A DNA stretch of 64,000 bases from Promethearchaeota archaeon (GTDB lineage Archaea; Asgardarchaeota; Lokiarchaeia; Sigyniarchaeales; SOKP01): assembly GCA_019057865.1 (NCBI GenBank), contig JAHLWP010000014.1, positions 23,462-87,461 on the forward strand, read 5' to 3'. Both the position numbers and the translations under genes were made by a program. A model generated the notes under the pieces. That model was not told where the DNA came from and made no database searches. It worked only from the letters and a program-made list of their open reading frames with translations. Numbering within the stretch: position 1 is the first letter of the stretch; every line of letters starts with the position of its first letter. This document shows positions 1-64,000 of the stretch, piece after piece.

Positions 1-3000
1 ATGATTTTCAATTTCCTGCTTTTATTAATTCTTATTAATTTCAGTTTGAAATTTGGGGTAAAAATAGCAAAAGTAAAAGAAGAAACCTATAAAAAGGCTA
101 TGAGTGTTTTATCTTATCCAATATTTTTGTTACTTTTAGCTTTAATTTTCTCTATATTTTATGCTTCCTTTCAATTTCTACTTTTAATCGACAACATAAT
201 TCTTTCATCATTTCTTACCTTAATTATTACATGTGTCTTAATAAATTGTTTTTCTAAAATAGAATTCTTATTTACAAGAGCTATATCCATCAATGTTAAT
301 TTGTTAACCCTATTACTCAGCTCAATCTATTTATTTTACTATTTAAGGTTGTTATCTTTGATTTTAGGAACTTTTTATCTATTTACATTTCCCGTAATAA
401 TTACGTGCTCATTTTTTTATCTTCCAATAATGTATTCATTAAAGAAAAATATAGCGCCAAAATTAACAAAAACAGCATTAGTATATAATGGCATATTTTT
501 ATCTGTATTTCTGGCCCTCATTCCAACATTCATTTATTTAGAATTAATTAATCTAGGATATAGAGTTAATATTATCACAGTATTTAATGTTATCAATTTT
601 ACTCTTTATATTCTCTTTGGAATTCTACTCATTTACCGCTTTAAAATAAGAGAAAATCTTAAGAGAATTATTTTAATATCTGCACTTTTAATTGCTTTTC
701 TTTTAACTGGAACAACTGTATTTTTTTACTTTTTTATAATATTTTATGAGACTTCATTTAGATTTTTATTACCATTAATGATAGCATCCTCTTACTTCTT
801 CATCCCTACTACTTACTCTTATAGAAAAAGACTTATGAAGGAATCTATAGGGAAGAAAATCTTAACTTATAACATCTTACTATTATCTGGGTTGATATTA
901 TGTATTCCAACATTCATCTATCTAGAATTAATTAATCTAGGATTACCTGTTGATATTATCACAGTTATTACTGATATCAATTTTACTCTTTATACTCTCT
1001 TTGGAATTTTAATCATTATAAACTTTAAAGTAAGAGAAAATCTTAAAATATTTATTTTAAAATTGGAAGTTTTAATTGCCACCCTTTTAACTGGAACAAC
1101 AGTATTCTTTTACTTTTTTATAATTTTCTATGAGACTTCATTTAGATTTTTGTTACCATTAATGCTAGCATCCTCTTACTTCTTCATACCTAGTACTTAC
1201 TCTTATAGAAAAAGACTTTTGAAAGAGTCTATTGGGAAGAAAATCTTAACCTATAACACTTTGTTATTATCTGGATTGATATTATGTATTCCAACATTCA
1301 TTTATTTAGAATTAATTAATCTAGGATTACCTGTGAACGTTATCACACTTATCACAGATGTCAATTTTACTCTTTATACTCTCTTTGGAATTTTAATTAT
1401 TATAAACTTCAAAATAAGAGAAAATCTTAAAAGATTTATTTTAAAATTGGAAGTTTTAGTTGCTACCCTTTTAACTGGGACGACTGTATTTTTTTACTTT
1501 TTTATAGTTTTCTATGACACCCTATTCAGATTTTTGTTACCATTAATGCTAGCATCCATATACTTCTTCATACCTAGTACTTACTCTTATAGAAAAGGAC
1601 TTCTAAAGGAATCTATAGGGAAAAAAAGCTTAATTTATAATAGTGTATTTTTATCTGGAATAATTTTATGCGTTCCAACTCCAATGGGTTTACAAATAGA
1701 ACGAATGGGTTTAAGCGTTGATTACATTCTCATCTTAATTTTTACAATCTTCATTTTATTTGTCATTTTAAGGATTTTTGATTCAATGGCTGAAAATTTT
1801 AAATTAAAAGAGATCTACATCAAAGCTTTAAGATTTCTTCAGATCTTTGTTTGGTTAATCTTCTCCTTTTTTATATCACTTGAGATTATACTATTAGGTT
1901 TAACACAATCTCTTCTTACAATAAGACTTTTAATAATAAGCTGTTCTATTTTAACTTTCTTTATTATTAATACTTATACTTTAAAATTACTTCAACTCTA
2001 TTCAAAAGAATTAACTTTCCTTAGATATCTAAAAGATACTTTATACTATGGTCTAATTTTTTCTCCATCATTAGTGATTTTTTCTTTAATACAGTTAAGC
2101 GAAGTTTTAAAATATTTACCTACAGAAATGCAACCTTTCAATCTGTTTTGGTATCTCGGTTTCTTTTTCCTGATAGTATTTATATCATTTAAGTTTAGCA
2201 GTGCTTTAATAAAAGCCGAATTTCCTAAATTACAGAGGAATATTGAATTTGTATCGTGGCTAATTGCTAAAGTTTGTATCTGCTTTTTTATATCCTTTAT
2301 TCTTACCTACTTTTTATCATTAGTTCAGTTTTCAGTTTTTAATCTAACAATTACTTTCATTCTAATTGTTTCACTATTATCCCCTATTACTTTTTCCTAT
2401 TTCGAGAAATTTGAGTTAGTTTCTGAAGAATATCGATTCTTTATCAAAAGATTCACTGTAATTCTATTTATTACTGACATTTTAAGTTTTATATCGTATT
2501 CATGGCTTTTTAATAATCCTATTTATGGTCAATTTAATTTGATTCTTACAGCTACATTAACATTAAGTCTTACTGGATTAGCCTATGTTTTATTATTTTA
2601 TAAATCACGATTACCATTAAGAAGAATTTCTTTCTTTATAGTTTTACCATGCATTGTTATCAGCTTTCCTATTTTCTTATATTTCTTTATTAGTGTGTCT
2701 CTTTCCATACCATTTGGAGATATGTTTCCATTAATCATAGCTATTGATGTTGGAATTTTTCTTTTCTATTTATCTATTGGAATATATCAGTGGAAATTTT
2801 CTTGGGCAATTTGGAGGACAGGATGGTATGCCTGGTTTATTGTACCTTTTGTTAATTTTTATCTATTATATAGAAGTCTTAAAGGTGTCGATATAGCTAC
2901 AAGTGCTATAGATTTTTTTGGATATGAAATAAATGGATCATTTCTTCTCACTACTGTGATCTTTTTTCTATTTTTCTTACCTATTGCATATACAAAAATT

Positions 3001-6000
3001 AAGATATATTTCTATCAAATTTTACTCATTATTTGGGGCATAAACCTAGCTTTACTTTATTGGATTAGTCAAAATCTATTTCTGACTAATTTCTTATTAA
3101 GATATTTGGTATTTGCTCTTTTTGCAGCCGTTTTATTAGCGCCCCTGTTCTATAAATTGAAATTTTGGAAAACAATCTCGTTCGTATGGCTAATCCTTAT
3201 AGCAATTAATGCAAATTTTTTAATTTTCTTTCTATTATCATTAAAAATCCCTTTAGACATTGCGATTTCAATTGATATTTTCGCCATTGCCATGTTGGTT
3301 TTAATTTTATCATTTTTTCCTGCTTTTAAATCAATAAAAAATCTCGTTATCATTAGTTCTTACATAACAGCGATAATTGGGATTTTTCTAACAATTTATT
3401 TTATATTGTTTCATATAATCTTAGATCCAATTTTTGCTTTAAATATAACTTTTATATTTGTTGGATTTAGTTTATTTTCTTCTAAATATATTAAACCAAT
3501 TAAACGATTAACAGACATGATATCTTCTTGGATTCTAATATTTGGTATTTCATGGTTAACTTTTAATTCATTTAATTTGCTGCCTAATCTACTATTTTTT
3601 GCTATATTTCTAGCAATTGCTGTGTGGGGCGGTTCTTTTTATGTTTTTAATTACTATAAAATGAAAATTCATATCCACAAAATAATTCCCTTTTCAGCGG
3701 TATCATTTGGTATTTCTTCTGCTGTTTCTTCCTTTCTGGTCATATTTCTGCCAGAAAATCCATTTTTTATAGCTAGTATTTTTGTATTGATTTCTCTGTT
3801 ATTCGTTTACTATCCGTTAGGCAATTATAGATTATATTTATGGTATTTGTTTCCCTTACCGTTGACATTTATTTTTCAGGAATTATTCTTAATGATTGAT
3901 TTTATTCAATCTTCCCTCTTTTTAGCAATTTTAATATTTTTGGTTGATTATTTGATAATGTACCAACTAATAATGAATATTTCAAATTCTCACTATGAAG
4001 AAGCTAAAATAAAAGGAGAGAATACTTTATCGTATTTTTTCAAAGATAAGAATCAAATTAAATTACAAAATCTAATCTGCTTTATAATAAATTCAATTTA
4101 TTTTTCAATACTCATATCAGTTATTAGTGCAAATATATTTAAACAAGTATTATTCAGAGATTTAATATTAGTTTATCAGATTCTTAATATTCTGATCATT
4201 CTACCCTTTCTTCTATTATTTTGCATAAAATATATTATAAAATCAGAACTTGAATTAAAAGTTAAAAATATATTAATTTATATTCACAAAATAAGTTATT
4301 TTATATATTTAATTGTCCCATTGGCAACAGCTTTTAATCTTTTCTTATTAATGCTTAAATTAGATGTTACTCTAACAAATTCTCTTTATTTATTCTTAAT
4401 AATCTTAAGTGGAATGTTATTTACTGAATTATTTATTTTTGATAATCGATATTTTTATTACTTATTCGTTGCTGCTCGGAATAAGTTAATGTTTTGGTCA
4501 TGGGTGATATTCGGTAATTTCTCTTGCATTTTCCTTTATTTCTTCCATTTAGATGAATATATTTTAATATTATCATTCTCTCTGGTAAATTTAATTGATT
4601 CTTACTTCATTTCATATTTTAATATCAAAAACGAAAATTTAGCATCAATAATACACTTAATACTAATCTATAATTCATTTATATGGGTTTCATTTTACAT
4701 TTCTTCTCTAATATCTAACGGAATAGTATTAATTCTTGAAGAAGTGCGTGGGATACCCTCACTTTTATTATTCATTCAAAATTCAATATTATTTCTATTT
4801 ATATTTAGTTTTTTCATAAGAAAAGCTAAAGAAAAGATAAAAATTACTATAAAACTCCTATTAATAGCCGGTTTTCATATAATTTTTGCCATAAATTGGA
4901 TTGTTATATTTTCAGTATTCAATATTTTAGATCTTTTCACAATTTATTTTACCATTTTAATTGAAACATGCATATCATTTATTACAGTCAAATTAATGGA
5001 TAGTTTAGTTAAAAAAGAAAAGTTTCCTAACTTTCTAACGAAATCTAATTCTTTAATTGTATTTTTATTATATCTTGAAACAAGTTTAATGGTTTATGGA
5101 CTTGCAATTGAATTTTTAGGATTTTTCGAAAGTATTTCTCTGTCTCAATTGACTTTATTTATTTTAACTTCATTTGATATATATTTTCTAAAAAAAATAA
5201 GAGAAACTTATGGAAGATTAATTCACACAATTAGTTATTTTATACTCTCCTTATCAACTCTTTTAATCCTAAACCAGTTTGTAAAATTTAATCCCCTTCT
5301 AATTAGTATAGAAGTCTTTATCTTTTTAATTATGCAATTTTATACAAATCATTCACTTTTTCTTTCTTTATCTCACTTTTATCCTGATAAAGCAGAAACC
5401 TTTAAACGCCATAAACTTAAAACACATCATTCTTTAGGGATATTTTTATACGTTTCTGTACTATTAATTATAATTCAATCTCTTCTTATAATCGGAGTTG
5501 AAATTTCTTTACTCATTCTTATAACAAGTCTTTTTCTCCACGGATTAATGATTCTTGATGCTTATCAATTAAAACTTTTAGGAAAGCTTTCAATATACCT
5601 TAAAGGAATTTCTTGGCTTTTATTTAAAATATTTTTTGCCATAAATTGGATTGTTATATTTTCAGTATTCAATATTTTAAATCTTTTCACAATTTATTTT
5701 CTCATTTTAATTGAAACATGTTTAACATTTATTACAATCAAATATTTGGATGGGTTATTTAAAGAAGGAAAATTTCCTAACTTTCTAACGAAATCTAATT
5801 CTTTAATTATCTTTTTATTATATCTTGAGACAAGTGTAATGATTTATGGACTTGCAATTGAATTTTTAGGATTTTTCGAAAGTATTTTTATATCTCAATT
5901 AACTTTATTTATTTTAACTTCATTTGATATCTATTTTCTAAAAAAAATAAGAGAAAGTTATGGAAGACTAGTTCACACAATTAGTTATTTTATACTCTCC

Positions 6001-7587
6001 TTAACAACTCTTTTAATCTTAAACCAATTTGTAAAAATTAATCCCCTTCTAATGAGTATAGAAGTCTTTATCTTTTTAATTATGCAATTTTATACAAATC
6101 ATTCACTTTTTCTTTCTTTATCTCACTTTTATCCTGATAAAGCAGAAACCTTTAAACGCCATAAACTTAAAACACATCATTCTTTAGGGATATTTTTATA
6201 CGTTTCTGTACTATTAATTATAATTCAATCTCTTCTTATAATCGGAGTTGAAATTTCTTTACTCATTCTTATAACAAGTCTTTTTCTCCACGGATTAATG
6301 ATTCTTGATGCTTATCAATTAAAACTTTTAGGAAAGCTTTCCATATACCTTAAAGGAATTTCTTGGCTATTATTTATCTTCTTTTCAAATTTTTATTTAT
6401 TATCGATTTATCTAACTTATTTATCTGACATTTTGATTTCTTCTATTCCGCCTTTAATTTTGCTCTTTATCATAGAACTTTTCTATTTAATTAAATTGGT
6501 TGAATTTTTGCCGAAACTGAGCTCAAATAAAGATAAAATTAGAAAAAGTTTGCTTCTTATATTATGTTTTGATTTTATAATTTGGCCTTTATTTTTCTTA
6601 GGATTCAATTTAATTCTTAATATTACTCTATTCCTAATTTCATTTTATGTTCTAGTCATAATCTCTTATATTGATGAAAGAATATCTCATATTTTTGAAG
6701 AGAAATTCTTAAAAAAGCTTAGATTTACTACTTCCTTCATAATTCTAATAATATTAATAGTTGATATTTTTCTTTGGTTACATCTCTCATTTAATCTTTC
6801 TCTCCCACTAAATACCTGTATTTCCCTTTTAATCTTTTCAATATTTAACATTGGATTACTTAAGCCATTTAAAAGAGCTCCTAATTTTTCCTTTGCTTAT
6901 GGGGGGTTTATCTCTTTATTAATAAGTTTGATAATTTATTTTGCAACCTCTCAAACGTTAACAAGTATTGTTCTCTTTCCTATAATGCTTACTTTTTATC
7001 TCTTTATATTTATGCTTGAAGTTTTAAAGACATTTTTTAATAAACTTTTAGACCTTTTAATACATTTTTTCAGTCGATTAAAAAAATTTATAAAATATAT
7101 TGGTATCAAGATTTTCAATTTTTTAAAATTACATTATAAAATTATCTGGGTCTCATTTAGTTTATTTCTTGCAGTTTCAATTGGCATTCTTTTATCTCCA
7201 TTGCAACTAAATTATTTAAATTGGTATCATTCTGTTTTTGTTATGCTTGGACTTTTTGGTCTACTTTCTTTATTTTTACCTTCTAAAAAAACAGAAGATG
7301 TTGATTTGATGTTCAAACATAGAATGAGAAAACTAATTACCTCATGGATAACAGTGATCGCAATATTATTCCTGTTTATTCCTGATCCTGTTTGGTACAT
7401 AATTGCTTTTTGGATATCTATTTGGATTTTGGGAATAATTCTATTACCTTATGTTATTTATAAAGAAAGAAAAGATAATATTTCAGTCAAGTGGAGATTT
7501 TATACACTAATTATTATCCTAACAGCTATTATTCTCGTAGGAATACCTGCTATATTTAGTATCTTAATAGAATTTAATGTAATTTGA
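1..7587 (+). CDS. Giant polytopic membrane protein (about 2500 aa) built from internal tandem repeats; may continue upstream of the window
   Basis: Single uninterrupted ORF, almost entirely hydrophobic helices; 128-aa and 250-aa internal repeats visible. Confidence 0.8.
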   Translation: MIFNFLLLLILINFSLKFGVKIAKVKEETYKKAMSVLSYPIFLLLLALIFSIFYASFQFLLLIDNIILSSFLTLIITCVLINCFSKIEFLFTRAISINVNLLTLLLSSIYLFYYLRLLSLILGTFYLFTFPVIITCSFFYLPIMYSLKKNIAPKLTKTALVYNGIFLSVFLALIPTFIYLELINLGYRVNIITVFNVINFTLYILFGILLIYRFKIRENLKRIILISALLIAFLLTGTTVFFYFFIIFYETSFRFLLPLMIASSYFFIPTTYSYRKRLMKESIGKKILTYNILLLSGLILCIPTFIYLELINLGLPVDIITVITDINFTLYTLFGILIIINFKVRENLKIFILKLEVLIATLLTGTTVFFYFFIIFYETSFRFLLPLMLASSYFFIPSTYSYRKRLLKESIGKKILTYNTLLLSGLILCIPTFIYLELINLGLPVNVITLITDVNFTLYTLFGILIIINFKIRENLKRFILKLEVLVATLLTGTTVFFYFFIVFYDTLFRFLLPLMLASIYFFIPSTYSYRKGLLKESIGKKSLIYNSVFLSGIILCVPTPMGLQIERMGLSVDYILILIFTIFILFVILRIFDSMAENFKLKEIYIKALRFLQIFVWLIFSFFISLEIILLGLTQSLLTIRLLIISCSILTFFIINTYTLKLLQLYSKELTFLRYLKDTLYYGLIFSPSLVIFSLIQLSEVLKYLPTEMQPFNLFWYLGFFFLIVFISFKFSSALIKAEFPKLQRNIEFVSWLIAKVCICFFISFILTYFLSLVQFSVFNLTITFILIVSLLSPITFSYFEKFELVSEEYRFFIKRFTVILFITDILSFISYSWLFNNPIYGQFNLILTATLTLSLTGLAYVLLFYKSRLPLRRISFFIVLPCIVISFPIFLYFFISVSLSIPFGDMFPLIIAIDVGIFLFYLSIGIYQWKFSWAIWRTGWYAWFIVPFVNFYLLYRSLKGVDIATSAIDFFGYEINGSFLLTTVIFFLFFLPIAYTKIKIYFYQILLIIWGINLALLYWISQNLFLTNFLLRYLVFALFAAVLLAPLFYKLKFWKTISFVWLILIAINANFLIFFLLSLKIPLDIAISIDIFAIAMLVLILSFFPAFKSIKNLVIISSYITAIIGIFLTIYFILFHIILDPIFALNITFIFVGFSLFSSKYIKPIKRLTDMISSWILIFGISWLTFNSFNLLPNLLFFAIFLAIAVWGGSFYVFNYYKMKIHIHKIIPFSAVSFGISSAVSSFLVIFLPENPFFIASIFVLISLLFVYYPLGNYRLYLWYLFPLPLTFIFQELFLMIDFIQSSLFLAILIFLVDYLIMYQLIMNISNSHYEEAKIKGENTLSYFFKDKNQIKLQNLICFIINSIYFSILISVISANIFKQVLFRDLILVYQILNILIILPFLLLFCIKYIIKSELELKVKNILIYIHKISYFIYLIVPLATAFNLFLLMLKLDVTLTNSLYLFLIILSGMLFTELFIFDNRYFYYLFVAARNKLMFWSWVIFGNFSCIFLYFFHLDEYILILSFSLVNLIDSYFISYFNIKNENLASIIHLILIYNSFIWVSFYISSLISNGIVLILEEVRGIPSLLLFIQNSILFLFIFSFFIRKAKEKIKITIKLLLIAGFHIIFAINWIVIFSVFNILDLFTIYFTILIETCISFITVKLMDSLVKKEKFPNFLTKSNSLIVFLLYLETSLMVYGLAIEFLGFFESISLSQLTLFILTSFDIYFLKKIRETYGRLIHTISYFILSLSTLLILNQFVKFNPLLISIEVFIFLIMQFYTNHSLFLSLSHFYPDKAETFKRHKLKTHHSLGIFLYVSVLLIIIQSLLIIGVEISLLILITSLFLHGLMILDAYQLKLLGKLSIYLKGISWLLFKIFFAINWIVIFSVFNILNLFTIYFLILIETCLTFITIKYLDGLFKEGKFPNFLTKSNSLIIFLLYLETSVMIYGLAIEFLGFFESIFISQLTLFILTSFDIYFLKKIRESYGRLVHTISYFILSLTTLLILNQFVKINPLLMSIEVFIFLIMQFYTNHSLFLSLSHFYPDKAETFKRHKLKTHHSLGIFLYVSVLLIIIQSLLIIGVEISLLILITSLFLHGLMILDAYQLKLLGKLSIYLKGISWLLFIFFSNFYLLSIYLTYLSDILISSIPPLILLFIIELFYLIKLVEFLPKLSSNKDKIRKSLLLILCFDFIIWPLFFLGFNLILNITLFLISFYVLVIISYIDERISHIFEEKFLKKLRFTTSFIILIILIVDIFLWLHLSFNLSLPLNTCISLLIFSIFNIGLLKPFKRAPNFSFAYGGFISLLISLIIYFATSQTLTSIVLFPIMLTFYLFIFMLEVLKTFFNKLLDLLIHFFSRLKKFIKYIGIKIFNFLKLHYKIIWVSFSLFLAVSIGILLSPLQLNYLNWYHSVFVMLGLFGLLSLFLPSKKTEDVDLMFKHRMRKLITSWITVIAILFLFIPDPVWYIIAFWISIWILGIILLPYVIYKERKDNISVKWRFYTLIIILTAIILVGIPAIFSILIEFNVI
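626..1640 (+). repeat. Tandem 384-nt (128-aa) coding repeats, about three copies
   Basis: TATGAGACTTCATTTAGATTTTT(A/G)TTACCATTAATG recurs at 745, 1129 and (as TATGAC...) 1513, spacing 384 nt. Confidence 0.85.
4876..6375 (+). repeat. Tandem 750-nt (250-aa) coding duplication, two copies; last ~315 nt nearly identical
   Basis: GCCATAAATTGGATTGTTATATTTTCAGTATTCAATATTTTA ending offsets 4890/5640; 5311-5625 vs 6061-6375 differ at only a couple of positions by eye. Confidence 0.9.
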
Positions 7588-7734
7588 ATTAAAGGGTTTT
7601 GATTTTCCTTAAATTCCTTCTTTCTTCAAATAGAAAAGTGACTAATAATTTTTGCTAGATATAAACACTAATTAAAAAAGAATTAAAAAAAAAAGTAAAT
7701 TTTAGATAAGTATTTTCTACTTTTGTTGCCTTTA

Positions 7735-9339
7735 TTACGATTTCCTTTTAATTATCGATATAACTAATGCTACTGCACCAAGAGCAAGAAGAGCAATTCC
7801 AGGGATCATTAATCCATATAATAGTCCATCTGCTAATGTATAGGCGTCAGTTGGCAAATCATATTTCTCTTGTGCGAGATATGGTGTAACATCATCTCTG
7901 AATTTAGGTAGCCAGTCCATGATCATTAACATTTCAGCATCTGTTAGCATAATACCTGCCTTTATAGCAACATAGTTGGAATCATTAACTTTTGTCTTAT
8001 ACCATTTTGCAAGACCATCGTCATTGACTAGAGATAGTGTATTAGTTTCAGTAAAAAGAAGTACTGCTGATGTAACTGACATACCGGTAGGAGTAGGTAC
8101 ACCTACCTCCCAACCCTTACCTTTATTGGGTATAGTAAGATCAAGACCAGTTGGATACCAAGATCCATTAGCCCATTGTGGCAAGAAAAATTTGACATTT
8201 GTCAATTCCCACATTGTTAATCCTTCAAAGGCTAGAACCACAACTGGAACCACATTAGGCTTGAAAACGGTAAATAGCCAGGTAGCAACTAATCCTAACT
8301 GAGTAGGAGTAAGGCCAGTAAAAGCACTTACTATTGCTATAGCTTCAGGACCACCAGGATTCTGAGCAGCTGCTGCCCATGCCAAAATTCCACCTGCTAA
8401 GTCATCATTTGTGAACGCCAAAAGGTTTGTATCATTAAAAAGTTCTTTAGCTATACCTAACGGAATACCTGTTGGAGTTGGTATGCCTGCTTCTAACCCA
8501 AAAACAGGTTCTGTTATTATGTCACTTAATTGACTAAGGTCAAGTCCAGTTGGTGCCAACTGTAAAGTATCGTTAGCCCATTGCCCATAAAACAATTTTT
8601 CAGCAACTTCTTCTACAGAAGTACCTAGGGAAAGATAGTAACCATAGACTACAACTCCAATCATATAGGTTGATAAATAATCTGCCATCGCAGAAAGTTG
8701 TAACCAATTTGCTCCATAACCAGCTATCATTGAAGCATTTACCCCTGGAACTGAAGTAGCTGCAGCTTGATACGCTTCAAGAAAGTATAAAACTCCAAAT
8801 CCAAAGTCAGTATCCATCATAATGCCTGGAATAGTCTTGTTATATAGTGGGGACGTTATAGTAGCACCAGTTATCATTAACGCTTGTTGAGCTGTTGGTG
8901 TAAAGCTAAGGTTGCCCAACATCCCACCCATAAAGTACTCTGATACACCCTTAAGGTTTAAAAATCCCATGGTAGTAGTGTTGTATGTAGGATCATTAAA
9001 GAAATATTCAAGAGCAGTAACTAAATCAGGGAAAAATCCAAACCCAACAGACGCATAAACAGTTCCATTTATTATATTGGCAGCTGTGCTTCCATTAACT
9101 ATAGCAGGTAATGCAGCATCCGCTTCTTCTTTAATCCCAAGAATAACTTCAGGAATCGCCAGAGTCGCTACTGTGTCTTCTGCATCCTCAATAACACCCT
9201 CTTGAATTTCTAATAACCCCTCACCAACTCCCTCGCGAACCTCGGTGCGAAGATAGTCACTTGCAAATATTCCAGTTGGTACCGCTATTGCGCCAAGAAC
9301 TAGAAGTACAATCCCAATAATACTAGTTTTCTTCGACAT
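7735..9339 (-). CDS. Surface-exposed protein with N- and C-terminal TM helices and duplicated PTGLDL...G(I/V)PTPTG module
   Basis: N-term IGIVLLVLGAIAVPTGI and C-term GLMIPGIALLALGAVALVISIIKRKS hydrophobic segments; large polar middle. Confidence 0.8.
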   Translation of the reverse strand: MSKKTSIIGIVLLVLGAIAVPTGIFASDYLRTEVREGVGEGLLEIQEGVIEDAEDTVATLAIPEVILGIKEEADAALPAIVNGSTAANIINGTVYASVGFGFFPDLVTALEYFFNDPTYNTTTMGFLNLKGVSEYFMGGMLGNLSFTPTAQQALMITGATITSPLYNKTIPGIMMDTDFGFGVLYFLEAYQAAATSVPGVNASMIAGYGANWLQLSAMADYLSTYMIGVVVYGYYLSLGTSVEEVAEKLFYGQWANDTLQLAPTGLDLSQLSDIITEPVFGLEAGIPTPTGIPLGIAKELFNDTNLLAFTNDDLAGGILAWAAAAQNPGGPEAIAIVSAFTGLTPTQLGLVATWLFTVFKPNVVPVVVLAFEGLTMWELTNVKFFLPQWANGSWYPTGLDLTIPNKGKGWEVGVPTPTGMSVTSAVLLFTETNTLSLVNDDGLAKWYKTKVNDSNYVAIKAGIMLTDAEMLMIMDWLPKFRDDVTPYLAQEKYDLPTDAYTLADGLLYGLMIPGIALLALGAVALVISIIKRKS

Positions 9340-9347
9340 AAATTTTT

Positions 9348-9423
9348 ATCACTTTTTTATTAGATTTTACATTGATCAATTTACTATTTTATTTAACTAT
9401 TATTTAAACATTTACACTTTTTC
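9348..9423. promoter_or_regulatory. Promoter/5'UTR region of the 7735-9339 gene; left arm of long inverted repeat
   Basis: Reverse complement matches 9818-9893 with about 2 mismatches over 76 nt. Confidence 0.85.
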
Positions 9424-9817
9424 AAAAATTAATTACTAAATTTTGTCGTATTACATCCCTATCTTAAGATTAAATATTTGGGTTTTTGATGCTAACTAAT
9501 ACCTTCATTATTGAATTTTCCTTATAAGTACGTTAAATTCTTTCTTGACCTTTATTTTCGAAATTAAGAGTAAATTATTGATTCCACCCAGATGTTTTCT
9601 TAAAAAAACAAGATTTATCACCTTTAGATTATAGATTTGATTAAATAAATTGGAATTTTCATTTTCTTTGTTCTTTCAAATAACAATATTCTTAGAATTA
9701 ACTTAAAGAGAGTAATTTCATATGAGAGATTAGCAACATTGATTTAAAAAAGAAAAATTAATGAGCTTTAAATTTAATTGTATTATTTATTTGATGAGAT
9801 TTTAAAATTTTAATTTC

Positions 9818-9893
9818 GAAAAAGTGTAAATGTTTAAATAATAGTTAAATAAAATAGTAAATTGATCAATGAAAAATCTAATATAAAAGTGAT
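9818..9893. promoter_or_regulatory. Promoter/5'UTR region of livK-like gene; right arm of long inverted repeat
   Basis: gaaaaagtgtaaatgtttaaataatagttaaataaaatagtaaattgatcaatg shared perfectly in inverted orientation with 9423..9370. Confidence 0.85.
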
Positions 9894-9900
9894 TTATAAA

Positions 9901-11490
9901 ATGAAAAAACAAATGCAAAGAATATTAGCCATAGTTCTTGTTGCAGTTATTGGTATTGGTATTGGCGTAGGTGCTTACTTTTTTCTAGCTACGGAAGCTT
10001 TTGAATATAAATGGGAAGCACCAGGGGCTCCTGAAGGAATTTCTCAAGACCGGATAATTAAGATTGGAGTACTCGATGATATGAACTATATTACCGGTAA
10101 AGGAGCATCTAACGGAGCTTGGTTGGCTGCTTATGAGATTAATACGAGAGGAGGTATAGAGATTGGCAATGAAACATATTATATAGGAGTAGCAACTGAA
10201 GACACTGAAGAGGCAAATCCTGCACTGGATCTTTCAAGAGGAGTTGCTGCTGCTGAAAGGTTGCTAAACTATAAAAAAGCCCAATTCTATCTTGGTGGAT
10301 TCAGAACAGAGGCATTACAAGCATACAGAGAAATTGTAATGTTAAAAAATAAACTCTTTATTGGTACAGGTAGCGCAACAGCAAAATTCTGCCAAGATGT
10401 TTGGGAGAACTATAATAAATACAAATATTATTTCAGGATTCAACCAATCAATGAAGTATTTCTTGCTGGAGAAGTTCTTAGAATGTTGATGGCCACAATA
10501 TATGATCAAAAAACAAACTTTGCTAGAAATATAACTAAAGTTGCAATTTTGAGAGAAGATTTAGCGTGGACAAAAAGAATGTCTGATAGTATTAATGGTC
10601 TTATGCCATTTTTCTCTATGTTTTTTTATGGTGATGGATATCTTGATCCAAAAACACTCACTGTTGTTGAAGAGATTGCTTATCCCCAAACTGCAGGAAA
10701 AGTTGACTTTTACGGGTATTGGGCAGATATTAAGGCTTCAGGAGCTGAAGTAACCATCCCGATAATCTCTGGACCTACTGGATTATATTATTCAGACGTA
10801 TATGGGGATACTAACCAGCCATCACTCTCATTAGGTATAAATGTTATGGGACAACAAAATATCTTCTGGGAACAAACTGGAGGAAATTGTGAATATGAAA
10901 TCTCGATGTGCAGTTTTATTAGACATAATAAAACACCCTATACAGTTACATTTTGGGATAATTATGTAGATCGTTTTGGTATTGCTCCTATCTATACTGC
11001 AATAGGTGCCTATGATGCTGTACTAACATATTCTGACGCTATATATAAAGCTCAATCAATAGATACAGATGACGTATTAGCCCAATTGGAGGTATCAGAA
11101 TTCCAGGGTGGGGTGGATTTAGCAAGCCGAGCTAGAACTGCAGGGACTATTTATCCCGATTTGGGATCCCCTACTGCCATATGGGGTGTTTGGACAGACG
11201 CGACCTATCCACGAGATATCGATAGTGCAACTGATGGACTTCAATTATCAAGACATGATACATTAGAAGGGTCAGATCCATTTGGACATGCAGTGTTTGT
11301 ACAATGGGTATATGATCCCCTCCATCCAACGTTAGGGAAATGGGAATGTGTTCCATTAGGAGCAATACCTGGTATTGCAGCAGACTATTTTCTAGGAGTC
11401 GGCGGGGCGGCCGCGGATTTGTCATCTTGGGAACCTCCAATGTATTCAGCAGATATTGTTACGGCAAATATAACATTTCCAGTTCGATAA
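9901..11490 (+). CDS. livK: ABC transporter substrate-binding protein, branched-chain amino acid (LivK/type 1 periplasmic-binding) family
   Basis: Signal/TM anchor then DRIIKIGVLDDMNYITGKGASNGAWLAAYEINTRGGI; upstream of livHMGF; ATG at 9901 preferred over 9862. Confidence 0.85.
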   Translation: MKKQMQRILAIVLVAVIGIGIGVGAYFFLATEAFEYKWEAPGAPEGISQDRIIKIGVLDDMNYITGKGASNGAWLAAYEINTRGGIEIGNETYYIGVATEDTEEANPALDLSRGVAAAERLLNYKKAQFYLGGFRTEALQAYREIVMLKNKLFIGTGSATAKFCQDVWENYNKYKYYFRIQPINEVFLAGEVLRMLMATIYDQKTNFARNITKVAILREDLAWTKRMSDSINGLMPFFSMFFYGDGYLDPKTLTVVEEIAYPQTAGKVDFYGYWADIKASGAEVTIPIISGPTGLYYSDVYGDTNQPSLSLGINVMGQQNIFWEQTGGNCEYEISMCSFIRHNKTPYTVTFWDNYVDRFGIAPIYTAIGAYDAVLTYSDAIYKAQSIDTDDVLAQLEVSEFQGGVDLASRARTAGTIYPDLGSPTAIWGVWTDATYPRDIDSATDGLQLSRHDTLEGSDPFGHAVFVQWVYDPLHPTLGKWECVPLGAIPGIAADYFLGVGGAAADLSSWEPPMYSADIVTANITFPVR

Positions 11491-11747
11491 TTTGAGCAAT
11501 ATTGTAAAATATTGATTAATTAAATTCTATTCTTTTTTTTTCTTTCTTTTATTAAAATCTAACAAATTATACTCTTTATATTAATCATTTTATCATTCCA
11601 GATCAAAAGAAGGAACAATCTTTACAAAAAGGTCTTTTTAAAAATGTTAAACAACTACCTTTATAAAAAATGGAGTAAAATTACAAATAATAAATAATTA
11701 AATAAAAATTAATAATTAATTAAAAAATCTCGCTAGGTTATGTTATT

Positions 11748-12632
11748 ATGATAACCGATATTATGCAAGTATTAATACTTGGGTCTGTACAAGGAGCAAT
11801 ATATATGTTGATTGCCGTAGGTTATTCTTTAGTGTACGGAGCTGGAGGAATTATGAATTTAGCTCATGGTGCATTTTACTTAATCGCGGGATATATATTA
11901 TATTGGTATTTAGGAAGTTTAGGTCTGTGGATGGCGGTTATTTTAGCATTAGTTGTTGTCACTCTTGTTGGAGGGATTTCATATATAGCACTTATTAAAC
12001 CGTTAGAAAAAAAAAGCCATTTAAGTGTTGTAATGATAACTTTTGCAATTGCCTTTTTTATAGAACAGATTGTAAGACTTGGATGTAATATACTCGGTTT
12101 CGAACAAGAATCTACTTTACCTAATTTAATAGAAATTAATGGAAAGGTTTCTTTTGAACTTCTTGGAATTCAAATTCCTTTTGATTATATTTTCATTCTG
12201 ATAATTTCTTTCCTTATTGTAGGTATAATAACGCTATTTATCAGCAAATCAAAGCTTGGTACATCAATTCGAGCTATTTCTCAAGATCGAGAGGCTGCCT
12301 CGCTTATGGGAATAAATGCTGATAGGGTTCTCATGTATACTGTAATGATTTCTGCCTTTCTTGCTGGTGTAGCTGGTGTTATATATGCTCCTGAAGGGGT
12401 ATTTCCATGGCAGGGATGGAATATCTTACTAAATTCGTTTGCTGTAGTGATTCTTGGAGGAATGGGAAGTCTTCCTGGTGCCGTACTTGGAGCTTTCATT
12501 TTATCATACACTAGTCATTTTACTCGAGTCTTTATAGATCCAGCTATTTCTACTTTAGTTCCCATGTTTGTTATCGTAGTGATGCTTGTGTTAAGACCTC
12601 GGGGAATCCTTGGAAAGAAGGAGATTGATTAA
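11748..12632 (+). CDS. livH: Branched-chain amino acid ABC transporter permease LivH
   Basis: GSVQGAIYMLIAVGYSLVYGAGGIMNLAHGAFYLIAGY; AVVILGGMGSLPGAVLGAFIL. Confidence 0.93.
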   Translation: MITDIMQVLILGSVQGAIYMLIAVGYSLVYGAGGIMNLAHGAFYLIAGYILYWYLGSLGLWMAVILALVVVTLVGGISYIALIKPLEKKSHLSVVMITFAIAFFIEQIVRLGCNILGFEQESTLPNLIEINGKVSFELLGIQIPFDYIFILIISFLIVGIITLFISKSKLGTSIRAISQDREAASLMGINADRVLMYTVMISAFLAGVAGVIYAPEGVFPWQGWNILLNSFAVVILGGMGSLPGAVLGAFILSYTSHFTRVFIDPAISTLVPMFVIVVMLVLRPRGILGKKEID

Positions 12633-12676
12633 TTTACTGAAAAGAGGATAATAATAATTATAGGAGAAAAAGGAAA

Positions 12677-13912
12677 ATGCAAATAAGATTTCTTAATAGG
12701 ATAAAAGAAAATTCACTTCTCATTACTTATTTTACATTACTTTACTTGATTTTACTAGCTTACATACTTACTCTACTTTACTACTTTACTTATACTAGTT
12801 TAGTTTTCTCAACTATTCTTTACTTTACTTTGTTTTACTTTACTTTTCTTTACTTAGCTTTTAAATTTACTGAGTTATCAGCTGGAATAAAACGTAACAT
12901 TAAAGAAATACCTTCAGCAATGAGCCGTCTGAAGACTTGGCTTGGAACCTTCAAAGGAGGTTTAACTCTATTCTGTATGCTTATAATTGCAATTATCCCT
13001 TTATTGACTCAAAATGCTTATTATTTAGGGTCAATGTTTATCGTAGCTATGATATATACTATTTATGCAGCAAGTTGGGATTTTTTGGCAGGATATACTG
13101 GTCAAGTTAGTTTTGGTCAAGCTGCGTTTTTCGGATTTGCGGGATATGTCACAGCAGATTGTTTAATTATTCAAAATTGGCATTGGTTGCCTTCTCTATT
13201 TTTTGGAGCATTAATGGCAGTACTCATTAGTTTAATTATTGGTATTCCAGCACTAAGATTAAAAGGACCTTACCTTGCTTTAGGAACTTTGTCATTTGCC
13301 ATGATCTTATATCTTTTATTTGCAATGCCAGATATTCTATATGGTTCAGAAGGTTTATTTGGTGTTCCACGTTTATCAAACAATGTTGTCATTGAATATT
13401 ATTTTGTGTTTATTTTTGTGATTATATCACTAACAATTATGAAAGCGATTAGTAATTCAAAACTTGGTACTGTTTTTAAATCAATTCGAGACGATGAAAC
13501 AGGCGCAGAAGCTTCAGGGATTAATACAACGAAATACAAGATTCTAGCATTCATGATAAGTGCATTTTTTGCAGGGATAGCCGGTGGTTTTTTTACTATG
13601 CGCAATACAGCAGTCAGTGCTCAAATCTTTGGTTCTACATATTCATTTTACCCTATTGTGATGGTTGCTATAGGGGGAATAGCCACAATATCAGGAGCAG
13701 GAGTAGGTGCCTTTTTCTTCATATTTCTTATTGAAATACTAAGGGGTGTTGCAGATTTGGCTTGGCTTCCAGCAGGTGCTGCAGACTTTCTTGACGATGC
13801 ATTAATATTTTCTGTGCTTTTAATACTTGTAATTAGATTTGCGGGAACGGGAGTTTTGAAATCTGCTATTGAGCGCCTTAAAAATTTATGGGATATTTTA
13901 TTAGGTAGATAA
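12677..13912 (+). CDS. livM: Branched-chain amino acid ABC transporter permease LivM, with low-complexity N-terminal TM extension
   Basis: DFLAGYTGQVSFGQAAFFGFAGY and SNSKLGTVFKSIRDDETGAEASGINTTKYKILAF motifs. Confidence 0.92.
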   Translation: MQIRFLNRIKENSLLITYFTLLYLILLAYILTLLYYFTYTSLVFSTILYFTLFYFTFLYLAFKFTELSAGIKRNIKEIPSAMSRLKTWLGTFKGGLTLFCMLIIAIIPLLTQNAYYLGSMFIVAMIYTIYAASWDFLAGYTGQVSFGQAAFFGFAGYVTADCLIIQNWHWLPSLFFGALMAVLISLIIGIPALRLKGPYLALGTLSFAMILYLLFAMPDILYGSEGLFGVPRLSNNVVIEYYFVFIFVIISLTIMKAISNSKLGTVFKSIRDDETGAEASGINTTKYKILAFMISAFFAGIAGGFFTMRNTAVSAQIFGSTYSFYPIVMVAIGGIATISGAGVGAFFFIFLIEILRGVADLAWLPAGAADFLDDALIFSVLLILVIRFAGTGVLKSAIERLKNLWDILLGR

Positions 13913-13951
13913 ATTTTCAAAATAAATTAACAATAGTATGTGAATTAAAAA

Positions 13952-14692
13952 ATGGGTGTTATTCTAGAAGTAAAAAATTTAACAAAAAAGTTTGGTGGGC
14001 TTACAGCAGTCAATGATTTTAGTTTTGAAATCGAGCGTGGAGAATTTATTGGCTTGATTGGCCCTAATGGTGCAGGGAAAACCACAGTTTTTAACTTAAT
14101 ATCAGGATTCGAGAGACCTAGCTCTGGTAGTATTCGATTTGATGGGATTAATATTACTAGCATGAGTCCTTATAAAATTGTTAATTTAGGGATTGCTCGA
14201 ACGTTCCAGTTAGTAAGGTCATTTAAATTCCTTACAATTCTTGATAATGTATCAGTTTCATGTCTTTCTCCAAGAGGTAAAGAAGTTTCTAAAGATATAG
14301 GTACAGAAGAGTATGCTAGCTCAATACTTACAGCTGTAGGTCTTGTAGATAAAGCTAGGATACCACCAATAGTATTACCACATGGAGATTTAAGAAAATT
14401 ACAAATTGGTAAAGCAATTGGAACCAATCCTCAATTACTTCTTCTTGATGAGCCATTTAGTGGTTTATCATACGAAGAACAATTGATTATTACTGATTTA
14501 ATTAAAAAATTACATGATGATGGTGTAACAATATTTATAACAGGTCATGTTTTACGTGAACTAATGACATTAGTTCCAAGAGTACTTGCAATGCATCAAG
14601 GTAAACTCATTGCTGATGGACCCCCTAGGGAGGTTGCAAGTCATAAAATTGTTCTAGAAGCATATTTAGGAAGAGGTGAAGGTTTTGCTTGA
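13952..14692 (+). CDS. livG: Branched-chain amino acid ABC transporter ATP-binding protein LivG
   Basis: GPNGAGKTT Walker A; LLLLDEP Walker B; operon position. Confidence 0.93.
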   Translation: MGVILEVKNLTKKFGGLTAVNDFSFEIERGEFIGLIGPNGAGKTTVFNLISGFERPSSGSIRFDGINITSMSPYKIVNLGIARTFQLVRSFKFLTILDNVSVSCLSPRGKEVSKDIGTEEYASSILTAVGLVDKARIPPIVLPHGDLRKLQIGKAIGTNPQLLLLDEPFSGLSYEEQLIITDLIKKLHDDGVTIFITGHVLRELMTLVPRVLAMHQGKLIADGPPREVASHKIVLEAYLGRGEGFA

Positions 14693-15389
14693 ATTAAGAA
14701 AAATCTATCATTATTATGGAAGTGCAAAAGCGCTTGAGGAGGTTAATCTAGAAGTTGATGAAAAAGCGCTTGACGCTGTTATTGGACCAAATGGTGCTGG
14801 AAAGTCGACTCTTCTAAGAGTAATATCTGGTTTAGAAGAACCTGATAGAGGAAAAGTAATTTTTGAAGGAGAACGTATTGATGAGTTAGATGCTCATAAA
14901 ATTGCCAAAAAAGGAATTGCACATTGTCCAGAACGTCGAAGATTATTCTATGATCTATCTGTTCTTGAAAATCTTAAGATGGGATCATATGCATTAAAAG
15001 ATAAAAAAAAATTAAAAGGACTATTAGATTTTGTGTACGAAATATTTCCTCGTCTTAAAGAAAGAAAAAAGCAGCGAGCAGGAACATTAAGTGGAGGTGA
15101 ACAACAAATGTTAGCACTAGCTCGAGCAATCATGTCTAACCCTAAATTACTTTTATTAGATGAACCTTCTTTAGGGCTAGCTCCAAAAGTTAAAGCACAG
15201 ATTTTTAGTGCTATCCAAAAAATTAGAGATGAAGGCACAACTACCTTATTGGTTGAACAAGATGCTATGCTTGCTATGAATGTTGCAGATTATATTCACG
15301 TTCTTGAAGAGGGAAAAATCGAGATGAGAGGTACTAAAGAAGAACTAGAAAAAGAACCTCGAATAAAACAAGTATATTTAGGTATATAA
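14676..15389 (+). CDS. livF: Branched-chain amino acid ABC transporter ATP-binding protein LivF
   Basis: GPNGAGKST, LSGGEQQMLALARAIMSNPKLLLLDEPSLGLAP; overlaps livG end. Confidence 0.94.
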   Translation: MKVLLELRKIYHYYGSAKALEEVNLEVDEKALDAVIGPNGAGKSTLLRVISGLEEPDRGKVIFEGERIDELDAHKIAKKGIAHCPERRRLFYDLSVLENLKMGSYALKDKKKLKGLLDFVYEIFPRLKERKKQRAGTLSGGEQQMLALARAIMSNPKLLLLDEPSLGLAPKVKAQIFSAIQKIRDEGTTTLLVEQDAMLAMNVADYIHVLEEGKIEMRGTKEELEKEPRIKQVYLGI

Positions 15390-15401
15390 GGTGGTTTAGA
15401 A

Positions 15402-16748
15402 ATGTCAATCCCATTAGATAAACTGTTAAGAGATGCTAGAGTTGATTTAGTACTTTCAAGAATTGAAAAAGATTCATCTATAATCAATGATGTAATAAAT
15501 TACTTAGATAGTGATATTCGATCTATTCGATTCAATTCTATATTTGTATTAGGAGAATTAAGTCAAAAATCTGAAGCAGCAATTTCTAAATTAATCGGAT
15601 GTTTGCAAGATACTGATTGGAGTATACGTCGTGAAACCGCACGAGCATTAGGAAAAATAGGAAAAATAGCTAATAATGCTGTTTCCCCATTGACTAAATT
15701 ATTAATGGATGAAGAGGTTTCAATTCGAAAGGAAGTTGCAACATCTTTAGGAAAAATATGTTATGCTTCAGATGAATGCATTTCCACTCTTATAAATACA
15801 TTAAAAGATCAAGATGAGGAAGTTCGGGCAGAAGCAGCAAAAGCTTTAGGAGAATTAGGTTCAGATGCTTATAATGCTATTCCAAATTTAATGAAAAGTA
15901 CTAAAGACGTAAGTTGGACTGTTAGAACAGCATCTGCTCAATCAATTAGTCTTATTGGAAGAGAATCTACTAAAGCGATACCTACATTAATAAATGCTCT
16001 TGAAGATGAAGATTGGCGAGTAAGGTATCGAGTTATTGACACCCTTGCAAAGATTGGAGAAGAAGTAATACCAAACGTTTTAGAAATTCTTAATCATAGA
16101 AATCCAACTGTCAGAAAAGGTGTTATCGAGGTTTTGGGGGAGTTAAGAATATCCAAACCCGAAATAATTAATAACTTAGCCAATATGTTATTTGATAAAG
16201 TTGAGAGTGTACGTGGAAAAGCTGTTGATGCACTTCGAAGTATTGGCAGAGAAGCAGTTCCTACTATAATTGAAGCAATGCAAAGATCTAATTCAGCAAT
16301 GAAAAGGCTTTTAATTTCTGGCCTTATGGGAATAGGTACAGATGCAAAAGTAGCAATCCCTACCCTAAGTGATATTTTAATAATTGAATCAACAAAAGCT
16401 TTTATTCGAGTTGAAGCAGCAAGAGCATTAGGTAAGATCGGGGAAGGTTCGGAAGAAGCAGTTAATGCTTTACAAGAATCTTTAACAGATAAAAAAGCGA
16501 TCGTAAGAAGAGAAGCAGCACTAGCTTTAGGTAAACTAGGTTCCTTTTCATCCGTAGCAGTTCCCTCATTAATAAAAGCATTAAATGACAAGAATCCGGA
16601 TGTAAGATGGAGAGCTTCTGAAGCATTAGGTTTAATTAAAGTAAATAATCCCGAAGTTATTTCTGGTTTGGAAGGGCTAGTGCATGATGTATGTGATTAC
16701 GTTTGCGAATCAGCTATAAATGCTCTCGATAATATTACTGAAGAATAA
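15402..16748 (+). CDS. HEAT-repeat protein (PBS-lyase type)
   Basis: Many repeats of (E/D)xxVRxEAAxALGKIG...AIPTLIxALxD. Confidence 0.92.
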   Translation: MSIPLDKLLRDARVDLVLSRIEKDSSIINDVINYLDSDIRSIRFNSIFVLGELSQKSEAAISKLIGCLQDTDWSIRRETARALGKIGKIANNAVSPLTKLLMDEEVSIRKEVATSLGKICYASDECISTLINTLKDQDEEVRAEAAKALGELGSDAYNAIPNLMKSTKDVSWTVRTASAQSISLIGRESTKAIPTLINALEDEDWRVRYRVIDTLAKIGEEVIPNVLEILNHRNPTVRKGVIEVLGELRISKPEIINNLANMLFDKVESVRGKAVDALRSIGREAVPTIIEAMQRSNSAMKRLLISGLMGIGTDAKVAIPTLSDILIIESTKAFIRVEAARALGKIGEGSEEAVNALQESLTDKKAIVRREAALALGKLGSFSSVAVPSLIKALNDKNPDVRWRASEALGLIKVNNPEVISGLEGLVHDVCDYVCESAINALDNITEE

Positions 16749-16828
16749 TACTTAAAAATTTTATTGGTTTTTACAATTATAATGTTAATTTTTATATTTG
16801 AATTAAAAATAAGAGGTAATTAAGCAAA

Positions 16829-18514
16829 ATGAGTGAAAATCCGTATGCCGCAAAACCTTGGCTAAAACATTATGATGAGGGTGTTCCCACAGAAATCGAT
16901 TTTCCTGAAATGAATATTTATGAGTTTCTCGATAATTCCACAGCTGATTTTGGTGGACGAACAGCAATTTGGTTCTTGAAAAATAAAATATCGTATAAAA
17001 AGTTCAAAGATATTGCAGATAGATTAGCTACTGCTCTTGTAGATTTAGGTCTTAAGAAAGGTGATATTGTGGCTATATTGCTACCTAATTTCCCTCAATT
17101 CATGTTCGCTTTCTATGGTATCTTAAAAGCAGGAGGAATTGTGTCAGCATGCAGTGTTCTCCATACAGAACACGAATTAGCATATCAATTGAACGATTCT
17201 GGAGCAGAAATAATTATTGCATGGGATGCCCAAATAGAAAAAATTAACAACGTAAAGAATAGAACGCGTTTAAGGCATATAATCATAACTAATGTATTTG
17301 ATTATGGACCTAGTGCTCCCACTAGTCCACCTGAGATAGCAGGAACTATACAATTTTTAAACTTAATTCAAAAAACAAAACCAAATCCTCCTAAATTTGA
17401 AATTAATGCAAAAGAAGATATTGCTGTACTCCAATATACTGGAGGTACTACTGGCTTACCTAAAGGAGCAATGTTAACTCATTATAATCTTGTATCTAAT
17501 GCTCTAACTTTGGCTATTTGGATATCAAATGTAGCGCAGAGAGGAAAAGATACAGCACTTACAACTTTACCACTATTTCATATTTATGGGATGACGGTTT
17601 GTATGAATACATACATATATTATGGAACTACTATTGCTTTACACCCAGATCCTCGAGATCAAAAAGGATTATTTGAGGTAATCAAAGCAACTCAACCTAG
17701 CTTCTTTCCAGGTGTACCAACGATGTATATACGTCTCTTAGAAAGAGATGACCTTGAAGATTATGCTAAGGATCTTAGATCAATCAAAGTTTGCAATACT
17801 GGTGCTGCTCCTATGCCTCCAGAAGTTCTTAAGGAGTTTGAGGAAAGAACTGGAGCTACAATAATTGAAGGATATGGATTGACAGAGGCTTCCCCAGTGA
17901 CTCATGCTAATCCATTTGCAGGAACAAGAAAAATAGGTTCTGTAGGTCTTGCATTGCCAAATACTGAAACTAAAATCGTTGATATTGATGATTACACTAA
18001 GATTGTCCCTATTGGTGAAACAGGTGAGATAATGATTAAAGGTCCTCAAATTATGAAAGGATATTGGAATAAACCAGAAGAAACAGCTAATCAACTGAAA
18101 GAGGGATGGCTTTTGACAGGTGATATTGGAAAACTAGATGAGGATGGCTATCTATACATTGTTGATAGGAAAAAAGATATGATAAATATTAGTGGATTCA
18201 AAGTATACCCAAGAGAAGTTGAAGATGTTCTATTTGAACATGAAGCTGTTGAAAATGCATCGATTATAGGAATTCCTGATCCAGAACTACCAGGTAGTGA
18301 ACATGTAAAAGCATATATAGTATTAAAGGATGGATATAAAGAAACTGAAGAGATACAAAATGAAATCAAAGAATTCCTTAGAAAGAATGTAGCTCCCTAC
18401 AAGGTTCCGAAATATATAGAATTCAGAAAAGAACTTCCAGAAACATTAGTGGGTAAAGTTCTTAGAAAGGATTTAAAAGAGATAGAAGCAAAAAGACGCG
18501 GAGAAGAAGTATAA
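16829..18514 (+). CDS. Long-chain-fatty-acid/carboxylate-CoA ligase (AMP-binding)
   Basis: LQYTGGTTGLPKGAMLTHYN, EGYGLTEASPVTHANP, GWLLTGDIGKLDEDGYLYIVDRKKDMI. Confidence 0.95.
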   Translation: MSENPYAAKPWLKHYDEGVPTEIDFPEMNIYEFLDNSTADFGGRTAIWFLKNKISYKKFKDIADRLATALVDLGLKKGDIVAILLPNFPQFMFAFYGILKAGGIVSACSVLHTEHELAYQLNDSGAEIIIAWDAQIEKINNVKNRTRLRHIIITNVFDYGPSAPTSPPEIAGTIQFLNLIQKTKPNPPKFEINAKEDIAVLQYTGGTTGLPKGAMLTHYNLVSNALTLAIWISNVAQRGKDTALTTLPLFHIYGMTVCMNTYIYYGTTIALHPDPRDQKGLFEVIKATQPSFFPGVPTMYIRLLERDDLEDYAKDLRSIKVCNTGAAPMPPEVLKEFEERTGATIIEGYGLTEASPVTHANPFAGTRKIGSVGLALPNTETKIVDIDDYTKIVPIGETGEIMIKGPQIMKGYWNKPEETANQLKEGWLLTGDIGKLDEDGYLYIVDRKKDMINISGFKVYPREVEDVLFEHEAVENASIIGIPDPELPGSEHVKAYIVLKDGYKETEEIQNEIKEFLRKNVAPYKVPKYIEFRKELPETLVGKVLRKDLKEIEAKRRGEEV

Positions 18515-18614
18515 ACTAAAATTTTAAATATAATTATTTTTCTTAAACATTTTTCAGTATTTACAAAGTGAAATAAAAATAATTATTACTGAAAACAAAA
18601 ATACCCAAAATTTC

Positions 18615-18788
18615 TTAAGTTAAATTACTTTTTTTCCATTTTGTCATAAAATCTTTAAAGCTTTCACCAGAAATACCGAGAGAATTAACTGCTTTATCTT
18701 CATTATCAAGACTATTCTTTGATTTTTTTTTGAAAGTTAATTCCCAATCATAATATGAAAGTGAATTTGATGAAGCTGCTTTTGACAT
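18615..18788 (-). CDS. Possible small protein (57 aa), below the ORF-track cutoff
   Basis: ATG..TAA: MSKAASSNSLSYYDWELTFKKKSKNSLDNEDKAVNSLGISGESFKDFMTKWKKSNLT. Confidence 0.4.
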   Translation of the reverse strand: MSKAASSNSLSYYDWELTFKKKSKNSLDNEDKAVNSLGISGESFKDFMTKWKKSNLT

Positions 18789-19028
18789 GATCTTATAATT
18801 TCTCTTATACCTAATAAATTAATACAGAGTATTGGTTTTTTATTAACCAAAAAAGTAATACAAATTTGTATATTTAGATTTAAGTTTTTTGTCAAATTTT
18901 CGTACCAAAAGAACGAATTAGACAATTTAGTATGCTTATTTTTCCATGAAGTGTTCTAAATAGTCCCGACAAAAAAGAAGTTTAAATTGAAATGAATAAA
19001 TTTTATGAACAAAACGATAATCATATAA

Positions 19029-21440
19029 TTATTGAGCAAAAGATATTAAATCTTTTTGAGTGGATTTCTTGTTATAATCAGATGTCAATAGTTCTTCAAG
19101 CTCGGGGAACTCGAATGGGAAGATGTTCTCGAAAGCTCTTTTTAACAATTCAACATATTTTTTTCGATCATATTCGTGCCTTGTATCAGCATATAGATCT
19201 GAGAGGATGACTTTTTTTTCAGGAAAGTTAGGATCTGCATCGGCGTTAAGAATAATATATCTCACGTTTTTTCCAGCAGATGCTACAAAGCCAGATCGTT
19301 CTAATTGTCTTGCGGCAACTGCTTGGTAGGAATTTACCTTATATTGGGAAGGTTTCCGAGATATTTTTTGCCGTATTGTAAGCTCATCTCTAGATACCCG
19401 ACCTGAATATACTCTGTCTACATATTCATAGAGCTTTTTCTTTGCTTTTGGGATTCTTTCCATGAACTCCTCAACAGTCTCAGCACCTTGAAATACATCA
19501 ATAAATGCATATTGAGCATCCTTTACGATTTTTGGAATATCTCTACGTCTAACCTCAATACCTCTCACCTTTACTTCACCATCACTTTTTATCCCCCAAT
19601 AATGGCTAAGCGCGGGAACATCTCGCTCTGCTCGAGAAGGAAGAAAGACAATGTTATTAAATCTCCCATCCCAACTCATAGGAATTCCTATCTTTTCTGT
19701 TATTTCTTCAGCAATCTTTTGAGTAAGTTTATCGAATTCCTCCGGTGATCTTCCTTTCGTATCTTGAAGCCACATTGAATCAACAATTCCATGAACGACT
19801 TTGCAACCATGTTCTTTGGCAATCTCGGCAGAGCGCATAAGGAATTCTCGAGCAAAGGCGCAGACCGCTTGATGGGCTTCAATTTTACCAAAACGAGCAT
19901 TCTTGAAGCCTAAGTATCCAAAACTTACTACAAGCACCCATTTTAGTGCGATATCTGTAAATTTATATCGAAGGTCATCATGTGTTTTATTGTATTCTTT
20001 GTATTCCAACCTTTTTCTTAACGGTAAGCTAATCGACTTTGAAATAATTCCTTCTCTCTTGGAACAGATGTGAAAGTTCAATCCTGGCACTTTTATACCT
20101 GTACCATCGTCTTTACAACATTTGCAATTTAGGGTCTCTGAAGAAATATTGAAATTTGCCATTAAAGAGGGATACATAGAGGAGAAATCTAATTCTACCA
20201 CTTGATCAAAAATTCCAATAAGAGGCTCAAAAATGTGTCCACCTCTGTCGCTCACGATAAGTTCCATACCTGTCTTAAAATCTTCAGGACTCTTTTTGAA
20301 GGGAGGAATTAAATGATCAAGCTTATACGCATTGTAAAATTGTATTGACTGAAGTGCCCCCCCAATTGTCACTCGACACAATCTTTGAAGTGGCACCCGT
20401 GAAACGCGAGCAACTTCAATCACTCCAGGGATGTTTCCCTCACTAAAATGTAAACTACCGTATGCAGTTGTATCTAAGTGAAATCGACCAGTAAAATACA
20501 CTTGAGTTTTTGACCGGCGCATTATTATTCCGTAAGACATATAGTGGTCTGATCCACCGGAAAGTTCGAAAATGCAATTTTTTAATGGCGTTTTTGTGCG
20601 GGAAAAGTAAAGATGTCTTGATACACGATTGATGGATGCTCGTGCTGCTAAATAGGGAAATACAAATTCGTCTCCTCCGTGAGTAAGAATAATGTCTGGA
20701 TCCAACCTCTCGATTACTTTGCTAATTATTTTTAACTTATCTGCTTCATCCGCTCTATTAATGAGAAATTTTCTTTTTTTCTGCCCATCTGCCCTTGGGA
20801 TGTTACTGTTTTCATCCTTTTCGACAATGCTGATTTCTGCATATTCAAGAGGGTCATTATAATAAGGTCTTAACCCTTTTTGTTGGACTTTAATATCTAA
20901 CCATACAGCCTTTAGAGGGGGTAAATCGTAAAATAGCTCCTCGTTATCATCTTTTAACACTAATGCCACTAACTTTATCGTATTCCTGTTGCTGTTTTTG
21001 TCCTTTACAACTTTTGTCCTGAAATTACAAAGAGACATTGGAAATAAATCGTTCACGTAAAAATACATCTGTGAGATTGGAAGATCCGTATTATATAATA
21101 TAAAAAGACCTATTTCGTTAATTTCTTGAATTGTTTTTTTGAATACCGAGGGTTTAGCAACTGAAACTCCTAAGATTTTTCTCTTCTTATGATCTTCCAG
21201 CCTGACATATTTTTCACACACTCTCACACTTTTTACATTTGGGTGGCCCTCTAGGATTTTTTTAAATCTTTTTAAGTCAGAGCCTGTTTTTTTCCTTGGG
21301 ACCGCGAAAAACTCAGGATGAAACTCATCAAGTATTTCTAGAATTTTTTGCTCATTCACGGTTTTAACCCAAAGAATAACTCCCTCTCCATATGTAGAAA
21401 CATCTAAAAGCCATCCATCAAATTGATCTTGCTGATCCAA
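19029..21440 (-). CDS. polB: Family B DNA polymerase, divergent (motif A DFSSMYPSLM; motif C HGIVDS)
   Basis: VVELDFSSMYPSLMANFN, KWVLVVSFGYLGFKNARFG, ARQLERSGF C-terminal region. Confidence 0.9.
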   Translation of the reverse strand: MDQQDQFDGWLLDVSTYGEGVILWVKTVNEQKILEILDEFHPEFFAVPRKKTGSDLKRFKKILEGHPNVKSVRVCEKYVRLEDHKKRKILGVSVAKPSVFKKTIQEINEIGLFILYNTDLPISQMYFYVNDLFPMSLCNFRTKVVKDKNSNRNTIKLVALVLKDDNEELFYDLPPLKAVWLDIKVQQKGLRPYYNDPLEYAEISIVEKDENSNIPRADGQKKRKFLINRADEADKLKIISKVIERLDPDIILTHGGDEFVFPYLAARASINRVSRHLYFSRTKTPLKNCIFELSGGSDHYMSYGIIMRRSKTQVYFTGRFHLDTTAYGSLHFSEGNIPGVIEVARVSRVPLQRLCRVTIGGALQSIQFYNAYKLDHLIPPFKKSPEDFKTGMELIVSDRGGHIFEPLIGIFDQVVELDFSSMYPSLMANFNISSETLNCKCCKDDGTGIKVPGLNFHICSKREGIISKSISLPLRKRLEYKEYNKTHDDLRYKFTDIALKWVLVVSFGYLGFKNARFGKIEAHQAVCAFAREFLMRSAEIAKEHGCKVVHGIVDSMWLQDTKGRSPEEFDKLTQKIAEEITEKIGIPMSWDGRFNNIVFLPSRAERDVPALSHYWGIKSDGEVKVRGIEVRRRDIPKIVKDAQYAFIDVFQGAETVEEFMERIPKAKKKLYEYVDRVYSGRVSRDELTIRQKISRKPSQYKVNSYQAVAARQLERSGFVASAGKNVRYIILNADADPNFPEKKVILSDLYADTRHEYDRKKYVELLKRAFENIFPFEFPELEELLTSDYNKKSTQKDLISFAQ

Positions 21441-21456
21441 TTTTATCCTTTTCCTT

Positions 21457-21714
21457 TCACTTTTTTTCTAATTCCTGTACTCTTTTTTCTAAGCTTTCAA
21501 TCCTTTTCTCTTGTTCAATCGCAAAAGAAATGAAAAGTATTTCGGAAAGCATCGGACGAGCACTTAGACTACCAGCATCGGCATGTATTCGTGCAAAATT
21601 CATTAATTTGTCAAATATTTTCTGATCTTCTGGTCTAAGTGCTCTTTTAAAGTCTTTCCAGCTTTCAATCTCATGCTCTAATGCAGGTCTAAAAGAGGGG
21701 ACTGTTCTACCCAT
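21457..21714 (-). CDS. Small conserved-looking protein with C-terminal coiled coil, upstream of and likely cotranscribed with polB
   Basis: 85-aa ORF, 16-nt gap to polB on same strand. Confidence 0.6.
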   Translation of the reverse strand: MGRTVPSFRPALEHEIESWKDFKRALRPEDQKIFDKLMNFARIHADAGSLSARPMLSEILFISFAIEQEKRIESLEKRVQELEKK

Positions 21715-21878
21715 AATAAAACAACCATGAGAAGAAATTCTTTGTAAAATTTAAAAAAAAGTACATTGAAGATTTATCGATTTCTATATATCGTTGACTC
21801 AATTTTTAAACCATTAGATAACACTAATTCTTTTAAATTTAGCTAAATTTTTTTATTTCCCTTAATTAAATAATTATT

Positions 21879-24467
21879 ATGTTTATTTATTTGGAGAATT
21901 TAATTGAATCCGAAGATAACACGAAAGAAATATTTCTAATTCCTTACCCTCGCTATCTTAAATTAAAAAATTTTCAAAAAATAAAGGTTACTGAACATAC
22001 TAAATTATTTACAGACCTAAAAGAAGATTTTTTATTAATTATAGAACAATTTCAAGAGAAATTGAAATTTCTTGGGTTAAAAAACAAGTTAGAAATTCAA
22101 AAAGTAAGGGATTTTAGTAAATTTCCAAATATAGAGTTAGTTATTAAAAAATTCAGAAGCAGTTTTCCAGAAGAACTTTATAATAAAATAGTAAATGAAA
22201 AAATTTATATTCAACAAGGATATTTTTTAGTTTCAGAAGGATCTGAACTTTATTTAGAAGCTTCTACACCTCAAGGGATGTTTTATGGGATTCAAACCTT
22301 AATTCAATTGTTGAATTCAAGTCAAGACAAATTATCATTAAATGAATTAAGAATAATAGATTTTCCCGCTTTAAAAATCAGAGGAGTATCAGATGATATC
22401 TCAAGAGGACAAGCACCTACTATTAAAAATTTGAAGAAATTTGTCGAAGAATTAAGCCATTATAAAGTAAATCAATATTATTTAGTCTATATGCAAGATA
22501 TGTTTAAATTTACAAACCATCCTGAAATCGGAAAAGAACGGGGGGCATATTCAAAAGAAGATATAATAAAATTACAAAATTTTGCAAAGGAACATTTTAT
22601 AGAAATAATTCCAATTTTCCAAACCATAGGTCATTGGGAAAATATTTTACATCATCCTGATTATTGGAAATATGGAGAGTTTCCTGGTTCGAATAGTTTA
22701 AACATCGTAAATGAAGAAATTTATGATCTTTTAGATGAAATGATTGGTGAATTAAGTGAAGCTTTTAAATCAGAGTATTTTCATATTGGAGCAGATGAGA
22801 GCTGGGATGTTGGGAAAGTAGCTTCAAAAAGCTTTATTGAAAATGTTGGTATTGGAAAAGCTTATCTTAATCATTACAAGAGAGTATACGATATTGTCAA
22901 AAAACATGGTTATAAAAAAGTAATCATATATCATGATATCCTCTATAAGTATAAGGAAGTTCTTGAGGGATTACCAAATGATATGATAATAATGTATTGG
23001 AAATATAATACAAAACAAAAATATCCAATATTAAATAAAATAAAAGAATATGGTTTTCCAATTATAGTTAGTCCATCAATAATGGATTTTAATCGAATTT
23101 TTCCATCGATAGATAAATATGAAAAAAACATTGTAAATTTAATTAAATTTGGTTATGATAGACAAATAATTGGAGAAGTGACTTCAAGTTGGGGAGATTA
23201 TAGAAATAAAGAAATTAGAGAGAATCGATTTTATGGTTTTATTTTTTCTGCCATGGTCGGTTGGAATCCCACAAAAGAAATAAAGATTATAAACTTCTGG
23301 AAAGGTCTTTTTATACATTTTTTTGGAATTATAGATTCTAAATTATTAACTATATTTGGCAAAATTCGGGCAATTCTAGACCGAAAATTATTACATACAA
23401 GTCCTTTATCATATTATAACCATTTTTTTTCGCATCCATATGCTAAGAACAATTCAAAGTATAGAAAAAATATAAAAATTTCTGGATTTGATAATATAAT
23501 TTCTGATATGAATGCTATAATTAAATTATGTGAAGAGTTAGAAGTAGATGTACCTAAAAATGAAGTTAACATCAAAAATCTAGCATTTGTGGCAAAACAT
23601 ATTAGATTTTATTGTAAGAAGCGACTAAACTCAAGATCTTTAGTTCAATTTTCTCCAATTACAAAAAATTATAAGAACCAAAAAATCAAGGAGATTGAAA
23701 ATTTAAAAGATAAACTAATTCTGTTACTAGATGAGTATGAGCACTTATGGCTGAAAAGTGCGAGGATAGAAGGTTTTCAAGCAATTAAAACACGATATTT
23801 ATGGTTAATAAAAATTTATGATGATAAGATCGAACAATTGAAAAATGATGTTAATTGGGAAGATCCTAATATCCCAAGTGAGTTAATTTATTTAGATAAT
23901 AAAGAATTGCATAGAGAGCATACCACGTTTTATCAGAAAATTATAAATATTGATAATAAAGTAGAGCAAGCACATTTGCAGGTCAGTGCTGGTACTTTTG
24001 CTAAACTTTTTATAAATAACTCATATATTGGCCATATAATCACTCGACATTCGCTTAATTATGTAATTTTAGAAAATAATATTCAAATTTTCGATATAAA
24101 AGAATATTTAAAACAAGGTGAAAATAAAATTACAATTGAAAATACCGATTTCATTGGTGGTGTAGGTCCTATAAATGTATATGGTGAAATTGAACTAGCT
24201 AATAAGGAGGCTATTCAAATAAATACAGATAAAACGTGGTTAGCTACAAGAGAAATCAATAAACAATGGAGTAATGTGAATAGTTTTGGCAAACCTCCTA
24301 AAGCTACAGGAGGTTTATATTATCCAAATTTTACTGAAAATTTGCACTCAAAAGAAACTGACTCAATGGCATTTTTAAATACAATCGCTAGTAGAAAGTC
24401 TAAAAAATTCTTTTGGATACTAAAATTAGTCTTTAAACTCTTTTATCGTTATGATATTTTAGAATAA
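21879..24467 (+). CDS. Glycoside hydrolase family 20 (beta-N-acetylhexosaminidase-like) with C-terminal beta-rich domain
   Basis: [42 protein letters not shown] (D-E catalytic pair). Confidence 0.88.
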
Positions 24468-24525
24468 GATTTAGTTAAATTAATTATGAAATTAAAGAGA
24501 AAAAATTTGAAATTAGGTATAGTTT

Positions 24526-24942
24526 ATGACTGAAGAATTAAAAAAATGGCACGCTCCTTGTGGAATCTATTGTAAAAGATGTCCTGGTATAAAAGCGTTT
24601 AACTGTAAAGGATGCCGAGAGCAAAAGGGTCAAATACTTAAGTTCCCGGTATGTAAAACATATGAATGCGTTACTAGTAAGGGATATGAATTCTGTTATG
24701 AGTGTGAGGATTTCCCCTGTGAGATGCTCCAGCCAATTGTTAATTTTGAAATTTTTGCTCCTCATAACTCTAAAGTGTATAATTCAGTTATGATACAAAA
24801 AATTGGATTAGAAGAATGGAATAAAATATGTGAAGAAAAATCTACTCTTTATTACCAAGGAAAAAAAATACAATATGGCGGCGATCCCCTTACTCTTGAA
24901 AAAAAAGACAGTAATATGTATAAAAAAAAGAAAAAAGACTAA
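24526..24942 (+). CDS. DUF3795-like cysteine-rich protein
   Basis: CGIYCKRCPGIKAFNCKGCREQKG...CKTYECVTSKGYEFCYECEDFPCEML. Confidence 0.8.
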   Translation: MTEELKKWHAPCGIYCKRCPGIKAFNCKGCREQKGQILKFPVCKTYECVTSKGYEFCYECEDFPCEMLQPIVNFEIFAPHNSKVYNSVMIQKIGLEEWNKICEEKSTLYYQGKKIQYGGDPLTLEKKDSNMYKKKKKD

Positions 24943-25760
24943 AACCACACATCTAAAGTCATATTTCTTAAAGGAACTTTCTTCTTTGGTTCACGAGGCT
25001 TCCATCTTAATAACCGATTTTCTGGCAAGTATGGATGCTGAACGAGGGTGTATTCTACAAATCGCTCATCATCTCTTATCAGTACTAGCACCTTCCCAAA
25101 ATGAGAAAGTATCTTTCCCCCTTTAGGCCTGAAAAGGGAGTATTCACTTAAAGGTGTAGTTATAATAATTAAGGGATTTGTTTTTGAGAGCATTCTTTTA
25201 ATTCCGTCTATTGTCCTTAGTAAGTCTTCGAAAGTTTGTTTTTCATAATTTGGCCATAATTTAGTTATCCCCGAGATTAACACAACTTTAATATTTTCAA
25301 GTTTATCAAGTCGATTCTCTAAGATCTCAACCAGTTGATCCCAAGTAAAAGCGCGTGAAATCAGTATGTTTTCTAAAACTTTCCTAGGTGATAAATTTTG
25401 TGAAACGGCAAACTTACTTATATTATAAGGATTAAATCGATTGTTGACATCAACATAAGCAACTTTAATATCATCTCCAAGCCCTCCATTGTTAAATGAT
25501 TTTTGAGCAATAACAGAGGTTGTTAACAAAATGTTAGATGTAATTTTCTTATCTCCATAGAGTAGATAAATTAAATCTCGGTGAAAACCCCCAGAAAGTA
25601 ATTCATCTAACGTCTTATCTCCACTTGAAACGAGTGGAAAACGAGTATTCTTTTTGTATACCTTGAATCCTGAATTAAACGTCATCATATTAAGTAACAT
25701 TTCTTCAAAATAAAACACGAATACACCGACAATTTTTTGAAAAGTGCCCATTTTATTCAT
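24939..25760 (-). CDS. RadA/RadB-like RecA-fold protein with degenerate Walker A
   Basis: GDKTLDELLSGGFHRDLIYLLYGDKKITSNILLTTSV; ISRAFTWDQLVEILE; VVLISGITKLW. Confidence 0.7.
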   Translation of the reverse strand: MNKMGTFQKIVGVFVFYFEEMLLNMMTFNSGFKVYKKNTRFPLVSSGDKTLDELLSGGFHRDLIYLLYGDKKITSNILLTTSVIAQKSFNNGGLGDDIKVAYVDVNNRFNPYNISKFAVSQNLSPRKVLENILISRAFTWDQLVEILENRLDKLENIKVVLISGITKLWPNYEKQTFEDLLRTIDGIKRMLSKTNPLIIITTPLSEYSLFRPKGGKILSHFGKVLVLIRDDERFVEYTLVQHPYLPENRLLRWKPREPKKKVPLRNMTLDVWF

Positions 25761-25937
25761 AGTTAAGTAATAATGTTTCCTTTCTCAAGAAAAAATGTTC
25801 TTTTAAGAGTAAAACTCTTTCATGGAGACAGGGAGAGGAGAGTAAAAGTAAAAGTAAACAAATCCAAACTTGAATAGTTTTGAATTGCCGACAAAAATAG
25901 AGAGAAAATAATCAAGATCAATATGTTCATTTATGAT

Positions 25938-26735
25938 TTATTTGTTCTTAACAAGATCTACAACCTTGGGGAGAACTTCGCCTATTTTTTCATGAATTAC
26001 AACTTCAGCTGATCCATCCATTTCTGTTTCTTGAATATTGATAATAGCTAATTTTGCTCCTTGTGAAAGAGCTTTATGAGGATAAAAAGCTGCGGGATAT
26101 ACAACAAGTGAACTCCCTAAAACAATCATTAAATCACAGTTCAAAATCATTAGATCTGCTGCAAATAATGTCTCAGATTCTAATGGTTCTCCAAAAAATA
26201 TTGCATTAGGTTTTAATAATCCATTACAAACCTCACATGAAGGAACTTTCCTTTCTTTGAGAAATTGATTTATCATTGTTGTAATTGGATAGACTTTCTT
26301 ACACCTCATACATTTGGCTTCATTTACAGTCCCATGTAATTCTATGATATTTTTAGTCTTCGCCTTATGATGTAGGCCGTCTATATTCTGGGTGAGAACT
26401 CCCTTTAATTTCCCTAATTTCTGTAATTTAGTTAAAGCCTTATGACCTCTGTTAGGTCTAGCCTTAAAAATCTGTAACCCCATTTCCAACATAAAGTCTA
26501 AATTCTTACCAGTGTCCGCGACATATGAATGAATAGAGGCAAATTCATTGGGATCTACTTTAGTCCATAATCCTGATTCAGGACTTCTAAAATCAGCAAT
26601 TCCACTCTCGGTACTCATACCTGCACCTGTTAATGCTACGATATCCTTTGAGTCTAAAATTAGTTGAACAAGAGTTTCAATTTTTTCCTCCAAACTCTTC
26701 ATACCAAAAATGCTCCAAAAAAGTAAATAAAACAA
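25938..26735 (-). CDS. cobB: Sir2-family NAD-dependent protein deacylase (true start probably the ATG at ~26702)
   Basis: ALTGAGMSTESGIADFRSPESGLW, LTQNIDGLHHKA, C..C..C..C zinc site, VVLGSSLVVYPA. Confidence 0.95.
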   Translation of the reverse strand: MFYLLFWSIFGMKSLEEKIETLVQLILDSKDIVALTGAGMSTESGIADFRSPESGLWTKVDPNEFASIHSYVADTGKNLDFMLEMGLQIFKARPNRGHKALTKLQKLGKLKGVLTQNIDGLHHKAKTKNIIELHGTVNEAKCMRCKKVYPITTMINQFLKERKVPSCEVCNGLLKPNAIFFGEPLESETLFAADLMILNCDLMIVLGSSLVVYPAAFYPHKALSQGAKLAIINIQETEMDGSAEVVIHEKIGEVLPKVVDLVKNK

Positions 26736-26871
26736 AAAAAATTAATAACTATTATTTTTATTTATTGAATATAATATAATAATATAATGAATATATCAGT
26801 TAATAAACCATAAATTAAGAACATTAAATCATTCAATGAAAATTAGCTCTTGATTAACCAAATAAACCCAA

Positions 26872-27435
26872 ATGGTGAATAAATTAACCCAAATAACCAA
26901 ATCATTTATATATAAGGTTTGCGTTTGTGGCGATGGAGGTGTAGGTAAAACCTCCCTTGTTTTGCGTTATTGCGAAAATTCATTTAAAGAAAATTACATA
27001 ATGACCATCGGATCTAACTTCTCGACGAAGACTGTAGAGCTAACTGAGTATCCGGAGTATCAAGTTAAGCTTCAACTATGGGATCTCGCAGGACAAAAGC
27101 ACTTTAGCTTTGTACGTCCAGCATTCTATCGCGGGACTAGTGGTCTTATATATACGTTCGATCTCACCCGACGGAGCTCTTTCTCTAACATTTTAGAATG
27201 GAAGAGTGAAGTAGAAAAGGTAATTGGTCAAGGTAAACCAAGTGTTTTAGTTGGAAATAAAATTGATTTAGCAAATCAAGGGAACAGAGAAGTTGGAGAA
27301 CAAGATGGAATAGCTTTACAATATGAATTAGGAGCAATAGACTATTTTGAGGCAAGTGCTAAAGATGACATTTTGGTTGAACCTGTTTTTAAAGATATCA
27401 CACTCGCAATTCTGAGGGCATCAAGCAAAATTTAA
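26872..27435 (+). CDS. Rab/Ras-like small GTPase
   Basis: GDGGVGKTSLV (G1), WDLAGQ (G3), VGNKIDLA (G4), EASAKD (G5). Confidence 0.96.
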   Translation: MVNKLTQITKSFIYKVCVCGDGGVGKTSLVLRYCENSFKENYIMTIGSNFSTKTVELTEYPEYQVKLQLWDLAGQKHFSFVRPAFYRGTSGLIYTFDLTRRSSFSNILEWKSEVEKVIGQGKPSVLVGNKIDLANQGNREVGEQDGIALQYELGAIDYFEASAKDDILVEPVFKDITLAILRASSKI

Positions 27436-27547
27436 AAATTTAATTTGTTATAAACATTAAATTCTTATTTATTAGTTAATTGTTAAATATTAAAAGTTTT
27501 AAATTTCAAAAATATCAAAATAATATAAGGAGATTGATGAGTTAATC

Positions 27548-28267
27548 ATGTTTGGCGGACAAGCGATGAAATATGACCGTGCTCTAACCGTATTTTCACC
27601 TGAGGGGAGATTATTTCAAGTAGAATATGCTCTAGAAGCTGTTAGAAGGGGAACCATAGCAGTTGCAGTAAAATCTGAAGAAGATGTATGCTTAGCGGCT
27701 CAAATTAAAATCCCTTCTGTATTAATGGATGCTGATTCTATTGATAAAATCTTTCAAGTTGATGAGCACATAGGTGTAGCAATCTCTGGATTACATGCTG
27801 ATTCACGTGCTTTAATTAATTATGCAAGGGTCCAAGCACAATCATTTAGATTAACGTATGATGAACCCGCTCGACTTAAAATGCTCGTAAAAACTATTGC
27901 AGATATGAAACAAATCTATACCCAATATGGAGGAATTAGACCTTTTGGATGTGCTCTTTTCTTTATTGGCATAGATGCTGCTGGAACTCAGATATTTACA
28001 ACATCTCCTAGCGGTATTTACCGTTCATTTAAAGCATATGCGCTTGGAAGTGGTGAAGCGCGTGCTCGAGAATACCTTACAGATAACTATAAGCCTGACA
28101 TGTCATTTGAGGAGATCATTGATTTATCATTAAAAGCTCTTAAAGAGTCAATTGATGAGGAAATGACGAAAGAAACTATTCGGCTTGCCTATGTTAGATC
28201 TAAAGATAAAAATTTTATAATGGCAGAGAAGTCAGAAATTGAGCAATATTTAAGCAAACTTCAATAA
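27548..28267 (+). CDS. psmA: 20S proteasome alpha subunit
   Basis: YDRALTVFSPEGRLFQVEYALEAVRRGTIAVAVK. Confidence 0.97.
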   Translation: MFGGQAMKYDRALTVFSPEGRLFQVEYALEAVRRGTIAVAVKSEEDVCLAAQIKIPSVLMDADSIDKIFQVDEHIGVAISGLHADSRALINYARVQAQSFRLTYDEPARLKMLVKTIADMKQIYTQYGGIRPFGCALFFIGIDAAGTQIFTTSPSGIYRSFKAYALGSGEARAREYLTDNYKPDMSFEEIIDLSLKALKESIDEEMTKETIRLAYVRSKDKNFIMAEKSEIEQYLSKLQ

Positions 28268-28417
28268 GATTTAAATTATAATACTTTTACTAATTATTTG
28301 CTTATTTCTTTTAATATAAAAGATCTTATAAAGTATATTTTTTAATAATAAATTAAAGATAATTGAACAATTTAAAGAGTTTTACTTATTAGAAATTAAG
28401 TGTAATGTGTAAAATAT

Positions 28418-28813
28418 ATGGGGAAAAAAAAGAAAATCCGGGAGCAATTTGATGAAATATTTAGATCTGGAAATGAAAAAGCAATAAAAAAAATATTAGA
28501 AAAAAATCCTTGGTTACTTAATGAAGTTTCACAAAACTTTGATGCTGGAATGTCGGAGCAAAACCAAGCCATTGCTGCTTTAGGTGTAATGGAAGATGAA
28601 TTAGGAGGAGCAGTTCCAATTGATGAAATAGTATTTAGTTTAAGAGTTGATTTTAACATTCGAAAACCAGAGGTAGATGTATTAGAAATTTTAAAAAACA
28701 TTGAAACTCTAAATCTTGTAAAACGTGAATCCAATGGTTGGAGTTTAACATTAGAAGGAGGAAAAATTTGTGATGATTATCTTAATAAAAGTCTTGGAGA
28801 TATTGAATTATAA
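28418..28813 (+). CDS. Small protein with winged-helix-like C-terminus
   Basis: 131-aa ORF; VDVLEILKNIETLNLVKRESNGWSLTLEGGKICDDYL resembles wHTH. Confidence 0.6.
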   Translation: MGKKKKIREQFDEIFRSGNEKAIKKILEKNPWLLNEVSQNFDAGMSEQNQAIAALGVMEDELGGAVPIDEIVFSLRVDFNIRKPEVDVLEILKNIETLNLVKRESNGWSLTLEGGKICDDYLNKSLGDIEL

Positions 28814-28936
28814 TTACTTAAATTTTTATGTTTAATATATGATTTTTAAAATATAACTATATTATTATATTTAATTAAAAGAAGATTTTAAGATAGCAGT
28901 TTCATTTTTAATCCTTTTTAAAAATAGTTGATTTTT

Positions 28937-31900
28937 ATGGATGAAGATAATAATGAAGAGTTCGATGAGAACGGATTTGATCCCACAAAAGAAGCTTTTT
29001 TTACTGATTTAATGGAAATGGAAGACGAACTCGCCTCAGAAGCATATGAATTAGTTGAACATGCTTTAAATTTGATTGCTTCAAAATATTATGATGATGG
29101 CATTGAAACTTTACGGCAAGCAATTGGATTATATAGTCAAATTAATAGAGAAGAAGAAGTTAAGGCAATTAATGAAAAAATATCTGAAATTTATATCCTA
29201 AAAGAACGAGAATTTCGAGATATTGAAGCTAAACCTGAAGAAGAAATTGCTGAATTAGAAATATCGAAATTTACAGAAGAATTTGCGGTTTCTGATATAT
29301 CAAAAGAAATTGAAAAAGAACAAGTTGAAGTGGATAGATCGGGTGAAGCGGAAAGCGTAATATCAGAAGCACAAGAGTTAGTAAAAATGGAAGATTTTGA
29401 AGGTGCTCTTGATAAATATGATGAAGCTATTAACATATTTGAAGAAATGAATATACCAGATCAAGTCGAGAGAGTGTATAAATTAATTGAAGATTGTTAT
29501 AATAAGAAGGCAGAATTTCTGCGAAGAATTAAAAAAGAAGTGGTTGTAGAAGAAACAAAAACTGAAGTAGAAGAAGTTCCTAAAATGGAGGAAATACAAA
29601 AAGAAGCAAAGATTACGTCTTATCTCGAGTCTAAAAAGCGTGAGGAGGAACTCTCAACTCGGGCTTATGATCTACTAGGACAAGGTGCTGAACTAGCTAA
29701 AAGTCGCCAATATGATAAAGCCTTAGAATTATTTGAAGAAGGGGCTAATTTATTTAATGAATTAAACTGGAATTATGAAGTAAAGAAAGTTCGAGCTACT
29801 ATTACCCAATTAGAAGAAGAAAAAGATTTATATTTAAAAGAGCTTGATAGAATTAAATTAGAAAGAGAAAAGGAATTTAAATTAAAAGTAAAACAAGAAG
29901 TACTTTTAGAAAAGCATGTTAAAGAAATAGAGAAACAAAAAGCAATTACAAAGATGGAAAAAGTAAAAGAACTTGAATTGCAAAAAATGGAAGATGAATA
30001 TTTTCAAGTCCAAATTGCTAATATGGTTAATGAAGCAGATAAGATAGCAAGAGAATATGAATTAGACATGAAAAAAGCAATAAAGGAAGGATCTATTATT
30101 GAAACGTCCTCTTATCATGAAGTTATTCAATTATATGAGAAAGTTCGAAATTTATTAATTGAAAAGGGTTGGAAAGACCAAGTACCAATTTACACTAATC
30201 AAATTAATATATATTATGAAAAGTTAGAAAAATATAACAAATTAAAGCAAATTGAAGCACAAAAATTAGAAAAACAAAAAGCTATTGAAGAAATGCATAA
30301 AATTAAAGAAGAGGACACACAAATAGCTTATGATGCTGAAAAAATGAAAATACTTGAGGAAACAAAAAAGAAAGAAATGGAAGTCCAAATTTTCATAAAA
30401 CAAATCGATGAAATGGTTAATAGCGTAGAGAGATTGGCAAGAGAATATGAAGTAGCCTTAAGGAAGGGTCAATTCGAAAGAAGTTGTCCTTATCCTAAAA
30501 TCATTAACACTTATGAGAAAATAAGAAATATGTTATTAGAAAGAGGATTGAAAGATGACGCTGCTATTTATACAACTCAAATTCAAGCATACAAGGAAAA
30601 GTTAGTAAAAGATAAGAGATTACGCGAAATAGAGGCTCAAAAAATTGAAAAACAAAAAGAAATCGAAGAAATGCATAAGGTTGGAAAAGAAGTTAAACCT
30701 ATAAAGATCGAAAAAGGTAAAATGGTTGAAGAACAGAAATTTGAAGAATTTATAACAGAAATGGTCAATAAAGCAGAAAAATTAGCCAGAGATTATGAAA
30801 TTGCATTGAAAAAAGCTAAAAATAAGGTGGAAATAATAGAAAATAATCCATACCTCCAAGTTATTGAAATATACAGAGAGATTAGAGAAAAGCTATACGC
30901 TAGAGGTTGGAAGGACCAGGCAGAGATATATACTAATCAAATCAAAATTTATCAAGAAAAATTAGAAAAAGATAAAAAATTACTTGAGATTGAATTCCAG
31001 AAATTAGAAAAGGAGAAAGAATTAGAGGAATTTTATAAAGTTCAAAAAATAGAAAAAGAAAGACCTCCAACAGAAAAAGATTTAAAGGCTATTGAAAAGA
31101 AAAAGGAAGAAGAGGAATTTGAGAAACATTTAGCCGATATGGTTAATAAAGCAGAAAGACTTGCTCGAGACTTCGAAATTGCTATGAAAAAAGCTATGAG
31201 GGATGGAAAAATAATTGAAACGACCCCTTATCCTGAAGTTATTGATATTTATAAACAGATTAGGGAAAATGTTTATGCAAGAGGATGGAGAGAGCAAGCA
31301 GAGATATATGCCAATCAAATAAAAATATATCAAGAAAAATTGAATAAAGTTGAGAAATTACGTGAAATTGAAGCTAAAAAAATAGAAAAACGGAAAGAAA
31401 TCGAGGAAATGCATAAAGTTGAAACAAAAATTAAATCAATTAAACCCAAAAAAATAAAAAAAGAAGATCGAAAGGAAGACCTGCTGCTAGATAAAGCGAT
31501 GAAACTAATTGATAAAGCAGAAAAAATGGCAAGAAACTATGAAATAAAATTGAAAGTTGATATTTTAAGTTATGATAGTCCCTATGAAACTGTTATATCT
31601 TATTATGATGAGGCCAGAAAAATATTCCATAAAATTGGTTGGAAAGATGAAGCCCGTCGATTAATAAATACAATTAAATTTTATACAGAGAAAAAGGAAA
31701 AGGATGAAAAATTAAGAATTTTTGAGCAAAGGAAGTTAAAAGAGGCAGAGTTAGAAGTAGTGGCTGTTAAACCAGAATCTGAAGAAGAAATACTTGTTAG
31801 ACATAAAAAGATAATAGAATATGAAAAGAAAAAACAAGAAAAAACCCATAACGCTGATGAAATATTTCAAATGATTAATGATGCTGAAAGGATGGCACAG

Positions 31901-33454
31901 GAATATGAAGTAAATATAAAAGAAGGGATTCTTAAGCACGAATGCCCTTATAGTAAGATCATTGAAGTCTACCGAGATGCGAAAAAGGGCTTTGAAAATA
32001 TAGGATGGACTGAAGAAGCAAGTAAGTTAGTAAGTTCAATTAATTTTTATAAGGAAAAATTGGAAAAAGATATAAAATTACGAGCTCTAGAAACTTCAAA
32101 AGTCAGAAGAAGAGAGGAAGAGATATTGCAACAACAAAAATTAATTGAAAAATCTCGATTAGAACAACTTAGATTACAAAAACAAAAACACAAATCTCTA
32201 TTATTACAAAGAACTCAAGAATCCGAATTTGAAAAAGAAAAGAATAAAGCTTTTGATTTAATGGATCGTGCAAAAGCAGAATTAAAACAAAATAATTTTG
32301 AAAAAGCAATTGAATTATACAAGGAAAGTGAAAAGATATTTTCTAATATAAAATGGAAAGAAGGTATTACCATGGTTCGGGGCACTATAACACTAATTAA
32401 AAGTAAGAAAGAAAAGTTTGAAGTCAAATTAAAAACAATCAAAGAAAGGGAAGTTAAACAGTTGGAGTTAGAAGAAAAATTAGAAGAAAAATTAGCCGAA
32501 GCTCAAGAGTTAAGGAAATTTCACCAAAAACAAAAGAAAAAAGAATTTCTGAAAATCCAAATGCAAAAAGAATGGGAAAAAGAGATTTCAGAAGAAGCAT
32601 ATCAAATTTTAGAACAAGGAACAGCATTATTAGAGCGTAAAAAGTTTGATGATGCTTATGAGAAATATATTAAAGCCAGAGAACTGTTTAATAAAATATC
32701 CTGGCAAAGGGAAGTTTCTCGTATTAACAACGAACTTTTATTCAAATTGCAAAGAGAGCGGAAGAAATCTGAGATTTTAAAGGACATAGGTAAGAAAAAA
32801 GCTGAAGAAAAAGAGAAAATAGAACAAATGATGATTGAAGCACTAAAAGAAAGGAAAGAAATTGAAAAAAGAAAGAAAAAGGAGAAATTTAAAGAACTAG
32901 AAAAAGAGAGGATTGAAGATATTTTTAAAGAAGTAGAGAGAGCAAAAAAACTCATTGAAGGTTTCAATTATAATCAAGCTGTTCAAATACTTAAGAAAGA
33001 GATAAAAAGGATGAAGAAGAGAAAAAAACTTGAAGAGGCTTCAGAAATCGAAGAATTAATCAATAGTGTAATACTCCAATCGCAGGTCCCTTTAATCACC
33101 TTAGAAGAACTTGATGATAATGAAAACTTAAAAAAATTCAAGTTAGCATACGAAGCATTAGACAGAGCACAACTAGCCATATCAGATAATCGGTATATGA
33201 AGACAGTTTCAGAATTACGTGAAGCTCTCTATAATTTAAAAGAAACCAAGATTGGAGCAAAATATCTCAATGATATAAAAGCCAAAATAAAAGAATTTGA
33301 AGAAAAACTTGGAAAAAAACCTCCTGAAGCTAAACCTGAAAAGGAAGCAGTAATTTTAGAAAGTGAAATGGAAGACTTAAAAGCAAGAATTGCAAAAAGA
33401 AGAGAAGAAAGGAAGAAAAAAGTCCTTGAATTATTAAAAAAGGGAAAAGAATAG
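28937..33454 (+). CDS. Giant coiled-coil/TPR-like repeat protein (~1505 aa)
   Basis: At least six copies of (M)(V/I)N(K/E)AE(K/R)(L/M)AR(D/E)YE...PY..VI..Y...R......GW..(Q/E)A..Y.NQI..Y.EKLEK; ATG at 28937 preferred over TTG 28928. Confidence 0.85.
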   Translation: MDEDNNEEFDENGFDPTKEAFFTDLMEMEDELASEAYELVEHALNLIASKYYDDGIETLRQAIGLYSQINREEEVKAINEKISEIYILKEREFRDIEAKPEEEIAELEISKFTEEFAVSDISKEIEKEQVEVDRSGEAESVISEAQELVKMEDFEGALDKYDEAINIFEEMNIPDQVERVYKLIEDCYNKKAEFLRRIKKEVVVEETKTEVEEVPKMEEIQKEAKITSYLESKKREEELSTRAYDLLGQGAELAKSRQYDKALELFEEGANLFNELNWNYEVKKVRATITQLEEEKDLYLKELDRIKLEREKEFKLKVKQEVLLEKHVKEIEKQKAITKMEKVKELELQKMEDEYFQVQIANMVNEADKIAREYELDMKKAIKEGSIIETSSYHEVIQLYEKVRNLLIEKGWKDQVPIYTNQINIYYEKLEKYNKLKQIEAQKLEKQKAIEEMHKIKEEDTQIAYDAEKMKILEETKKKEMEVQIFIKQIDEMVNSVERLAREYEVALRKGQFERSCPYPKIINTYEKIRNMLLERGLKDDAAIYTTQIQAYKEKLVKDKRLREIEAQKIEKQKEIEEMHKVGKEVKPIKIEKGKMVEEQKFEEFITEMVNKAEKLARDYEIALKKAKNKVEIIENNPYLQVIEIYREIREKLYARGWKDQAEIYTNQIKIYQEKLEKDKKLLEIEFQKLEKEKELEEFYKVQKIEKERPPTEKDLKAIEKKKEEEEFEKHLADMVNKAERLARDFEIAMKKAMRDGKIIETTPYPEVIDIYKQIRENVYARGWREQAEIYANQIKIYQEKLNKVEKLREIEAKKIEKRKEIEEMHKVETKIKSIKPKKIKKEDRKEDLLLDKAMKLIDKAEKMARNYEIKLKVDILSYDSPYETVISYYDEARKIFHKIGWKDEARRLINTIKFYTEKKEKDEKLRIFEQRKLKEAELEVVAVKPESEEEILVRHKKIIEYEKKKQEKTHNADEIFQMINDAERMAQEYEVNIKEGILKHECPYSKIIEVYRDAKKGFENIGWTEEASKLVSSINFYKEKLEKDIKLRALETSKVRRREEEILQQQKLIEKSRLEQLRLQKQKHKSLLLQRTQESEFEKEKNKAFDLMDRAKAELKQNNFEKAIELYKESEKIFSNIKWKEGITMVRGTITLIKSKKEKFEVKLKTIKEREVKQLELEEKLEEKLAEAQELRKFHQKQKKKEFLKIQMQKEWEKEISEEAYQILEQGTALLERKKFDDAYEKYIKARELFNKISWQREVSRINNELLFKLQRERKKSEILKDIGKKKAEEKEKIEQMMIEALKERKEIEKRKKKEKFKELEKERIEDIFKEVERAKKLIEGFNYNQAVQILKKEIKRMKKRKKLEEASEIEELINSVILQSQVPLITLEELDDNENLKKFKLAYEALDRAQLAISDNRYMKTVSELREALYNLKETKIGAKYLNDIKAKIKEFEEKLGKKPPEAKPEKEAVILESEMEDLKARIAKRREERKKKVLELLKKGKE

Positions 33455-33516
33455 CTTTATCTAATTTTTATTTACTAAAATATCTAAAAAATTAAGAGAA
33501 AAATAAAAAAATAAGT

Positions 33517-33738
33517 TTATATTAATAATTTTTCTTGAATCTCATTTTCAACGGATTCTTCAATAATCATTGGTGAAATATTTCTACTAACAGATTCCTC
33601 AAGCAAATATTCTGTTTTTATTAAGTCCCTTATAGCCACGCGTATTGCTTCACTTCTATTCGGAAATTTCTGTTCCGCTACTAAAATTTCTAACACCTTT
33701 AAATACGTTTCAGGTATGTTTACTGAAATTAATTTCAT
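33517..33738 (-). CDS. Ribbon-helix-helix (CopG-like) transcriptional regulator
   Basis: KLISVNIPETYLKVLEILVAEQKFPNRSEAIRVAIRDLI. Confidence 0.82.
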   Translation of the reverse strand: MKLISVNIPETYLKVLEILVAEQKFPNRSEAIRVAIRDLIKTEYLLEESVSRNISPMIIEESVENEIQEKLLI

Positions 33739-33983
33739 TAAAATAATCTCCTATTCTTTTATTTACAAGATAATAATGATTTGTATATATACAGATATGA
33801 TGGAGGTGATATTTAAAGCTATTGTGGAAATTAACCCCAAGAAACCCGACAAAATCTCTAAAGTGATTTTAATTGCTTTTAAGGTTAAGATTCTGGAACT
33901 TAACAATAGATGTGGAATAAAAATTTAACAGAAAGAACTTTGATTAATATTCAAAATTGAAAAAATATTTATATATGGTATTA

Positions 33984-34001
33984 TATGTAACGTTTTACAT
34001 A
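33984..34001. promoter_or_regulatory. Perfect 7-bp-arm palindrome TATGTAA-CGTT-TTACATA, candidate operator
   Basis: Located upstream of the 34055 gene and divergent from an RHH regulator. Confidence 0.4.
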
Positions 34002-34054
34002 AAAAAAATAAAAGAAATTGTAAAATAAATAATAAAAACCAGAATTGATTCAAT

Positions 34055-34375
34055 ATGTCTGATATAGAAAACCAATTGAAAGATCATTTAAAAAATAGTA
34101 AAGATTGGGAAAAGATGGATACTCCTATTCAAGGAATTAGTGTTGTTAAAGTTCCTGCAACAAAGACCAGACCTGCATTACTATTCTTAGAGATTAATCC
34201 TTTAAAAGAAGATGGCAGCCCTATGAAACGAAAAGGTTTATTTGTAGGAAGCAAGGAAATGCTTATTAAATTTAGCGAAGCTTTAAATGATGATAAGACA
34301 TTTCAATTAATCCAAGAACTTGAGCGGGTTAATCCAAAAGAAACCAAGAATAGCATTAAGAAATTAGAGATGTAA
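34055..34375 (+). CDS. Small conserved-looking hypothetical protein
   Basis: 106-aa ORF with good coding character. Confidence 0.6.
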   Translation: MSDIENQLKDHLKNSKDWEKMDTPIQGISVVKVPATKTRPALLFLEINPLKEDGSPMKRKGLFVGSKEMLIKFSEALNDDKTFQLIQELERVNPKETKNSIKKLEM

Positions 34376-34663
34376 ATTTTCTATTATTTTTTTAATTTTT
34401 TCCTATTTCTATATATAAATAGAGTAAATAGTAATTATAAATTTAAATTTAAAAAGGTTTAATTTTTATTTATATCTTCTTTTTTCCATCAGTGAAAGAG
34501 TATTTCTTTCTCTCACTTATATATAATTAAATTTATGAAATAATTTTTTTAAGTTTATATATTTGAAAACTTTCTCATAACTTTTTTCTTTTAAATATAT
34601 TCACTACCAATTTTTGATAATAATTTGATTTTTTTTTTTAAAAAGAATGATAATAAAAAAGTT

Positions 34664-35185
34664 ATGATTATGAGAATGGATATAAAACTAAGAATTAAGG
34701 ATGCCTTTAAAGGTGATTTCGGGAAGGGTATTGCTCGAATTGATCCAAAAATAGTTTCAGAGAGTAATATCAATGTTAGTGATACCATTTGCATTTATAA
34801 TGATTCTACAAAAAAAAGAACGGCTGCTATGGTGTTACCCAGTGTTATTAAAGATAATGGTACAAATATAATTAGAATTGACGCATTATTAAGGAGAAAT
34901 CTAAGTGCATCTCTAGAAGATATCGTAAGGACGAAAAAAACAAAAAATCATCTTGCTCAACAAGTTTCTTTTGCAGGATATAAAAAAGGAATAATTCTAA
35001 AAAATCCAATTGGTTTAGTAAAAAACTTAGAAGATCGAGTAGTTTCAAAAGGAGACATTTTTACTTTTCAGTGTGGAAGTAATAAAATTGATTTAATAGT
35101 TATAAATCATACACCACAAACTGAAGTAGTGAAAATCCATAATGGAACTAATATTTTCTGCCAAAAACAGGCATATTATCTTTAA
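34664..35185 (+). CDS. Stand-alone Cdc48/VCP N-domain-like protein (double-psi beta-barrel + second subdomain) without AAA domains
   Basis: LRIKDAFKGDFGKGIARIDPKIVSESNINVSDTICIYN...IIRIDALLRRNLSASLEDIV; second half RVVSKGDIFTF...VVKIHNGTNIF. Confidence 0.72.
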   Translation: MIMRMDIKLRIKDAFKGDFGKGIARIDPKIVSESNINVSDTICIYNDSTKKRTAAMVLPSVIKDNGTNIIRIDALLRRNLSASLEDIVRTKKTKNHLAQQVSFAGYKKGIILKNPIGLVKNLEDRVVSKGDIFTFQCGSNKIDLIVINHTPQTEVVKIHNGTNIFCQKQAYYL

Positions 35186-35188
35186 TTT

Positions 35189-36295
35189 GTGAGGGGCAAA
35201 ATGATGATGTCATTAAAAAGTAAAGAATTTCAAGTAAATCGATATATCACACTAAGACTAGAAAATGAAGAAACTGTTGTATATGTTAATGATGAGAAAT
35301 TTATCCAATGTAAATATCTATTATTAAATATTCCTAAAGAAAAAATTGAAGAATATGAGAATATAGAATCTATTGATGAAGTAGCAGAGAATTTGGATAA
35401 ATCGTTAGAATATGAAAATATGATAAATTTTTATTTTCCTCCTGAACTCGAATTTTGGGGACATTGTTCAAATTTGCAAGTATGGGTGGAGAATGATTAT
35501 AATTCCTGCTTACTTCATAGAAATTTAGCATTTCCCTTATTAAAAAAGTTGACGGAATTAGGGGATCCTTTAGCTAGAATTGTTTTCAAAGAAGAGATCG
35601 CTAAAAGGTTCTCTAGTGGCTTTCAATCTGTAATAACTTATTTAGTCGAAGAAAATTATTTGTATTATTTAAATCCAGAGGAGATCAATTGCTTATTAGA
35701 AGATTATAGAGATTCCCTTGGTGACTCATACTGTCAATATATACTTAGAAAAGCAGCAAGATATTGGTCTTTTAAAGGATTGGATTATTTTAGGAATAAT
35801 AAATATAATAAGGCGATAAAATTTTTCAAGCAATCACTTCAACTCTCTCCAAATGATGTAAAGACATTGAATAATCTTGGAGATGTATTAAGAGATAAGG
35901 GAAATATTGATAAATCAATTGAAATCTATAATAAAGCTATTAAAATAGATAGATACTACTCAAAGGGGTATATTAATTTATCAAGAGCCTACATTCAAAA
36001 AGGTGATTATGATAAATCAATTAATATCTGCAATTTAGCTTTAAACATCAATCTAAATCTAGTTGAATTAGAGTCTATATGCTATTATCTATGTGAGTCT
36101 TATTATTATAAAGGTAAATTCAAAGAAGTGAGAAAAGCACGCAGGAAGATCAAAAAAATAAATAGAAAAATAAGAAAAGAGATGAAATTAGGGCTTACTT
36201 GGTACAATAGAATAGATTATATCCCTGAGATAGTAGGTCTCATACTTTTGAGTTTTTCAAGTTTTGTATTTTTCTTACTTTCATTTTTTATTTAA
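35189..36295 (+). CDS. TPR-repeat protein with C-terminal TM anchor
   Basis: NNKYNKAIKFFKQSLQLSPNDVKTLNNLGDVLRDKGNIDKSIEIYNKAIKID; C-term hydrophobic IVGLILLSFSSFVFFLLSFFI. Confidence 0.85.
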   Translation: MRGKMMMSLKSKEFQVNRYITLRLENEETVVYVNDEKFIQCKYLLLNIPKEKIEEYENIESIDEVAENLDKSLEYENMINFYFPPELEFWGHCSNLQVWVENDYNSCLLHRNLAFPLLKKLTELGDPLARIVFKEEIAKRFSSGFQSVITYLVEENYLYYLNPEEINCLLEDYRDSLGDSYCQYILRKAARYWSFKGLDYFRNNKYNKAIKFFKQSLQLSPNDVKTLNNLGDVLRDKGNIDKSIEIYNKAIKIDRYYSKGYINLSRAYIQKGDYDKSINICNLALNINLNLVELESICYYLCESYYYKGKFKEVRKARRKIKKINRKIRKEMKLGLTWYNRIDYIPEIVGLILLSFSSFVFFLLSFFI

Positions 36296-36309
36296 ATATA
36301 TGGAAAAAA

Positions 36310-39300
36310 ATGATAAATAAAAATAATAAAAGAAAGAAGGATGAGAAAATGAGTAATTTTATTCCAAAACAATATCAAAACGATGCTAAAATTATTGGAG
36401 AGCAAGAAAATTCTCATGATTATTTAGATATTTGGGATGTGAATCCTTCATATAAGGATATTAATTCGAGATTTTCCATACTTAAAGGAATATCATTAAC
36501 AATTATTCTTTTTTTTTTAGCTATTTTAACATATCAATTAACTACTAATATTTATATTTCAATCGGATTAACAATTTTTACATTGCTCTTTTTCATATTT
36601 TGTTTCTCTGATAATTTCTTTAATCTCAGAAATTTATACTATTATCTATTCCATAAATTTATTTCTATAAATCCTTTTGAGAATTTATCTTTTTGCACAA
36701 TTAGACAGGAACCTACTTTTCTTTTAATTTTAAACAAAAAGGATGCCATATCTACAGCAATGCGAATATTCAAAATTGAAACACTTCCAGAAAATGTTTA
36801 TCCCACGTTGAATCAATTTCTCAAGGCATTAAATAAAGGTCAAATATCATATACATACCAAGTGGTTCAAAGTCCGTATTTAGATTTCTCTGAACCATCC
36901 TCTGAAAATAAATTTCAAGTGGAATCAATTAGATCTCAAAATTTAAGTTCTATTGATTCATTACATACCTCAATTTATTTTTGTGTGTATTATAATATAA
37001 ATGGGATTTTATCTAGCAATAAAATAGATAAACTAATAGAAATTGTTAATGATCTTTCTAATGAGCTCAAATCAAATTTTAGTGCTAACTTTCACCATAC
37101 AAAAATCTCATTATTAGGTGGAATTGATTTAATAAATGCAATAAGAACATTTTTCTGTAAATCATCCATACAACCTGCCGATAAAGAGGCAGATCTTTTT
37201 ATAGCTAAAAGAAATTTGCCAAAAGTATTATTCAAAACAGGTTTTGTGTCTTTTCTTATAATATCTCTCTCATATTTATTATTAAGTCTAATTTTTCCAT
37301 TAGGATTTATAATACTCATTAATTTCCTCTTGGAATTGCTTATAATTTGTATATGGTGGAGAGAAATTCTTTTTTATTTCTCAAAATCGCGTCTATCTCG
37401 TAATTTGGAATTAACTCAAATAAATCCATTTACAGATGTTGAGTTTTATCGATTAAATAAATACAATGATCTAATTTTTACTTATATTGACAACCAATTA
37501 CTATTGGCTTCAAAAATATTTAACCTCAAATTTGCCGCACAGCCAACTTTAACTTATTTTGATAAATTTATTAGGGGAATCGATAAATATAAGATTATTT
37601 TCAATTACAATTTACAAGTTACTCCAATATCTGCTAATCTCTTTTCAAAAGAATGTCTTAAGTTGTTGAATGATAAAACGAAAGAAAGCCTCGAAGGAAT
37701 ACTATATATTACTTTAGATAAAACTTCTTCAAAAAAAGTTAAGCATCCGGAAGTTGAATTTGAAAAATGGTTAGATATGAGATCTGGTGTTTGGAAGACA
37801 ATGTTAACTGTGTCAACCTCTTCCTATTTATTTACAAAAGACTTAACATTTAAGAATTTCATTGAGTTAGAAAAAGAATTATCCACAAATGCAAAAATTT
37901 TGAAAAGAACATTTGAAGATAATTTCTTAAATTTTAAACTTGTTGGATTAAAAAACCAACTCTTAATTTCAGGATTTTTAAGTGAATGTCTTAAAAATCA
38001 TTCCTTTAGATTGAATGGAACTCATTTAAATTATGTATACTTCCAAGGTAAAAGTCTAATAGAGCTTGCGAAGATAGTTAATGAATTTAAAAAAGGAATA
38101 GATACGAGAATTGCTGCTGAATTTAATACTCCTTTACAATTAAAAAATTTTATAACAATTGGAAATACAATCAATACGGAGTTCTTAGATGAAGAGGTCC
38201 CTTTTGGGTTGACTTTTGACCAATTGCAACAATTACTTATAACAAATGGTCTTTCTTACAATCGAGAACATACAAAAATGAAAATTGTGTCTGAGCTTGT
38301 CAAAGCAAATAAATCCTGTATAGTTTTTGATTACTCAGGAAAATGGTCAAAATTAATGAATTTTTTCAAAGACTCTCAATATAATGGAAATATTTTGTAT
38401 TTCAAGTTGGGAAGTTCATTTAGCATCGATCTAAAGCACTCGGGTATGAAATATGATAAAAATAATATTGATTATTTAAATTTATTCTTTGATACGTTTG
38501 CTTTAGCCTTTAAAGCAGAAAAAAGATATGTCGATCTTCTAAAAGACTCTTTTTTAAGACAGGATGAGTTTGATGTATCATCAATTTCCTTAGATCTTGA
38601 AATGAAAAATAAATGGGAAAGAGATTACAAAACTAATAATTTAATAGCAATATTTAGGGATTTTAGAAATCAGAGTCAAATTTTTTCTAATTTAACACTT
38701 GATCATGAGGATGAGATTAATCCAATTGACTTTTTGAGAAATGATAAGTCAATTATAGTCGATCTTTCAATTTTAAAAGACTTAGAGCAAAAAACTTTTG
38801 TCACTTTTATAATTATTTCAAAACTAATTCATTACATCCAAAATTCTACAGATTATTATAAAAAAGTCATTTTCATTCCTAATATTGATATGTTTTTTGA
38901 TTCCTTTTTTATTGATAATAACTATAATACCACAAATTACGGAAAAGTCAGTAAATTTTTAGAACCTTTTCTTGAATGCGGATTTGGATTAATATGCTCA
39001 GCAAATCAGATAAGATATCTTCACCCTCATGTTTTCAGTTTTTTACATAATATCATAACTTTTAGAGCAAATGATACACGAGATATAGCCGTATTGAAAA
39101 ATCAAATGAATTTACAAGAATTACAGGGTACTGGATATTATAGCTCTAAAAGGAATAATACTTATCAAATTAATTATTTAATGAATATGCGTGAAAATGA
39201 AGTAATAATTAAAAGATCAGATATTTATCAACCTTTTCCAGGAGTTGTTGACTTGAACGAACTTAAAGGTATTGAGCCTCTTCAATATGAAAAAATTTTA

Positions 39301-40197
39301 ATTTATATGGAAAAACAAGGGTATAAATTAAAATTAGCTGAAAGAAGAATAACAGAGAAAGCTAAAAAAACCCTATTTGAAAAAGATTTAGGTCTGTATA
39401 TTGACTTTATTGATGAGATTATCAACTTTCTAAATGCTGTGAAAACTGTTGATAAAGTAGGAGGATTATACCGCCAAAAACTTAAAAGTGAACTTTCAAA
39501 GTTCATAGCTTCAAAAGCTTCTAAAAAAGTAAAAAATAAAAAGCAGATAAGCGAATTACGAGATGATTTGTTCCATATTCTTGTTAAACACGGATATTTA
39601 ATTGAAACTCATCCTAACAAAGCAGGTGGTTCAGAATCCATTAGGACTTGTTATGAAGTGGGATCAAAATACAATGAAGCTTTGAATGATTACTTTCAAA
39701 CAGAAGGAGATTATTTACCCAATGTTTCTGTGGATATTATTGAGGGAAATTCTGATTCAGATTCAAATATTCTTGATTATTTTCGGAAAGAAACCAAGAA
39801 GGAAATTATAAATCAAGAAAAGTTCGATGAGATATTACTTGAACAATGTAGTAAAATGTTATGGAAATTATATCAAATGTATTCTGCTAATAACAAAAAC
39901 GAATTTGAAAAATCTCTTAAAATTGGAGAAAATTTCATTAAAGACTTCTTAATAAATCTCCATCAATCTTATCTCCAAGAAAATAATATCTCTATACCTG
40001 AGATTAATGATCCAGAAATATTTTTTGACCATTTAGCTAAAAATAACCTAATTCCTTTAACTAAAGATGAACTTAGAGATTATTTTAAAAAATCCAAGGA
40101 AATTATATCAAATACCACAAATATTGAAAAAACTGCTAAAGATCTTCATGATTTATTATTTGAGTTTTATAATAAATTTCAATCCTATATAAGCTAA
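36310..40197 (+). CDS. Membrane HerA/VirB4-like protein with apparently inactivated Walker motifs; C-terminal helical/wHTH-like region
   Basis: Two N-terminal TM pairs; NREHTKMKIVSELVKANKSCIVFDYSGKWSKLM aligns to HerA P-loop region; VIFIPNIDMFFD at Walker B; ECGFGLICSANQIRYLHPHVFSFLHNIITFRANDTRDIAVLKNQMN. Confidence 0.6.
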   Translation: MINKNNKRKKDEKMSNFIPKQYQNDAKIIGEQENSHDYLDIWDVNPSYKDINSRFSILKGISLTIILFFLAILTYQLTTNIYISIGLTIFTLLFFIFCFSDNFFNLRNLYYYLFHKFISINPFENLSFCTIRQEPTFLLILNKKDAISTAMRIFKIETLPENVYPTLNQFLKALNKGQISYTYQVVQSPYLDFSEPSSENKFQVESIRSQNLSSIDSLHTSIYFCVYYNINGILSSNKIDKLIEIVNDLSNELKSNFSANFHHTKISLLGGIDLINAIRTFFCKSSIQPADKEADLFIAKRNLPKVLFKTGFVSFLIISLSYLLLSLIFPLGFIILINFLLELLIICIWWREILFYFSKSRLSRNLELTQINPFTDVEFYRLNKYNDLIFTYIDNQLLLASKIFNLKFAAQPTLTYFDKFIRGIDKYKIIFNYNLQVTPISANLFSKECLKLLNDKTKESLEGILYITLDKTSSKKVKHPEVEFEKWLDMRSGVWKTMLTVSTSSYLFTKDLTFKNFIELEKELSTNAKILKRTFEDNFLNFKLVGLKNQLLISGFLSECLKNHSFRLNGTHLNYVYFQGKSLIELAKIVNEFKKGIDTRIAAEFNTPLQLKNFITIGNTINTEFLDEEVPFGLTFDQLQQLLITNGLSYNREHTKMKIVSELVKANKSCIVFDYSGKWSKLMNFFKDSQYNGNILYFKLGSSFSIDLKHSGMKYDKNNIDYLNLFFDTFALAFKAEKRYVDLLKDSFLRQDEFDVSSISLDLEMKNKWERDYKTNNLIAIFRDFRNQSQIFSNLTLDHEDEINPIDFLRNDKSIIVDLSILKDLEQKTFVTFIIISKLIHYIQNSTDYYKKVIFIPNIDMFFDSFFIDNNYNTTNYGKVSKFLEPFLECGFGLICSANQIRYLHPHVFSFLHNIITFRANDTRDIAVLKNQMNLQELQGTGYYSSKRNNTYQINYLMNMRENEVIIKRSDIYQPFPGVVDLNELKGIEPLQYEKILIYMEKQGYKLKLAERRITEKAKKTLFEKDLGLYIDFIDEIINFLNAVKTVDKVGGLYRQKLKSELSKFIASKASKKVKNKKQISELRDDLFHILVKHGYLIETHPNKAGGSESIRTCYEVGSKYNEALNDYFQTEGDYLPNVSVDIIEGNSDSDSNILDYFRKETKKEIINQEKFDEILLEQCSKMLWKLYQMYSANNKNEFEKSLKIGENFIKDFLINLHQSYLQENNISIPEINDPEIFFDHLAKNNLIPLTKDELRDYFKKSKEIISNTTNIEKTAKDLHDLLFEFYNKFQSYIS

Positions 40198-40221
40198 TAT
40201 ATATGAAAATGTGATAAAAAT

Positions 40222-40917
40222 ATGTTTGAGGAAATACCAGTTATTATTATTTTTCTATTGTTCTCACTTGTTGTTTCCTATCTTTTGTTGAAATATACTC
40301 CTGAACCGTTCAAAAAGATTATTGTAGGTCTAATGATGGTAGGTATCATTATTCACGAATTCTTTCATGTTGTCATGTGTATAATTACAAATACTCCCAT
40401 TAAAAATATAAAATTTTTAGAAATAACCAAAACAGAATTGAATCCAAATTATAAAAAATATGAATTTAATGGATGTATAATGATTAAAGGAGAAGATAAG
40501 ATGACTTTCCTTCAAGCACTTTTAGTAGGATTAGCTCCTTTATTATTCTCATTCTGGATTTGCTTTTTATTATTAGATTTTGTTGTTCATCCAAGTGATG
40601 AACTCTTATTTTTCTTTAGTCTCTTCATAATACTTTCAATTATGTTCTCTGCCGCTCCTTCTTCCACAGATTTGAAAAATATTCCAAATTCTTTCATTAA
40701 CAATCCCAAATATTCAGCTTATCAAAGTGTTCTTTTAATTTTGTCGATTTTTATTGTTTGGATGATCTTACCGAATTTATATATCTCTAAACTCCATGAG
40801 ATTATTATATACCTGATGATTATGGTTTTCTATTATATATGGAAATATAGTTTTAAATTTTTAAACTCATTGTTTCACTTGGTTAACTCAAGCAAGAAAT
40901 TAAAATTAAAACATTAA
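40222..40917 (+). CDS. Membrane zinc metalloprotease-like protein (HExxH, M50/DUF3267-like)
   Basis: VGIIIHEFFHVVMCIITNTPIKN with multiple TM segments. Confidence 0.7.
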   Translation: MFEEIPVIIIFLLFSLVVSYLLLKYTPEPFKKIIVGLMMVGIIIHEFFHVVMCIITNTPIKNIKFLEITKTELNPNYKKYEFNGCIMIKGEDKMTFLQALLVGLAPLLFSFWICFLLLDFVVHPSDELLFFFSLFIILSIMFSAAPSSTDLKNIPNSFINNPKYSAYQSVLLILSIFIVWMILPNLYISKLHEIIIYLMIMVFYYIWKYSFKFLNSLFHLVNSSKKLKLKH

Positions 40918-40988
40918 GAACTTTTAGAAAAAGGAGTAAAAAACTAATCTTTTTTACCAATCCTTAAAGTGGCTCTTAATGCATAAGA

Positions 40989-41024
40989 CCGCATCTTCAG
41001 TGTTTAATTTATTAGTAGATGCGG
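40989..41024. terminator. Stem-loop CCGCATCT...AGATGCGG between convergent genes, possible bidirectional terminator or structured RNA
   Basis: 8-bp perfect arms, 20-nt loop, in the 40918-41128 intergenic region. Confidence 0.35.
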
Positions 41025-41128
41025 CAGACCTTAAATAAAAATCCCCGTCTGGTCTTAAAAAAATAGGCAAAGGACTCTTTTCAACAGTAATTATACAAAT
41101 TCTCTTGGTTTAAATTTAAGCCCTTAAT

Positions 41129-41617
41129 TTATCCATCATTTTTGATTTTACATGAATAGACCTTAGCAGACCACTCTTCACCTAAAAACTTAATTAATTT
41201 GAAATCCTTGCTGAATTCTTTCTGTCTCCTTTGCTCTATTTGTGATTCTGCCAATGCTTTATTGTATTGTTCTATTGTGTTCCAATTATCCCAATCCCTT
41301 AAATTTTCCCATCTTTTTTCGATTACAGAACGACTAATAAACGTATCTTTTTGAAACTGAACTGTATAATAAAAATCATCTTCAGGAAAATTCATTTCAA
41401 AGCTAATAGGCACAAAACCAAAATCTCTAATCACAAATTTAACTGTACACCCTGGTTTAATGGTAACATCATAATCAACCTTCCCATTTGGATCCGCAAC
41501 AGTATTTACTATCTCTCTCAAAGAAGAATCTCTTGGTTCAGATAAGTTAAATACCGCAACTCTTGTTCCTTCTTTTGTCTTGCTTGGTCTCAAACCGTTA
41601 ATAAATATTCTCGCCAT
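41129..41617 (-). CDS. Hypothetical protein, N-terminal beta-sandwich/carboxypeptidase-regulatory-like
   Basis: 162-aa ORF; RVAVFNLSEPRDSSLREIVNTVADPNGKVDYDVTIKPG. Confidence 0.6.
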   Translation of the reverse strand: MARIFINGLRPSKTKEGTRVAVFNLSEPRDSSLREIVNTVADPNGKVDYDVTIKPGCTVKFVIRDFGFVPISFEMNFPEDDFYYTVQFQKDTFISRSVIEKRWENLRDWDNWNTIEQYNKALAESQIEQRRQKEFSKDFKLIKFLGEEWSAKVYSCKIKNDG

Positions 41618-41713
41618 AATTGGAATTTCTTTTATTTATTATTATATTTTATAGAAATTTAGATAAGATTAGAATGTGTTGAATTATTTAAAAGTTATAA
41701 TATATTAATAACA

Positions 41714-41857
41714 GTGAGTTATAAATCGTTTTTAAATTCTCTTAAAGAGCACATAGAGCATGAAACTCTTGATTTATTTATCAAAGAAAGAAAATTAAGA
41801 GATGAGACATTAATCTCAAATGATCCCTCGAAAAATAAGAAGGAAGTGTTAAGTTAA
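41714..41857 (+). CDS. Small 47-aa ORF translationally coupled (TAATG) to the next gene; candidate antitoxin
   Basis: GTG start; MSYKSFLNSLKEHIEHETLDLFIKERKLRDETLISNDPSKNKKEVLS; stop overlaps ATG 41857. Confidence 0.5.
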   Translation: MSYKSFLNSLKEHIEHETLDLFIKERKLRDETLISNDPSKNKKEVLS

Positions 41858-43032
41858 TGGAAAGAAAAGTAAAAAAAGTCGAAGAAAAGGTAGATAAATT
41901 AAAAGAAACTTTAGAAACATTTACACAAAATCTAGCTAACTTAATGCAAAAATTAGCACGATATTTAGAAACAAAAAATAAAATGGAACTACTTAGCAGT
42001 TTATCCGATTATCCAGACGAGAGAAAGGAATTTAGAGAGGATCTTAAAAAGTATGGACTCGGTGTATTTTTATGGGGTAAAGAGAGATACCCAAATGTAT
42101 TTGATATTTTTGAAAGCATTGGTTTTTTACCTTCTGTATTTGAAATTACAGAAATAGAAAAAGCTATTCAAGAATATGATCAATTTATTGAAATGGTAAA
42201 ACAAAAGAACAAGGATTTAGTAGAAACGGAGATAAATGAGACTTATAAAATATTTTTTGATACAAGTATTAATCCTATCGAAATTTTAGTTACAAAATCG
42301 CACCTTTGGCGAAAAATAGATGAAAATACATCATTATATATTGATTTATTGTTTAAAACACTACCCGCATCAGAAATTTATATCAATATATTAAAAAGGG
42401 TGATTAAAGTTGAGACCGCAAGATTTAAAGTGAAATCTAAGAGGAGAAAAGGAAAGGGGCTATTTAAATTAACTGGCGATATATTTAAACGAATAAATAA
42501 GGAGTTTTCCAAAAAATGCCCTCGCGAAGTAGTAAAACCAATTCAAGATTTAGGAGATTTTTGTAAAAATATTGTCAAAGATATATCTTATATAGAAGAG
42601 CATAAAAAAGAAGATTTTTATAATTTATTGGAACTTACAAAAGATTTACATGAATTCCATATAGATCTGGTAAAATTTTTACTCAGATTATGGCATATAT
42701 ACGAAAATGGAAATAGAGATTATGTAAACAATTATAAGATAGAGGATCATTTTCCTAATTTATACACAATTATTAATCACTACATAAAAAAGAATCTAAC
42801 TAAATATTGTCCTTCCTTAAGTAGGGTTATTACGGGATTTTTTTTACCTTTTGAGAAATTTCGTCATATAGAATCCCATACGACGCCTGAATTAAAAATT
42901 TCAGATGATAAAAAAATAATCTATATCCCTAAGAAGGGGAAAAAAAGCCATATTAAAGTTGATATTGATACTTTTAAAACTCCAATAAGAACTTACATCT
43001 GTTTTATCGAAGCATTAAGGATATATCGCTAA
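41857..43032 (+). CDS. Coiled-coil protein with C-terminal HEPN-like region (R-X4-H: RHIESH)
   Basis: LPFEKFRHIESHTTPELKISDDKKIIYIPKKGKKSHIKVDIDTFKTPIRTYICFIEAL. Confidence 0.55.
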   Translation: MERKVKKVEEKVDKLKETLETFTQNLANLMQKLARYLETKNKMELLSSLSDYPDERKEFREDLKKYGLGVFLWGKERYPNVFDIFESIGFLPSVFEITEIEKAIQEYDQFIEMVKQKNKDLVETEINETYKIFFDTSINPIEILVTKSHLWRKIDENTSLYIDLLFKTLPASEIYINILKRVIKVETARFKVKSKRRKGKGLFKLTGDIFKRINKEFSKKCPREVVKPIQDLGDFCKNIVKDISYIEEHKKEDFYNLLELTKDLHEFHIDLVKFLLRLWHIYENGNRDYVNNYKIEDHFPNLYTIINHYIKKNLTKYCPSLSRVITGFFLPFEKFRHIESHTTPELKISDDKKIIYIPKKGKKSHIKVDIDTFKTPIRTYICFIEALRIYR

Positions 43033-43245
43033 ATTAAAACAATAAAGTAGGAGAGACTAAAAAAAGGGTCAATCGTGTGATAAGCAGCTTTTTACTTTAC
43101 ACAATTCAATTTATTTAAACATTTCAATTTATTTAAAGAAAAACAAGAAAAACAGAATTAGAAAGGTGACTCCTACCTGAAGAATGAAATATGCCTTAGG
43201 TTATTGGCTTATTCATGTAATTCTATCTTCGGTGATCGGTAGGAG

Positions 43246-44481
43246 TCATGGTTTCAAGCCTCGCATAAGGAGGATCTTTATTTTTAAAGAAAGCGAGATG
43301 TTCAATATCAAATAATTCGCTTCCGGGACTTCAGAACGTTTTAAAGGTTCAAATATCATTAGGGGATGGTGAACTTTCAACATCATTAAGACGGGATTAT
43401 TCTGAGCATCTCGCACAGCAAAAAAATAGTAATCAATACCGTTGTGATGGTTGAATACTTGGTTAGCATTACCGAGAACAATTTGAACGATCTGATTCGG
43501 AGTATCTTTTACCTTTTCTTTTGCTTCGAGTAGTCCTAGGTTTCTCATAACTTCTTTTATAAGGTTAGAAGATCGAACTAAGCTGACAAACCCATCTATA
43601 TGTAATTGTTCAAAGATCCTTCTTTTTACTTGAAATTGGATGGTGCTCATTTGAATCCCAAGCCTGTTACAGATAGAAGATACATTGACAACTTCATTGT
43701 AAGAACACAAAGCAGATATAGATGTGGCTAATCCTGCGATGACATCATCTTTAGTATTTTTAATCTGTTCCCATAGTTTATGCATGATCTTTTTAGATTG
43801 GTAGAAAAAGGGCATTCCTAATTCGAATGATTCGGTAATTTCGAGTATTTTGTGGGAAATATAATCTTGTCTATTTCGCTCCTGGTATTCAGGGATAAAT
43901 TTTAAAATTTGTAATGAGAAATCATTAAATTCTTTCTTTGAGATCTTAGAGACTTCTAATAATTTTAATCGCCTAATGCAAATATTCTCAAGCCTTAAAG
44001 TGTAGTAGAGTACAATAGGGACTAATTTTTCGATATTTCTATACTTTGTTCCAGGTCGTAATTGCTTCCATAGATCCTTAACCCTCTTAATTACAATTCT
44101 TTGGCATGAGCTTGGCAAATTCAAGCAATTAAATATCCTTTTTATCTCAATTCCGACTTTTTCTTGAAGTGATTTGAACCTATCTTTTCGTAAATGAAGG
44201 AAGTTCAAATATTTAAGCTTCACAGAATTGGGAGATTTTTGCCGTTCTCCCTTGGTCCCTATTTGTGTCGTTCCTAAGATGGCATATTGAAGGATATCGT
44301 CATTATAATGTCGATCATATTGTAGTTTTTGTATTTCTAAGACAATTCCACAATCTCCACAGACATAACCCTCAATAGTTTCTTGGATATTAGCAGAACT
44401 GCATAGATCACATGAAACCGAAGAGAAATGTGGGGAAATGGAACTTGAAATATTGTTATTAATCACCATTTTTTTGATCAC
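43246..44481 (-). CDS. tfb: Divergent transcription factor B (TFIIB-like) paralog
   Basis: Zinc ribbon CDLCSSANIQETIEGYVCGDCGIVLE; ILGTTQIGTKGERQ linker; cyclin-like helical region. Confidence 0.85.
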   Translation of the reverse strand: MIKKMVINNNISSSISPHFSSVSCDLCSSANIQETIEGYVCGDCGIVLEIQKLQYDRHYNDDILQYAILGTTQIGTKGERQKSPNSVKLKYLNFLHLRKDRFKSLQEKVGIEIKRIFNCLNLPSSCQRIVIKRVKDLWKQLRPGTKYRNIEKLVPIVLYYTLRLENICIRRLKLLEVSKISKKEFNDFSLQILKFIPEYQERNRQDYISHKILEITESFELGMPFFYQSKKIMHKLWEQIKNTKDDVIAGLATSISALCSYNEVVNVSSICNRLGIQMSTIQFQVKRRIFEQLHIDGFVSLVRSSNLIKEVMRNLGLLEAKEKVKDTPNQIVQIVLGNANQVFNHHNGIDYYFFAVRDAQNNPVLMMLKVHHPLMIFEPLKRSEVPEANYLILNISLSLKIKILLMRGLKP

Positions 44482-44548
44482 TATTTTTATTACTAAGAAA
44501 TAGTTGGGAAGGAGTTTCCTTTTTAAATGTTTCCTTTAAAAATCAATT

Positions 44549-44573
44549 TCTGAGAAGAAGGCTTCTTCTTAGA
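44549..44573. promoter_or_regulatory. 25-bp near-perfect palindrome TCTGAGAAGAAG-G-CTTCTTCTTAGA upstream of TFB paralog
   Basis: 11/12 arm complementarity, 68 nt upstream of the TFB start codon. Confidence 0.45.
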
Positions 44574-44992
44574 TTCTAGAAGATTATTTTTAACAAAATT
44601 GTATAAAAACCCTACTGAGAAATAATTTTGGTTGTCACTTAATTTTAAAAACCTTTTAGAAGTTTGAGTAAGACTCAATTATGTTGAATTAAGTTTTACT
44701 TTTAATATTAAAATTAATAATATATTGTCAGGTTTTGAAATTTGGCTTTATAGGTAAAAAAGTAATTTTTACTAAAATTTTTTTTATTAATATATATTGA
44801 AGTTATATTTTTGAAAAGAATGAGAGGAAAAAATTTGTTATTATTCATTTTTAGGACTTTTCTTAATTTTTATATCACCACCCCCTCTTTCCTCTTATTC
44901 TTTTGTTTTTTCAATAAGCTTATCATTTTTTCTTTTAATAAATGCGAACTGAACATTAATTTAAAAATAAACTGTTAAAAATGTGAAATATT

Positions 44993-45532
44993 ATGATAAG
45001 ACTAAATTATATATTGACAATTCCGGTTGTGTGTATCCTTTTAGAATTAATACAAATTATAAATCTCGTGGCAATTTTAATACAGCATGAATATACTTGG
45101 ATGTTAAATTTAATATATTTAGGATTTAATTTTGATGTAGTTCCTCTTATTGATATCTTATTAATTTTAAATACTGTTGTATCCCTAATAATAGAACTAC
45201 TATTAATCTTATGGTTCTCAATAGAAGATTCTGATGACTATTATACGAGGAAAATAGGGTATTTATGGATAATCTTAGGATGTTTATTTTTAACTAACAT
45301 TCTCTTATTTGCTGCAATCTCAGATGGGTATACTCTACCATTAAAGAGCTCTCCCCGTATTGGCAGTTACTTATTTATTTTAAGCAGTATTATAGCCCAA
45401 ATTACTATATTTCTTATAGCGCTTGGTATTGGAATTTTTCTGGTGGTCAATGAAAGTAAATCCTCTAAAGTTAAAAAGTTGAAGCTTTCTCGTAAGATGT
45501 TCAAACAAAAATTTGCTCCAAATACCCTCTAA
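44993..45532 (+). CDS. Four-TM hypothetical membrane protein
   Basis: Four hydrophobic segments; stop lies 3 nt before first CRISPR repeat. Confidence 0.65.
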   Translation: MIRLNYILTIPVVCILLELIQIINLVAILIQHEYTWMLNLIYLGFNFDVVPLIDILLILNTVVSLIIELLLILWFSIEDSDDYYTRKIGYLWIILGCLFLTNILLFAAISDGYTLPLKSSPRIGSYLFILSSIIAQITIFLIALGIGIFLVVNESKSSKVKKLKLSRKMFKQKFAPNTL

Positions 45533-45535
45533 TGT

Positions 45536-46545
45536 ATTTCAATCTTCTATTTGAAGCTAATTTCTTTGCGACAAAGGAGTTGGTAAAAATTTCAACAATT
45601 TATAAAATCAAATTTCAATCTTCTATTTGAAGCTAATTTCTTTGTGACCAAAATCTTGCACGTTTAACTATATTGCCTTGAATGAATTTCAATCTTCTAT
45701 TTGAAGCTAATTTCTTTGCAACATAAAATGCTTATTAAAGCTTGTGAAAATTGTTATTATATTTCAATCTTCTATTTGAAGCTAAATTCTTTGCGACATG
45801 ATTATGGACATCTATAAAATGTATAATGCTAATGCGTTTCAATCTTCTATTTGAAGTTAATTTCTTTGCGACATATAATATCATCTGATTCTGAAAAGGG
45901 GGTTAGAAAAGATTTCAATCTTCTATTTGAAGCTAATTTCTTTGCGACTATGATGATACTTTATTAGTTAGTTTAAGAATTGCTTTGTTTCAATCTTCTA
46001 TTTCAAGCTAATTTCTTTGCGACCCTAGTATTGAATGATTTAAACCATAATCTAAATCTTAATTTCAATCTTCTATTTGAAGCTAATTTCTTTGCGACCT
46101 TAAAAGATTAATTTACTTCCACGATACCACAGAATTTCAATCTTCTATCTGAAGCTAATCTCTTTGCGACGAATATCATACTCCGATTAACAAGTTGATA
46201 CAAGTATTTCAATCTTCTATTTGAAGCTAATTTCTTTGCGACTTTTACCTTTACAAATGGAACAGGAGATACAATAGGATTTCAATCTTCTATTTGAAGC
46301 TAATTTCTTTGCGACCTGTAAGTCTATTAGTAATTGGAATCGTATTACCTCTCGGTCTATTTCAATCTTCTATTTGAAGCTAATTTCTTTGCCACTTGGA
46401 ACTGCGGAAGAGATAGCATATGCTTACGAGAAATTTCAATCTTCTATTTGAAGCTAATTTCTTTGCGACAGGCGGAATTTTATATAAAGGCGATGTAGCA
46501 GAGCCTTAATTTCAATCTTCTATTTGAAGCTAATTTCTTTGCGAC
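45536..46545 (-). CRISPR. CRISPR block A, 14 repeats (37 nt, + strand RTTTCAATCTTCTATTTGAAGCTAATTTCTTTGCGAC), several degenerate; transcription predicted on minus strand
   Basis: Regular repeats with 35-41 nt spacers; degenerate repeats (TTTGTGAC, TTTCAAGC, CTATCTGAAGCTAATCTC). Confidence 0.98.
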
Positions 46546-46652
46546 TCTTATTATATATAATATAATAAGCTAATTACTAATATTTATTTTTTTATCGCGA
46601 ATATAAAAGTACCATATGTAAAGAAGTATATGTCTAAATATACATTGAATAG
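46546..46652. other. 107-nt non-repeat interval inside the array, probable decayed leader
   Basis: tcttattatatataatataataag resembles tctagttactatataatataaaaag (48875) and ttatattactatataatataatatg (63828). Confidence 0.6.
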
Positions 46653-48874
46653 GTTTCAATCTTCTATTTGAAGCTAATTTCTTTGCGACTGAACTTATCG
46701 AAAACACCTAAAGATTTAGCGAAACAATTTCAATCTTCTATTTGAAGCTAATTTCTTTGCGACATAACGTAACAAACATATTCAAACGTATTGCAAGATA
46801 TTGATTTCAATCTTTTATTTGAAGCTAATTTCTTTGTGACCAAAATCTTGCACGTTTAACTATATTGCCTTGAATGAATTTCAATCTTCTATTTGAAGCT
46901 AATTTCTTTGCGACATGGAAAAATCATGATACACAAACTTTCAAATTAGTATTTCATTCTTCTATTTGAAGCTAATTTCTTTGCGACACCAGAGTTTTAT
47001 GAGAGATTTCATCAAATTTCGAAATTTCAATCTTCTATTTGAAGCTAATTTCTTTTCGACTGCTCCTGGACCTGCATGTGATAATTGCCATGAATTAATA
47101 TTTCAATCTTCTATTTGAAGCTAATTTCTTTGCGACTGTTTTACCACTTGGATTAGGATATTTGGCTATAGCATTTCAATCTTCTATTTGAAGCTAATTT
47201 CTTTGCGACTACAATGCATTCTTATCGTGGATTATTCATGTGTATTTGCATTTCAATCTTTTATTTGAAGCTAATTTCTTTGCGACAAATGAATCGGTTG
47301 ATTATATATTTTGTGGTCATCTAATATTTCAATCTTCTATTTGAAGCTATTTTCTATGTATCTTGGAGACTTACTTGCTCAGAATGAATTTATCATTAAG
47401 TTTCAATCTTCTATTTGAAGCTAATTTCTTTGCGACATTAATATTTATAAGAACTCATTATGATGCATCCCATAAATTTCAATCTTCTATTTGAAGCTAA
47501 TTTCTTTGTGACGAATAATAATCTTTCATCCATGGCGGGGGAAACCTATTTTAAAATTTCAATCTTCTATTTGAAGCTAATTTCTTTGCGATTTAGCTTT
47601 AAAACGCAATCCTTACTGGTATAATAATGTGTTTCAATCTTCTATTTGAAGCTAATTTCTTTGCGATTATTAAAAAAGCATTTGGGATAAAGAAGCCTAC
47701 GGGCGGTTTCAATCTTCTATTTGAAGCTAATTTCTTTGCGATAATGTTATCAGGAAAATATGGCCTCTTAGATTCAAAGTTTCAATCTTCTATTTGAAGC
47801 TAATTTCTTTGCGATCACATGAAAAAAATAAGAGAAGCTTTAGTTCAAGATAGTTTCAATCTTCTATTTGAAGCTAATTTGGTTGCGACATTAGGAACTA
47901 AAGGAAATGCTTATGTAGTCTTTAAGAAATTTCAATCTTCTATTTGAAGCTAATTTCTTTGCGGCTGTCTTAAATCTGGTAAAACAGAGGAGGAATGTAA
48001 GATATTTCAATCTTCTATTTGAAGCTAATTTCTTTGCGACCTCATTCAAAAGTATTTATAGAAAAACCTAAATATTGTTTCAATCTTCTATTTGAAGCTA
48101 ATTTCTTTGCGACACCAGAAGCATATATATATTCACCAAGAGAAATGATATTTCAATCTTCTATTTGAAGCTAATTTCTTTGCGACGTTAATTTCTGCAA
48201 ATCAACATAGGGGAGACTTCAGTTTATTTCAATCTTCTATTTGAAGCTAATTTCTTTGCGACGACTGATGGATTCGGTACATTTCCCAGAGTTATTAAGT
48301 CATTTCAATCTTCTATTTGAAGCTAATTTCTTTGCGACTATCATAGGTTTTAATGGAGATATACGCAAACAAGATGGGTTTCAATCTTCTATTTGAAGCT
48401 ATTTTCTATGTATCATTATTCATGGGACAACGATTATATGGTTGGCTGGAATCGAGAGTTTCAATCTTCTATTTGAAGCTAATTTCTTTGCGACACAAAA
48501 TGTCACATAAAAAATATTCTATGTCTATAACATTTCAATCTTCTATTTGAAGCTAATTTCTTTGCGACAAAGATCCAATGATTTCTACTGATATTTTAAA
48601 TGTTCAGTTGTTTCAATCTTCTATTTGAAGCTAATTTCTTTGCCACTAATGACTGTCGGAGTAAGAGATATTGTTATGGTCGCTGTATTTCAATCTTCTA
48701 TTTGAAGCTAATTTCTTTGCCACAAGATTATCTGTATTTATTTTACACGATTTTGATTTAAGATTTCAATCTTCTATTTGAAGCTAATTTCTTTGCGACG
48801 AGTTTGAACCTCATACCGAAATGAATGAAGCATACGAATTTCAATCTTCTATTTGAAGCTAATTTCTTTGCGAC
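46653..48874 (-). CRISPR. CRISPR block B, 30 repeats of the same 37-nt repeat; transcription predicted on minus strand
   Basis: Regular repeat/spacer architecture; leader on right side. Confidence 0.99.
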
Positions 48875-49001
48875 TCTAGTTACTATATAATATAAAAAGA
48901 AAGTATATTTAATTTTTGTTAACTTAATAAAAATTTCATATTAAAACAAAAAATTTTCTTTATTTTTGTTGTAATCTTCTCTCTTTTTGATTTATTTCTT
49001 C
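48875..49001 (-). promoter_or_regulatory. CRISPR leader for block B
   Basis: Conserved with sequence after block C (63828-64000). Confidence 0.85.
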
Positions 49002-49661
49002 CAAACTTTAATAACAAAAAAGTTATTTTTTATGATCCCTAATCGAGCATTGAACAATTTGCAATTTATTTAAAAAGAAGCTCGACGAAATTTGGTTCGA
49101 GGAAAACGCTAAAAAACTTTTTTATTTTTCCGTATTTAACGATAAAGTGGTCTAATTTTGATTAAATTAAAGATTTTCTGATTTTTTTTAGGATACCCAC
49201 TTAATCGAAAGACCTTAAAAATCCAACAATTTTATGTGATCAAATTAACTTTTTCTTGAAAAAAAAGATGTTTGTAGAAATTTAATTTATTAAAAAAATT
49301 CATCTCTACAAAAATGTAAAAAAATTTGGATCGATGGTCGAAATTATTTAAATAGTTTAAATGTATTTTTGTCGAAGTTTTTGTTCAACGAATTTTTTAA
49401 AAATTTAGGAGATTAAAGTCCTAATAAAAAGGGTAAGATTTTACTCTTAGAGACGAAAAAATAGAATTTGGTATAGTATTACAAAATGGAGTTATTCAAA
49501 AAACTAATATACAATTTAAAAGGAGTTAGGTGTAAATAAATCAAAGATCAAAAATCTAAATAATAAATTTAATAAATTGGAAAACCTCTTTATATAAATT
49601 ATCAAAAATAAATGTAAAATTTTTAATATCATTATGGTAATGAGTATTTTTTTGCTGTAAA

Positions 49662-50336
49662 TTATAATTTTAAAATAAAGCTTAAAATTTTGTTGTTAAT
49701 ATCGTTAAAGAGATTCTCTAATGATGTTTTTGAGTTTAAAAGCAAGTCCAATAAATTTTTCAAATGGATTCTTAATTTTTTTACGAGTTGATCTAATACT
49801 TCACTGTATAAGTTTTCAATTTTTTCTTTAGATACGGGTTCAAATCCATGAGCGATAAGGGAGCTATTTCTTAAATCACCTAAACATTTTATACTCGTTT
49901 TATCCCCATATATTTTCTCTCTTTCCGCTTCCTTTAAATCATCATAACAATATTTATTAATTTTATCTAAAATATCTAAAATATTTCTAATTTGAAATAC
50001 ATCTTTGTTTTGCTTCTTTAGATCGTCTAATTTTAGCTTAGCGATGTAAAATAATATCGTACGATTTAAAATGGTAGGATTGATATTTAAAGGATCTTTT
50101 TTAAAAGTTATATTCTGTAAAGAATTCCATAAGGTAAGTTCGTTATCTTCTAAATATTTTATTAAAGCGGGATGATTTTTTTTATTGGTTAAACTTCCCT
50201 TAATATTATCTTTAAAAAAATAATTATTAATCTCAAAAAGGATGGCTTCTTCTAATCTAAACAAGAGCGCCACTAATACCAAATAATTTTGATTTTTATG
50301 ACAGATTTCGATTTTCCAAAAGATTTCTTTTATCAA
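49662..50336 (-). CDS. Stand-alone HEPN-like protein similar in style to C-terminal effector region of CRISPR CARF-HEPN (TIGR02710/Csm6-type) proteins
   Basis: IKCLGDLRNSSLIAHGFEPVSKEKIENLY: R-X6-H motif in helical protein, no CARF domain. Confidence 0.6.
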   Translation of the reverse strand: MIKEIFWKIEICHKNQNYLVLVALLFRLEEAILFEINNYFFKDNIKGSLTNKKNHPALIKYLEDNELTLWNSLQNITFKKDPLNINPTILNRTILFYIAKLKLDDLKKQNKDVFQIRNILDILDKINKYCYDDLKEAEREKIYGDKTSIKCLGDLRNSSLIAHGFEPVSKEKIENLYSEVLDQLVKKLRIHLKNLLDLLLNSKTSLENLFNDINNKILSFILKL

Positions 50337-50395
50337 ATTTAAAGGATTAGATAATTGATTTAAGTTTAGAGGTTGATATTTTATATAATCTGAAC

Positions 50396-50764
50396 TTGGA
50401 ATTGAATTTAAGAAACTTCTTAAATATTTATGAGCAATTTCAAAATCAAAATTTTTCCTATGATGGGCATATTTTAAAAGAGAAATTAATGAATCTTTCT
50501 ATTTTTGAATTTATAATAAGTTCGGATAATCTTGCTAAATATTTAGAGCTTATTTTAAATCATGTAATTTTTTATAATAAAAAAGTGATTACTGAAAAAA
50601 TATTAAATTCAGATTCTTTAATCATCGATTATAAATTTAATAAAATCTTATTTAATTATATTCCAAAAGAATCAACAGAATTTGAATTTTTAAGTCTCTT
50701 ATTAAAAAAAGGATTATTAAATTTGAGTAGAAAGGATAAAAATTCAAGAAAATATTATGAGTAA
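50396..50764 (+). CDS. Small hypothetical protein upstream of CARF gene
   Basis: 122-aa ORF, ~50 nt before CARF ORF, divergent from HEPN-like gene. Confidence 0.5.
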   Translation: MELNLRNFLNIYEQFQNQNFSYDGHILKEKLMNLSIFEFIISSDNLAKYLELILNHVIFYNKKVITEKILNSDSLIIDYKFNKILFNYIPKESTEFEFLSLLLKKGLLNLSRKDKNSRKYYE

Positions 50765-50813
50765 TATTGTAAAATGATTTTTTTTATCAATAATTATAGG
50801 TGGTGTTTAAGAA

Positions 50814-51638
50814 ATGAAAGATAGTATAAAGAAAGAAAAACCACAATTTCATATTATAACTTGCGGTACATCTATATTAAGCAATTATAATTATAACCGT
50901 TCTGAAGAATCTAAAATCAATCTAGACTTTATCAAATCCTTAGACGATTCTAAACACGATTGGTTAGAAATAATAAATAAATTTTTTGAATTTCTAAAAC
51001 AAAATCCTGAGCGAAATTCTGCCGAAATTAATAGTTTAAGCTATTTTTTAAAAGAAGGTAAAGTAAAGAAGATCTACCTTATATGTACTGATACTAACGC
51101 AGGAAAATTATGTGCAAATACTTTACAAAAATATTTTCGCAATGAATTGAAAATATCTGATATAAATTTTAAAGAAGCAAGAGGATTTGGAACAGAAGAT
51201 TTTGAAAAAGGTCTATTAGAAATTAGAGATACCATATTAAGATTAATAAGAAAGCATGAAAATTCACATGAAATTTATTTAAATGCAACGGGAGGGTTTA
51301 AGCCAGAATCTGCTATGATGGTGTTGTTAGGCTCACTATATCAACTTCCTGTGTATTATCTCTATGAAACATCGCGAAAACTAGTAATGATTCCTCCTTT
51401 TCCGCTATTATATATAGAAGAGATATATATTGAGATTTTACAAAAATTAATAGATAAACCAGGTGGAATTCGTATAAATCGCGAAGTAAAGAAATTTGAA
51501 GAGGTGTATGGTGGAAAATTAAAATATTTAGAAAAAGTTGGAGCGATTGGAATAAGAAAGCGGGAAAATAGTTCGAAATCTTATTTCATAAGATCAAGCG
51601 GAAGATTTTTATACGATTTTAAAACTAAAACAAAATAA
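50814..51638 (+). CDS. CARF-domain CRISPR-associated protein, APE2256 family, with C-terminal wHTH-like region (Crn1 ring nuclease-like)
   Basis: FHIITCGTSILSNYNYN; KKIYLICTDTNAGKLCANTLQKYF; YLNATGGFKPESAMMVLLGSLYQLPVYYLYE. Confidence 0.85.
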   Translation: MKDSIKKEKPQFHIITCGTSILSNYNYNRSEESKINLDFIKSLDDSKHDWLEIINKFFEFLKQNPERNSAEINSLSYFLKEGKVKKIYLICTDTNAGKLCANTLQKYFRNELKISDINFKEARGFGTEDFEKGLLEIRDTILRLIRKHENSHEIYLNATGGFKPESAMMVLLGSLYQLPVYYLYETSRKLVMIPPFPLLYIEEIYIEILQKLIDKPGGIRINREVKKFEEVYGGKLKYLEKVGAIGIRKRENSSKSYFIRSSGRFLYDFKTKTK

Positions 51639-51687
51639 TTTTTGGTTAATTTTTCAAATGAATGATAAATTAAAAATTAACCGCTTT

Positions 51688-52844
51688 TTATTTTAGCTCA
51701 AGAGTACACCCCCGATTCATTAAACGAGCTAATTCTGGAGAAATTAAATCCTTTATTATAAAATCACCGCGTATATTCCTCTCTAATTGTATTTGATATA
51801 GGAGTTCGTGCTCGTTTCTGATAATTACAAACGCACGTATCTTTTTTTCGACTGATGATTCCGTCTTGGGCCCGCAGAACTTCAATAACGATTGAATCAC
51901 GCTATTTGAACCCTCTGCAACATTATTTTGGATCGTCTTGCGAAAAAATAGTCCAAAAAGCTCTTTTAATGTAACAACAATCTTAGGATCCATGTTTTTG
52001 CTGAATTTTATGGTCATTCTATAAGGATCGACTTTCATGTACCCTCGCTGGCCCTTATAGAACACTTTAAAGAGCCTTTGCATCCCACGTCTCTTATTCT
52101 TCACGGATTTCTTCTTTTTCTTTGATTTATTTTTTGAACCAAGGGGTCTTCCACGTTTTTTCGACGGTGGAGGGTTAGACGGCATCTTAGAGACGGTATA
52201 ATAGAATTCTCGCTTCCCTTTTTTCTTAAACACATCATTTTTTATCCCAATTTCAGAGGTTATTCGGTCGGTTTTTGTATAAGAATAATGCCTCGTCAGC
52301 ACCTTTTTGTAAGGTTTTTTATGTTTATGAATGACGTGCGTAATTTCTCGACCTAAATTTTTAGTCATTGTTTGGGTGGCACCCCAGCCATCCGAAATCA
52401 CGTCAGAGATTGGCTTTTCTGTATTTTGTTCGGCTTCATCAAAGACTTCTCGCAGGTCTTTTTCCTTTCTGGTCTTGGAAACCTTTAAACCTAAAATTTT
52501 ATGGGTTTTATATCCCGTAGCAACAATGATATAGATGGGAGTGCCCTCTATTTTTAAAAAATGTCTCGTCCATGCAGATTGCCCTGTTGGATTGCGGCAC
52601 CTTCACGAGCTTATCGAGCCCCTCTAACTTGTCAAGAGATTCTACAAAGACAGCACGCAATGCTGAAATTTGGGAGGGCGAGACCTTGTATTTTTTTGCA
52701 ATTGTCTTACTTTTTGCACCATCTTTAAGTAAGTCTTCATAAAGCCTCTCAAGTTTATTAAAGACTTGTTTTTTAAACTCGTAAGAGGTAGTCAGGATGA
52801 ACTGCTTGGGAGTTTTCTTGGTCGCCTGGATTTGTTTCTTCTAT
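51688..52844 (-). pseudogene. DDE-type transposase, frameshifted/degenerate
   Basis: ICMDETFFK / (frameshift) IEGTPIYIIVATGYKTHKILGLKVSKTRKEKDLREVF...VISDGWGA...NNVAEGSNSVIQSL: D-D-E; KKRGRPLGSKNK AT-hook-like insert; N-terminal part lies in another frame without a start codon. Confidence 0.7.
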
Positions 52845-52845
52845 T

Positions 52846-53811
52846 CTAGTCATTGATAAATTTCATTAAGTTAACTTGATATTTTACTTTCTTATTCCTA
52901 CATAGGCTTTTAAAATTACAATATTCACAAGATTCTGACGTATAAGCCATTTTAAATTGATTTATATCAAATTCATGGTATTTCTTATTATTTATTAGCT
53001 TACCCATATCTTTTGAAGAAATATTGATATAATCTTTAATATTACAGACATCTGAAGAAGTGAGTTTATAGTTTCTTTGAAAGTTTTTTAAGAGTTGATA
53101 TTCAATTAATCTTATTTCTGTTGGATCATCAATAGGTTTCTGGAAAGGATCAGTTGATATACTTTCTGTTAGAGCAATAGCGTAAATTCCCAGTTGCATC
53201 CGTGCATTCTCTTTTCTAAAAAAATAGACTTTCCAATCAATGATCATAGGTGGTTCATCCCTGAAATAAACGATTAAATCTGGGCGGCTAATGATATTAA
53301 ACTCTTGGAATTTATAATTGAGATTCTTTTGAGCAACTAAGACTATGTTGGAGTCTAAAAGGATTTTCATAAGCTCTGATTGGAGTAAATTTTTTAATGA
53401 TATTATTACTTGTTCCTTTATTTTTTCAACAGAGTCATTATCTAATCCCTCTGAGTTCTCTATTTCGCGTAGAGCGCAATAACTGTCACCGGCCTTCTTC
53501 TTAGTTAGCTTGGGGTCTCTATATTTCCTTAGTTTTGCGAATTCTAATTGCTTTTTCATTAACTCAGAAACAAAAGTCTCAATTTTATCAAAGGGAGGAA
53601 CATTGCTTTTATTAAATTCAGGAACCAAAAGATTTTCGATAACTTGGTCGACAATTTTCCCTCTCCAAGTATGAATGCTTCCTAATTGTTTTAAGATATA
53701 GGCTTCAAATCTATCTTTATCTTTACTATTTTTTCTTGCCATAATTTCGTAATAAAACCATTTTCTTTGGCATTTCGAAAAAATTTTAGCTTTAGATATA
53801 GACCAGTTCAT
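52846..53811 (-). CDS. Cas4/RecB-like PD-(D/E)XK exonuclease with C-terminal cysteine cluster
   Basis: SISKAKIFSKCQRKWFYYE; SRPDLIVYFRDEPPMIIDWKVYFF; CEYCNFKSLC. Confidence 0.78.
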   Translation of the reverse strand: MNWSISKAKIFSKCQRKWFYYEIMARKNSKDKDRFEAYILKQLGSIHTWRGKIVDQVIENLLVPEFNKSNVPPFDKIETFVSELMKKQLEFAKLRKYRDPKLTKKKAGDSYCALREIENSEGLDNDSVEKIKEQVIISLKNLLQSELMKILLDSNIVLVAQKNLNYKFQEFNIISRPDLIVYFRDEPPMIIDWKVYFFRKENARMQLGIYAIALTESISTDPFQKPIDDPTEIRLIEYQLLKNFQRNYKLTSSDVCNIKDYINISSKDMGKLINNKKYHEFDINQFKMAYTSESCEYCNFKSLCRNKKVKYQVNLMKFIND

Positions 53812-53910
53812 TTACGCTCTCTCTTCGATTAAATTCTATAAATTTAGTTCTATCCTACATTTTTCTTTATATGAATTTGTATTTATTTTAATCTCATTTA
53901 AGGATATATG

Positions 53911-54897
53911 TTAATCTTTTAATTGCTCACGGCAGTTTATGGCGAATTGTTCGCATTCCTCCTCCTTCCATTTCGGGTGAAGATAGGTTTGCGTTAGAGA
54001 GGGGATTGGGATATATCTCTGTTTAATGATATGAGCACCCCAATTCTTAATGAGTGCCCTCCTTTTTTCTACCTCCTCAAAAGAATCCTCGAAGTTATAA
54101 AGTACAAACACGCCAATTTTCTTGCGCTGATATCCTGCTTCTTCGAAATACCTTATTGCTCTCTCGCAAGCCTCCTCTTCGTCTGCCCTGTCAAATGAAA
54201 TACGTATATCTCGAAAATTAGCTTCAAACATTAATTTAGCTATCTCCTGCGTGACTAAAGCCGCGTCCACCCCAGATAAACAGTAAGAAGCCTTCACCTT
54301 AGCCTCAATTAGTTCTGTAAGGATATTTTCGATGTACGGATTGCTGAGGAGGTTATTATCCAAGAATGAAACATTGGGTTTTACTATCTCGCTCTTAATA
54401 CTCCACTTCGGTTCGAATTTGGGTTCTAACTTATGAACATGGCAAAAAGAACACTTTCGTATGCACCCCCTGCTCGCGTGGATCACACAAAACTTACAAT
54501 CTTGTATTAAATCATAAGCAGGGATGAGTGATTCCGCTTCTTCCATCAACCCAACGTGAACTTCGTCACAACCATTCTTCTTGCAATGCTCCGGCATTAT
54601 AGAAGCATACACACCACCAACCACGACTTTCGAATCTGGGTAAAGCGTCTTGTATGTTCTCACGGAGTCCCAAACAGGCTGCCACCAATAGGTAAAGAGA
54701 GATATAATTAGCATCAGATCAGGTTTCTTCAAAGTTAGACCATCCCCCCTTACAAGTTCCACGGTGGCTCCCATTTTGCGGTACAGAGATCCCAACTTGA
54801 GAAGTCCTATAGGCAAGTATCTCTCTTTCATATAATTTTCCCAGTTCTTGGCTCGAACCTTGTAATTCCAGTTAGGCTCGACTAGAGAGACGTGCAA
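53911..54897 (-). CDS. Radical SAM protein with N-terminal B12-binding-like domain
   Basis: ASRGCIRKCSFCHVHKLEP (CxxxCxxC); LPIGLLKLGSLYRKMGATVELV...PDLMLIISLFTYW. Confidence 0.85.
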   Translation of the reverse strand: MHVSLVEPNWNYKVRAKNWENYMKERYLPIGLLKLGSLYRKMGATVELVRGDGLTLKKPDLMLIISLFTYWWQPVWDSVRTYKTLYPDSKVVVGGVYASIMPEHCKKNGCDEVHVGLMEEAESLIPAYDLIQDCKFCVIHASRGCIRKCSFCHVHKLEPKFEPKWSIKSEIVKPNVSFLDNNLLSNPYIENILTELIEAKVKASYCLSGVDAALVTQEIAKLMFEANFRDIRISFDRADEEEACERAIRYFEEAGYQRKKIGVFVLYNFEDSFEEVEKRRALIKNWGAHIIKQRYIPIPSLTQTYLHPKWKEEECEQFAINCREQLKD

Positions 54898-54928
54898 GTT
54901 TCAATCACTACTAATATAAAATTACCTA

Positions 54929-55672
54929 TTATTTATCCAATTTATCTTTAATATCAGTATAATTATGTTTAACAGGACATATCACTAATCCAAGTTCAGA
55001 GATTTTAATAATTTTCTCTCTACCTTTACGTTCTTCAGTTAAATAGCCTTTTTTAACTAAATTTTTCACAATGCGGGACAAATTCGGAAGATCCCATGAT
55101 TTATTATTATCTTCACATATTTTTAACAATTTATTCAAATTAGTTGAATCAATTTGATGAGGATTATTTCGGTTAATCTCTTTATACATGATGTTTATTA
55201 ATTCCTGTCCTTTATTGCGTGGTTCTACTAAGTTAAAGAGACTATTTTTTGTAAAATCTTGTTTATTAAAGTAAAATACTTCTTTTATTTGTAGTTTTTG
55301 GATTTGTGCTGCAATATAAAGAGCTAATTTCATTTCGAAGGTACCTGAAGTAAGATTACATATAATTTCATATTTCTTGTCTTTGACATATTTTATTAAA
55401 GCACGTAGGGTGCGTATTAATTCAATAAGATCATTCTCAACATGTATTTCTATAAGTGTATATTTGATTCTTTCATTTTCTGGAAAAATTTCTTGAGATT
55501 TATTTAATAGTTCAATTTTTTCATTAATATCCTCGTAAAAATTTTTAGATTTCTGTTCACTAACCGGTGGACTAATAAATACATACCAATTAGTTTTGGG
55601 ATTTTTACGATGTGCTACATATATCCATTTATGTAATTTTCCATAGAGCATAATTTGACATTCTTTCATCAT
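54929..55672 (-). CDS. CARF-wHTH protein (Csa3-like)
   Basis: IICNLTSGTFEMKLALYIAAQIQ; C-terminal SWDLPNLSRIVKNLVKKGYLTEERKGREKIIKISELGLVI. Confidence 0.78.
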   Translation of the reverse strand: MMKECQIMLYGKLHKWIYVAHRKNPKTNWYVFISPPVSEQKSKNFYEDINEKIELLNKSQEIFPENERIKYTLIEIHVENDLIELIRTLRALIKYVKDKKYEIICNLTSGTFEMKLALYIAAQIQKLQIKEVFYFNKQDFTKNSLFNLVEPRNKGQELINIMYKEINRNNPHQIDSTNLNKLLKICEDNNKSWDLPNLSRIVKNLVKKGYLTEERKGREKIIKISELGLVICPVKHNYTDIKDKLDK

Positions 55673-55855
55673 TCTAATAATATTAAAAAAGGTATATAAA
55701 TGTTGAGATCTAATGTCAATAATTTATAATATTTTAAAACTGTTGTTATTTCAGAACCATTGTCTCTTTTTTACAAACATTTAAATACTTAACTTCATAA
55801 CAATTTTTGTCATAAAAAAATCTCATCAAATTAAAAAAAAAAGGAGGTGGTTTGA

Positions 55856-55984
55856 ATGGGAAAAAATAAAATGACAAGTAAAGCTGCTAGGAGAATTCAA
55901 TCTCATGCGGATCGAACAGGTAAAAATCAAGGATTTAAATCAAGAGCCCAGAGTTCTGTGGCGAAAAATTCAAATAAAAAATAA
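55856..55984 (+). CDS. 42-aa basic protein resembling SMP (seed maturation protein) mini-domain
   Basis: MGKNKMTSKAARRIQSHADRTGKNQGFKSRAQSSVAKNSNKK with AAAAGGAGGTGG just upstream; absent from ORF track. Confidence 0.65.
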   Translation: MGKNKMTSKAARRIQSHADRTGKNQGFKSRAQSSVAKNSNKK

Positions 55985-55986
55985 AG

Positions 55987-56196
55987 ATGGTTAATGTGTG
56001 TGAAAATAATGATAAAATCGAAGTGCATCATATTATCCCCTTCTTTAAAAATAGAAAAGATCATTCAGACATTTTAATTGGTTTATACTATAGTGCTATT
56101 CATGAAGAAGTACTAAATTTACATTTTGATGAAAAATTTATAAGTAATAATTATAAAGATAAGAATAGACTAAAATCGAAATTATGGGATGTATAA
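55987..56196 (+). CDS. Short ORF with HHIIP motif (HNH-like fragment?)
   Basis: IEVHHIIPFFKNRKDHSDILIGLYYSAIHEEV. Confidence 0.4.
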   Translation: MVNVCENNDKIEVHHIIPFFKNRKDHSDILIGLYYSAIHEEVLNLHFDEKFISNNYKDKNRLKSKLWDV

Positions 56197-56200
56197 CAAA

Positions 56201-56656
56201 ATGAAAATTGTTATAAATTCAATTGATTACAGTGGCTCTATTGTAGATGGGCCAGGGATTAGAACAGTTTTATTTGTACAAGGTTGCAAGCGAAGATGTG
56301 AAGATTGTCATAATCCTAGCACATGGGATATGGATGAAGGGATAAAATTTGACGTTGAGGATATTGTGGAAGATTTAAGAAAAAAATGTTTAAATAAGAA
56401 ACTCACCATATCTGGAGGCGAACCTCTTTTACAATACCCGGCGATTCTTGAACTGGTTAAAAGTTTAGATGGTTTTAATATCGTACTTTATACTGGTTTT
56501 GAATTTGATGATGTACCTAAAGAAATTTTATATTATCTCGATTATATCAAAGTTGGTAAATATATTAAAGAACTAAGAAGTACTATTATCCCTTTTATGG
56601 GTTCAAATAACCAAAAATTTATTGAATTAAGAGGTGGAAAAATTGAAATCAATTAA
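56201..56656 (+). CDS. nrdG: Anaerobic ribonucleotide reductase activating protein (radical SAM)
   Basis: YSGSIVDGPGIRTVLFVQGCKRRCEDCHNPSTWDMDEG; LTISGGEPLLQ. Confidence 0.92.
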   Translation: MKIVINSIDYSGSIVDGPGIRTVLFVQGCKRRCEDCHNPSTWDMDEGIKFDVEDIVEDLRKKCLNKKLTISGGEPLLQYPAILELVKSLDGFNIVLYTGFEFDDVPKEILYYLDYIKVGKYIKELRSTIIPFMGSNNQKFIELRGGKIEIN

Positions 56657-58337
56657 TTTTGAACACGCAGCTCAGCGTAAAACTTTTGTTGGGCTTGTAT
56701 ATAGTAGAGGAAGTAAAGAAATAAAAGAAACAATTCTCAACGGTTTGGAAGAAAGATTCTCAAAATTGCATAGAGAAGGCAGAATTCACATACATGATTT
56801 GGAAGCGTATGGTGAAACCTACAATTGTTTGACACCAAACATTCTAAAAGGATTCCCTTATGAAGAATATACTAATTATTCGGATTTTAAGAAAATGATA
56901 GAACTATTTAATTATTACAGACATATCATTGTTGGTTTGGGGAATGAACAATCTGGTGGAATAGCTTTTGCGAATTTTGATGAAGAAGTCGAGATTATTT
57001 ATAATAAATTAAATATCGCTAAGAATGAAATTAATTTTCAATTTCTAAGAGATTGTATTGATTCGTTCTTAAAGTGGATACATGAGGCAAGAGATCGATG
57101 TGGACAAGTACAATATTATGTTACTTTAAATCTTGGATTAGCTACGGGAGAAATCAGTAGATTTGTCACCTCGTCAGTTTTAAAATATTTTATGGCTTCG
57201 AAATATATCAGACCCAATATTATTTTTAAATTGAAAGACGGTATTAACCGTAAGAAAGGTGATAATAATTATGATTTATTTCGTATAGCAATGGAATGCA
57301 CATGTAAAAAAATGATTCCAACCTATTTTTTATGTGATTCTAACCACAATCTTAAGGTAGATCCATTTAAAATTGCACTAATGGGTTGTAGATCAAAAGT
57401 ATATCAAAACGAGTATGGTGAAGATACTACAATAGGGAGAGCTAATATTGTTTATAATACAATCAACCTTCCTAGAATTGCACTCGAAATTGATAAAAAT
57501 AACCCGAATTTAACTAAGGAAGAAAAAATCGACTTATTCAAAAAAAATTGGCTGGAAATTGCTGATGATGTTAAGGATCTTCTTTTTGATCGTTATTATA
57601 AGATTTGTAAACAAGACCCAGATGATTTTCCCCGTAATTTGCAACATAATTTAAGGATTATAGATTTAAAGAATGTAAATTCAATGGAAGAAGTGTTTAA
57701 AAATGGAACATTAGCTATTGGATTTATAGGTGTATCAGAAACAATAGAGTTGTTAACCGGGGAAGAATATTTTGCATCTGAAGAAAATCATCAGAGGGCA
57801 ATCGATCTCATAAAAATGATGAGAGATACCATTGATAAGTATAGAAAAGAATATAATATGAATTTCTCATTACTCGGAACATCGGGTGAATTTATTTCTG
57901 GTCGTTTTCCTGGCGTAGATAAGAAGTATTTCTCAAATTCTCTAATAGATAAAGGCTATTATACTAATTCATTTCATGTAGATGTTGATTCTCGACTAAA
58001 TCCTTTTGAGAAATTGAAATTTGAGGGCCCATTTCATAAATTTTGTAATGGAGGGTGTATATCATATATAGAGTTTCAATCTGCACCATTAAATAATGTT
58101 GAAGCAATTTCGGAACTAATTGAAAGCGCGATTAAATATGATGTTAATTATCTTGGATTTAATTTTCCAATGGATCGTTGCTTAGATTGTGATACAACAG
58201 GAACATTTGATGTCTGTGGAAAGTGTGGAAGCAGTAATATACTAAGAATAAGAAGGGTGTCTGGATACTTAGAAGATCTAGCATTTTTCACCCCAGGAAA
58301 AAAAGCAGAGGTTGCATATAGAAAACCAAATGTTTAA
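56634..58337 (+). CDS. nrdD: Anaerobic ribonucleoside-triphosphate reductase
   Basis: HIHDLEAYGETYNCLTPN; GFIGVSETIELLTG; C-terminal CLDCDTTGTFDVCGKCGS zinc site. Confidence 0.93.
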   Translation: MEKLKSINFEHAAQRKTFVGLVYSRGSKEIKETILNGLEERFSKLHREGRIHIHDLEAYGETYNCLTPNILKGFPYEEYTNYSDFKKMIELFNYYRHIIVGLGNEQSGGIAFANFDEEVEIIYNKLNIAKNEINFQFLRDCIDSFLKWIHEARDRCGQVQYYVTLNLGLATGEISRFVTSSVLKYFMASKYIRPNIIFKLKDGINRKKGDNNYDLFRIAMECTCKKMIPTYFLCDSNHNLKVDPFKIALMGCRSKVYQNEYGEDTTIGRANIVYNTINLPRIALEIDKNNPNLTKEEKIDLFKKNWLEIADDVKDLLFDRYYKICKQDPDDFPRNLQHNLRIIDLKNVNSMEEVFKNGTLAIGFIGVSETIELLTGEEYFASEENHQRAIDLIKMMRDTIDKYRKEYNMNFSLLGTSGEFISGRFPGVDKKYFSNSLIDKGYYTNSFHVDVDSRLNPFEKLKFEGPFHKFCNGGCISYIEFQSAPLNNVEAISELIESAIKYDVNYLGFNFPMDRCLDCDTTGTFDVCGKCGSSNILRIRRVSGYLEDLAFFTPGKKAEVAYRKPNV

Positions 58338-58364
58338 AACAATTAAATTAAGGGAGGTATTGGT

Positions 58365-58946
58365 ATGCACATAGCAATTGAAGGAGTAGATGGTGTAGGA
58401 AAAACAACGGTCTGTAAGATAATTGCGGAAAAATTAAATTTCAAATTTATTGAAAAACCATTACATTATCTTTTAGATTCCGATACCGAATTTGAAAATT
58501 ATTTTAGAATTCGTGATTATGTTAATTGTCAAGGTCATAACAAGATTTTTACTTCTTGGTTTTATGGATTAGGGAATATTTTTCTTTATCATAAATTTAA
58601 AGATGAAAATATTATTACTGACAGACACCTAGTGTCCAATTTTTATTGGAGCGGTGATGAAAGTAGCCAGGCAGTTTTTGATTGCTTGATTGATTTAATT
58701 GGTAAGCCCGACTACACGTTTTTATTATATGCAAAAGAAGGAGTGGTAACAAAAAGATTAAAAAACAGAGATAGCAATGATATGGATATTATAAAATCTT
58801 CATTAATAACTGAAGCGTATATTAAGATGGAGAAATTTTTAATAGATTACGATATGAAATATAAACTTATTGATACCACAGAACTCAATGCCAATGAAGT
58901 TGCAGATCTTATTTTGAGTTATTTATCTGAGGTTGGAATAGAATAA
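58365..58946 (+). CDS. Thymidylate kinase-like deoxynucleoside/nucleotide kinase
   Basis: IAIEGVDGVGKTTVCKIIAEKL; NIITDRHLVSNFYW. Confidence 0.85.
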   Translation: MHIAIEGVDGVGKTTVCKIIAEKLNFKFIEKPLHYLLDSDTEFENYFRIRDYVNCQGHNKIFTSWFYGLGNIFLYHKFKDENIITDRHLVSNFYWSGDESSQAVFDCLIDLIGKPDYTFLLYAKEGVVTKRLKNRDSNDMDIIKSSLITEAYIKMEKFLIDYDMKYKLIDTTELNANEVADLILSYLSEVGIE

Positions 58947-60721
58947 TGACAAAAGTCGATATGAAATACACCAGTTTGTTTTGGAAACTGGGATTTGTTG
59001 AAGAAACTACTGATTTATATATTAAAGAATACACTGATTCTTATCGCATAGATATAGAAGCAGAAAAGCAAATAGTAAATTATGGATTTAATAATAAAAA
59101 GACTGATGATATTCCAACCACTTTGTATGAACATAAAGATTTCGTTGTATTAGAATGTGTAAACAGGTTAATTGAAAAAGGATATAAACGTGAGGATCTA
59201 CATTTAACGGGTAATGCGGATAAACTTGAAAAACCTGACATTATAGGATATGATAAATTAAACAAATCATTGTTTGCCTTTGATTGCAAACGATGGGGCA
59301 AAGATTTTGAGGAAGAATTGGCAATTATAAAAAAAGGAAAAGGTCTATTGTTCTCATACTTCAAAAACAATAAGGAAATAAAATATTTGTGTTTATATAC
59401 TTCAAGATTGGATGGTGGTCTATTAGAATATAAAAATGCAATAATATCAACCGCAAACATAAATCATGATAATTATATATATTTCTCGGGTATATTTGAA
59501 GAAAATGTAAAGCCCTACAATGCTGTTCTTTCTCTGTCAGAACAAGAGAGGCAGAACATGTTTGATAAGATAAAGACAGAAGTTTTAAAAAATTTAGATG
59601 GTAAAGAATACATAATAGAAGATGGTGTGTTGATAAAATACCAAGGAAATAGCGAACACATTAGAATTCCAAATTCTATTAAAAATATTGGGACAGGAGC
59701 ATTTTGGAATTGTACAAGCTTAGTATCCGTAGAAATACCAAATGGAATAAAAAGTATCGGTGGAGACGCATTTTATTATTGCCATAACTTAAAATCTTTA
59801 AACATTCCGAACAGTGTTCAAACTATTGGCAATGATCCGTTTGCTGACTGTCCGTTGCTTACATTAACAAACAAGAGCCCCGATTTTATTTTAGATGATG
59901 GTGTGTTATACGATAAAACAAAAACCACTATTATACACTATCCCATTAATAATATTTCAAAAACTTTTATTATCCCAAATGGAGTTATATGTATCGGAAA
60001 ACACGCATTTTATAATTGCACCAATCTTGAAAGCATTACCGTCCCTAGCAGTGTTATATGTATAGAAAACAATGTGTTTGCAGATTGTAAAAATCTTACT
60101 TTAACTAACAACAGCCCACATTTTGTTTTGGAAAACGGAGTGTTATATAATAAAGAAAAAACTCAATTAATATCTTTAATCGATCACCAATTGGAAACTC
60201 TCGATATTCCAAGCAGTGTTCTGACAATAGGAAAAAATGTTTTTTGGAATTGCTTGAATTTAAAGAGTGTTACTATTCCTAGAAGTGTTACCCGGATAGG
60301 TTACAACCCGTTTGCCGGCTGCAATTCTTTAGTGTTAAAGAATCATAGCCCTCATTTTGCTTTAGAAAACGGAGTGTTGTACAATAAAGAAAAAACAGAG
60401 ATAATCTATTGTCCAAATACCAGCATTTCAGGAACTATTGCCATACCGAGTAGCGTTACAAGCATAGGAAGGAATTCCTTTAGCTATTGCGTGAATCTTG
60501 AAACCTTAATTGTTCCAGCTGATGTAACCATTATTGAGAGGGGTGCATTTAGTGGTTGCATAAATTTATCATCTATCACAATCCCGGATAGCGTAAAATT
60601 CATTGGTAAATGGGCATTTGGTCATTGTAAAAACTTAAAAACTATTAAAATCTCAAAAAATACTGTAATAGAAGATTACGCTTTTGCTGAATGCCAAGTA
60701 AAAATAACTCTTATATCTTAA
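58946..60721 (+). CDS. PD-(D/E)XK restriction-like nuclease domain fused to BspA-type leucine-rich repeats (LRR_5)
   Basis: KPDIIGYDKLNKSLFAFDCKRWG (PD..DxK) followed by IGTGAFWNCTSLVSVEIPNGIKSIGGDAFYYCHNLKSLNIPNSV repeats. Confidence 0.82.
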   Translation: MTKVDMKYTSLFWKLGFVEETTDLYIKEYTDSYRIDIEAEKQIVNYGFNNKKTDDIPTTLYEHKDFVVLECVNRLIEKGYKREDLHLTGNADKLEKPDIIGYDKLNKSLFAFDCKRWGKDFEEELAIIKKGKGLLFSYFKNNKEIKYLCLYTSRLDGGLLEYKNAIISTANINHDNYIYFSGIFEENVKPYNAVLSLSEQERQNMFDKIKTEVLKNLDGKEYIIEDGVLIKYQGNSEHIRIPNSIKNIGTGAFWNCTSLVSVEIPNGIKSIGGDAFYYCHNLKSLNIPNSVQTIGNDPFADCPLLTLTNKSPDFILDDGVLYDKTKTTIIHYPINNISKTFIIPNGVICIGKHAFYNCTNLESITVPSSVICIENNVFADCKNLTLTNNSPHFVLENGVLYNKEKTQLISLIDHQLETLDIPSSVLTIGKNVFWNCLNLKSVTIPRSVTRIGYNPFAGCNSLVLKNHSPHFALENGVLYNKEKTEIIYCPNTSISGTIAIPSSVTSIGRNSFSYCVNLETLIVPADVTIIERGAFSGCINLSSITIPDSVKFIGKWAFGHCKNLKTIKISKNTVIEDYAFAECQVKITLIS

Positions 60722-60785
60722 GTTCGGATATACGAAATTAATATTATAAATAATAAATTTTTATGAATCAAGGTTAGGAGATTAT

Positions 60786-61898
60786 ATGAACTCTAATATT
60801 TCAAAGAAGAAGAAGGAAAATTTATTGAAAAAAATTTCAATTCTTAAAGATTTCATAAGTAAAAACACCAATGACCCTACGTTAATAGAATACCTGCTGG
60901 AGATCAAGAAAGAAATTAATGAAAAAAGATATGGGCTTCTATTTGAAGAACATATAGAAGAGATTATCAGCGCGAATAACATAATATTATCTGAAGTAAA
61001 AGAATTATCTATAGACGTAGGGGGGAATGAAAATATACTAATAGAGGGTGAAAATTTAGCAGCATTAAAGGTTTTAGAACTAGAATATCGAGGTAAAATT
61101 GACGTAATCTGCATTGATCCACCATACAATACTGGAAATAAAACTTTGAAATATAATGACTACGATTACATTGATTCCGATGATGAATATAGCCACAGTA
61201 AATGGCTCAGTTTTATGGAGAAGAGGTTAAACATTGCAAAAGAATTGTTAGTTTCAAATGGGGTAATTTTTGTTAATATTGATGAGACTCAAATAGGTTG
61301 CTTGATTTTATTGTGCGAAGAAATTTTTGGGGAGCAAAATGTAGATGTATTAATCTGGCCTAAAACAGACCCAAAATATGACAAGAATAGAGTGGAAAAA
61401 CCGATTTTTAACGTGAAAATGGCACATGAATATGTAGTAATGTGTTATAAGAACAAGACTAATACACATTTTAATAAGATGATAAGACGTCCAAATAATA
61501 GCGATTTTAAAACACCAGAACAACCATTTTATATGGAATCCATACTAAATGAGATTGGGACAACTTCATTTGCAAAAGATGAATTGCACGAAATTTTTGG
61601 CAGTAGGGATATAAATGTCACTCCAAAACCACGAAAAATGATCAAAGAATTTGTGAGAGTAGCTGCGGGACCAAATGCGATTATTTTAGATTTTTTTGCA
61701 GGCTCAGGTACGACCGGTCATGCAGTAATGGATTTGAATAAAGAAGATGGAGGAAAAAGAAAATTTATTTTGGTAACTAATAATGAGAATAACATTTGTA
61801 TAGATATTACTTATGAGCGACTTAAGAGAGTAATTTATAAAGATAATTATACAGAGAATCTAAAATACTTTAAGATTGAATCAATACAAAGACTTTAA
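60786..61898 (+). CDS. Site-specific adenine DNA methyltransferase (type III Mod-like, compact)
   Basis: DVICIDPPYNTGNKTLKYNDYDYIDSDDEYSHSKWLSFMEKRL; DFFAGSGTTGHAVMDLN. Confidence 0.92.
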   Translation: MNSNISKKKKENLLKKISILKDFISKNTNDPTLIEYLLEIKKEINEKRYGLLFEEHIEEIISANNIILSEVKELSIDVGGNENILIEGENLAALKVLELEYRGKIDVICIDPPYNTGNKTLKYNDYDYIDSDDEYSHSKWLSFMEKRLNIAKELLVSNGVIFVNIDETQIGCLILLCEEIFGEQNVDVLIWPKTDPKYDKNRVEKPIFNVKMAHEYVVMCYKNKTNTHFNKMIRRPNNSDFKTPEQPFYMESILNEIGTTSFAKDELHEIFGSRDINVTPKPRKMIKEFVRVAAGPNAIILDFFAGSGTTGHAVMDLNKEDGGKRKFILVTNNENNICIDITYERLKRVIYKDNYTENLKYFKIESIQRL

Positions 61899-61918
61899 AG
61901 TTTTAGAGGTACCCATTC

Positions 61919-62671
61919 ATGCCTGGTATTTTTGCAATCTCAGATCCCCACCTTCCCACTCAAACCCAAATAAGCAAATATGGAGCACCATCAGATTATT
62001 TTCAGCAAGTTTCAAATCATTTAGAACAAATTAATCCAGATGTTTTATTGATTGCGGGAGATTTAGTTTGGGGATCTGATATTTCCGAAATTCAAGCAGA
62101 ATTAGATCTTCTCCGAGAACTTCCGGGAAAATTAAAGTTTTTTATTGAAGGAAATCATGATATATGGGTAGATAGACTGAGTACATCCTACTCTGAAGCA
62201 CAACAAAAGATGTATGAACGTTTTTCAACTTCCAAGTTCTTTTATATAGGAGGAAGGGCTTCTATTGTTTCAATAAATTCGATCAAGGTAGGGATTTGCG
62301 GGGCGCGTGGGTTTGCATTTGATCCATATGAGAAGCCTATAGAAGATGAATTACTTTTTCGTAAAAATGAATTAGAATCATTAGATAAATCTTTATTTGA
62401 GCTTAAAAACATAATTAAAACCGAACATACAACAATTAATTTGTGTTTAATGCATTATCCTCCAACTGTTTCAGTCTTTAAAAACCATCGAATTGGAGAT
62501 GAAGAGTTTATAAAACACATTTACGATACAGAAATAATCAACAAGGTAATATTTGGTCATGTGCATATAGATGAAATTTTACGGTTATATACAAAAAAAG
62601 AAAAAATTGAACTATATTGTGCGACAATCGATCGAAATAATTATAATGCAATTAAAGTTTTTGATATTTAA
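61919..62671 (+). CDS. Calcineurin-like metallophosphoesterase
   Basis: IFAISDPHL; LLIAGDLVWG; FIEGNHDIW; VIFGHVHID. Confidence 0.92.
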   Translation: MPGIFAISDPHLPTQTQISKYGAPSDYFQQVSNHLEQINPDVLLIAGDLVWGSDISEIQAELDLLRELPGKLKFFIEGNHDIWVDRLSTSYSEAQQKMYERFSTSKFFYIGGRASIVSINSIKVGICGARGFAFDPYEKPIEDELLFRKNELESLDKSLFELKNIIKTEHTTINLCLMHYPPTVSVFKNHRIGDEEFIKHIYDTEIINKVIFGHVHIDEILRLYTKKEKIELYCATIDRNNYNAIKVFDI

Positions 62672-62867
62672 TTTTCTAAATTAATTATAAAAGATTTTTA
62701 AATGGATTATATTGAATAAAATGAAGTAGTCTATTATATAACTCTTGAAACCATTTGCAATAATAGGCATTTCTTTCTTTTCTGTTTAAAGGAAATGAAC
62801 TCCATTATTATAAATATCAAGATTGAGAATAAGTTTCTATTATTATAAGGATGAGAAACTTATTCAA

Positions 62868-63044
62868 TTATTCTTGATATTCTTCCATAACCCTTTTTGC
62901 TACTTGATCTTTTGGTTCTATGCGCAAAGCTTGTTCAGCATAGTTTTTTGCCAATTCATGCTCTCCTAAGAACTTATATGTTAAAGCTAGATGACTTAGT
63001 GTAGAATTACTTTTTGGATCTTTCTCTAATGCTTTAATATATGC
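62868..63044 (-). pseudogene. 5'-truncated TPR protein fragment abutting CRISPR block C
   Basis: Minus-strand frame ...AYIKALEKDPKSNSTLSHLALTYKFLGEHELAKNYAEQALRIEPKDQVAKRVMEEYQE*, no start codon; broken exactly at first CRISPR repeat. Confidence 0.75.
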
Positions 63045-63827
63045 ATTTCAATCTTCTATTTGAAGTTAATTTCTTTGCGACTTGTTTAGCAAGACAAATG
63101 AAGCAAATATTAAGTTTACATTTCAATCTTCTATTTGAAGCTAATTTCTTTGCGACGGGATAAATATGAGAAATGGCAAAAGAGGGCTGAGAAAATTTCA
63201 ATCTTCTATTTGAAGCTAATTTCTTTGCGACGGTGTCACAATTCACAAGGTTATGGGAAACGATCTTAAATTTCAATCTTCTATTTGAAGCTAATTTCTT
63301 TGCGATATATTAATGCTTCCAATGTTAATGCTACTGCTGTATTATTTCAATCTTCTATTTGAAGCTAATTTCTTTGCGACTATAAAGATAGATAAATATA
63401 TTTATCCTTTCATAGATACATTTCAATCTTCTATTTGAAGCTAATTTCTTTGCGACGTTGGCACAATTCTTGCACATGGGGTAAAAAGAAAACATTTCAA
63501 TCTTCTATTTGAAGCTAATTTCTTTGCGACAAAGAGAAATGGCAAAAGAAGAGGGCTGAGAAATGAAATTTCAATCTTCTATTTGAAGCTAATTTCTTTG
63601 CGACATTATTTCTCATGGGATTATCCATGTGATATGAATCTATTTCAATCTTCTATTTGAAGCTAATTTCTTTGCGACAATATGCAGTGTGAGTGTTGTG
63701 GATTAGAGGGTTTTCAATTTCAATCTTCTATTTGAAGCTAATTTCTTTGCGACCTCAGATCAATTGTACTATTGCTAAAGGATATCCTGTATTTCAATCT
63801 TCTATTTGAAGCTAATTTCTTTGCGAC
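63045..63827 (-). CRISPR. CRISPR block C, 11 repeats of the same 37-nt repeat; transcription predicted on minus strand
   Basis: Regular repeat/spacer architecture, leader on right. Confidence 0.99.
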
Positions 63828-64000
63828 TTATATTACTATATAATATAATATGAAAAGAAAATATATTTAATTTTTGTTAACTTAATAAAAATTTCATATT
63901 AAAACAAAAAATTTTCAATATTTTTTTCCAAAATTATTGTTTTATCAAAAAATTTTCTTTATTTTTGTTGTAATCTTCTCTCTTTTTGATTTATTTCTTC
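63828..64000 (-). promoter_or_regulatory. CRISPR leader for block C (continues to window edge)
   Basis: Near-identical to 48875-49001 apart from a 41-nt insertion/duplication. Confidence 0.85.

Follow-up and report, generated by a model that had tools for sequence, protein, structure and literature searches.

Closest described systems

Phage class III ribonucleotide reductase (RNR) operons (phrog_487, phrog_626) are the closest described relatives of the reductase genes analyzed here: NrdD and NrdG clearly belong to these families and have intact motifs. PHROGs places a matched NrdD family in its moron/auxiliary class. The adjacent nucleotide kinase belongs to the same thymidylate-kinase-like family as the viperin-associated kinase VakA, which is also the partner of a radical enzyme. 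The methyltransferase has its best sequence match among type III Mod proteins (Mbo45V, EcoP15I, 6k0w). Type IIG enzymes (PADLOC model PDLC03624; structural neighbor BsaXI, a weak match) have an N-terminal domain that is homologous to the nuclease-like domain of the fourth protein. The remainder of that protein has the LRR_5 solenoid in common with BspA-type surface proteins of gut bacteria (4gt6, 4h09).

No description of an operon with the order NrdG-NrdD-kinase-LRR_5-Mod was found in the open-access papers searched, and defence databases label its parts separately. The main text of a survey of Asgard defence systems (PMC11291487) mentions neither a ribonucleotide reductase nor a kinase nor a methyltransferase. 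We favor, with moderate confidence, the reading as a mobile cargo operon for dNTP supply and DNA methylation, in which the LRR protein would serve the kinase as a partner or regulator, without cleaving.

Gene content of the locus

The window is a stretch of 64,000 nt from an Asgard (Promethearchaeota) archaeon (contig JAHLWP010000014.1, 87 kb, of a 4.26-Mb MAG), and all coordinates refer to it. The operon is encoded on the plus strand.

The first gene (56189..56656) codes for NrdG, the radical SAM activase of the anaerobic RNR (NCBIfam TIGR02491, E=1e-31). The start that agrees with those of its relatives is the Met at 56207, and NrdG is kept in seven other loci. The second gene (56634..58337) codes for NrdD, the anaerobic class III RNR (Pfam NRDD, E=4e-102; solved homologs 8p23 and 1h78). 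The motifs YNCL, MGCR, CxxC...CxxC and RRVSGYL, which represent the active-site Cys, the Zn site and the glycyl-radical GY, are intact in all eight sequences. Many reductases carry an ATP-cone, which shuts them off at high dATP, although this domain is not strictly defining for class III. There is no Pfam match to an ATP-cone in NrdD, and its 567 aa cover the NRDD domain only. Because the radical, Zn and active-site motifs are present and an ATP-cone match is missing, NrdD is predicted to be free of the dATP brake.

The third gene (58365..58946) codes for the nucleotide kinase (Pfam Thymidylate_kin, E=1e-15; VakA model, E=1e-12). Its DRH/DRY and R..R(D/N) motifs occur in all eight sequences, and the P-loop pattern in seven (the annotated start of the phage sequence cuts it off). 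In the window, its stop codon overlaps the start of the next gene.

This fourth gene (58946..60721, ATG start) codes for a nuclease-like-LRR_5 fusion protein of 591 aa, as assigned by the ORF list, Pfam and type IIG homology. An earlier note on this DNA, made from the sequence alone, had reported a restriction-type nuclease core (PDIIGY...FAFDCKRWG) followed by LRR_5 repeats, and both were found. The N-terminal PD-(D/E)XK-derived domain (hereafter N-domain) is encoded at 58946..59560. The BspA-type LRR_5 solenoid (59609..60718; Pfam LRR_5, E=1.5e-71) fills the rest of the protein from about residue 222 on. Its AF2 model has a pLDDT of mostly 70-90, and the best Foldseek matches are the gut LRR proteins 4gt6 and 4h09.

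The fifth gene (60786..61898), separated by a gap of 64 nt in the window, codes for a compact type III-like N6-adenine DNA methyltransferase of 370 aa (Mod; type III MTase match, E=1e-76). The motifs DPPYNTGN and FAGSGTTG, already pointed out in the earlier note, are both present. The shorter middle region that it had described was also borne out: the distance from DPPY to GSGTT is 193 aa, compared with 250-337 aa in all but two measurable viral homologs. A Res helicase was correctly called missing, as none is encoded from Mod to the contig end or upstream to 54 kb, nor is there one among the annotated neighbors at the other Mod loci. Thus, the DPPY and GSGTT motifs of type III R-M systems are present, and an adjacent Res and a full-size target-recognition region are lacking. 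The genome of the window has another Mod-like gene (G000 C27:767-1636, L142), which is broken by three in-frame stops. A protein of about 690-710 aa that is common in the genus and the family (G007, G002, G018, G004 and many others) matches the type IIG model in its MTase part and is possibly a conserved orphan DNA methyltransferase.

Downstream of Mod, a calcineurin-like metallophosphoesterase is encoded (61919..62671, plus strand; Pfam Metallophos, E=1e-14), which is a facultative member. Other calcineurin-like phosphoesterases are found close to the module on the IMG/VR contig L017 and on contig L008 of genome G023. This recurrence of differing phosphoesterases, and the combination of a reductase, a dNMP kinase, a phosphohydrolase and a methyltransferase, would fit a base modification system. 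A modified dNTP would be produced by NrdD together with a dNMP kinase whose specificity has changed, phosphoesterases would clear the normal one, and Mod or the LRR protein would finish the marking. NrdD, however, appears ordinary, and there is no linked base-modifying enzyme or altered polymerase, so that we consider base modification very unlikely. The overlapping kinase, the upstream NrdG and NrdD, the downstream metallophosphoesterase and a CRISPR array at 63044-63846 had been absent from the earlier note.

Recurrence in Asgard archaea and in a gut phage

The module recurs in independent Asgard lineages. The gut phage NatCom_17901, from human faeces, has the identical five-gene order (NrdG-NrdD-kinase-[nuclease-like]LRR_5-Mod), and its module adjoins two serine recombinases. 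The IMG/VR contig L017 carries serine recombinases, NrdG, NrdD, a phosphoesterase and the kinase. NrdG and NrdD are located upstream of the kinase in the window, in the Asgard genomes G041, G065 (contig JAFGBX010000109.1, from a genome of the same order as the window genome), G133 and G150, in the phage and in L017, where the phosphoesterase lies between. G023 also has NrdG and NrdD, but on a contig different from that of the kinase-LRR pair. About 300 bp past NrdD of G023, two CRISPR-like direct repeats of 38 nt are found 75 nt apart (L133 2602-2714). On the other G023 contig (L008 2622-5333), a 903-aa protein, by eye a glycosyltransferase-Sel1-LRR_5 fusion, is encoded right after the kinase-LRR pair and is followed by the phosphoesterase.

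Downstream of the LRR gene, a compact Mod is encoded in the window, G041 and the phage, and also on one contig of G133, whose sequence starts inside the LRR_5 part. The G133 locus is split over two contigs (NrdG-NrdD-kinase-N-domain and LRR_5-Mod). The Mod orthologs from G041, G133 and the phage have 284-374 aa, and those of the phage and the window share 45% identity. By eye, the LRR and Mod sequences of G133 appear nearest to those of the phage. No compact Mod was found in the genomes G023, G065 and G150, of which G065 and G150 are incomplete. Recurrence of the LRR-Mod neighborhood, which the earlier note had made a test of its proposal, was thus confirmed. As long as only the window genome and G041 were known, Mod could have been a chance neighbor of the LRR gene, but the linkage in the phage and in G133 speaks against this.

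When 39 near relatives were searched with the NrdD of the window, matches were obtained solely in module-bearing genomes. On the basis of this distribution, the NrdD of near relatives is assigned to the module rather than being a housekeeping reductase. In small trees, the phage groups with L017 for NrdG, NrdD and the kinase, and G133 falls on the phage side for NrdD, the kinase and the N-domain. The gene trees agree with co-inheritance across domains. Taken together with the shared gene order, these groupings suggest that the module moves as one unit across the boundary between archaea and bacteria. An NrdD search for further viral copies retrieved only L147, which is the same IMG/VR record as L017. 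Most loci are on short MAG contigs, several of which stop inside the LRR gene, and contigs may have been mis-binned, especially that of G041.

The kinase and the LRR protein as a pair

The N-domain is present in four of 97 near relatives, and the upstream kinase in exactly those four. Throughout the Asgard phylum, the kinase profile matched six of about 226-228 genomes. The N-domain profile matched these six, and its sole extra match was a full-length type IIG enzyme of 1284 aa (G152). The N-domain gene directly follows the kinase at all seven loci with sequence past the kinase (window, G041, G065, G023, G133, G150 and phage), and the two genes overlap in four of them (window, G065, G023 and phage).

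Between 54.4 and 62.3 kb, the DNA of the window and of G041 is about 97% identical. Only across the kinase and the LRR gene does identity fall to 70-85%, with a gradual recovery inside the LRR end. Mod is 97% identical, whereas the LRR proteins differ by 26%. The dS values are 0.01-0.14 for the flanking genes, but 1.1 for the kinase, 1.3 for the N-domain and 0.5 for the LRR part, while dN/dS is 0.13-0.23 in these three. These values show that recombination has replaced the two genes as one cassette and that both are constrained. Diversifying selection as the cause of the divergence is rejected, as dS is raised as well. The G041 locus is a 9.7-kb contig that is possibly mis-binned, which does not affect its comparison with the window. 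Upstream, the near-identical stretch ends at a B12-binding/radical SAM gene (window 53911-54897) that is truncated in G041 (L006 1945-2460).

Because the pair was exchanged jointly within a near-identical block, the comparison says that the kinase and the LRR protein belong together more closely than do the LRR protein and Mod. The earlier note had paired the LRR protein with the methyltransferase. The obligate partner is instead the nucleotide kinase, and the operon is predicted to make dNTPs as well.

The nuclease-like domain

The descent of the N-domain from a PD-(D/E)XK nuclease, as proposed in the earlier note, is well supported. Over the first ~170 aa, the protein matches the N-terminal part of type IIG REase-MTase models (PDLC03624, E=8e-29), and this model is matched by six of the seven members of the N-domain family. 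The N-domain has 41% identity over 161 aa to the G152 enzyme, in which E-C-K is intact. No match was obtained when the N-domain was compared to plasmids, nor when the N-domain alignments A2 and A5 were compared to viral contigs. Sequence and profile had no significant match among PDB sequences. The AF2 model of the N-domain alone is poor (pLDDT 50), and its top Foldseek match, BsaXI, is weak (E=3.6e-3).

The active site was compared in seven family members (window, G041, G065, G023, G150, G133 and phage NatCom_17901). The window copy retains E70, D98, D113 and K115. Its site (LEC...PDI...FDCK) aligns with that of the G152 enzyme (LEC...ADI...IIECK). The triplets aligned to the K position are DCR in G041, DCV in G065, LVS in G023, SCY in G150, YCE in G133 and NCF in the phage, so that the catalytic K is replaced by R, V, S, Y, E and F, respectively. 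The acidic residues are often lost as well, and PD is gone in the N-domains of G023 and the phage. The complete D...(D/E)xK triad is thus confined to the window copy and is incomplete in six of seven members. Conservation is higher for the HKDFV/LEC/KGY helix and for a W two residues past the K position than for the catalytic residues. The N-domain dN/dS of 0.18 between the window and G041 indicates purifying selection. Most likely, the N-domain is a decayed type IIG relic that is retained as a binding module. To judge from the residues, a standard PD-(D/E)XK enzyme is possible only for the window copy, which keeps D98-D113-x-K115 and may still cut DNA. Variants of the PD-(D/E)XK fold without the K exist, so that residual activity is conceivable.

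The earlier note had proposed an R-M-like system, in which the LRR_5 part would provide specificity, the N-domain cleavage and Mod protection. Its nuclease descent holds, as does the repeated adjacency of Mod and the LRR gene, and the triad is intact in the window copy. The active site has, however, decayed in the relatives, among them the phage and the two further Asgard copies that are linked to Mod, and this decay also speaks against a working restriction or abortive nuclease. A helicase is missing, the LRR protein is linked to the kinase instead of Mod, and Mod is nearly invariant between the window and G041 despite the divergence of the LRR proteins. No finding points to modification-dependent cleavage or to sensing by the LRRs. 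We therefore hold an R-M-like function to be improbable. Rather than being a restriction system, the module probably represents a travelling package of genes that has not been described before.

CRISPR and CARF surroundings

Two CRISPR arrays flank the region (45540-48880 and 63044-63846, the latter with 11 repeats and near the contig end). They have the same ~37-nt repeat, spacers of 36-43 nt and the same strand. No effector cas genes were recognized in the scanned ORFs between or near the arrays, and the spacers have no convincing protospacer in the compared loci. Between the arrays and the operon, at 49662-53811, a Csm6-HEPN-like fragment (minus strand), a CARF APE2256-like protein (plus strand) and an 'Aga_Cas4-like_Nuc' PD-(D/E)XK protein (minus strand; PADLOC, E=3.5e-87) are encoded. 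A CARF-winged-helix protein (54929..55672, minus strand; PADLOC CARF, E=2e-11) is divergent from the NrdG operon. It could tie cyclic-oligoadenylate signalling to the operon, but is linked to it only in the window and G041 and is not part of the core. Further upstream, two large ORFs (28928-33454, 1508 aa; 36310-40197, 1295 aa) have no Pfam match, and the second also lacks a PADLOC match.

By analogy to viperin and VakA, the module might serve in defence. The LRR_5 protein would sense an invader and trigger a nucleotide response, in which the kinase and NrdD shift dNTP pools or make an antiviral nucleotide, and Mod would mark self DNA. The position between CRISPR arrays and near CARF genes is in accord with this, as are the patchy and mobile distribution, the kinase matches to the VakA and PDC-M51B models, the exchange of the kinase-LRR pair like a variable recognition unit, and the phage copy next to recombinases, a usual cargo site. 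However, an NrdD with a normal reductase active site would make dNTPs and thus help rather than starve a phage, phages themselves carry the module, dN/dS of the LRR part and the kinase is far below 1, and three Asgard loci, on short contigs, have no visible defence neighbors. Prokaryotic NLR/Avs-type receptors have a STAND NTPase, and a Pfam scan of the LRR protein revealed no NTPase domain. We regard a defence function as rather unlikely.

Proposed function and significance

In the favored reading as a mobile cargo operon, NrdG and NrdD would reduce NTPs to dNTPs anaerobically without the usual dATP brake, and the kinase would phosphorylate (d)NMPs. Mod would methylate adenine in the mobile element's own DNA and may thereby protect it. 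The LRR_5 protein, made together with the kinase and possibly in a complex with it, would regulate or scaffold the kinase without cutting. Phages would carry the operon beside serine recombinases, and archaea would have captured it. Several points speak against this reading: the triad is kept in the window copy, the CRISPR/CARF/Csm6-HEPN/Cas4-like setting suits a defence island, G023, G065 and G150 have no compact Mod, and NrdG-NrdD and the kinase-LRR pair are on separate contigs in G023.

It is tempting to speculate, at a similarly low probability as for defence, that the kinase-coupled LRR_5 protein, with its repurposed non-cutting nuclease domain, controls a mobile module that crosses domains and employs dNTP synthesis along with DNA methylation in the conflict between phage and host. 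This would be a new nucleotide-based defence or counter-defence common to Asgard archaea and gut phages. If the module does act in such a conflict, it would constitute an undescribed system, whose parts are reported by standard defence finders as two orphans, a type IIG fragment and a Mod. A five-gene order common to several Asgard lineages, which are related to the archaeal ancestor of eukaryotes, and to a human-faecal phage is strong evidence for cross-domain transfer of a module. The N-domain clearly illustrates how a restriction-nuclease domain can lose its active site and yet stay under selection, in strict association with a nucleotide kinase. The idea of a pseudo-nuclease/LRR regulator is directly testable.

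Comparison with known systems

The locus differs from phage class III RNR operons by the link to the kinase, the nuclease-like-LRR_5 protein and Mod, and NrdD has no ATP-cone. Compared to type III Mod proteins, the distance between DPPY and GSGTT is 185-193 aa rather than about 250-337 aa; also, Mod occurs without Res and in a different operon. Type IIG enzymes are a single R-M-S chain, whereas the protein described here has no MTase or specificity domain but LRR_5 repeats instead, and its site is degenerate in most members. VakA systems have viperin as the radical enzyme; here, viperin is absent, the radical enzyme is an RNR, and the kinase is coupled to the gene for the LRR protein. Unlike the BspA/LRR_5 surface proteins, the chain starts with a nuclease-like domain, has no obvious signal peptide and is encoded in an operon with a kinase.
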